23,172 nt of DNA from a virus, in the IMG/VR virus record IMGVR_UViG_3300028829_002682, positions 1 to 23,172 of that record, one strand, 5' to 3'. The notes beneath the pieces were generated by a model. That model was not told where the DNA came from, did not search any database, and saw only the letters and a list, made by a program, of their open reading frames with translations. Below are positions 1 through 23,172 of this stretch, piece after piece. The position numbers were made by a program, and so were the translations under genes. Positions within the stretch are counted from its first letter, which is position 1. Each line of letters begins with the position of its first letter.

Positions 1-1
1 T

Positions 2-1996
2 CCCGGCTTAAATAGACTCGGTGGAATCGGCCTTTCTATTTTATTTGCGGATCTTCTATTTGGAACAGACGAACAAGGTCGATTTACAAATATCATAGCT
101 AGTAGTATAGATAGTTCTATTAAGGCAGCGCTGTCAGTAGTTGGTCTTGATTTCGGTAGTGGCCTTAAAGAAGCAGGCGAAGAAGAAGGCGCTAGTATAT
201 TTTCTTACATATTCTTGGGGTTCGGAGCCTATTTAGCGGGTGCTACACTTACAAACTTAGTTAGCTCAATAAGTGGTGCTATTTTAGGCGCACTTAAGGC
301 TGGAACTTTAGCTGCTGGTAAAGCCTTTATAGCTGCGGGGGGTTTAGCTACATTCCTACCTGCCGGTGTATTTGCCTTATCCATTTCTATTTCAGATATA
401 GTGTTCAACAAGGATACAAAAATACCAGAGATTCGCAGAGGCAACGGCGCTAATACCCAAGGCGAAGGCGATGATCTCGTAAACACTGGCACGGCCTCAG
501 CAGTTAACAGCGTTACCGATAAATATTATCTTCCGGACGATCCGTATGGCTCACCGAGTGATCTTGGCGTACCGTATAATCTGGGTAAAATAGATGGTTT
601 AAAAGAAGCATTTGAGAAAAGATATCTTAACATTAATGTAAATAACCTTACCGTAACAGACGGTGAGCTTAATGTTAGCACTGATGCAGCCAACGCATTC
701 GGGTTACCTCAATATAGAAGAGCATCAGGTGGTCCTATTAGCGGTCCCGGTACAGGTACTTCTGATGATATTCCTGCTATGCTTTCTAACGGCGAATATG
801 TTATTAAGGCATCTTCGGCTAGGAAATTCGGAAGAGGGTTCTTAGATCGTATTAACCAAGGTGTTAACCCGCTTGGGTTTAATGGGGGCGGTCTAGTTGA
901 AGATGATCCAACTTTTATTAGACTTTTAGAACGAAGAGCAGCTCTGGGTATGTCGTTAAGGGGTGCAGCTCCTTCTGCCGTAGCAGGTATTAACGAAGAC
1001 CTAGTGGCGCTTAACAAACAAATCGCACAATACGCTGAAACAATTGCAAAAGACTCTGAATCAGCTGCAAAAGACTCTAAAGAAATTAACAACGGAGTCA
1101 AAACAGGTAACGCTCTTACTAAAGTGACCCAGAAATTGACTAAGGATATACTAAAAAGCCTTGATGAGAATGCCCTTGATGTTAGCCGTCAAGACTTCTT
1201 AGATACTGATTTCTTTGGTAGCGGGTTAGCTACTACTTCAACGTTTGATAGCACGGGCGCTTTTGCTGAGTCTCTTAAAACAGAAGAAGTTGACAGCACT
1301 CTTAAAAATGCCTTCTCTACTGCTTTAGGTCAAGCCCTACGGACAGGCGACGTAAAAGGTGCCTTAACTGGTCTTCTTGATACTGTTACAAATAAAATCA
1401 TTGACAACTTTGTTAATGGCATTGCAGACAGTCTGTTTGGCGAAGGTACAGGAATCCTTGGAAGCCTTGGAAATATCTTTGGCGGAGAAGAAGGCGAAAG
1501 CCCTTTATCCGGCCTTACAAAAGATCTCAAGAAAAGCGTAGGTGGTTTGTTTGAAGGTCTGTCAGATTCTCTCGGTGGACTTTTTGAAGGTATTGGTAGC
1601 TTGTTTAGTGGTGCAGGCGGCGGCGGCGGAGGTCTCTTAGGAGGTCTCTTTAGCATTGGTTCATCACTCTTGGGGGCCTTTGGAGGTATCGGTGGTACCA
1701 CAGGCTCATTCGGCCTTCCTAAAAGCTTCAGCCAAGGTGGAACTGTACCAAGCACAAACTACTCTCAGGCAGGTGTTGACTCTGTTCCTGCTCTACTCAC
1801 ACCCGGTGAAATGGTTGTGAAGCGCAGTGCAGTCAACAACATGAGGCAGCAAGGTGGAAACAACAGTCAGCAAGTTGTAAACTTAAACATCACTGGAGAC
1901 ATCTCAACAGCGACCAAGAAAGAAGTTATGAAGATGATTCCTCAGATTGCTGGTGGTGTTAACTACACTAACCGTCAAAACAACTACAAGGGTTAA
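2..1996 (+). CDS. Tape-measure-like tail/virion protein, C-terminal part (5' end outside window)
   Basis: The frame is open from the first bases of the window, so this is the C-terminal ~664 residues of a longer protein; the TTG at 215 is not a real start. Hydrophobic Gly/Ala-rich segments occur around nt 200-400, and a very Gly-rich stretch around nt 1612-1710. Two copies of a motif typical of phage tape-measure C-termini are visible: GGPISGPGTGTSDDIPAMLS followed by NGEYVI (nt ~729-810), and a second form with GVDSVPALLTPGEMVVK (nt ~1771-1821). Tape-measure proteins set tail length and assist DNA ejection. Similar motifs also occur in other large phage virion proteins, so internal virion protein is the alternative. 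A terminator follows directly, ending the structural transcription unit. Confidence 0.75.
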   Translation, partial: PGLNRLGGIGLSILFADLLFGTDEQGRFTNIIASSIDSSIKAALSVVGLDFGSGLKEAGEEEGASIFSYIFLGFGAYLAGATLTNLVSSISGAILGALKAGTLAAGKAFIAAGGLATFLPAGVFALSISISDIVFNKDTKIPEIRRGNGANTQGEGDDLVNTGTASAVNSVTDKYYLPDDPYGSPSDLGVPYNLGKIDGLKEAFEKRYLNINVNNLTVTDGELNVSTDAANAFGLPQYRRASGGPISGPGTGTSDDIPAMLSNGEYVIKASSARKFGRGFLDRINQGVNPLGFNGGGLVEDDPTFIRLLERRAALGMSLRGAAPSAVAGINEDLVALNKQIAQYAETIAKDSESAAKDSKEINNGVKTGNALTKVTQKLTKDILKSLDENALDVSRQDFLDTDFFGSGLATTSTFDSTGAFAESLKTEEVDSTLKNAFSTALGQALRTGDVKGALTGLLDTVTNKIIDNFVNGIADSLFGEGTGILGSLGNIFGGEEGESPLSGLTKDLKKSVGGLFEGLSDSLGGLFEGIGSLFSGAGGGGGGLLGGLFSIGSSLLGAFGGIGGTTGSFGLPKSFSQGGTVPSTNYSQAGVDSVPALLTPGEMVVKRSAVNNMRQQGGNNSQQVVNLNITGDISTATKKEVMKMIPQIAGGVNYTNRQNNYKG

Positions 1997-2028
1997 AGGC
2001 CCGTTCAATAATAATAAAAATGAACTTC

Positions 2029-2064
2029 GGATTACCCCTTCGGGGGTGTCCTTTTCTTTTTATT
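2029..2064 (+). terminator. Intrinsic terminator with UUCG loop after the tape-measure-like gene
   Basis: GGATTACCCC, a TTCG loop, then GGGGTGTCC and a T-rich run (TTTTCTTTTTATT). The stem pairs with one bulge or wobble. It closes the virion gene unit just before the first promoter-like repeat. Confidence 0.85.
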
Positions 2065-2075
2065 AAAAAGTCATT

Positions 2076-2112
2076 AAAAAAGTGAGAAAATTAACGCATC
2101 TATAATGATAGA
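2076..2112 (+). promoter_or_regulatory. Promoter-like repeat, copy 1 (candidate phage RNA polymerase promoter)
   Basis: First of three copies that are identical over 32 nt (2076-2107). The core reads TGAGAAAATTAACGCATC followed by TATAATG, then ATAGAAA as in copy 3. It lies between a terminator and the HNH gene. If +1 is the base after CTATA, positions -16 to -14 (AAT) and -5 to -1 (CTATA) match the T7 promoter consensus. A host sigma70 -10 box (TATAAT) without a good -35 is the alternative reading. Confidence 0.7.
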
Positions 2113-2126
2113 AAGCTTTAAAAGTA

Positions 2127-2432
2127 ATGCCAAACTATAAAGACATGTTTAAACTAAAGAACGGTAAACTGGTTTGGAAAGTTTCCCGTGGTAGAGTTGC
2201 GGCAGGTCAATCAGCCGGTACAAACCATGGAGATGGTTATAAAACAGTCCGTATAGACGGTAAAGCACATTATGTTCATAGGATTGTAAAAGAACTATCG
2301 ACTGGTAAAAAAGTAAACGGAACCGTTGATCACAAAAATAGAAAACGCGGTGACAATCGCCCTGCCAACTTGAGAGTTACAACTACATCTCAAAACAATA
2401 AAAATAGAAAAAGTTGGAAACGTAAAAAATAA
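2127..2432 (+). CDS. HNH homing endonuclease (free-standing)
   Basis: A 101-residue basic protein. Its C-terminal half carries an HNH nuclease signature: H51-R-I, D68-H69-K-N71, D76-N77-R78, N81-L-R83 and a run of Asn/Lys at 90-93. This matches the HNH_3 type of phage homing endonucleases, which nick or cut double-stranded DNA to spread their own gene. There is no clear Shine-Dalgarno, only an A-rich leader. The gene is a self-contained cassette: promoter-like repeat upstream, its own UUCG terminator downstream, then another copy of the promoter repeat. That suggests later acquisition. The fold call is firm; the target site is unknown. Confidence 0.85.
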   Translation: MPNYKDMFKLKNGKLVWKVSRGRVAAGQSAGTNHGDGYKTVRIDGKAHYVHRIVKELSTGKKVNGTVDHKNRKRGDNRPANLRVTTTSQNNKNRKSWKRKK

Positions 2433-2437
2433 TAATT

Positions 2438-2467
2438 GGTTCATCCCTTCGGGGGTGGGCCTTTTTT
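2438..2467 (+). terminator. Intrinsic terminator with UUCG loop after the HNH gene
   Basis: GGTTCATCCC, TTCG loop, GGGGTGGGCC, then TTTTTT. All ten stem positions pair if G-U pairs are allowed. The loop and inner stem match the terminator at 2029. Confidence 0.9.
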
Positions 2468-2482
2468 ATCAAAATTGGCACC

Positions 2483-2519
2483 AAAAAAGTGAGAAAATTA
2501 ACGCATCTATAATGGAGAA
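2483..2519 (+). promoter_or_regulatory. Promoter-like repeat, copy 2
   Basis: Identical to copy 1 over 32 nt (2483-2514), ending in TATAATG and followed by GAGAAAG. It lies between the HNH terminator and the gene at 2540. It shares a CACC extension upstream with copy 3. Confidence 0.7.
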
Positions 2520-2539
2520 AGACAACCATAGGAGGTTTT

Positions 2540-2794
2540 ATGTCTATCCGCTTTGAAGTTACGTCTCAGATATGCCCCCTTCAAATTGAAGGAGACATTG
2601 ACGACGTTAACTTTTATTTCCACGCTCGTGGGAATAGCGTCTACTGCACTATTGGCAGTGACATGTACTCGCCGGATTTCTTTCTGAAACAGGAAGTAGA
2701 TCTTGTCGAGGAAGGCGTGTTTTGTAGTAGCCAAAAGGTTACTCTGAAACAGGCATTGGAGTTTGTTATGATGACTTACGAGTTGTCAAAATAA
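2540..2794 (+). CDS. Hypothetical protein, 84 residues
   Basis: The start at 2540 follows a strong Shine-Dalgarno (AGGAGG, 2530-2535) and lies about 25 bases after promoter-like copy 2. The protein is soluble and mildly acidic, with alternating hydrophobic residues suggesting beta strands in the first half and a helix near the end. It has four Cys (12, 37, 57 and others near that spacing) but no metal motif I recognise. Product unknown. It is the only gene between two promoter-like repeats, so it is expressed as a separate small unit, possibly late or host-directed. Confidence 0.7.
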   Translation: MSIRFEVTSQICPLQIEGDIDDVNFYFHARGNSVYCTIGSDMYSPDFFLKQEVDLVEEGVFCSSQKVTLKQALEFVMMTYELSK

Positions 2795-2796
2795 AC

Positions 2797-2827
2797 CCAC
2801 ACCCTGAACACGGTGTAAAACTGTTCA
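2797..2827 (+). repeat. 31-nt intergenic repeat, copy 1, with inverted repeat
   Basis: Starts with CCACACCCTGAACA and ends with ACTGTTCA; it differs from the copy at 3589 at a single base (C at 2811, T at 3603). It contains the inverted repeat TGAACA/TGTTCA, and an alternative stem ACACC/GGTGT that would exclude the first. In this copy a short TTTTG run follows, so it may act as a weak terminator ahead of promoter-like copy 3. Confidence 0.7.
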
Positions 2828-2837
2828 TTTTGTCACC

Positions 2838-2874
2838 AAAAAAGTGAGAAAATTAACGCATCTATAATGATAGA
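2838..2874 (+). promoter_or_regulatory. Promoter-like repeat, copy 3
   Basis: Identical to copies 1 and 2 over 32 nt (2838-2869), with the ATAGAAA downstream extension of copy 1. It drives the unit beginning with the secreted protein at 2908. Confidence 0.7.
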
Positions 2875-2907
2875 AATGGTTCTATCGCACCAAATGGAGG
2901 AATCCAA

Positions 2908-3273
2908 ATGAAGAAACTTCTCGCTGTGTTTATGATGTCTGTAGTTTGTGCTGTTTCGTCTACCGCCAAAGCAGAAGAAGTTTACTCTCCTGCCAATGAC
3001 GATATCACTTGTTCCGATATCAGTTATGCAGGTGCAGCTGCAGGAGTTGTTGTTGGTGTTGTTGCAGCGGCAGGTATCGTTGCAGCGTTGCCAGTAGTTG
3101 GTGCCGGTGCTGCTGCCGGTGCTACTGTGGGTTGGCTGGGTATGTGGTCTGGCCCCGTATTGTTGGGTACTACTCTGCCAGTAATGTCATTGGCAGTACC
3201 TATTAACAGTACAATGCTGGGTCTTACGGGTTACGTAACCGGCGGTGTTGGTTGCGAAGTGTTGTCAGAGTAA
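2908..3273 (+). CDS. Secreted Gly/Ala-rich envelope protein (signal peptide)
   Basis: A 121-residue protein with a clear Sec signal peptide: MKK, hydrophobic core at 4-18, and AKA/EE as a likely cleavage site after residue 22. The mature part has a long Gly/Ala/Val-rich hydrophobic region (about 40-75) with several GxxxG spacings, and a second hydrophobic region (82-112). Only two Cys remain after cleavage (35 and 116), near the two ends, so one periplasmic disulphide is possible. Shine-Dalgarno GGAGG lies just upstream. It probably acts in the periplasm or a membrane. Superinfection exclusion or a lysis accessory role would fit, but I recognise no family. Confidence 0.75.
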   Translation: MKKLLAVFMMSVVCAVSSTAKAEEVYSPANDDITCSDISYAGAAAGVVVGVVAAAGIVAALPVVGAGAAAGATVGWLGMWSGPVLLGTTLPVMSLAVPINSTMLGLTGYVTGGVGCEVLSE

Positions 3274-3284
3274 TTTTACAGTCC

Positions 3285-3339
3285 TGGGTCATGACTTTAA
3301 ACTGACCCAACTTGATTGCACGGGCTTTGTGGCCTGTGC
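3285..3339 (+). other. Two tandem RNA hairpins between genes
   Basis: Hairpin 1 is TGGGTCA (3285-3291) with TGACCCA (3303-3309), a perfect 7-bp stem. Hairpin 2 is GCACGGGC (3318-3325) with GCCTGTGC (3332-3339), 8 bp with one G-U pair. Neither is followed by a T-run, so they look like processing or stability elements rather than terminators. The ribosome binding site of the next gene follows 10 bases later. Confidence 0.6.
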
Positions 3340-3360
3340 ACAGTCCAAAGGAGATATAAA

Positions 3361-3579
3361 ATGGACAATCCAGTTACGCTCGCAGAAATGACCGGTATCC
3401 CAGTTTGGGAGCTTCTTACCGGGCCGTTCAAAGCGTTTATGTTCCTCTTAGTTCTTTGCGTGTGTATTCACATTTGTTTTGAAATCATGGATGCCTATCG
3501 TGATTCATGGTTGCAAAACGTTGTCCAACAACTTCGTTGGAAAGTAGTTTCTACAACGGATTCTTTGTTCACTAAGTGA
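3361..3579 (+). CDS. Small membrane protein, 72 residues
   Basis: ATG at 3361 is chosen because AAAGGAGATATAAA precedes it; an upstream TTG at 3316 lies inside the hairpin region. One strong membrane segment is seen (about residues 22-43, rich in Phe, Leu, Val and Cys), followed by a charged amphipathic C-terminal part. It sits upstream of the holin candidate and endolysin, so a lysis accessory or antiholin role is possible. No family recognised. Confidence 0.7.
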   Translation: MDNPVTLAEMTGIPVWELLTGPFKAFMFLLVLCVCIHICFEIMDAYRDSWLQNVVQQLRWKVVSTTDSLFTK

Positions 3580-3588
3580 ATCAAACAT

Positions 3589-3619
3589 CCACACCCTGAA
3601 CATGGTGTAAAACTGTTCA
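3589..3619 (+). repeat. 31-nt intergenic repeat, copy 2, with inverted repeat
   Basis: Thirty of 31 bases match the copy at 2797-2827. The inverted repeat TGAACA/TGTTCA and the alternative stem ACACC/GGTGT are both preserved; the only change lies between them. No T-run follows and no promoter repeat is nearby, so termination alone does not explain its conservation. Confidence 0.7.
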
Positions 3620-3660
3620 AGCTTAAACAACCAAAGTAAACCCTTACAACGGAGACCAAA

Positions 3661-3951
3661 ATGTACAAACTGTTCCGTGGAACCACCTTTGAAGAGGCGG
3701 TCCTTCTGTCAAACGACTACCAAACCCGTACGGTGACTCACTGGACAGACTCGTTCGAGAAAGCTAAGATGTACTCTAAGGGTGCTGTTATTACTCTTGA
3801 GTTTGACGAGCTTCCTCGTACAATGCCTGAGATGACTATTGCTGAAGGCGACGCTACTCATGGCAACATCCGTGAGTGGAAGATTACCAAAGAGTTCTAT
3901 GAAGGGACTCTTGCTAACTGGTGCGAAGAAAGCACTGTAACTTACTGCTGA
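3661..3951 (+). CDS. Small protein with possible ADP-ribosyltransferase-like features
   Basis: A 96-residue acidic protein with Shine-Dalgarno GGAG at 3651. The N-terminus reads YKLFRGTT (R6-G7). A segment T-H-W-T-D-S-F-E-K-A-K-M-Y-S (26-39) follows, then a strand AVITLEF, and later R-E-W-K-I (71-75). This order, an Arg-Gly strand, a T/S-rich strand followed by a helix with AxxY, then a Glu-containing strand, resembles small R-S-E type ADP-ribosyltransferase folds. Phages use such enzymes (T4 Alt, ModA) to modify host proteins. The similarity is by eye only and the protein is very short, so the function is tentative; the gene itself is solid. Confidence 0.5.
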   Translation: MYKLFRGTTFEEAVLLSNDYQTRTVTHWTDSFEKAKMYSKGAVITLEFDELPRTMPEMTIAEGDATHGNIREWKITKEFYEGTLANWCEESTVTYC

Positions 3952-3969
3952 ATGAAATAGGAGTTTGTT

Positions 3970-4284
3970 ATGTTTGGAGAAATATTTGTTTTAGCCTTAA
4001 CAGGTTTTATCTTAAGATGCCTATTTGAAATGGGTATGAACTGGATACGAACAATATTAGGGTTTAGGAAAAAAGAGGATGAACTAAAGTTTACCGATTT
4101 ACTCTTAGGGGTAAAAGACTTGGGAACACAATTGCTAATGCTAGTTGCTATTATTGTGTGTTTTACCTACTTCGGGAAGAACCCTCTTAACCAAGACCCA
4201 TACTTTCTTCTTGGCTTGTTTTTACCAGAGGCTGGTAAAATGCTTGTATCTCTTATGAGAGATTCTAAACCGCAACCGAAATAG
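3970..4284 (+). CDS. Membrane protein, holin candidate
   Basis: A 104-residue protein with hydrophobic segments at about 4-20, 51-69 and 78-96, and charged residues clustered between them (FRKKEDELK) and at the C-terminus (RDSKPQPK). Shine-Dalgarno AGGAG (3959-3963). Its stop is 13 bases ahead of the SleB-type endolysin start. Size, segments and position fit a holin, which forms holes in the inner membrane so the endolysin can reach the wall. There is no sequence motif that proves it, as holins are diverse. Confidence 0.6.
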   Translation: MFGEIFVLALTGFILRCLFEMGMNWIRTILGFRKKEDELKFTDLLLGVKDLGTQLLMLVAIIVCFTYFGKNPLNQDPYFLLGLFLPEAGKMLVSLMRDSKPQPK

Positions 4285-4297
4285 GAGATGATTAGCA

Positions 4298-4735
4298 ATG
4301 CTTGAAGCAGCAATCGTATGTTTGGCCATGAACATTTATCACGAAGCTCGTGGTGAAGAGTTTGAAGGCCAAGTAGCAGTAGCCGAAGTTACTATGAATA
4401 GAGTAGCTTCGGAAAAGTTCCCCGATACCGTCTGTGATGTTGTCTGGCAGAAAAACCAGTTCTCATGGACGAACGATGGACGCTCCGATAAGACCCCTGA
4501 GACAGAGGCTTACAAGGAGGCCGTCTCTATAGCAACTGAGTTTGTTGATGGGGGTTCTAATCTAGAGGTCGGGCATGGTGCTCTCTGGTACCACACATCG
4601 GCAGTCTCGCCCTTCTGGGCTGACCACTATCGACTACTGGGTAATATCGGAAATCATTACTTTTATGATGACGGTAAAAACTATGCACCTGAAACTTCTC
4701 CTGTTCCAACTTTAAAACCTGAAAGGAATATGTGA
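4298..4735 (+). CDS. SleB-like cell wall hydrolase (endolysin)
   Basis: A 145-residue protein matching the Hydrolase_2/SleB family across almost its whole length: CLAMNIYHEARGEEFEGQ (8-25), AVAEVTMNRV, FPDTVCDVVWQ and QFSW. These are the conserved blocks of peptidoglycan-cleaving SleB/CwlJ-type enzymes; the Glu residues in HEARGE (16, 20) include the likely catalytic acid. There is no separate signal peptide, so export needs a holin, and the holin candidate is immediately upstream. It would degrade murein at the end of infection. The stop overlaps the next start (TGATG). Confidence 0.9.
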   Translation: MLEAAIVCLAMNIYHEARGEEFEGQVAVAEVTMNRVASEKFPDTVCDVVWQKNQFSWTNDGRSDKTPETEAYKEAVSIATEFVDGGSNLEVGHGALWYHTSAVSPFWADHYRLLGNIGNHYFYDDGKNYAPETSPVPTLKPERNM

Positions 4736-4965
4736 TGGGCGATCTTAAAGAATGCTTGAAAAAAGTTAAGTCCGAGTATGCTGTTGTTGGATTTGATGAC
4801 AAAGGTGACTTCGAACTACTTTACGAAGCCGACTTCTTGTCTAGCGCACAACAGTGGATGGATAGGTATACTCGCTGGGGTGACTTTGGCGGGTGGCATA
4901 GTATTGTAGCGGTAGACACTGACACGATTACTGCACAGTATTACATGCAACTTCACCCTCATTAA
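4735..4965 (+). CDS. Hypothetical acidic protein, 76 residues
   Basis: ATG at 4735 overlaps the endolysin stop by one base; GTG at 4732 is an alternative start. Shine-Dalgarno AAAGGA (4722-4727) fits 4735. The protein has a helical N-terminus, a short beta-like centre (YAVVGFDDKGDFELLY) and a Trp-rich segment (42-55). No family recognised. It is the last gene before promoter-like copy 4 and is co-expressed with lysis genes. Confidence 0.65.
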   Translation: MGDLKECLKKVKSEYAVVGFDDKGDFELLYEADFLSSAQQWMDRYTRWGDFGGWHSIVAVDTDTITAQYYMQLHPH

Positions 4966-5002
4966 ACTGAGAAAAACAACGCATCTATAGCGGTAAGATG
5001 AG
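4964..5002 (+). promoter_or_regulatory. Promoter-like repeat, copy 4 (divergent)
   Basis: Twenty of 22 positions match the core of copies 1-3 from TGAGAAAA to AACGCATCTATA (4968-4989). The bases after CTATA differ (GCGGTAAGATGA, against ATG plus GATAGAAA or GAGAAAG). Conservation that stops at CTATA is what is expected if transcription starts there. Confidence 0.65.
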
Positions 5003-5022
5003 AAGCAAGGAGAACATAGCTG

Positions 5023-5547
5023 ATGGCTACTATATACGACTTTAAAGACGGTAATGGCCCTGTTCCTGCTAAACAGCATCCTAACGGTGGTGGATGGGTG
5101 GCGGATACAGCTTATGTAGCGGAAACGGCTTGTGTAGGCCCTTACGCCAAGGTGTATGAGCACACTGTTGTGTATGGTAACGCTAGGGTGTTTGATAACG
5201 CTATGGTGTACGGTGACGCTTTGGTGTCTGGTTGCGCTTTGGTGTCTGGTGACGCTATGGTGTACGGTGACGCTATGGTGGACGGTGACGCTTTGGTGTT
5301 TGGTGACGCTAGGGTGTATGGTAACGCTCAGGTGTATGGTTACGCTTTGGTGTCTGGTGACGCTAGGGTGCATGGTAACACTAGGGTGTATGGTAACGCT
5401 AGGGTGTTTGATAACGCTGAGGTGTTTGATAACGCTATGGTGTATGGTAACACTAGGGTGTATGGTAACGCTGAGGTGTCTACGCTAGGGTGTATGGTAA
5501 CGCTCAGGTGTATGGTTACGCTTTGGTGTTTGGTCACACAACCTTAG
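5023..5547 (+). CDS. Hexapeptide-repeat left-handed beta-helix protein with frameshifted C-terminus
   Basis: After a ~45-residue N-terminal cap, residues 50-152 are 17 six-residue repeats of the type V-Y-G-N/D-A-x (VYGNAR, VFDNAM, VYGDAL and so on), the pattern of a left-handed beta-helix as in hexapeptide acyltransferases and related structural proteins. No catalytic His or acyltransferase loop is visible, so a structural or binding role is more likely. After S153 the repeats go out of frame: the unit at ~5476-5490 lacks four bases (GGTG), and a 21-residue Cys-rich tail ends at TAG 5545. In the frame -1 to it the repeats continue and end at TAA 5565-5567. Shine-Dalgarno AAGGAG precedes the start. 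Confidence 0.75.
   Translation: MATIYDFKDGNGPVPAKQHPNGGGWVADTAYVAETACVGPYAKVYEHTVVYGNARVFDNAMVYGDALVSGCALVSGDAMVYGDAMVDGDALVFGDARVYGNAQVYGYALVSGDARVHGNTRVYGNARVFDNAEVFDNAMVYGNTRVYGNAEVSTLGCMVTLRCMVTLWCLVTQP
5170..5533 (+). repeat. 18-nt tandem coding repeats of the hexapeptide gene
   Basis: About 20 units of 18 nt, most of the form GGTGACGCTNNGGTGTNN. Units differ at a few positions, giving the six-residue protein period. One unit near 5481 is 14 nt long. The repetitive sequence also creates long false reading frames on both strands. Confidence 0.85.
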
Positions 5548-5565
5548 ACCATGGAGAACATGAGT

Positions 5566-5597
5566 AATGACTAACACATACGATAGCGGTAAGATGA
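5566..5597 (+). promoter_or_regulatory. Degenerate promoter-like copy 5
   Basis: ATAGCGGTAAGATGA (5583-5597) is identical to 15 bases of copy 4 (4987-5001). The bases just before, AACACATACG, resemble AACGCATCT of copy 4 with one inserted base. The upstream TGAGAAAA block is absent, so activity is doubtful; it may be a decayed duplicate. Confidence 0.4.
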
Positions 5598-5608
5598 AAG
5601 GAATCTAA

Positions 5609-5821
5609 ATGATCGACTACAAGCTAGCTCAAGTCTACGACGAAGGCTTTGATGACGGCTTTGACCAAGGCTACAAAGAAGGTCTTGAAGCGGGTTATGA
5701 AGCCTCAAACGATAGCGTCTATGACCGAGGCTACATGGACGCAATTGATAAGTTTGAAGAAGCTTATCTCAAGGGTGACCTTGATGTCCCTACAACCATC
5801 AAACTAATGCGCTGTAACTAA
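5609..5821 (+). CDS. Small acidic GxxxG-repeat protein
   Basis: A 70-residue protein. Residues 13-29 have Gly at every fourth position (GFDDGFDQGYKEGLEAG), a GxxxG ladder like that in FliH/YscL-type helices, which promotes close helix-helix packing. The rest is acidic and helical. ATG directly follows a TAA, with AAAGGA at 5597-5602 as ribosome binding site. Likely a helical homodimer or partner of a host or phage protein. No family match recognised. Confidence 0.7.
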   Translation: MIDYKLAQVYDEGFDDGFDQGYKEGLEAGYEASNDSVYDRGYMDAIDKFEEAYLKGDLDVPTTIKLMRCN

Positions 5822-5842
5822 ACCCTAAAAGGAGCAAACAAC

Positions 5843-6046
5843 ATGGATACTAACAAAGTGGAACTCTCTGAAATGACCTTCACTAAACTGGTTGAAGCAA
5901 TCAACGACAAATGGTCTCACACATACATCGATGTTCCTGAAATGGAAGATCAGCCTGAGTATGATGTTGAGATGGAACGTGCTCTTGCTGAGATTGCTGA
6001 GCTGCAAGGCAAAGATCAGAACTACGACGACAACTATGAAGCGTGA
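5843..6046 (+). CDS. Hypothetical acidic protein, 67 residues
   Basis: Strong Shine-Dalgarno AAGGAG (5829-5834). Very acidic: at least 18 Asp/Glu against about six Lys/Arg, concentrated in the C-terminal half, which is predicted helical (DVEMERALAEIAEL). Small acidic early phage proteins often bind host enzymes or mimic DNA, but nothing here proves that. Followed by two hairpins and the helix-turn-helix gene. Confidence 0.7.
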   Translation: MDTNKVELSEMTFTKLVEAINDKWSHTYIDVPEMEDQPEYDVEMERALAEIAELQGKDQNYDDNYEA

Positions 6047-6056
6047 TAACTCTAAC

Positions 6057-6098
6057 TGCTCATCCGCGTGGTGAGCACTTTAGAGCGATCTTGCTCTA
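6057..6098 (+). other. Two tandem hairpins or palindromes upstream of the helix-turn-helix gene
   Basis: TGCTCA (6057-6062) pairs with TGAGCA (6072-6077); TAGAGC (6081-6086) pairs with GCTCTA (6093-6098). Both are perfect 6-bp inverted repeats in a 72-base gap with no T-run. They may be RNA processing hairpins, or operators for the DNA-binding protein encoded next. Confidence 0.5.
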
Positions 6099-6118
6099 TA
6101 ACCTCAATGGAGACTACT

Positions 6119-6367
6119 ATGACTAAATCTAACACTCGCGGCATGATCGATAACATCAGCAACGGCGCTAACTATGCTCTTAAGCACGGCTATCGCTATA
6201 CTACTCGTAACGGCGGCTGGAGCAATCTTGATCGTGTTGCAATTGCCACGGCAGTCGCTGAGGGCCGTTTGACTGTAACTCAGGCGGCTAACAAAATTGG
6301 TTGTTGCCGACTCTCTATCAAAAACTGGGTCAAAACACTTGACCAAAACAACCCACGCCTAGGCTAA
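6119..6367 (+). CDS. Small helix-turn-helix DNA-binding protein
   Basis: ATG at 6119 is chosen over the upstream GTG at 6068 because GGAG (6109-6112) fits it and the GTG lies in the hairpin region. The 82-residue product is basic. Residues ~40-73 (AIATAVAEGRLTVTQAANKI, then GCCRLSIKNWVKTL) fit a homeodomain-like helix-turn-helix as in transposase and repressor N-termini: LTVTQAANKIG is the turn and the following helix the reader. No other domain fits in the length. Likely a transcription regulator or DNA-packing factor. A strong terminator follows. Confidence 0.6.
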   Translation: MTKSNTRGMIDNISNGANYALKHGYRYTTRNGGWSNLDRVAIATAVAEGRLTVTQAANKIGCCRLSIKNWVKTLDQNNPRLG

Positions 6368-6399
6368 CACCCTACTGTTATTGTGTTCCTCCCTAACTT

Positions 6400-6455
6400 C
6401 CCTCTGGTGGCCCTTCGGGGTCACTGGAGGGCTTTTCCCCTTTCTATTTTTTTTT
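6400..6455 (+). terminator. Strong intrinsic terminator, 14-bp stem with UUCG loop
   Basis: CCCTCTGGTGGCCC, TTCG loop, GGGTCACTGGAGGG; all 14 positions pair with three G-U pairs. A T-rich tail including nine T in a row follows (to 6455). It separates the accessory genes from the DUF1127 and RNA polymerase genes. Confidence 0.92.
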
Positions 6456-6472
6456 CGACAAAGGATAACATC

Positions 6473-6673
6473 ATGTTTAACCCAATCCAAGAAACTAACA
6501 ACTGGATTTTTCGATTCTGGAACTTTGTAATCACTTGGCGTAAACATCGTAATACTATTAAATCCTTGAACCAGCTTACAGACGCGCAACTTCGAGATAT
6601 CGGTCTTGAGCGTCACGGTTTAGACGGGCTTATCTGGCACCCTGAAGACTTAAAGTCTCGCGGCACTAAATAA
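6473..6673 (+). CDS. DUF1127 family small Arg-rich protein
   Basis: ATG at 6473 has AAAGGA upstream; the longer frame from 6383 would run through the terminator. The 66-residue product has an aromatic amphipathic N-terminus (NNWIFRFWNFVITWRKHR) and the DUF1127 core L-x-Q-L-T-D-A-Q-L-R-D-I-G-L-E-R (residues 31-46). DUF1127 proteins are common in Alpha- and Gammaproteobacteria. The best studied, CcaF1 of Rhodobacter, binds RNA and affects RNA maturation and turnover. In this phage the gene precedes the RNA polymerase, so a role in host RNA metabolism is an attractive inference. Confidence 0.82.
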   Translation: MFNPIQETNNWIFRFWNFVITWRKHRNTIKSLNQLTDAQLRDIGLERHGLDGLIWHPEDLKSRGTK

Positions 6674-6674
6674 T

Positions 6675-6755
6675 ATGTTTTCACCAGCAGAAGCTTTACT
6701 CCTTTTATTTATGATCCTTATTACACTCTTTTATAAGGGCGGCGACGAAGAGTAA
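6675..6755 (+). CDS. 26-residue membrane peptide
   Basis: Reads MFSPAEALLLLFMILITLFY then KGGDEE. It is one hydrophobic helix of about 16 residues with a charged C-terminus. The ATG begins one base after the DUF1127 stop, so translation is probably coupled; there is no separate Shine-Dalgarno. Too short for usual gene finding. Its strong membrane-helix pattern and tight junction make it credible. Confidence 0.5.
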   Translation: MFSPAEALLLLFMILITLFYKGGDEE

Positions 6756-6780
6756 TATTCTGCTTGGTTATTCCAGTTTA

Positions 6781-6800
6781 ATAGGGTGCTTCGGCACTAT
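6781..6800 (+). other. UUCG hairpin in the leader of the RNA polymerase gene
   Basis: ATAGGGTGC, TTCG, GCACTAT: GTGC/GCAC plus ATA/TAT around a two-base bulge. No T-run follows, so it is not a normal terminator. It ends about 8 bases before the AAGGA ribosome binding site and may affect mRNA stability or translation of the polymerase. Confidence 0.45.
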
Positions 6801-6818
6801 GCCTATACAAGGAACAAG

Positions 6819-8972
6819 ATGAATACTATCAAACGACTCGTAGAAGATCTAAAATACCGACAAACTTTCCTAAACAAAAGGCATTCCGCTTATAACCTTG
6901 CTACAGCAGATCCTAAATTCTTAATTGAGTTTACCTATCCACACGTCCTAACCGGCTTGGAACGAAAAGCTACACTAACTGACATAATCGCTACTATGGG
7001 CGGTCGTTTACAACAAAAGCTAAAGCTTCCTAGAAACAGCATTGAAGCAGTTCAGTTTGGTTGGTATATTTTAATCTCTTACTTTGAGGAAGGCATACTG
7101 TCTTACTTCTGTAAAAGAATGAAAGGCAAAGGTAAGCATACAACTTATCAGCTAAAAGTTACAAACTGGGAAGCTATTCAGTCTCTGATCGAAGAAGTTG
7201 ATGATGAAGTAGCAGATATGTTTCCTAAGCTAAAACCCCTAGAGCCTTGGGTTGGCGAACTGCTGCACAAAGAAACAGGCAAGCCACTAATTCGCAATGC
7301 TCACCGTGATGCGGAAAAGGCGATAAAGACAACAGATCTGTCTTATCTAACAGACACTCTTAATAAGCTTAACAACACAGGATGGCGTATTAACAAATAC
7401 ATTCTAACAGTCTACAAACACTGTTTAACGAGTGTAGATAACCCTTTTAAGTTTGCTAAAGAAGTAGACAAGACAAAGCGTACATCGTTGTTAATGGAAA
7501 CAGAAGCAGTATTCCGACTAGCAACCAAGCATCAAGATAATGTGTTTTATCATCTGTATAACTGCGACTTTCGTGGTCGTATTTATCCCAATACTGCTTA
7601 TCTACACGAACAATCCTCTGACAATGCCAAAGGTCTTCTACTGCTAGACGAACCAACAATGCTTGGTAAAGACGGCTTCTACTGGTTGTGTGTTCATACT
7701 GCTAACATGTGGGGTAATGACAAAGTGTCTCTTGACGACCGAGCTAGGTTCGCTGAAGAGAACGCTAAAGAGTATATTGCTTACGCGGAAAACCCGTTAA
7801 CAAACATAGGATGGATGAAGGCAGATAAACCATTCTGCTTTCTTGCTTGTTGTCTTGAAATCAAGATGATTAAGGAATGGCGTGAAGATGGGTTGTCAAT
7901 GGAAGACTTCCCGTCTTCTCTGCCTATCTACATTGATGGCTCTAACAACGGTGTTCAGCACCTAACTGCAATGTCTAAAGACGAACAGGTTGCACCACTT
8001 GTAAACCTTGTTCCTCAAAAGCTACCCGGCGATGTGTATATGTTTATCGCTGATCATGCTATGACAGCAGTAGCTAAGTCATTATCTAACCTAGACAAAG
8101 ACACAATAGACTCCTTTGAGCCTTACTTTGAAAAGATCATCGCTCTCAAACGAGACTGTGAGCGTTGGCCTGAAGGTACAGAGAAATACAAGCTAGCTGT
8201 ATCTGCGTTAAAAGAGTTTAAGAATCATAACTATGACTTCAGCAAGAAGATCTGGCCCGTGTTCTGGTCTGCTATCACAGATAGGAAGATCTGGCGTAAG
8301 ACTGTTAAACGGCCTGTTATGACTCTTGGCTACGGCGGTACTCAGTTCGGTATGGGTGAGCAGATCAAAGACGACACCCGTAGTATCAACGAGTATCTGC
8401 GTGACAAAGAAGACATCTGGGCATACAAGTTGGGTCATTTGGTCTATGAAACCTGTTACAAGGAACTCAAGGGACCAGCTAAACTACTTCAGATGTTTGT
8501 TAAGTTGGCTGAACGACAGAATGAGAAAGAAGTTCCTATTTCTTACTCTGCACCTGTAACTAACTTCCCGTTTGTACACAAATACAGAAAGGCAAAATCT
8601 GAGCGCGCTGTGTTAAAGTATGGCGATGATAAAGTTAGAATTAGGTTACAAGTATGGGAGCAGTCAACGCTAGACCACAACAAGCAAAAGTCTGGTGCTG
8701 CCCCTAATATTGTTCATAGTCTTGATGCTGTTCATCTAACTATGACAGTCCATGACGCACACTATCCTGTTACTGTTGTACACGATTCTTTCGGATGTAC
8801 GGCAGGTAATATGGAGCATATGTTCAAACATGTTCGACAAAAGTTTGTTGAGCTGTATAAGCTACAACCACTAGAACATGTCTTATCACAGATGGACTCT
8901 CTAGACCTCATCCCAGCGAAAGGAACTCTTAACGTTCAAGAAGTCATACAATCTGACTTCGCCTTCGCTTAA
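6819..8972 (+). CDS. T7-like single-subunit DNA-directed RNA polymerase
   Basis: ATG at 6819 follows AAGGAA; a GTG at 6786 is an upstream alternative inside the leader hairpin. The 717-residue product has all core motifs. Motif A is IYIDGSNNGVQHLTAM with D373 (T7 D537); motif B is KRPVMTLGYGGTQFG with K497 and Y505 (T7 K631, Y639); PNIVHSLDAVHL precedes motif C, VVHDSFG, with D656 (T7 D812). It is about 165 residues shorter than T7 RNA polymerase (883), mostly in the N-terminal part. It would transcribe phage genes from its own promoters; the repeats at 2076, 2483, 2838 and 4968 are the candidates. Which promoter drives this gene is not visible. Confidence 0.96.
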   Translation: MNTIKRLVEDLKYRQTFLNKRHSAYNLATADPKFLIEFTYPHVLTGLERKATLTDIIATMGGRLQQKLKLPRNSIEAVQFGWYILISYFEEGILSYFCKRMKGKGKHTTYQLKVTNWEAIQSLIEEVDDEVADMFPKLKPLEPWVGELLHKETGKPLIRNAHRDAEKAIKTTDLSYLTDTLNKLNNTGWRINKYILTVYKHCLTSVDNPFKFAKEVDKTKRTSLLMETEAVFRLATKHQDNVFYHLYNCDFRGRIYPNTAYLHEQSSDNAKGLLLLDEPTMLGKDGFYWLCVHTANMWGNDKVSLDDRARFAEENAKEYIAYAENPLTNIGWMKADKPFCFLACCLEIKMIKEWREDGLSMEDFPSSLPIYIDGSNNGVQHLTAMSKDEQVAPLVNLVPQKLPGDVYMFIADHAMTAVAKSLSNLDKDTIDSFEPYFEKIIALKRDCERWPEGTEKYKLAVSALKEFKNHNYDFSKKIWPVFWSAITDRKIWRKTVKRPVMTLGYGGTQFGMGEQIKDDTRSINEYLRDKEDIWAYKLGHLVYETCYKELKGPAKLLQMFVKLAERQNEKEVPISYSAPVTNFPFVHKYRKAKSERAVLKYGDDKVRIRLQVWEQSTLDHNKQKSGAAPNIVHSLDAVHLTMTVHDAHYPVTVVHDSFGCTAGNMEHMFKHVRQKFVELYKLQPLEHVLSQMDSLDLIPAKGTLNVQEVIQSDFAFA

Positions 8973-8993
8973 TAGAGGCCCATAATGACCGAA
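8973..8993 (+). repeat. 21-nt repeat directly after the RNA polymerase stop, copy 1
   Basis: TAGAGGCCCATAATGACCGA plus A, identical to 15890-15910. In both places the repeat starts on the base after a stop codon and lies 66-70 bases before the next start. Its ATAATGA-x-x-GAA core matches ATAATGATAGAAA of the promoter-like repeats. Confidence 0.75.
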
Positions 8994-9038
8994 TAGGTCT
9001 GAAACCAAACAATCTCAAAACTCCAAAAGGAAATCCAA

Positions 9039-9560
9039 ATGGCTATTCTCAAAAATGTAGAACTATTCTTCGCTAAACTCGACCCAAAGCGCCCTAACGA
9101 TCGTTTTGATTCTGAAAACCCAACTTGGGAAGTACAGATTCGTACCAATGACAAGGCTCAGGCTAAAGAGTGGAAGAATATGAACATTAACGTCCGTCCA
9201 GATGAGAACGATGACGGCGTATTCTACAAAGCCACACTCAAGAAGAAATCCAAGAAACGCGATGGTTCAGATAATAACCCTGTTACTCTCGTTAATGGTT
9301 CTCTTGAGCCGATCGATCCAAACACCCTCGGAAACGGTTCTAAGGCAAACGTTCGGGTTTATCAGTACGAATACAATGTAGGTGGTAAAGAAGGTATTGC
9401 CACTATGCTTATGGCTGTTCAGGTTACAGAACTCCGCGAGTACACACCAAAGCCACGCGAAGACGACTTCGAAATGGTTGAGACTAAAGTTATCAAGGTA
9501 GCGGATAATCAGGATGTTGACGACGACATTCTATCTAAAACAGATGACATCGACTTCTGA
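9039..9560 (+). CDS. Single-stranded DNA-binding protein, T7 gp2.5-like
   Basis: A 173-residue protein with Shine-Dalgarno AAAAGG. The N-terminal ~130 residues read as beta strands with basic and aromatic residues (PTWEVQIRTND, KATLKKKSKKRDG, NVRVYQYEYNVGGKEG). The C-terminus is strongly acidic and ends in Phe (DVDDDILSKTDDIDF), the hallmark of gp2.5-type phage SSBs, whose acidic tail contacts DNA polymerase and helicase. It coats ssDNA at the fork and in recombination. It is the first gene after the RNA polymerase, as in T7-like middle regions. Family assignment rests on tail, size and context. Confidence 0.78.
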   Translation: MAILKNVELFFAKLDPKRPNDRFDSENPTWEVQIRTNDKAQAKEWKNMNINVRPDENDDGVFYKATLKKKSKKRDGSDNNPVTLVNGSLEPIDPNTLGNGSKANVRVYQYEYNVGGKEGIATMLMAVQVTELREYTPKPREDDFEMVETKVIKVADNQDVDDDILSKTDDIDF

Positions 9561-9578
9561 TAGGTAACAAACACAACA

Positions 9579-9607
9579 GGGAGGCTCTTAACAGGGCTTC
9601 CCTTTTT
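9579..9607 (+). terminator. Intrinsic terminator after the SSB gene
   Basis: GGGAGGC (9579-9585) pairs with GCTTCCC (9596-9602), with one G-U pair and a 10-base loop, followed by TTTTT. Likely partial termination, giving more SSB than downstream products. Confidence 0.75.
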
Positions 9608-9623
9608 ATCTAAAGGAGAAACT

Positions 9624-10067
9624 ATGTCTAAAGAATATGTATATCTAGCAGGTCCAATGGAAGACTGCTCTGAATCGGTTATGACTGAATGGCGTACTCA
9701 TCTTGCTTCTGAGCTAATGTTGTGGGATATCGAATGTCTTGATCCTACACGACGAGTGTCATTTCACAATCAGTTGTATGATACAACTCTACAAGATGAT
9801 ATTCGTAACATGAACCTTTGTAAGCGTATCTTTAAGCAGGATATGCAGGACATTTCTAACAGCCGTGTTATTATTGCTGATGTTCGTCGTAAGTCAGGAC
9901 GAGGCACAGGGACTTCAATGGAACTAATGTTTGCTCACATGAAGAACAAAATCATTATCATGTGGGGTGATCATAACGATCACATTCATCCTTTCTATGA
10001 GTCTATCTACACTGAAAAGCACTACGACTTAAACGATGTTATTGAGGCGGTCAAGGAGTATTACTAA
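9624..10067 (+). CDS. Nucleoside 2-deoxyribosyltransferase-like protein
   Basis: A 147-residue protein. YVYLAGPM (5-12) is the first strand and nucleotide loop, D40-P is the mid motif, VIIADV (82-87) a buried strand, and GTGTSMELMFAH (94-105) carries the probable catalytic E100. This is the layout of the nucleoside deoxyribosyltransferase / nucleotide N-hydrolase (Rcl, MilB) superfamily, which breaks or swaps the N-glycosidic bond of deoxynucleosides or nucleotides. It fits base salvage, clearing of unwanted nucleotides, or making of a modified base. Shine-Dalgarno AAAGGAGAA. Stop overlaps the next start (TAATG). Substrate cannot be read from the sequence. Confidence 0.8.
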   Translation: MSKEYVYLAGPMEDCSESVMTEWRTHLASELMLWDIECLDPTRRVSFHNQLYDTTLQDDIRNMNLCKRIFKQDMQDISNSRVIIADVRRKSGRGTGTSMELMFAHMKNKIIIMWGDHNDHIHPFYESIYTEKHYDLNDVIEAVKEYY

Positions 10068-10261
10068 TGGCTATCGAAGAAGATCTACAAGGATCTTGGG
10101 TGGAAGCTGAGTTTGATTTTGACGAACGTGCTGCCTTGCTAGAATATGAGCAAGGTTATAATCGTTATGAGGCGGAACAACTTGCAGCACAGCGTCTAGG
10201 TTTCTCCAACAAAGCTTCTTTTAAACTCTATGTTCAACAACTAAAGGCTATCTCAAAATGA
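10067..10261 (+). CDS. Hypothetical protein, 64 residues
   Basis: The start overlaps the previous stop and the stop overlaps the next start (ATGA), so it is translationally coupled on both sides. Acidic N-terminus, then a predicted helical region (YEQGYNRYEAEQLAAQRLGF) with a basic C-terminus. The spacing EAEQLAAQRLGFSNKASFKLYV vaguely recalls a helix-turn-helix, not enough to call. Confidence 0.65.
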   Translation: MAIEEDLQGSWVEAEFDFDERAALLEYEQGYNRYEAEQLAAQRLGFSNKASFKLYVQQLKAISK

Positions 10262-10830
10262 CTACATACAACTACAAACTAACATGTTCAAAAGAAGGCG
10301 ACCTAGCAGGATTGGAGGTTGTATGGACAAACAACTGGCAAGAAGCTTGTGATTTCTTTTCTCTTAACTGTATAAAGGGCATCGTCGGATCTTCTCATTA
10401 TTGGTACATCCAAGTGATTGGTAACGACGGTAGTGTTGAATCTATCGAAACCTTACAAGACTTAGAAGAACATTCGGAGATTCTGATGACAGAACGTAAG
10501 ATCGCAAATGACGAAGGTATGGCTGAACAGATCATTGACTTCCACGGTAAGTTCGAAGATATGAGCGAAGAAAGCCGAGACGAGATTATTAACCCTAAAC
10601 ACTATGAAGTAGTGCCACCAGAGGCATACACTAAGCACCCTGATGGTCTTGAGTATATGGACATAATGCAGTACCTACTTGCCCACCACAAGGGAGTACA
10701 GGCGCACTTGCTAGGCCAGATCTTTAAGTATGCTATCCGCCTTGGTAAGAAAGACGCCAAGCTTCAGGATGCTAGAAAGATCCAGTGGTACGCTAACTAT
10801 CTTGTAGATGTTATCGAAGAGGAAAAGTAA
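10258..10830 (+). CDS. DUF3310 domain protein (T7 gp1.7-related family)
   Basis: A 190-residue protein. Residues 1-110 are an unrecognised acidic N-terminal part. The C-terminal ~80 residues fit DUF3310: INPKHYE (111-117), LEYMDIMQ, GQIFKYAIRLGKKD and LQDARKIQWYANYLVD. DUF3310 includes T7 gp1.7, reported as a nucleotide kinase that makes the phage sensitive to dideoxythymidine. A role in deoxynucleotide supply fits the neighbours. The last residues (IEEEK) and the following junction are duplicated 247 bases downstream. Confidence 0.78.
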   Translation: MTTYNYKLTCSKEGDLAGLEVVWTNNWQEACDFFSLNCIKGIVGSSHYWYIQVIGNDGSVESIETLQDLEEHSEILMTERKIANDEGMAEQIIDFHGKFEDMSEESRDEIINPKHYEVVPPEAYTKHPDGLEYMDIMQYLLAHHKGVQAHLLGQIFKYAIRLGKKDAKLQDARKIQWYANYLVDVIEEEK

Positions 10831-10860
10831 TATGCCTACTAAAAGAGAAGTATACTGGGA
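10812..10860 (+). repeat. 49-nt direct repeat, copy 1, across a gene junction
   Basis: Covers the end of the DUF3310 gene (IEEEK, stop) and the first residues of the next gene (MPTKREVYW). It matches 11059-11107 at 48 of 49 positions (G at 10847, A at 11094). This is the scar of a tandem duplication. Confidence 0.9.
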
Positions 10861-11077
10861 AGTGCTTGGTCGTGTAGACTCAGCATTGGGTTTTCTAATC
10901 CGTAATAAAGTTCCTACGGATGATGATACACTTAATGAGATCTACATTACTTTACGAAGGCTTTCTAAAACTACACGAGTATGCTTAGAAAACGAATCTC
11001 GAAAAGAAGACTGGGCTAAGTATGATAAGTATAAGGGGTTTGATGAACCCGGCCACTATATCGAAGAGGAAAAGTAA
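10832..11077 (+). CDS. Small tandem paralogue A, 81 residues
   Basis: ATG at 10832 lies one base after the DUF3310 stop, with GAGGAAAAG as ribosome binding site; an upstream start at 10808 would run through the DUF3310 end. Begins MPTKREVYWEVLGRVDSAL and is helical throughout, with matching residues in the next gene (MPTKRKVYWELCGRLNSML; later ypoints such as N-E-I-Y-I-T-L-R-R against D-Q-I-Y-D-T-L-R-K). The C-terminus ends IEEEK like the preceding gene. Function unknown. Confidence 0.7.
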   Translation: MPTKREVYWEVLGRVDSALGFLIRNKVPTDDDTLNEIYITLRRLSKTTRVCLENESRKEDWAKYDKYKGFDEPGHYIEEEK

Positions 11078-11107
11078 TATGCCTACTAAAAGAAAAGTAT
11101 ACTGGGA
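11059..11107 (+). repeat. 49-nt direct repeat, copy 2
   Basis: Partner of 10812-10860, at the junction between paralogues A and B. Near identity at DNA level while the rest of the two genes has diverged suggests either recent exchange at the ends or selection on the junction (stop, ribosome binding site, start). Confidence 0.9.
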
Positions 11108-11336
11108 GTTGTGTGGTCGGTTGAATTCAATGTTAGACTACCTTGACACGCAAACAGACCATATCGCAAGCTATAATCTCGATCAAATATACGATACCCT
11201 GCGAAAAGTTCGCGATAAAGCAGAGTCAGGCTATGCCTTTGAAAAGGGAAAAGAAGAAGAAACACAAAAAGAGTTTGATGAATACGGGTTTTACGGAGAA
11301 AACAACCCGCCGCTGAAACCTACAGAGGAGTACTAA
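11079..11336 (+). CDS. Small tandem paralogue B, 85 residues
   Basis: Starts one base after paralogue A stops. The first ~45 residues match paralogue A (KVYWELCGRLNSMLDYL, IYDTLRKVRDKAE); the C-terminal part (KEEETQKEFDEYGFYG, then ENNPPLKP) is different. Helical, charged. Function unknown. Divergence after duplication suggests the copies took separate roles or partners. Confidence 0.7.
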   Translation: MPTKRKVYWELCGRLNSMLDYLDTQTDHIASYNLDQIYDTLRKVRDKAESGYAFEKGKEEETQKEFDEYGFYGENNPPLKPTEEY

Positions 11337-11337
11337 A

Positions 11338-11520
11338 ATGTTTGCTGAATGGCGTCAAATTCGTTACATCGCAGAATGCTACCGTAAACGCTATCCTAAC
11401 AAGCCTCTCTGGTTTGTAGTAAACGAAGCAAAACGAGCTTTTGACTTCACCCAAGATGCTCAGCTTGAAGTTCAGATTCAAATGACAGAAAAGGAGTATA
11501 ACAATGAAGTTGTGCTTTGA
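11338..11520 (+). CDS. Hypothetical protein, 60 residues
   Basis: ATG at 11338, one base after the previous stop, with GAGGAG upstream. Basic, aromatic N-terminal half (EWRQIRYIAECYRKRYPNKP), acidic C-terminus. Its last 17 bases overlap the DNA polymerase start, so translation of the two is coupled. No family recognised. Confidence 0.65.
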   Translation: MFAEWRQIRYIAECYRKRYPNKPLWFVVNEAKRAFDFTQDAQLEVQIQMTEKEYNNEVVL

Positions 11521-13294
11521 TATCGAAGCCGACAACCTACTTCCTAAAATCTCTAAGTTTCACTGCGCCGGAGCAATCGATATCCGCACAGGGAAGGAAT
11601 ACTGGTTCCGCCCCGGTGAACACAAAGAGTTCTTGAAACTGCTAGATGAAGCAGAGACTATTATTGCTCATAACGCACTAGGCTATGATGTCCCCGCCCT
11701 GACTAAGCTATTTGGCTGGAAACCAAAGGCTAAAGTAATGTGTACTAAAGTGATGTCACAGTTGTTGAACTATCGCCGTTTCGGGTTCGGACACTCTCTT
11801 AAGCTTTGGGGTGAACATCTCGATGATAACAAGGGAGACTACAAGGGTGGATTCGAAAAGTTTAACGAAGACATGTTTGTTTACATGCAGCAAGACGTTA
11901 GGCTACTCGTAAAAGTATATCACAAACTAGTAAAAGAAGCCAAGGAGAAAGCCAGCGAGGAAGACGGTCATAAAATCTTTGACGCCTTGCGAAGCGAAAT
12001 GGATATGGAAGCAGTGATGGCAGAACAATGTCATAACGGCTGGCAGTTTAACGTATCTGAGGCTAAGGTGCTTCTCAAGAAAATTGAAACAAAGATGAAA
12101 GAGTGTGAAAAACTCATAAACCCTCATCTTGGTATGAAAGTGAAAGCACATGACACTAAACCAAAAGAACTCAAATTTACGAAACCGGGTAGGTATCATT
12201 CTCACGTATATCGCTGGTTTGACCTTGATCCTTCTAGCGGTGTTCACGATAAACCTATTTGGGGTGATTATAGCCGTGTTTCTTATGTCGTTGGGGATAT
12301 TGGTAATACTAATACAGTTAAGCAATACCTCTACACAATTGGATGGAAACCAGACGAATGGAACTGGAAAAAAGTCAACGGACAGTTCATCAAAGTCAGT
12401 CCAAAACTCACAGACAGTAGTCTGGAAGGACTCGGAAATGTAGGTGAAGCCTTAATGGAGTACTATACACTCCGCTCACGGCACTCTATTATCAAAGGAT
12501 GGTTTGAATATGTTGATGAAAATTCAAGGCTACATGGAGATGTTTTTAACATCGGTACTCCGACGTTTAGGCAGACCCACAAAATCATCGCCAACCTTCC
12601 TAGCGGGAAAGCCTACCTCGGACCCGAAATTCGAGGGCTATTCGGCGTACGAAAAGGATACAAACTCGTAAGCGCTGACTCGGCTGCTTGTCAGCTACGT
12701 CTACTAGCTCACTTTATGGAAGACCCTGAGTTCACTAAAGAGGTTCTTGAAGGAGACATCCACCAGAAGAACGCAGACATTCTAGGCTGTGATCGACCTA
12801 CAGCTAAACCATTCATCTTTGCGTTTCTATACGGTGCAGGTGGGAAGAAGCTAGGTTCTATTCTAAATGTATCTGAACGAGAAGGTAACAAGCAGAAAAA
12901 GACCTTCACCAACGCTTACCCCAAGTTGAAATCGCTTATCGAAGAAGTTCAAACCAAAGTAGAGGAGAATGGAGTAATCAAAGGTCTTGACAAACGACCT
13001 ATTCATGTAGAGTCTACACACAAGGCTTTGAACTACCTTATTCAAGGCGCTGAAGCTGTTGTTATGAAGTACACTGTGAACATGATTCACCGTGAGCTTG
13101 AAGCAGCAGGTCTTGATACCTCTATTCTACTGTTCTACCATGACGAGGTCACTTACGAGGTGCGTGATGACCAAGCAGAACAGGCTCGCGAGATCATCAT
13201 GCGTTGTTTTGAAGAAGCACCTAAAGAACTAGGTGTGGACATTATGACTTGTGGTGATTGCAATATCGGTAATGACTATTACGAGGTTCACTAA
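11504..13294 (+). CDS. Family A DNA polymerase with 3'-5' exonuclease domain
   Basis: A 596-residue replicative polymerase, shorter than T7 gp5 (704). Proofreading domain: Exo I D6/E8, Exo II N57 and D62, Exo III Y127/D131. Polymerase motif A: D392-S-A-A-C-Q397-L-R399; the Glu normal at the Q397 position (T7 E480, E. coli Pol I E710, the steric gate against ribonucleotides) is Gln. Motif B: R431-P-T-A-K435-P-F-I-F439-A-F-L-Y443-G; the residue equal to E. coli F762 is Phe, where T7 has Tyr. Motif C: H546-D547-E548. Shine-Dalgarno AAAGGAG sits at the right spacing. It copies the genome together with the primase-helicase and SSB. Confidence 0.96.
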   Translation: MKLCFDIEADNLLPKISKFHCAGAIDIRTGKEYWFRPGEHKEFLKLLDEAETIIAHNALGYDVPALTKLFGWKPKAKVMCTKVMSQLLNYRRFGFGHSLKLWGEHLDDNKGDYKGGFEKFNEDMFVYMQQDVRLLVKVYHKLVKEAKEKASEEDGHKIFDALRSEMDMEAVMAEQCHNGWQFNVSEAKVLLKKIETKMKECEKLINPHLGMKVKAHDTKPKELKFTKPGRYHSHVYRWFDLDPSSGVHDKPIWGDYSRVSYVVGDIGNTNTVKQYLYTIGWKPDEWNWKKVNGQFIKVSPKLTDSSLEGLGNVGEALMEYYTLRSRHSIIKGWFEYVDENSRLHGDVFNIGTPTFRQTHKIIANLPSGKAYLGPEIRGLFGVRKGYKLVSADSAACQLRLLAHFMEDPEFTKEVLEGDIHQKNADILGCDRPTAKPFIFAFLYGAGGKKLGSILNVSEREGNKQKKTFTNAYPKLKSLIEEVQTKVEENGVIKGLDKRPIHVESTHKALNYLIQGAEAVVMKYTVNMIHRELEAAGLDTSILLFYHDEVTYEVRDDQAEQAREIIMRCFEEAPKELGVDIMTCGDCNIGNDYYEVH

Positions 13295-13536
13295 TGATCT
13301 TTAGAATAGCCAAGCGTAAACAACGCTGGATGATTGACCCTGAGCGTATCTCCGACTACGGGGCCGCGCTTAGGGAAGTAGAGAAGCTACGTAAGCAAGG
13401 CTATGAGGTAGAACTCTTAGTAGACGTAGACTCTGTTCCTGACAAGCCCGTCACAGAAGTAGATGCAGAAGGTCTTGAACAGGCTTTGCAGAAGCTAAAG
13501 GAGAAGACCTTTGGAAAGAGAACAGCAAATGGCTAA
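13294..13536 (+). CDS. Hypothetical protein, 80 residues
   Basis: Starts in the polymerase stop (TAATG). Basic N-terminus (FRIAKRKQRWMI), then helix (ALREVEKLRKQGYEVELLVD), acidic linker and a C-terminal helix (EQALQKLKEKTFGKR). No family recognised. Position suggests a polymerase accessory, but this is only context. Confidence 0.65.
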   Translation: MIFRIAKRKQRWMIDPERISDYGAALREVEKLRKQGYEVELLVDVDSVPDKPVTEVDAEGLEQALQKLKEKTFGKRTANG

Positions 13537-13735
13537 GTTCGTTTATGTAGTAAAACAAATTGACCTAGAACCTTGGGAAAGCTTTTACGATGGCATACAC
13601 AAGGTTTTCTCTAAAGAAGAGTCCGCAAAAGCTTACGTTAAAGAGAATGAAGGAAAAGTTTTCGGTAAAGAAGAGGGCTTTAGCTGTGGTTGGACTGTTA
13701 GCCCTTACATCATAAAATTAGCCCTTGAAGAATGA
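13529..13735 (+). CDS. Hypothetical protein, 68 residues
   Basis: ATG at 13529 is chosen (GGAAAGAG upstream; overlaps the previous gene by 8 bases). Strand-rich start (KFVYVVKQIDLEPWESFYDG) followed by a helix (SKEESAKAYVKEN) and a Trp-containing strand. The pattern of strand, helix, strand occurs in many small phage proteins; function unknown. Confidence 0.65.
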   Translation: MAKFVYVVKQIDLEPWESFYDGIHKVFSKEESAKAYVKENEGKVFGKEEGFSCGWTVSPYIIKLALEE

Positions 13736-14001
13736 AACCTTTGGAAGAAGAACAGCGTAGGCTTCGGATAAGGCTTTCTGTTGCAGCGTATGCGTATGAG
13801 TATCTTAATGAGTCGGTTATGTCTGATGAAGAATTCGATAGGCTAAGTAAGTTAGTAGACGTTTCGGTGTCTACTGGCAACCGTAAGCTAGATCGGTTCT
13901 TTAATAAACACTTTCAGCCTGACACCGGGATGTGGATAAGACTGCATCCTGAGAAACAAGAATTAGCGAACATCTATGAAAGGGTGTACAACAATGACTA
14001 A
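13732..14001 (+). CDS. Small protein resembling the N-terminal subdomain of NAD-dependent DNA ligase
   Basis: 89 residues, ATGA overlap with the previous gene. LRIRLSVAAYAYEYLNES then VMSDEEFDRLSKLVD resembles domain Ia of bacterial DNA ligase (Y-Y-x-x-D-x-P-x-x-S-D-x-E-Y-D-x-L). Small phage proteins of this shape, with a C-terminal DTGMWIRLHPE-like end, are widespread and uncharacterised. The ligase catalytic Lys domain is absent, so it is not a ligase. Confidence 0.6.
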   Translation: MKPLEEEQRRLRIRLSVAAYAYEYLNESVMSDEEFDRLSKLVDVSVSTGNRKLDRFFNKHFQPDTGMWIRLHPEKQELANIYERVYNND

Positions 14002-14143
14002 AATTGATCAGTATAAAATTCCCCCATATAGATGGCAACAAGGTAAACCCCCGAAAGATGGTGAGGAGTATTACACATACACCAGTCCTCTCGGTTATGC
14101 CTACTACATTAAAAAGGAAGATGTAAATGATCTACAAGGGTAA
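13994..14143 (+). CDS. Hypothetical protein, 49 residues
   Basis: Reads MTKIDQYKIPPYRWQQGKPP, then KDGEEYYTYTSPLGYAYY and IKKEDVNDLQG. Overlaps the previous gene by 8 bases and the next by 17. Without it there would be a 125-base gap in an otherwise gapless operon. Tyr- and Pro-rich, no family recognised. Confidence 0.55.
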   Translation: MTKIDQYKIPPYRWQQGKPPKDGEEYYTYTSPLGYAYYIKKEDVNDLQG

Positions 14144-14348
14144 AGAGATTAAAGGGTGGTCTAGCTTTTTTAGAGTAGCTAACATAGATAACCTTGAACC
14201 GGAGGATATTAAGTTTTGCCGATGGTTATTTCGGCAAGGGCTTAAATGGGAAGAAGAAGCAAAAGAACAAGGATTCGTCGGAGTCGGAGTTATTAGTTAT
14301 GTCCAAGCTAAACTTGCAGAGACAAACTATGAAGATCTTAACCTATAG
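14127..14348 (+). CDS. Hypothetical protein, 73 residues
   Basis: Begins MIYKGKEIKGWSSFFRVANI; helical centre (PEDIKFCRWLFRQGLKWEEEAKEQ). Overlaps the preceding small gene by 17 bases, GGAAG upstream. No family recognised. Confidence 0.6.
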   Translation: MIYKGKEIKGWSSFFRVANIDNLEPEDIKFCRWLFRQGLKWEEEAKEQGFVGVGVISYVQAKLAETNYEDLNL

Positions 14349-14367
14349 TCACAACACAGGAGTCGCT

Positions 14368-14553
14368 ATGTCTATTTTACTAAATTGCCTACTAGGGGGT
14401 GAGAACAAACAAACTTTCTCTGCTCGTAACTGGCAAAGGAAAAGAGATGGAAAACTACACCTTGTCCCACTGATTGACACAATGTTTGGTGGTGACCATT
14501 GTATGATTAGTTGGATTGAATACAAATATCGTCAAATCGACAAAGGAATGTAA
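14368..14553 (+). CDS. Hypothetical protein, 61 residues
   Basis: ATG at 14368 with AGGAG at 14358-14362 decides the start; the same frame is open further upstream but that part overlaps another gene. Basic centre (SARNWQRKRDGKLHLVPLID), Trp and Tyr near the end. Two Cys (7 and 46). No family recognised. Confidence 0.6.
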   Translation: MSILLNCLLGGENKQTFSARNWQRKRDGKLHLVPLIDTMFGGDHCMISWIEYKYRQIDKGM

Positions 14554-14555
14554 GA

Positions 14556-14816
14556 ATGTATACAGTTGAGTTTATCGAAGACTACTGTCAGGTTGTAACT
14601 CTTGATGATCATGGACAGCACACAGATGTAACGGTATTCATTGAAGATGCTGGTGTGTTTATTCAACAGTATCCTGATGGTGAACGCGAAAGTAAGCCGA
14701 ACTTAGTCTATATGTCTTTCCAACAGTTCAATGACATCTTAGATGCAATGAAGATGCCGGAAGGTATCTACAATCGAATCCGTATTAGCGCACGTAAAGA
14801 AGAGGAAGCAAAATGA
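14556..14816 (+). CDS. Hypothetical protein, 86 residues
   Basis: Starts two bases after the previous stop, with AAAGGAATG upstream, and ends in an ATGA overlap with the MazG-like gene. First two thirds are alternating hydrophobic strands (YTVEFIEDYCQVVTLDD, DVTVFIEDAGVFIQQY), last third is helical. No family recognised. Confidence 0.65.
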   Translation: MYTVEFIEDYCQVVTLDDHGQHTDVTVFIEDAGVFIQQYPDGERESKPNLVYMSFQQFNDILDAMKMPEGIYNRIRISARKEEEAK

Positions 14817-15112
14817 TTACTGTATTTGAATTTGAACTACTAGCCGAACGTTTCCTTAAGGAAGGAACTACTCAAGATACTTTGTTTGCAGGTCTTTCTT
14901 CTGAAGTTGGAGAGCTAATGGGTGAAAGAGTTGATGAGCTACGTGTAGACAAAGGGACTCCAGGTGATATTAACTATCGCATGGCTAGTGAGCTAGGGGA
15001 TATTCTATGGTACGTTGCTATGATTGCTCACAAGCGAGGTTATACACTTTCTCAGATTATGGACATGACTATCGACAAGCTTGATGACAGGGAGCGCAAT
15101 GGAAAAGCGTAA
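14813..15112 (+). CDS. MazG-like nucleotide pyrophosphohydrolase
   Basis: A 99-residue all-alpha protein with the metal-binding pattern of MazG-type enzymes: E31-V-G-E34 and E60-L-G-D63, followed by ILWYVAMIAHKRGYTL. MazG enzymes hydrolyse nucleoside triphosphates to monophosphate and pyrophosphate; in phages they are proposed to clean the nucleotide pool or alter the alarmone level of the host. Single-domain size is normal for phage forms. It precedes a dCMP deaminase-like gene, which supports dNTP housekeeping. Confidence 0.85.
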   Translation: MITVFEFELLAERFLKEGTTQDTLFAGLSSEVGELMGERVDELRVDKGTPGDINYRMASELGDILWYVAMIAHKRGYTLSQIMDMTIDKLDDRERNGKA

Positions 15113-15518
15113 GTATGACAAAATGTTTATGCAGATGGCTTTAGCTGCCGCTGAACAGTCTCAAGCAGATAACTTAAAAGTCGGTGCTGTAGCAGTTAAG
15201 GACGGTAACGTCATTGGCATTGGAATAAATGGCACACCCGTTGGGTGGTACACTAACAAATGTGAGGATGAAAATGGAAATACTAAACAAGAAGTTTATC
15301 ATGCGGAAGCTAACATGGTTGCTAAAATTGCTCGTTCGACTAACTCTTCAGTTGATGCTACGTGTTACGTCACTCATAGCCCTTGCATCGACTGCGCTAA
15401 ACTCTTGGTGCAAACGGGTTTTGTCAGGGTCGTATTTGAACGATCATATAAACGAATAGACGGAATCCGTTTTCTAGAGAATATAGGGGTTAAATGCGAA
15501 TGGATAGCGACACAATGA
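15099..15518 (+). CDS. Deoxycytidylate deaminase-like protein
   Basis: ATG at 15099 chosen over 15081 because the conserved region begins with KYDKMFMQMALAAAEQS and it overlaps the MazG gene less. 139 residues. Zinc motifs: H68-A-E70 and P95-C96-I-D-C99, the signature of the cytidine/dCMP deaminase superfamily, with H68, C96 and C99 binding zinc and E70 as proton shuttle. VGAVAVKDGNVIGIGINGTP is the usual first strand pair. It would convert dCMP to dUMP for thymidylate synthesis. No thymidylate synthase is in this window. Confidence 0.88.
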   Translation: MEKRKYDKMFMQMALAAAEQSQADNLKVGAVAVKDGNVIGIGINGTPVGWYTNKCEDENGNTKQEVYHAEANMVAKIARSTNSSVDATCYVTHSPCIDCAKLLVQTGFVRVVFERSYKRIDGIRFLENIGVKCEWIATQ

Positions 15519-15889
15519 CACCGAACATGAAATCTATTTACCGCCACAACAAAGCATCTAAGGTTGGTAAAGACAACGGCTCGCATATCATCTATCATAT
15601 TTATGTTCCCGGCAAACATAGAGGTCTACATCAGGGCTACATAGGCAGGTCTAGCCTTAACCTTGAGGGGACACATATGCGATATAAGCAGGAGCTTAAA
15701 GAGATAGAGGAGGGTACCAGAGAAGCGCGCTGGGTACATAAGTTGCTCCGTCGATATGGGAAGGAATGCGTAATCAACTTGGTATCTTCCGGGCTGACTC
15801 TGGAAGAGTCTAAATACTGGGAAGCTCAATATCGCCCTGCGGACATGCCAAAAAGCACGTTTAACTGGAACTCTTGTCCGGGCGGTTGA
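15494..15889 (+). CDS. GIY-YIG endonuclease-like protein 1
   Basis: A 131-residue protein overlapping the deaminase end by 25 bases. HIIYHIYVPGKHR (31-43) followed by QGYIGRS (47-53) is a GIY-YIG nuclease first motif with H-I-Y in place of G-I-Y. ARWVHKLLRRYG and the helix LTLEESKYWEAQYRP with E110 give the later motifs, and FNWNSCPGG is the usual end of this phage subfamily. Probably a homing or repair nuclease cutting double-stranded DNA. A 21-nt repeat starts on the very next base after the stop. Confidence 0.75.
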   Translation: MRMDSDTMTPNMKSIYRHNKASKVGKDNGSHIIYHIYVPGKHRGLHQGYIGRSSLNLEGTHMRYKQELKEIEEGTREARWVHKLLRRYGKECVINLVSSGLTLEESKYWEAQYRPADMPKSTFNWNSCPGG

Positions 15890-15910
15890 TAGAGGCCCAT
15901 AATGACCGAA
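15890..15910 (+). repeat. 21-nt repeat after the GIY-YIG gene, copy 2
   Basis: Identical to 8973-8993. Again it starts immediately after a stop codon (TGA 15887-15889). A terminator hairpin follows only three bases later in this copy. Confidence 0.75.
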
Positions 15911-15913
15911 GGG

Positions 15914-15932
15914 AATCCCCAGGGGGTTTTTT
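15914..15932 (+). terminator. Short intrinsic terminator before the exonuclease gene
   Basis: AATCCC, loop CAG, GGGGTT with one T-G pair, then TTTT. It closes the 9624-15889 operon. Confidence 0.7.
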
Positions 15933-15959
15933 AAGGTATAATTTAAAGGAATTATTATA

Positions 15960-16703
15960 ATGTTTAGTGAATATAGGACTGCTGTTATTGATGGTGATGT
16001 TCTACTTTATATGTCAATCTGGAACTCTCCTGATCTAGAGGATGCTCTAGAAAGCCTTGAAATACACTTTGAGGCTGTTATGGAAGGTAGCTGGAGTGAA
16101 GACTATGTTATGGCCTTTGGTGGACCTAACAACTTTAGGGATGTTTTGTTTTCTGAATACAAGAAATCAGCATCTCGTGCAAAGTCAAAATCTACACGAC
16201 CTGAATGGTTTGGTGATTTGAAGTCTGAAGCTACTTCCTTGTATGAGAACTCAGTTATATGTGACGGTTATGAGGCCGATGATATGGTTCGTATCTGGGC
16301 GAATGAGCTTCGGGAGTGGGATAGAGACTTTATTGTATGTACTGTTGATAAGGATCTAGACTGTATCCCCGGCAAACACTACAATCCACGTAAATCAGAA
16401 GTTTACTGGGTTGCTCCTGAATACTCTGAGATGTTCTACTGGAAACAGCTGTTAATGGGGGATACTGTTGATAACATCCCCGGTGTAGAAGGTATTGGCC
16501 CTAAGAAAGCAGAAAAGCTTATTGAGGACTGTAAAACAAGAAAAGACTACGAGCGTGTTGTATTCAATACTTATCACGACAAGTATCCTGAAGATGGCTT
16601 TGATCGTATGTTGCTTAATGGTAAGCTTCTTCATATGTGGAGGTCAATGGACGACCATTTCTCAGTAGAAAGGTCTAAGTATGACAGTATTGTCAAAGGA
16701 TGA
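15960..16703 (+). CDS. 5'-3' exonuclease, T7 gp6-like / FEN family
   Basis: A 247-residue protein with the FEN nuclease acidic clusters: D11-G-D13, G-Y-E105-A-D107-D108, D130-K-D132 and G-D168-T-V-D171-N-I-P, followed by a helix-3-turn-helix GVEGIGPKKAEKLI (175-188). These enzymes remove RNA primers and, in T7-like phages, chew host DNA and prepare ends for recombination. Preceded by AAAGGAA ribosome binding site. Its 3' end overlaps the next gene by 23 bases. Confidence 0.93.
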   Translation: MFSEYRTAVIDGDVLLYMSIWNSPDLEDALESLEIHFEAVMEGSWSEDYVMAFGGPNNFRDVLFSEYKKSASRAKSKSTRPEWFGDLKSEATSLYENSVICDGYEADDMVRIWANELREWDRDFIVCTVDKDLDCIPGKHYNPRKSEVYWVAPEYSEMFYWKQLLMGDTVDNIPGVEGIGPKKAEKLIEDCKTRKDYERVVFNTYHDKYPEDGFDRMLLNGKLLHMWRSMDDHFSVERSKYDSIVKG

Positions 16704-17148
16704 TCTAGGCCACTGGGAATGTGGTTTTAAGTTTAACCCTGCAAAACACTTTGGTTTTTTGTATTGTATCCATAACACTATAGACAAACGTTATTACATT
16801 GGTAAGAAGCAATTCTTTCACTTAGGTAAGAAACGGTCTAAGACTTATGGTAAAGAGATGACTTGGCGAACTTACTGTGGTTCTTCAGCTAGCTTACTTG
16901 ATGATATCAAGAAAAAGCAACATAAGAACTTTAAGTTTGATATCATCGATGTTTACAATAGTAAAGGTGGTTTGTACTATGCTGAGGCGTTCACTCAGAT
17001 GGTTACTGAGTCTATGACCCGGCACAACGCCGAAGGAGTTCCTTGGTCGTATAACCGGCAGATAGCTGCTATCCGATTTGTTACTAAAGAAGATGTAACA
17101 GACCGGACAAGACGTTATATCAACAAGATCAAAAGGACATACAAATGA
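16681..17148 (+). CDS. GIY-YIG endonuclease-like protein 2 (Seg-like)
   Basis: A 155-residue basic protein. HFGFLYCIHNTIDKRYYIGK (23-42) is a GIY-YIG motif as in phage Seg-type proteins that begin GFVYLITN...YIGKK. The WRTYCGSSASLLDDIKK segment (62-78) and GGLYYAEAFTQM with E102 complete the family pattern. It begins inside the exonuclease gene, with GAAAGG upstream. It could be a homing nuclease, or take a repair/recombination nuclease role, since no T7 endonuclease I is visible in this window. The two GIY-YIG proteins here are not close to each other in sequence. Confidence 0.75.
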   Translation: MTVLSKDDLGHWECGFKFNPAKHFGFLYCIHNTIDKRYYIGKKQFFHLGKKRSKTYGKEMTWRTYCGSSASLLDDIKKKQHKNFKFDIIDVYNSKGGLYYAEAFTQMVTESMTRHNAEGVPWSYNRQIAAIRFVTKEDVTDRTRRYINKIKRTYK

Positions 17149-17351
17149 AACTAAAGTACATAGTGAGTTATAAGGATAAGTGTTTTATGTTGGATGGCAT
17201 ACCAAAACCAACCGGCTCTGATGAGCCTTACTACTTTAGCCTTAGACGACATGCTGAAAACTTTGTTAATCATTTGTTCAAAGAACATCAAAACATCGAA
17301 GATTGGAAAATCGAAGAGGTAGTACTAGGACATGGGACGAATCATAACTAA
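17145..17351 (+). CDS. Hypothetical protein, 68 residues
   Basis: ATGA overlap with the preceding GIY-YIG gene; its end overlaps the primase-helicase start by 20 bases. Strand-rich (LKYIVSYKDKCFMLDGIP) then helix (RRHAENFVNHLFKEHQ). No family recognised. Coupling suggests expression with the primase-helicase. Confidence 0.65.
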   Translation: MKLKYIVSYKDKCFMLDGIPKPTGSDEPYYFSLRRHAENFVNHLFKEHQNIEDWKIEEVVLGHGTNHN

Positions 17352-18981
17352 GAATCAACCCTGTGAATTATGCGGAAGCAGCGATGCCAAACAAATCTAC
17401 GAAGATGGTTCGGCGTTTTGCTTTTCCTGTAGGAGTAGTTTTATGGCTCCAAAAGAGCAAGTTACTGTGTCGGATGATGACACCTTCGCTTGGCGGTCAG
17501 AGTTTGATAGTAAGGATCTTGTCGATGAAATTAAGAATGACTACGCTATAAGAGGCTTTAGAGAACGAAACATTAAGAAGGCCATTGCTGAACACTACGG
17601 TGTTCGAGTGGGATACAATGTTGATGGTGAGATTGACTCTCACTTTTACCCTATCCATGAAGGAGATAGCTTAGCTGGCTACAAGAAAAGAGTTCTACCG
17701 AAGGACTTCACTTATATTGGATCACCTTCAAAAGAACCCTTTGGCCTTAACAACTACCAGTCTGGTAAACGCTTAGTAATCACGGAAGGAGAACTAGATG
17801 CTATGGCGGTACAAAGTGCTTGGTATGAGCGTTACCAAGCTTTCTATCCGGTCATTAGCCTACGCAATGGTTGCAATTCTGTTTCTGATCTTATTGAATG
17901 CCGCGATAGGATAAGGAACTTTGATGAGGTAATAATCTGGTTCGACAACGATGAACCCGGCCAACGCGCTGCTCAAGAAGCTGCTCGTATTATCGGATAT
18001 GATAAAGTTAAGATTGCCAAGTCAACAGAGAAAGACGCTTGTGATCTTTGGCTAAAGGAGCCTAAGTCTGTTCTAAAGGCTATCTATGACGCAATAGAAC
18101 ACACTCCTGCAGGCATTCTTGGGGCTGATGACTTATGGGAACAACTTGAAGAATACAACAAAATCGAGTCTGTACCTTATCCTGATTGTATGTCAGGTTT
18201 GAACGAGAAACTGAAAGGAATGCGCTTTGGCGAAATCACCCTATGGACCAGCGGGACTGGTTCAGGAAAATCTACACTCCTCCGAGAGATCGCTCTCCAT
18301 TTGGTTAACACGACTGATGACAAGATTGGGATTATTTCACTAGAAGAGTCCCCTGCTGAGACTGCTCGGAAGATGGCAGGTATGGCTCTAAACCGTAACC
18401 CTGCTGCTGAAGAGATTAGTATTGAAGATCTTAAACCCGGTTTCGATCAAGTATTTAGAACCGGGCGTGTATTAGTCTTAGACCATCAAGGTAGTATCTC
18501 TGATGGTAGTATTATGAACTATCTTGAGTATATGTGTCTATCAGGCGCTAAGTATTTGTTTATTGACCACATCACTATCCTTGCTTCTGAAGGCGCGGAG
18601 GGTTTAACTGGTAACGAGGCTATTGATAAGATTATGAACGATCTACTACGGCTCGCTAAAAAGCATAACGTATGGATTGGTCTTATCTCTCACCTACGAA
18701 AGACAGGTGAAGGTAAGTCATTCGAAGACGGTAAGCTTCCTTCTATGGATGATATTCGAGGCTCAGGTTCTATCAAGCAGATCTCAATGGACATTATTGC
18801 TTTCGCTCGTAATGTTGCTGCGGAAGACGAATCAGAGCGTAACACAATCAAGACTAAAGTTCTCAAATGCCGCTATACCGGATTGACCGGGCCTTCTGGT
18901 AATATCATGTATGATTACACCACAGGAAGACTACGGCAGGGTGTAGAAGGCTTTAGTAACGAAACAAAACCGAGGTTTTAA
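17332..18981 (+). CDS. Primase-helicase, T7 gp4-like
   Basis: A 549-residue fusion (T7 gp4A has 566). Zinc ribbon with C11, C14, C30, C33; Toprim primase core LVITEGELDAMAV (E152, D156) and IIWFDNDEPGQ; then a RecA-like helicase domain with Walker A GTGSGKST (308-315), IISLEESP as helicase motif, Walker B YLFIDHITIL, and RGSGSIKQISMDIIAF near the end. It unwinds DNA 5'-3' as a hexamer and lays RNA primers for the DNA polymerase. The C-terminus (FSNETKPRF) ends in an aromatic residue as in T7, where this residue contacts the polymerase. Confidence 0.96.
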   Translation: MGRIITKNQPCELCGSSDAKQIYEDGSAFCFSCRSSFMAPKEQVTVSDDDTFAWRSEFDSKDLVDEIKNDYAIRGFRERNIKKAIAEHYGVRVGYNVDGEIDSHFYPIHEGDSLAGYKKRVLPKDFTYIGSPSKEPFGLNNYQSGKRLVITEGELDAMAVQSAWYERYQAFYPVISLRNGCNSVSDLIECRDRIRNFDEVIIWFDNDEPGQRAAQEAARIIGYDKVKIAKSTEKDACDLWLKEPKSVLKAIYDAIEHTPAGILGADDLWEQLEEYNKIESVPYPDCMSGLNEKLKGMRFGEITLWTSGTGSGKSTLLREIALHLVNTTDDKIGIISLEESPAETARKMAGMALNRNPAAEEISIEDLKPGFDQVFRTGRVLVLDHQGSISDGSIMNYLEYMCLSGAKYLFIDHITILASEGAEGLTGNEAIDKIMNDLLRLAKKHNVWIGLISHLRKTGEGKSFEDGKLPSMDDIRGSGSIKQISMDIIAFARNVAAEDESERNTIKTKVLKCRYTGLTGPSGNIMYDYTTGRLRQGVEGFSNETKPRF

Positions 18982-19182
18982 ATGGACGAGTATGCAGTTT
19001 ATGGCGTTATCTTAGCGTTATCAAAAGAAGTAGACCACGAGACATTACCGGAGGGTCTTAGAAAGTTCTTAGACGAGTTTGAATCAGGTATTAACGAAAT
19101 TGTAGATCTAAGAGAAGCAATTAATGAAGCGTATGTTTCAGAAGTACTAGACTCAACTAACCATTCAACAACAATCCATTAA
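18982..19182 (+). CDS. Hypothetical acidic protein, 66 residues
   Basis: ATG directly follows the primase-helicase stop. Acidic, mostly helical (LPEGLRKFLDEFESGINEIV, DLREAINEAYVSEVLDS). The RNR gene starts nine bases later with its own AAGGAA. No family recognised. Confidence 0.65.
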   Translation: MDEYAVYGVILALSKEVDHETLPEGLRKFLDEFESGINEIVDLREAINEAYVSEVLDSTNHSTTIH

Positions 19183-19191
19183 GGAAACACA

Positions 19192-21057
19192 ATGACACCA
19201 TATGAATCATTCATCCACTTGTCGCGCTACTCACGTTTTCTAGAGGCTGAAGGCCGTCGTGAAACATGGGCAGAGACTGTAGACCGTTTGATGAAATTTT
19301 GGGAATCACGTCTCGACAACGTAATCTCTCAGAGTGAATTTAACGAGATCGGTAACGCTGTTCATCGTCGAGAAGTCATGCCTTCAATGCGGGCCATGTG
19401 GTCTGCTGGAGACGCACTTCATCAAAATCATTTTAGAGGTTATAATTGTAGCTTTGTTGCAGTTGACCACATCCGAGTATTTGACGAAATCCTGTTTATC
19501 CTAATGGCAGGTACTGGTGTTGGCTTCTCTGCTGAAGCACAGTATGTCAACAAACTACCAATCATTAACGATACCTTCCAGCAGTCAGAGCGTACAATCG
19601 CTATCGAGGACTCTGCTGAAGGTTGGGCTAAAGCTCTACGTAAACTAGTTGCTGAACTATATCTTGGTAACGTCCACGACTGGGATTACTCTAAAATCCG
19701 TCCTGAAGGCGCTCGCCTTAAAACCATGGGTGGCCGCGCAAGTGGACCAGAACCACTTAAAGAGCTATTTGCCTTTGTCACAAACCTGTTCCGAAAAGCA
19801 GCGGGTCGCAAACTAACACCACAAGAAGTACACGACGTTGTTTGTAAGATTGCTGAGGTAGTGGTTGTCGGTGGTGTTCGTCGTTCTGCTCTTATCTCAC
19901 TCTCTGATATTGGTGACCCTGAGATCCGTGACTGTAAGTCAGGTCGTTGGTGGGAAACAGCCCCCCATCGTGCTCTTGCTAACAACTCTGGTGCTCATGA
20001 CTCTAAGCCTTCTATGTTTGTATTCATGGACGAATGGGTTGCTCTTATGAAGTCAGGCTCTGGTGAACGTGGTATATACAACCGTGGCGGGGCGCGTAGA
20101 ATGGCTCCTGAACGCCGCGTAGGTTATTTAATTAATGGCTGTAACCCTTGTGCTGAAATTCAGCTACGGTCAGGACAGCTATGTAACCTTACAGAAGTTG
20201 TATGTCGTGCAGACGACACCGAAGAAACACTAATGGCGAAGCTCAGGTATGCCGTCATCCTTGGCACATTCCAAGCCTCTCTAACCGAATTCAAATACGT
20301 ACGTAAAGTATGGCAGAAGAACTGTGAAGATGAGCGCCTACTCGGTGTTTCACTAACAGGTATTCAAGACTGCAAACTCTTACAGAACCCTGATCCTAAA
20401 CTGCTAGAACGGATGCGAGACTATGCCTACGAAATCAATGTTGAATACTCAAAGCTTATCGGTATCAACCCTGCTACAGCTATCACTACGGTTAAGCCTA
20501 GCGGTACTGTCAGCCAGCTTGTTGACTCTGCTAGCGGGATTCATGGTCGTTTTGCCCCTTATTATATCCGGGCGGTTCGGCAGTCTAACAATGACCCACT
20601 TACTACCTTTCTAAAGGACGAAGGCGTTCCTAACGAACCCGACGAAATGAACCCTGCTCGTACAACTGTCTTCTACTTCCCTATTAAGTCACCACAGGGT
20701 GCTATTATGGCGAACGAACAGACAGCTATTGAGCAGCTAGAGAACTGGAAACTCTTCCAGAAACATTGGTCTGAACACTCTGTGTCTGTTACTGTTTATG
20801 TTAAAGAACATGAATGGATGGAAGTAGGTGCTTGGGTCTATGCTAACTTTGATTACATCACTGGTATCTCTTTCCTGCCTTACTCTGATCATACTTATGC
20901 TCAGGCTCCATACACTCCTTGCACAGAGGAAGAATATGAAGCGGCACTAGCAAAGATGCCTAACGTTAACTTTGATCGGCTTTCTGAGTACGAAGTCGAA
21001 GATACAACAGAAGGCGCACAAACCCTAGCATGTAGTGCAGGTGGTTGCGAAATCTAA
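19192..21057 (+). CDS. nrdJ: Class II (adenosylcobalamin-dependent) ribonucleotide reductase, monomeric type
   Basis: A 621-residue reductase close to the monomeric Lactobacillus RTPR type (739). Redox Cys pair C86 (YNCSF) and C331 (CNLTE); thiyl radical Cys C320 in NPCAEIQL with E322 and N318; AGTGVGFSAEA near 103-113; PSGTVSQLVDSASGIHGRFA as the phosphate-binding region; C-terminal reducing pair C614-S-A-G-G-C619. No separate small radical subunit is visible, as expected for a B12 enzyme. It makes deoxyribonucleotides for phage DNA and needs host cobalamin, with glutaredoxin at 22114 a likely reductant. Confidence 0.93.
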   Translation: MTPYESFIHLSRYSRFLEAEGRRETWAETVDRLMKFWESRLDNVISQSEFNEIGNAVHRREVMPSMRAMWSAGDALHQNHFRGYNCSFVAVDHIRVFDEILFILMAGTGVGFSAEAQYVNKLPIINDTFQQSERTIAIEDSAEGWAKALRKLVAELYLGNVHDWDYSKIRPEGARLKTMGGRASGPEPLKELFAFVTNLFRKAAGRKLTPQEVHDVVCKIAEVVVVGGVRRSALISLSDIGDPEIRDCKSGRWWETAPHRALANNSGAHDSKPSMFVFMDEWVALMKSGSGERGIYNRGGARRMAPERRVGYLINGCNPCAEIQLRSGQLCNLTEVVCRADDTEETLMAKLRYAVILGTFQASLTEFKYVRKVWQKNCEDERLLGVSLTGIQDCKLLQNPDPKLLERMRDYAYEINVEYSKLIGINPATAITTVKPSGTVSQLVDSASGIHGRFAPYYIRAVRQSNNDPLTTFLKDEGVPNEPDEMNPARTTVFYFPIKSPQGAIMANEQTAIEQLENWKLFQKHWSEHSVSVTVYVKEHEWMEVGAWVYANFDYITGISFLPYSDHTYAQAPYTPCTEEEYEAALAKMPNVNFDRLSEYEVEDTTEGAQTLACSAGGCEI

Positions 21058-21072
21058 ATGATACAGGACTTT

Positions 21073-21393
21073 ATGAAGTCTTTTAAAGTTATCATGTGTG
21101 GGGTGGCCTTGATGGTCACCTCATGCGCACTGTTTGTGGAACTTGATTGGCTACCAAAGGTTGATCAGGAAAAGTTCCCGCCAGCAATGTATGAAACTAC
21201 TGCTGCCCTTACAACTTGTATGAAAGCTTACGGCGGCAATCCGATGTTCTTCCCTAAACGGGCTAGGGTATGGACTGAATGGTTCTTAACAGATCAGTTA
21301 GAAACAGGCATGTATCAAAGGCTAATGTCTACTACCTTTGTTAATGCTAAATTCACAGTATGTATTACAGATATCAAAATAAGGAAAGTATAA
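21073..21393 (+). CDS. Predicted lipoprotein
   Basis: ATG at 21073 is chosen because AGGA precedes it and the product then begins MKSFKVIMCGVALMVTSC, a lipoprotein signal with a lipobox V-T-S-C and Cys at 18. An upstream ATG at 21058, directly after the RNR stop, is the alternative. The mature ~89 residues contain two more Cys (from TTCMKAYGG and TVCITDIK), possibly a disulphide. A short lipoprotein in a replication operon resembles phage superinfection-exclusion lipoproteins (for example T5 Llp), but there is no sequence match I can claim. Confidence 0.65.
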   Translation: MKSFKVIMCGVALMVTSCALFVELDWLPKVDQEKFPPAMYETTAALTTCMKAYGGNPMFFPKRARVWTEWFLTDQLETGMYQRLMSTTFVNAKFTVCITDIKIRKV

Positions 21394-21554
21394 TGAATAA
21401 CGATAAATCAGAACAACTAGCTAAAGCTATAGGCTATTTCTCAGGTACTGTCGTCGGTATTTTACTACGAATTTCACTACTAGTGCTTGGTGTTTATGCC
21501 TCTCTTCTAATCCTTGAGTGGCTAGGTTTTATTTCTACAGGAGTTCTTCTATAA
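21393..21554 (+). CDS. Small membrane protein, 53 residues
   Basis: ATG at 21393 overlaps the previous stop (TAATG) and has AAGGAAAG upstream. Polar N-terminus (MNNDKSEQLAKAIGYFSG) then hydrophobic residues 17-53, enough for one long or two short membrane helices (VVGILLRISLLVLGVYASLL, ILEWLGFISTGVLL). It follows the lipoprotein gene directly, so the two may form an envelope pair. Confidence 0.65.
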   Translation: MNNDKSEQLAKAIGYFSGTVVGILLRISLLVLGVYASLLILEWLGFISTGVLL

Positions 21555-21784
21555 TGGATATTAACGCTATTTACGATCAAATGGACATCATAGTCGAGTC
21601 AAGTGAGATTGAGGAAGATGCTATTCGTGGATTTGAAGGTCTTGCCTTTGAAGAGGGTCTAACAACCGACTCTATAGAGTTTGCATGGTTCTACAGCGGT
21701 ATCGTCTTTGCTGTTGCCTCTATGATCATTGAAGAAGAAGAGAATGATGATGAATATCCTGAAGAAGATGAAGAAGAAAGCTGA
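21554..21784 (+). CDS. Hypothetical acidic protein, 76 residues
   Basis: TAATG overlap with the previous gene; AGGAG upstream. A helical body with a hydrophobic segment (FAWFYSGIVFAVASMII, about 43-59) followed by a tail that is almost only Glu/Asp. Possibly membrane-associated with an acidic cytoplasmic tail. No family recognised. Confidence 0.6.
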   Translation: MDINAIYDQMDIIVESSEIEEDAIRGFEGLAFEEGLTTDSIEFAWFYSGIVFAVASMIIEEEENDDEYPEEDEEES

Positions 21785-22133
21785 AGATTCTGAAAGTGTC
21801 TCGAACACGCGGTTAGTGGCCGCTATTATACATAAAGGTAAGGTGGTGTCTTATGGTAAGAACCAATACAAGACCCACCCTACTATGATTAAGTTTTCCA
21901 AGAACCCTCATGCTATATTCCTTCATGCTGAAGTTGATGCCATTAACAAGGCTAAGAAGGTTCTTGGAGAAGACTTATCTAAGACTAAACTAATTGTAAT
22001 GAGAATCCTGAAAGACGGAACCTATGCTAATGCTAAACCCTGTTGTGGTTGTAGTAAGTGCATAGAACATTACGGTATTACAAACGTTATATACACAACC
22101 GGAGAAACAACAAATGTACTTGGTAATTGGTAA
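21768..22133 (+). CDS. Cytidine/dCMP deaminase-fold protein 2
   Basis: 121 residues from ATG 21768 (the frame is open back to 21729, but that part only mirrors the acidic tail of the previous gene). Zinc motifs H53-A-E55 and P91-C92-C-G-C95, with C98 also near, fit the deaminase superfamily; LVAAIIHKGKVVSYGKNQ is the usual first hairpin. It differs strongly from the deaminase at 15099. The motif FLHAEVDAINKA and PCCGC spacing recall deaminases acting on free nucleosides or nucleotides, possibly tRNA-type. Two in one phage suggests distinct substrates. Confidence 0.75.
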   Translation: MKKKAEDSESVSNTRLVAAIIHKGKVVSYGKNQYKTHPTMIKFSKNPHAIFLHAEVDAINKAKKVLGEDLSKTKLIVMRILKDGTYANAKPCCGCSKCIEHYGITNVIYTTGETTNVLGNW

Positions 22134-22380
22134 GGACAACTGTCCCTTCTGTGATCGCACTAAAGACATGCTTGAAGGGAACAACCTCCCAATGATTTAC
22201 ATCAACATTAATAATGAAGAACCAGAGGTTCAGAGCTTCCTCAAAGGTCTTATTAAAGAGGAACTTACAGAAACTACTGTACCGCAGATCTTTACGTACA
22301 TCGGCGGGGCAGAAGAGCTAGAATATCTGCTTAAGATTTCTAACAAGATCGTTGATCAGGGTGGTTTTAACAATGACTGA
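22114..22380 (+). CDS. Glutaredoxin
   Basis: An 88-residue protein with active site C10-P-F-C13 near the N-terminus after a first strand (YLVIGKDN), and T-V-P-Q-I-F, the cis-Pro loop of thioredoxin-fold proteins. GGFNND end. It would supply electrons to the class II RNR encoded upstream. Phage glutaredoxins next to RNR genes are common. GGAG Shine-Dalgarno at 22101-22104; start overlaps the previous gene by 20 bases. Confidence 0.9.
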   Translation: MYLVIGKDNCPFCDRTKDMLEGNNLPMIYININNEEPEVQSFLKGLIKEELTETTVPQIFTYIGGAEELEYLLKISNKIVDQGGFNND

Positions 22381-22831
22381 AGAAGTTAAACGTAAGCCGG
22401 GACGTCCTAAAGGTTCTGCTAACAAACCCAAAGGTAGAGCTACAGTAGCGCCTAAGCTCAGGAGGCCAGAACCGGCCTCTAACGAACAGGCTGCAAGGAA
22501 GTATCTTAAGGAGTTCGAAGGAGATACTACCCTAGCTGTGTATGGTGTTGATGACTTTACTGATACCCTTATCGAAGAGGCTTGGAAGAACCCCGCTATC
22601 GATATCTACCTCTCAGACCCCAACGTGGATGTTCTAGCTAACTACAACAGGAAGATGGGAGGTCGTAGCTTCTCAATGTATCGTTGGGATGTTATTACCT
22701 CTGATAGCTTCTTTACTGCCCCTGTTAACGAGGTTATTGTTGTTGCGGAACAGCATCTCGATTATGTCTTAAACTATCCTCACCCCTATCTCGATCACAT
22801 GACTTTCGTATCTCTAAAGGACTTCCAGTAA
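22373..22831 (+). CDS. AT-hook protein of unknown function, 152 residues
   Basis: ATG at 22373 is chosen (overlaps the glutaredoxin end by 8 bases). The N-terminus carries KRKPGRPKGSANKPKGR (6-22), containing the AT-hook core GRP that binds the minor groove of AT-rich DNA, followed by a basic Pro-rich linker. The ~110-residue C-terminal domain (KYLKEFEGDTTLAVYGVDDF, then EEAWKNPAIDIYLSDPNVD) is acidic and mixed alpha/beta with no recognised family. Probably binds phage or host DNA. Confidence 0.7.
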   Translation: MTEEVKRKPGRPKGSANKPKGRATVAPKLRRPEPASNEQAARKYLKEFEGDTTLAVYGVDDFTDTLIEEAWKNPAIDIYLSDPNVDVLANYNRKMGGRSFSMYRWDVITSDSFFTAPVNEVIVVAEQHLDYVLNYPHPYLDHMTFVSLKDFQ

Positions 22832-22832
22832 A

Positions 22833-23012
22833 ATGAATGATTCTTTCTACCCTTTAAACCCATCTAAAGATCCCATTGATGTATACTTCCGGGGACAAGA
22901 TGGAGAAGAACTTGTAGTAGAGTATGATGATGCTCTTTATACACTCTCTTGGACTCCGCAGTACTCACAGTATCGTGGTGAAATTGATGGCATGAAAGGC
23001 TATATGGTATGA
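22833..23012 (+). CDS. Hypothetical protein, 59 residues
   Basis: Reads MNDSFYPLNPSKDPIDVYFR, then GQDGEELVVEYDDALYTLSW and TPQYSQYRGEIDGMKGYMV. Starts one base after the AT-hook gene stop, ATGA overlap with the next. Acidic and Tyr-rich. No family recognised. Confidence 0.6.
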   Translation: MNDSFYPLNPSKDPIDVYFRGQDGEELVVEYDDALYTLSWTPQYSQYRGEIDGMKGYMV

Positions 23013-23172
23013 CTACTAAAAATGCAAACTGGCAATACGCTTACTTCAATCTCTACTCTAAGGTTGCTAAAATGTTGTTAAATCACAATAATGAGGAATC
23101 TAAGAAAGAGCTTTTAAGAGATTGGGACGATCTGCGACAGAATATGCCTTTACCGAAACTATGTAATGAAAA
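23009..23172 (+). CDS. Hypothetical protein, 5' part (continues past window)
   Basis: ATGA overlap with the preceding gene. The first 54 residues are open to the end of the window (MTTKNANWQYAYFNLYSKVA, KMLLNHNNEESKKELLRDWD). Helical and charged. Cannot be assigned. Confidence 0.5.
   Translation, partial: MTTKNANWQYAYFNLYSKVAKMLLNHNNEESKKELLRDWDDLRQNMPLPKLCNE

Follow-up and report, generated by a model that had tools for sequence, protein, structure and literature searches.

Four short, nearly identical elements lie between the genes of the viral DNA analysed here (23,172 nucleotides, hereafter the window), and they raise the question of whether they are promoters and, if so, which RNA polymerase reads them. 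A preliminary description had proposed that they serve the phage's own T7-like RNA polymerase with a specificity distinct from that of T7. Our sequence analysis supports this proposal, and we consider it probable, with good confidence, that the single-subunit RNA polymerase encoded downstream of the four elements uses them as its promoters. This reading is the best fit because of the link between the element and the polymerase gene, the co-variation of the element with the polymerase clade, and the register of a predicted RNA hairpin. We infer that the phage polymerase very probably recognises the elements, and the exact start, the feedback and the timing proposed below are inferred with it.

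The four elements and the polymerase gene

Three of the elements (copies 1 to 3; Table 1) are the same at all 32 nucleotides and consist of six A residues, a G, TGAGAAAATTAACGCATCTATA and ATG. The fourth, TGAGAAAAACAACGCATCTATA, shares 20 of the 22 core positions with the other three and departs from them directly after CTATA, where it has GCGG rather than ATGA or ATGG. Both observations had been made in the preliminary description and are borne out by the window sequence. The pattern search that it had called for was run on the window with up to three mismatches and returned exactly four matches, all on the + strand; the same scan of 100 dinucleotide shuffles of the window returned none. As had also been described, the copies are intergenic and stand ahead of starts: their cores are not covered by any + strand ORF of at least 40 aa, and the distance from the predicted +1 to the next ATG ORF is 22, 28, 41 and 33 nt for copies 1 to 4. 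The further statement that the copies often follow terminators is correct for two of the four, copies 1 and 2, which lie behind terminator-like stem-loops. Rfam, at the gathering score, gave no match in the window and four loci.

Table 1. Positions of the elements and of neighbouring features in the window.
Feature	Position	Strand	Context and basis
Terminator-like stem-loop 3′ of the tape measure gene, ahead of copy 1	2033..2048	+	
Candidate promoter copy 1 (A-run; core 2083-2104; predicted +1 at 2105)	2076..2107	+	Precedes HNH gene; window scan and family logo
HNH endonuclease gene, 101 aa	2127..2432	+	First ORF past copy 1
Terminator-like stem-loop 3′ of the HNH gene, ahead of copy 2	2438..2461	+	
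Candidate promoter copy 2 (core 2490-2511; predicted +1 at 2512)	2483..2514	+	Precedes 84-aa ORF; window scan
84-aa ORF without Pfam or PHROGs match	2540..2794	+	First ORF past copy 2
Candidate promoter copy 3 (core 2845-2866; predicted +1 at 2867)	2838..2869	+	Precedes 121-aa ORF; window scan
Predicted 5′ hairpin of transcript 3, TGATAGAA-ATGG-TTCTATCG, +2 to +21	2868..2887	+	Same sequence in L005; family hairpin survey
121-aa ORF without Pfam or PHROGs match	2908..3273	+	First ORF past copy 3
Candidate promoter copy 4 (core; predicted +1 = G at 4990)	4968..4989	+	Precedes beta-solenoid gene; window scan
Beta-solenoid repeat protein, 174 aa	5023..5547	+	First ORF past copy 4
Single-subunit T7-like RNA polymerase, 717 aa	6819..8972	+	Downstream of the four copies; profile, fold, catalytic residues

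The earlier identification of the polymerase gene holds. Its product matches PF00940 (E 2.6e-79) and phrog_414 (E 3.8e-130), and its AlphaFold2 model (mean pLDDT 87.6) aligns with 1cez, the T7 polymerase-promoter complex, over 656 residues with a Z score of 34.7. Residues D373, K497, Y505, H655 and D656 align with D537, K631, Y639, H811 and D812 of T7, which we take to be its catalytic residues under that numbering, and all five are invariant across 19 aligned polymerases. In the alignment, the beta hairpins 94-114 and 592-613 of the model fall on T7 228-245 and on the region past residue 739, the positions of the intercalating hairpin and the specificity loop, respectively. At the AT-rich recognition loop, which we take to be T7 93-101, the window polymerase has an 8-residue gap, and the loop is longer in some relatives.

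Recurrence of the element and its link to the polymerase gene

The exact NNAAC form of the element was found in 42 stretches of viral contigs and the form with five free bases in 112, at least 19 of which have flanks or a core suggestive of a chance match in coding sequence; a long form had no exact match in bacterial genomes. Sites are few per genome and lie in one small cluster. The phages DSS3_VP1 and DSS3_PM1, for example, each have two copies directly past the tape measure gene and no other site with up to five mismatches.

When the motif was taken as the starting point, the polymerase was encoded in 23 of 44 records, and in the 21 records that lack it no more than 3.2 kb of contig follows the site farthest downstream (up to three mismatches). 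Among 48 viral contigs, 23 carry both the polymerase and a site, 22 carry a site without the polymerase, and three, with coding-like matches only, carry neither. The 22 site-only contigs, one of which (G070) has a coding-like match, have 4,968, 3,012, or 1,411 nt or less left downstream.

The converse search started from the polymerase. A single-sequence search of the viral contigs gave no match, and an alignment-based search, used instead, gave 80 loci. Where 3 kb or more of upstream sequence was available, every locus (43 of 43) had a site, compared with 7 of 18 with 1-3 kb and none of 19 with less; 15 distinct ones are on contigs outside the 112 motif stretches. Counted as distinct polymerases, 47 of 66 have a site, including 40 of the 41 with at least 3 kb upstream, and the exception is Kolga. 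No site was found in the roughly 2.7 kb upstream of either L146, whose polymerase is 65% identical to that of the window, or L176. Orientation was assessed in 36 loci hand-picked from the 40 that combine a site with 3 kb or more of upstream sequence (L009, L078, L089 and L109 were omitted), and the presence of a site in 36 of 36 therefore follows from the choice. Relative to the polymerase gene, these loci have 82 sites upstream (265 kb), one downstream (279 kb) and none on the opposite strand (544 kb). The relaxed finder behind these counts was defined after the CCC variants were known, its controls being the opposite strand and the downstream side, and where the upstream sequence is poor in A it overlooks sites that look real (L044).

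Layout, classes and predicted start of the element

The logo of the family, built from 144 sites, has a conserved block, TGAGAAAA, at -22 to -15 and is variable from -14 to -10. The rows of this logo were chosen by pattern and include coding chance matches and near-copies; thus, the constancy of its 17 fixed positions is partly built in, which does not apply to the free positions and the flanks. TCTATA, which the scan pattern requires, is constant by construction within one mismatch. With the fixed pattern set aside, conservation continues from -29, which the A-run reaches, to about +4. Position +1 is A or G in 143 of the 144 sites (A in 136), and +2 is T in 134. The preliminary description had matched AAT at -16 to -14 with the T7 promoter, but this match is not a feature of the family because -14 is T in only 63 of 144 sites and the conserved block lies at -22 to -15. 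A filter for A-rich upstream sequence reduced 111 sites to 99, and the 12 that it dropped comprise eight coding-looking sites and four that are probably real (window copy 4, L013, L019 and L121).

From this layout, we propose that the polymerase would read duplex DNA from about -22 to -1, recognising the TGAGA box with its A/T run (-22 to -15), tolerating variation at -14 to -10, and then recognising GCATCTATA. It would open the TATA part and begin at the purine after CTATA, which is A in copies 1 to 3 and G in copy 4. If the host RNA polymerase were instead directed by a phage sigma, or by a phage factor bound to the TGAGA box, this would also account for an upstream box that lies farther out than the promoter contacts of T7 polymerase, as well as for the shortened AT-rich loop of the window polymerase. 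We regard this explanation as very unlikely. TCTATA beside the +1 start is the layout of single-subunit polymerase promoters, which argues against such a factor. A phage sigma was rejected since neither Sigma70_r2 nor Sigma70_r4 was found in DSS3_VP1 or DSS3_PM1 (0 of 2 for each domain), the controls being positive in 10 and in 14 of 14 genomes.

The version of the element, GCATCTATA, GTATCTATA or CCCTCTATA, tracks the polymerase clade. At -9 to -7, 44 labelled polymerases comprise 28 GCA, 6 GTA, 9 CCC and 1 ACA; L150 has only a one-mismatch ACA form, and in L217 (record G058) sites of two classes lie upstream of a single polymerase. The GTA polymerases form one clade, and the CCC polymerases form two that are parted by GCA polymerases. 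On the polymerase tree, the class labels change five times, compared with a mean of 16.0 for shuffled labels (none of 200 shuffles was as low), an association that could partly represent shared descent because class follows phylogeny and near-copies are present. No column of the specificity loop cleanly parts GCA from CCC polymerases; in a 15-row clade this separation is made by 8 of 707 columns, and these lie outside the loop. At position 609, Q, R, T or H predominates in GCA polymerases versus S, E or N in CCC polymerases, a pattern broken by L023.

A predicted hairpin that begins exactly at +2 and leaves +1 unpaired was recorded at 83 of 149 sites; in these 83, whose stem is anchored at +3, +2 is paired in 82 and +1 in 13. 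The arms vary among sites with matching changes. By class, the hairpin occurs at 80 of 119 GCA, 2 of 22 CCC and 1 of 8 GTA sites, and among the four window copies it is clear in one only. This register would place the RNA 5′ end right after CTATA, at or before +2, which supports the start suggested in the preliminary description; because the hairpin is a trait of class GCA, the argument rests on that class.

The same register speaks against a start by host sigma70, which would lie near +9 and halve the hairpin. According to such an account, the elements would be early promoters of the host sigma70 holoenzyme, with CTATAAT supplying a TATAAT -10 and the cluster feeding the early genes and the phage polymerase; TATAAT is indeed present in three of the four window copies and most of the family, and the elements do sit upstream of the polymerase gene. 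However, copy 4 has TATAGC, all four copies lack a -35 at 16-18 nt from the -10, and the 14 sigma70-like matches in 1800-9800 (shuffled mean 14.2) include none on the + strand at a copy. Furthermore, conservation extends from -29 to about +4 beyond the pattern, the box at -22 to -15 is no -35, and the class changes that track the polymerase clade fall at -9 to -7 and so do not touch the -10 hexamer. We rejected this account, chiefly by the hairpin register and the absent -35, and consider it quite unlikely. Separately, one sigma70-like match on the minus strand (2133-2105) starts beside copy 1.

It might also be asked whether the elements are promoters at all, rather than operators, replication start sites or the result of the spread of a mobile cassette composed of the HNH gene and its flanks. 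An HNH gene does follow copy 1, homing cassettes bring flanks along, and L217 mixes two classes. The confinement of the elements to a single strand, upstream of the polymerase and close ahead of ORFs of differing kinds, together with the +1 purine and the RNA hairpin register with its matching arm changes, makes this extremely unlikely. Under the promoter reading, the stem-loop ahead of two copies and the hairpin that would open many transcripts of the relatives from +2 suggest small terminator-promoter-hairpin-gene units, and the polymerase may sustain transcription of its own gene, which lies past the cluster and on the same strand.

Relation to known polymerases and promoters

The closest named relatives in this comparison, which covers polymerase, element and gene order for a window that is a 23 kb fragment, are DSS3_VP1 and DSS3_PM1 (Naomviridae), whose host we take to be Ruegeria pomeroyi. 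Their polymerase is 50% identical to that of the window, their element is one core change off and occupies the same spot past the tape measure gene, and their replication gene order is similar; the ribonucleotide reductase differs, being of the B12 type in the window and annotated as two subunits in these phages. In their DNA, dU replaces dT (PMC12697855), and the available part of that paper contains no match to promoter, transcription or RNA polymerase. Templates with dU are reported to inhibit T7 polymerase (PMC6486633); therefore, the polymerases of the DSS3-type relatives may be adapted to uracil. A broader reading, which we advance tentatively and hold to be slightly less probable than its opposite, is that these single-subunit phage polymerases form a family that reads a bipartite promoter (a box at -22 to -18 and a second part at -9 to -1) rather than one of T7 layout, that the family has diverged through repeated switches into at least three natural specificities (GCA, GTA and CCC), and that some of its members act on uracil-for-thymine DNA.

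The polymerase and its putative promoters can be traced over dozens of phage contigs, with the promoter switching in step with the polymerase. These natural switches make it testable how specificity changes without killing the phage, and they offer natural enzyme-promoter pairs ready for use. The titles and abstract beginnings matched in searches of the non-subscription literature contain no report of such a promoter, and among the matches listed for papers with a motif letter string there is no phage title except one mycovirus paper.

The next nearest named polymerases (31.5%) are those of the Pelagibacter phage Kolga EXVC016S and phage Aegir. The 48,659 bases of Kolga EXVC016S have no relaxed-motif site, and a search of its intergenic repeats for a promoter of its own found nothing of such kind. 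The N4 virion RNA polymerase, distantly related in fold (3c46, Z 20.9), uses hairpin promoters, which many class CCC sites resemble in having GGGG...CCC. An N4-type hairpin promoter was rejected by eye: the inverted repeat is absent from class GCA and from some CCC sites (TGAGA...CCC), which means that a DNA hairpin is no conserved feature.

T7-like podoviruses provide the best-known promoters of single-subunit polymerases. Like the consensus promoters of the T7, T3, SP6 and K11 polymerases, the present element is short and has CTATA at -5 to -1 and a predicted purine start, and a 5′ hairpin would open many of its transcripts, as it does in the strongest transcripts of T7. However, the T7-type conserved block spans about -17 to +6 and is AT-rich at -17 to -13, and the family is not confined to these limits, with its box at -22 to -15 and its A-run to -29. 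Unlike those four systems, the element combines this extra box with a tolerant stretch at -14 to -10, has GCA, GTA or CCC at -9 to -7, would start with A, lies in one small cluster and is carried by relatives of Naomviridae. Moreover, the window polymerase is shorter than that of T7, and the few sites per genome are not the T7 pattern.

The element in the window and in related phages

The window, a viral contig of 23,172 bases, begins with the end of a tape measure gene. Small genes and one for a cell wall hydrolase separate this from the T7-like RNA polymerase gene, 3′ of which lie a family A DNA polymerase, a primase-helicase and a B12-type ribonucleotide reductase. All four copies of the candidate promoter are located after the tape measure gene and before the polymerase gene. 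As the preliminary description stated, three copies share an identical 32-nt sequence and the fourth agrees with them at 20 of the 22 positions of the core; every copy is on the + strand between genes (no + strand ORF of at least 40 aa overlaps any of them) and precedes an ORF start. The shuffled window sequence gave zero motif matches.

Positions of features in the window and at one related locus (+1, predicted transcription start, the first base after CTATA)
Feature	Position	Remark
Copy 1	2076-2107	+1 to next ATG ORF, 22 nt; no clear hairpin
Copy 2	2483-2514	+1 to next ATG ORF, 28 nt; no clear hairpin
Copy 3	2838-2869	+1 to next ATG ORF, 41 nt; hairpin at 2868-2887
Copy 4	4968-4989	+1 to next ATG ORF, 33 nt; no clear hairpin
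ATAGCGGTAAGATGA, first	4987-5001	begins within copy 4
Highly repetitive gene	5023-5547	YdcK-type beta-solenoid repeats
ATAGCGGTAAGATGA, second	5583-5597	precedes ORF at 5609; remaining promoter core absent
RNA polymerase	6819-8972 (+)	717 aa
dCMP-deaminase-like proteins	15081-15518, 21729-22133	
B12-dependent ribonucleotide reductase	19192-21057	weak Pfam matches
Interrupted polymerase gene	L078, 4323-7218	also in G044, G066

In a scan of viral contigs, the exact 20-base form was found in 42 stretches and the form with -14 to -10 left free in 112, at least 19 of which resemble chance coding matches in three recurrent protein-coding contexts. Among 144 aligned sites, a run of A occupies -29 to -24 of the free positions; -23 is G or C, -13 is T or C, -12 and -11 are mostly purines, and -10 is nearly unconstrained. 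The base at +1 is A at 136 sites, G at 7 and T at 1, and TGA predominates at +2 to +4. The AAT at -16 to -14, previously likened to T7, does not characterise the family: just 63 of these sites have T at -14.

Records of 32-75 kb (n = 20) hold 1-4 sites with at most one mismatch in a single cluster, a count that omits one coding-like match each from G043, G044 and G050 and leaves G050 with 0; their weaker matches include a few, at 3 mismatches, that look like chance, of which two or three are on the opposite strand. The short contig G007 has five sites at up to 3 mismatches. DSS3_VP1 and DSS3_PM1, the closest named relatives of the window polymerase (50% identity), carry two copies apiece directly 3′ of the tape measure gene, with AAG for AAC in the core, and zero additional sites at up to 5 mismatches.

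Association of the element with the polymerase

The polymerase is encoded by 23 of 44 motif-bearing records (51-60% identical to that of the window). A relaxed motif was matched in 45 of 48 further viral contigs, one match (G070) being coding-like, and 23 of these 45 encode the polymerase; the other three of the 48 have coding-like hits only. Where a site occurs without a polymerase, at most 3.2 kb remains after it in the first set, and 4,968, 3,012, or 1,411 nt or less in the second. Such short contigs are uninformative, because in DSS3_VP1 and DSS3_PM1 the polymerase lies 6.2-6.7 kb from the site. Across 36 polymerase loci chosen by hand, the 265 kb upstream of the polymerase hold 82 sites and the 279 kb downstream hold 1; the opposite strand (544 kb) has 0.

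The reverse search used an alignment of 19 polymerases. Among the best 80 of 424 loci, those with 3 kb or more of upstream sequence invariably had a site (43 of 43), compared with 7 of 18 at 1-3 kb and 0 of 19 below that. Fifteen distinct polymerase loci sit on contigs outside the 112 motif stretches because they bear other versions of the element, ...GTATCTATA in one polymerase clade and TGGGG...CCCTCTATA in others. The versions differ at -9 to -7 and are named GCA (the window), GTA and CCC by these bases; the T7 specificity loop contacts the T7 promoter at the same positions. On the polymerase tree, GTA requires one change, CCC two and GCA five; the two CCC changes are forced by starred branches, with GCA polymerases separating the CCC clades. 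Jointly, the labels require 5 changes versus 16.0 when shuffled (0 of 200 shuffles as low), a test weakened by near-copies and shared descent among the polymerases. Comparison of alignment columns between GCA and CCC polymerases pinpointed no class-determining residues. At one locus (L217, record G058), a single polymerase is accompanied by several CCC promoters and one of class GCA; the latter has a hairpin and could be a cassette that came from a different phage.

Host polymerase presumably initiates the programme, and the phage polymerase, once produced, would fire the promoter cluster. The earlier statement that copies often follow terminators holds for two, which are directly 3′ of terminator-like stems; this arrangement would yield units in which a terminator is followed by a promoter, an optional 5′ hairpin and a small gene. 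Because the polymerase gene lies downstream on the same strand, as do the replication genes, read-through into it could provide a putative positive feedback.

Predicted start site and 5′ hairpin

Of 149 sites drawn from all classes, 83 have a stem of at least 4 pairs with an arm beginning at +3, compared with a mean of 16.1 and a maximum of 26 after shuffling. By class, the stem is present at 80/119 GCA, 2/22 CCC and 1/8 GTA sites. Position +2 is paired in 82 of the 83 (T-A 79, T-G 3) and +1 in 13; among 38 distinct hairpins, the numbers are 37 and 6. The arms vary with compensating changes (GATAC/GTATC, GATATA/TATATC, GAACT/AGTTC, GAACC/GGTTC, GATAGAA/TTCTATC, GATAAA/TTTATC). Eight stems, GAAGA/TCTTC, may be a coding coincidence, because this sequence is also the start of a probable HNH gene. 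Only an RNA with its 5′ end at +1 or +2 would account for a hairpin from +2. With a sigma70 promoter, the start would instead land near +9, 6-7 nt past TATAAT, and cut the hairpin.

At eleven loci (L008, L011, L022, L028, L031, L041, L042, L085, L101, L137, L142), a 306-nt ORF has its ATG precisely at the predicted +1, and its mRNA may therefore be leaderless; it is probably the HNH gene, equal in length to that of the window.

The polymerase and comparison with known systems

The window polymerase is matched by PF00940 and phrog_414. Its AlphaFold2 model (mean pLDDT 87.6, pTM 0.84) best matches T7 elongation complexes (Z up to 42.8) and aligns with the T7 polymerase-promoter complex 1cez over 656 residues (Z 34.7, rmsd 3.3, T7 75-883). 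The T7 catalytic residues are conserved in the alignment to T7, and the intercalating hairpin and specificity loop are present. The AT-rich loop is shorter than in T7, and approximately 50 N-terminal domain residues of T7 have no counterpart. The shortened loop and the conserved -22 to -15 box suggest upstream promoter contacts unlike those of T7. In L078, the polymerase gene is interrupted at the DFR|GRIYP motif by approximately 0.7 kb; this insert contains a 172-aa ORF judged HNH-like by eye, which suggests an intron or comparable element with a homing endonuclease.

The window encodes two dCMP-deaminase-like proteins; in DSS3_VP1, an enzyme of this sort is reported to serve the dU-DNA (PMC12697855). 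The annotation of DSS3_VP1 has a two-subunit ribonucleotide reductase, whereas that of the window is, by weak Pfam matches, of the B12-dependent type.

In the accessible portions of the open-licence literature, we found no report of the consensus, layout, three versions or hairpin leader, nor of the element in relatives of Naomviridae. Promoters used by phage single-subunit polymerases are an already known kind, and we rate the element as a variant of this kind whose consensus, layout, versions and leader are apparently new.

Follow-up and report, generated by a model that had tools for sequence, protein, structure and literature searches.

Phage-encoded RNA polymerases (RNAP) are usually seen as controlled by promoters and by the order of infection. 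The described systems that most resemble the leader reported here are bacterial. In Rhodobacter capsulatus, the cutF/stem-loop/cutO arrangement switches via cotranslational export, with a small hydrophobic membrane-targeted upstream ORF and an intergenic stem-loop that hides the Shine-Dalgarno (SD) sequence of the next gene, but CutF is longer than the phage peptide, senses copper and carries a stalling motif (PMC9973294). The hosts known for the nearest phage isolates come from the bacterial order to which Rhodobacter belongs. In Salmonella, mgtQ promotes the translation of mgtB: here too, the ribosome-binding site of a downstream gene is freed when a short intergenic ORF is translated and the peptide has acidic residues, even though the target is a bacterial magnesium gene, no membrane helix is described and the structure is unrelated (PMC8092293).

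DUF1127 proteins, for their part, have been studied in several bacteria. CcaF1 of R. sphaeroides binds RNA and affects RNA turnover (PMC12501420), the sensor kinase PhoR is bound by the SDPs of Agrobacterium and by YjiS of E. coli, and YjiS of Salmonella is membrane-associated and binds inner-membrane proteins, no RNA having been found with it (PMC12501420, PMC11707872). The phage group considered below shares with these proteins the conserved core L..L.D..L.DIGL.R and an amphipathic N-terminal helix, as proposed for YjiS, but differs by the aromatic character of this helix, by a C-terminal stretch (IDRLVWL-EDK--RG) and by its location in a phage nucleotide module. In Sinorhizobium, the gene duf1127_1 also lies behind a terminator-type leader control, but the attenuator is Rho-dependent and driven by a uORF (PMC12218461), whereas the phage has a hairpin of intrinsic type followed by a T run. 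No report of a phage DUF1127 protein was found in the literature searched.

The stretch analysed here (hereafter the window) is the whole 23,172-nt contig of the IMG/VR virus record IMGVR_UViG_3300028829_002682. Among isolates of the Naomviridae, DSS3_VP1 and DSS3_PM1 have RNAPs that share 50% identity with that of the window, a likeness that refers to the RNAP comparison alone; these phages also have a hairpin and a T run before the RNAP, but neither mini-ORF nor RNA element nor DUF1127 there. Compared to cutF/cutO, the phage leader is devoid of a copper motif and of any evident stalling motif, is made of four short helices and two bulges, and precedes a phage RNA polymerase. Two features of leader-ORF switches were nevertheless found in it: a conserved short ORF located at the structure and a downstream SD paired within a conserved structure. 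We consider that the region is probably a control leader of the RNAP, i.e., a translational switch opened by the translation of a membrane mini-ORF, and that a DUF1127 gene was inserted into this leader.

Gene order around the RNA polymerase

In the window, the order is terminator, DUF1127, membrane mini-ORF, RNA element and RNAP. The relevant features are:

6119..6367, + strand: small helix-turn-helix (HTH) protein, last gene before the terminator (weak HTH_28 match, below the cut-off; synteny in the relatives L091 and L092)
6374..6390, + strand: ACTGTTATTGTGTTCCT, same as the 5' arm (P1-bulge-P2) of the L092 RNAP leader
6400..6455, + strand: terminator-like hairpin and T9 (fold z-score -3.0; equivalents in the relatives)
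6473..6673, + strand: DUF1127 protein, 66 aa, apparently relocated (PF06568; absent from this place in L091/L092)
6675..6755, + strand: mini-ORF with a single membrane helix, 26 aa (ORF list, relatives, shuffles)
6763..6818, + strand: covarying RNA element of the RNAP leader (minimum-energy fold, model match, covariation)
6819..8972, + strand: single-subunit phage RNA polymerase (PF00940; ATG directly 3' of P1)
14813..15112, + strand: MazG, which in other roseophages is commonly the neighbour of DUF1127 on the upstream side (PF03819)
19192..21057, + strand: class II ribonucleotide reductase (RNR), usual neighbour of phage DUF1127 (PF21995, PF02867)
22114..22380, + strand: glutaredoxin, end of the RNR–glutaredoxin stretch where relatives carry DUF1127 (PF00462; synteny)

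The RNAP (RNA_pol match in Pfam, E 3e-79) starts at the ATG in 6819, 63 nt past the stop of the peptide, and is up to 68–69% identical to proteins from uncultivated viral contigs. Its closest relatives, L091 and L092 (RNAP identity 68% and 65%, respectively), have in common the order cell-wall hydrolase, small ORF, HTH ORF, terminator, mini-ORF and RNAP, without DUF1127 at this place. Elsewhere in the window, positions 5023–5547 encode a YdcK-type beta-solenoid repeat protein (PF18836), whose repeats leave long open frames in other frames and on the other strand, while a nucleoside 2-deoxyribosyltransferase-like gene lies downstream of the RNAP (9624–10067); along with mazG, dCMP deaminase, RNR and glutaredoxin, the latter makes up the nucleotide-metabolism set of the window.

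The first-pass annotation had pointed to a strong terminator upstream of DUF1127 and to the lack of an evident promoter behind it, and we reached the same view on both counts. The terminator has a 14-bp stem (6400–6413/6418–6431), a TTCG loop and a T9 at 6447–6455, and in 39/39 non-redundant relatives the first cistron likewise comes after a hairpin and a T run, whether or not DUF1127 follows. Two T stretches come after the hairpin in the window (6432–6455) and in these 39 relatives, a short one at the stem and one of T8–14 about 11–15 nt further on; this second run is conserved and sits just before the first start codon. A sigma-70-like promoter between the terminator and the RNAP was considered and rejected, the one weak match of the region lying upstream of the terminator and such matches being fewer than in shuffled sequences. 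Since the strong hairpin and T run are so constant before the first cistron, either read-through or an unrecognised promoter would feed the RNAP.

RNA element upstream of the polymerase

Our follow-up of the region 6473–6755 revealed an additional feature, missed in the first-pass annotation, in the 60–75 nt that separate the stop codon of the mini-ORF from the start codon of the RNAP. This element is composed of a helix P1 (in the window, 6763–6766/6815–6818, CUUG/CAAG), a 4-nt 5' bulge (6767–6770, GUUA), a helix P2 (6771–6774/6811–6814, UUCC/GGAA) in which the RNAP SD is paired with an anti-SD, a linker, a helix P3 (6781–6785/6802–6806, AUAGG/CCUAU), a 4-nt 3' bulge (6798–6801, UAUG), a helix P4 (6786–6789/6794–6797, GUGC/GCAC) and a loop (6790–6793, UUCG). 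The window leader takes the P1–P4 fold by energy alone (minimum-energy fold); by itself, its folding energy is unremarkable (z -0.88).

In a plain MAFFT alignment of 35 leaders, which was not fitted to the structure, 18 of the 19 pairs vary on both sides, with a covariation of 0.575 against at most 0.20 for slid pairings. With a covariance-model alignment of 43 distinct rows, which leans towards the structure, all 19 pairs do so, and the covariation amounts to 0.657 (slid pairings: at most 0.164). At the sequence level, these alignments demonstrate a covarying P1–P4 structure in the RNAP leader. In the latter alignment, P3/P4 are paired in 99% of cases and P1/P2 in 79–82%, and all of the sequences (43/43) have a G as the last of the four bases in the 3' bulge; across the leaders, the 5' bulge is mostly AAAG/ANNG-like. 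The two 4-nt bulges lie on opposite strands and are often both NNNG followed by a pyrimidine-C helix, like one recognition site present twice.

Searches with a model of the element returned 59 matches in 663 kb, one per locus and each just before the RNAP. Over whole contigs, one clear match was obtained in 35/50 and otherwise nothing above noise, the only credible match of the window being at 6746–6825 (37 bits). A genome-wide repeated signal or a phage promoter was rejected on account of this single copy per contig and of the covariation, which is not that of a fixed sequence. None of the Rfam 15 families reached its gathering threshold in the window, nor was there any credible Rfam match in the L122 or L099 leaders; identity with a known RNA family was also discarded for the weak matches obtained (anti-hemB, mir-126), which are far below thresholds. 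The model had no match in a small sample comprising a single Leisingera genome, the records of nine named phages and a further six viral contigs; Cobavirinae, CRP-7, Kolga and the DSS3 phages are among the phages without a match, and the relatives bearing the element are metagenomic contigs throughout, many of them partial. As judged from its alignments and distribution, the element is a predicted structured RNA that is absent from Rfam and common to dozens of related marine viruses.

Membrane mini-ORF

The peptide encoded at 6675–6755, MFSPAEALLLLFMILITLFYKGGDEE, consists of one hydrophobic helix and ends in acidic residues. Its ORF starts one base past the DUF1127 stop, ends just 5' of P1 and has no SD of its own. 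That such a peptide exists, as initially proposed, is well supported: among the 40 non-redundant RNAP-family loci that bear the RNA element, 35 have a mini-ORF of about 16–30 hydrophobic residues adjoining the foot of the element; dinucleotide-shuffled sequences give 2.0 +/- 1.4 such cases (maximum 7) and random genomic sites 1.3. Moreover, in comparisons of close pairs, codon positions 1/2/3 carry 27/11/56 differences, which indicates that the mini-ORF is translated and constrained, purifying selection keeping the hydrophobic second positions. The end of the peptide is alike in L092 (YKEGASQQDEE vs. YKGGDEE in the window). Over the whole set, only the hydrophobicity and often an acidic end are conserved, hence no stalling motif is evident; likewise, neither a CutF-type copper motif CxxxC nor a C-terminal proline-rich stalling motif is present in the peptide of the window or in the mini-ORF products compiled here.

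The position of the mini-ORF stop, from -8 to +12 nt of P1, is kept in nearly all relatives, including very diverged ones, so that a terminating ribosome would touch P1. As in the two DSS3 phages, L140 has neither mini-ORF nor RNA element, and in other loci without the element (L148–L151, L153, L103, L119 and L124), a membrane ORF runs up to or into the RNAP start. A second, more distant RNAP branch (L148–L151, L153–L156, L162, L164, L168 and L169) has no RNA element either; there, a single-membrane ORF of 32–60 aa ends directly at, or overlaps with, the start codon of the RNAP (e.g., TAAATG).

The peptide had been proposed to be the membrane partner of DUF1127, which would make the two products a membrane-tethered RNA-binding pair controlling early RNA decay. 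The one-base junction, the aromatic and amphipathic N-terminal helix predicted for DUF1127 and the RNA binding and RNA turnover effect of CcaF1 (PMC12501420) would fit such a pair. However, the peptide or its equivalent precedes the RNAP in nearly all relatives without DUF1127 there (L091 and L092 included), DUF1127 occurs without the peptide in RNR cassettes, and other DUF1127 proteins bind PhoR or other inner-membrane proteins rather than RNA. With relatives having either one alone, we reject a functional unit of DUF1127 and peptide, and regard the paired role in RNA decay as very improbable. The distribution of the ORFs indicates that the mini-peptide belongs with the RNAP gene, not with DUF1127.

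Proposed control of polymerase synthesis

In the switch that we favour, P2 (the anti-SD:SD pairing) and P1 would hide the ribosome-binding site of the RNAP, while the bulged hairpin P3–P4 would clamp P1/P2 shut. A ribosome on the hydrophobic mini-ORF would then reach the stop codon at the foot of P1 and, upon termination, open P1/P2, which would allow the RNAP to be translated and thereby tie its synthesis to the translation, and perhaps to the membrane insertion, of the mini-peptide. As arranged in the window, DUF1127 separates the terminator and ribosome-binding site from the mini-ORF, so that the latter probably depends on ribosomes finishing DUF1127; because the mini-ORF lacks an SD of its own, its translation, and then that of the RNAP, may depend on the translation of DUF1127. 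In a folding model of 35 loci, parking a ribosome at the mini-ORF stop raised the mean SD exposure from 0.26 to 0.42 (Wilcoxon p 0.0014), whereas blocking a stretch of the RNAP coding sequence led to no rise. In the window itself, exposure was not raised (0.42 to 0.33), since the ribosome footprint reaches P1 only.

The best-kept parts of the element are P3/P4 and the invariant bulge G, while P1/P2 are less kept, hence selection could be acting on a hairpin bound by a protein instead of on a lock opened by ribosomes. Accordingly, the bulged hairpin might be an operator at which an RNA-binding protein (e.g., the RNAP itself or a different one encoded by the phage) would repress RNAP translation, with the mini-ORF specifying an independent small membrane protein that is simply co-transcribed; the frequent NNNG form of the 5' bulge is what two binding sites would be expected to look like. 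We hold this to be rather unlikely, as the mini-ORF stop is set against P1 across very diverged relatives and as a membrane ORF in contact with the start of the RNAP is retained in lineages that lack the element, both of which favour translational coupling. An operator and a translational switch are compatible with each other, and, with P3/P4 and the bulge G so highly conserved, there may be room for a binding protein.

A third possibility is that the element serves as an RNA processing or stability site forming the 5' end of the RNAP mRNA, in the manner of T7, in which RNase III sites lie between early genes. Its occurrence as a single site before the polymerase gene and the asymmetric bulge within its hairpin are in line with such a role, which we nonetheless deem improbable: helices of 4–6 bp are short for RNase III, and the SD pairing has no part in processing, even though P1/P2 covary. 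The translational switch, probably opened by the mini-ORF, is the reading that we retain.

Relocation of the DUF1127 gene

The DUF1127 identity given to the ORF 6473–6673 was confirmed (Pfam PF06568, 35.7 bits for a cut-off of 23.3, E 7e-9), and the gene is present in a single copy within the window contig. Its description as Arg-rich suits the other phage copies (14%) better than that of the window, in which only 6 of 66 residues (9%) are Arg. The AlphaFold model is mostly helical, with one long helix (4–34; pLDDT 80, pTM 0.54), and is uninformative regarding a partner.

A search for DUF1127 in related phages, which had been suggested as a check, recovered relatives encoded by at least 233 viral contigs, gathered with alignment-based queries. 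In a sample of 87 loci, which corresponds to the 80 best matches to cobavirus-like queries and so favours the mazG/RNR arrangement, mazG lies at most two genes upstream and class II RNR at most two genes downstream of DUF1127 in 62 loci, whereas RNR, mazG or glutaredoxin is found within six genes in 84. DUF1127 is beside the RNR module in the isolates SIO1, P12053L, ICBM1, CRP-4 and CRP-6 and in the autographivirus CRP-118, always as a “hypothetical” or unannotated gene in these records (L002–L007). The order there is mazG–DUF1127–RNR with overlapping starts and stops, CRP-6 having an extra gene before RNR; in CRP-118 (L004), RNR is annotated in two pieces (4186–5157 and 5558–6259) with a 400-nt gap, as if interrupted.

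Within the RNAP family of the window, DUF1127 occurs in 10/50 contigs. In seven of these ten (including the contig of L092), it is located between RNR and glutaredoxin or beside glutaredoxin, and a DUF1127 gene immediately ahead of the mini-ORF is peculiar to the window. Consequently, DUF1127 is rejected as an RNAP-linked gene, and its proposed tie to the RNAP and to early RNA decay is not supported, given its usual slot between RNR and glutaredoxin and the 84 loci mentioned above. A CRP-7-type DUF1127 lies about 0.8 kb upstream in L136 (2766–2957) and L144 (125–316); this distinct subtype, which has neither the EDK tail nor an aromatic helix at its N-terminus, was noted in L136, L144, L181 and L008 (932–1120), which comprise CRP-7 and a few RNAP-family contigs.

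The window retains mazG, RNR and glutaredoxin, with DUF1127 sitting in the RNAP leader instead. From these gene orders, it appears that DUF1127 moved from the nucleotide-making module into the leader and is a recent arrival there. A trace of this move may be seen in positions 6374–6390, a 17-nt identity to the P1–P2 arm of the L092 RNAP leader, for which the only exact match among 228 loci is L092 2644–2660. In the fold, TGTTAT (6376–6381) can pair with ATAACA (6465–6470) at the DUF1127 ribosome-binding site. A recent host origin of phage DUF1127 was also considered and set aside, the best bacterial matches being weak (E 9e-8) and without the phage C-terminus.

Possible function of phage DUF1127

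The statement that DUF1127 proteins bind RNA where studied holds for CcaF1 but not for the SDPs and E. coli YjiS, which bind PhoR, nor for Salmonella YjiS, with which no RNA was found. Considering the usual place of the gene beside RNR and the binding of bacterial DUF1127 to PhoR, the phage protein most likely serves nucleotide or phosphate supply. More specifically, it could act on host phosphate signalling by binding PhoR like the bacterial SDPs, so as to shift phosphate uptake and feed the RNR/MazG module, a scenario that we put forward tentatively and with some doubt. It is in agreement with the proximity to RNR, mazG or glutaredoxin in the above best-match sample, with the presence of phoH in the same gene run as DUF1127 in Cobavirinae and with the fact that bacterial DUF1127 proteins of several species complement the PhoR phenotype (PMC12501420). 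On the other hand, the phage C-terminal stretch is absent from the bacterial copies recovered. A role in RNA turnover would deserve less weight than one of the PhoR type.

Significance

Through the DUF1127 genes beside RNR in well-known roseophages (e.g., SIO1), the targeting of PhoR or of RNA turnover in the host by phages becomes open to testing. As for the RNA motif, it is small and occurs once per genome, and it provides a cheap marker for a marine phage group to which none of the isolates in the searched phage collection is close. It is conceivable, albeit unlikely in our opinion, that this large uncultivated group gates RNAP synthesis by a membrane-coupled switch, the RNA opening only upon translation and insertion of the peptide. 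If true, the polymerase would be made at the right time or place, for example at the membrane where the phage DNA enters. More generally, a covarying element hiding the ribosome-binding site of the polymerase, with a mini-ORF at its foot, would be a new control point in phage takeover.
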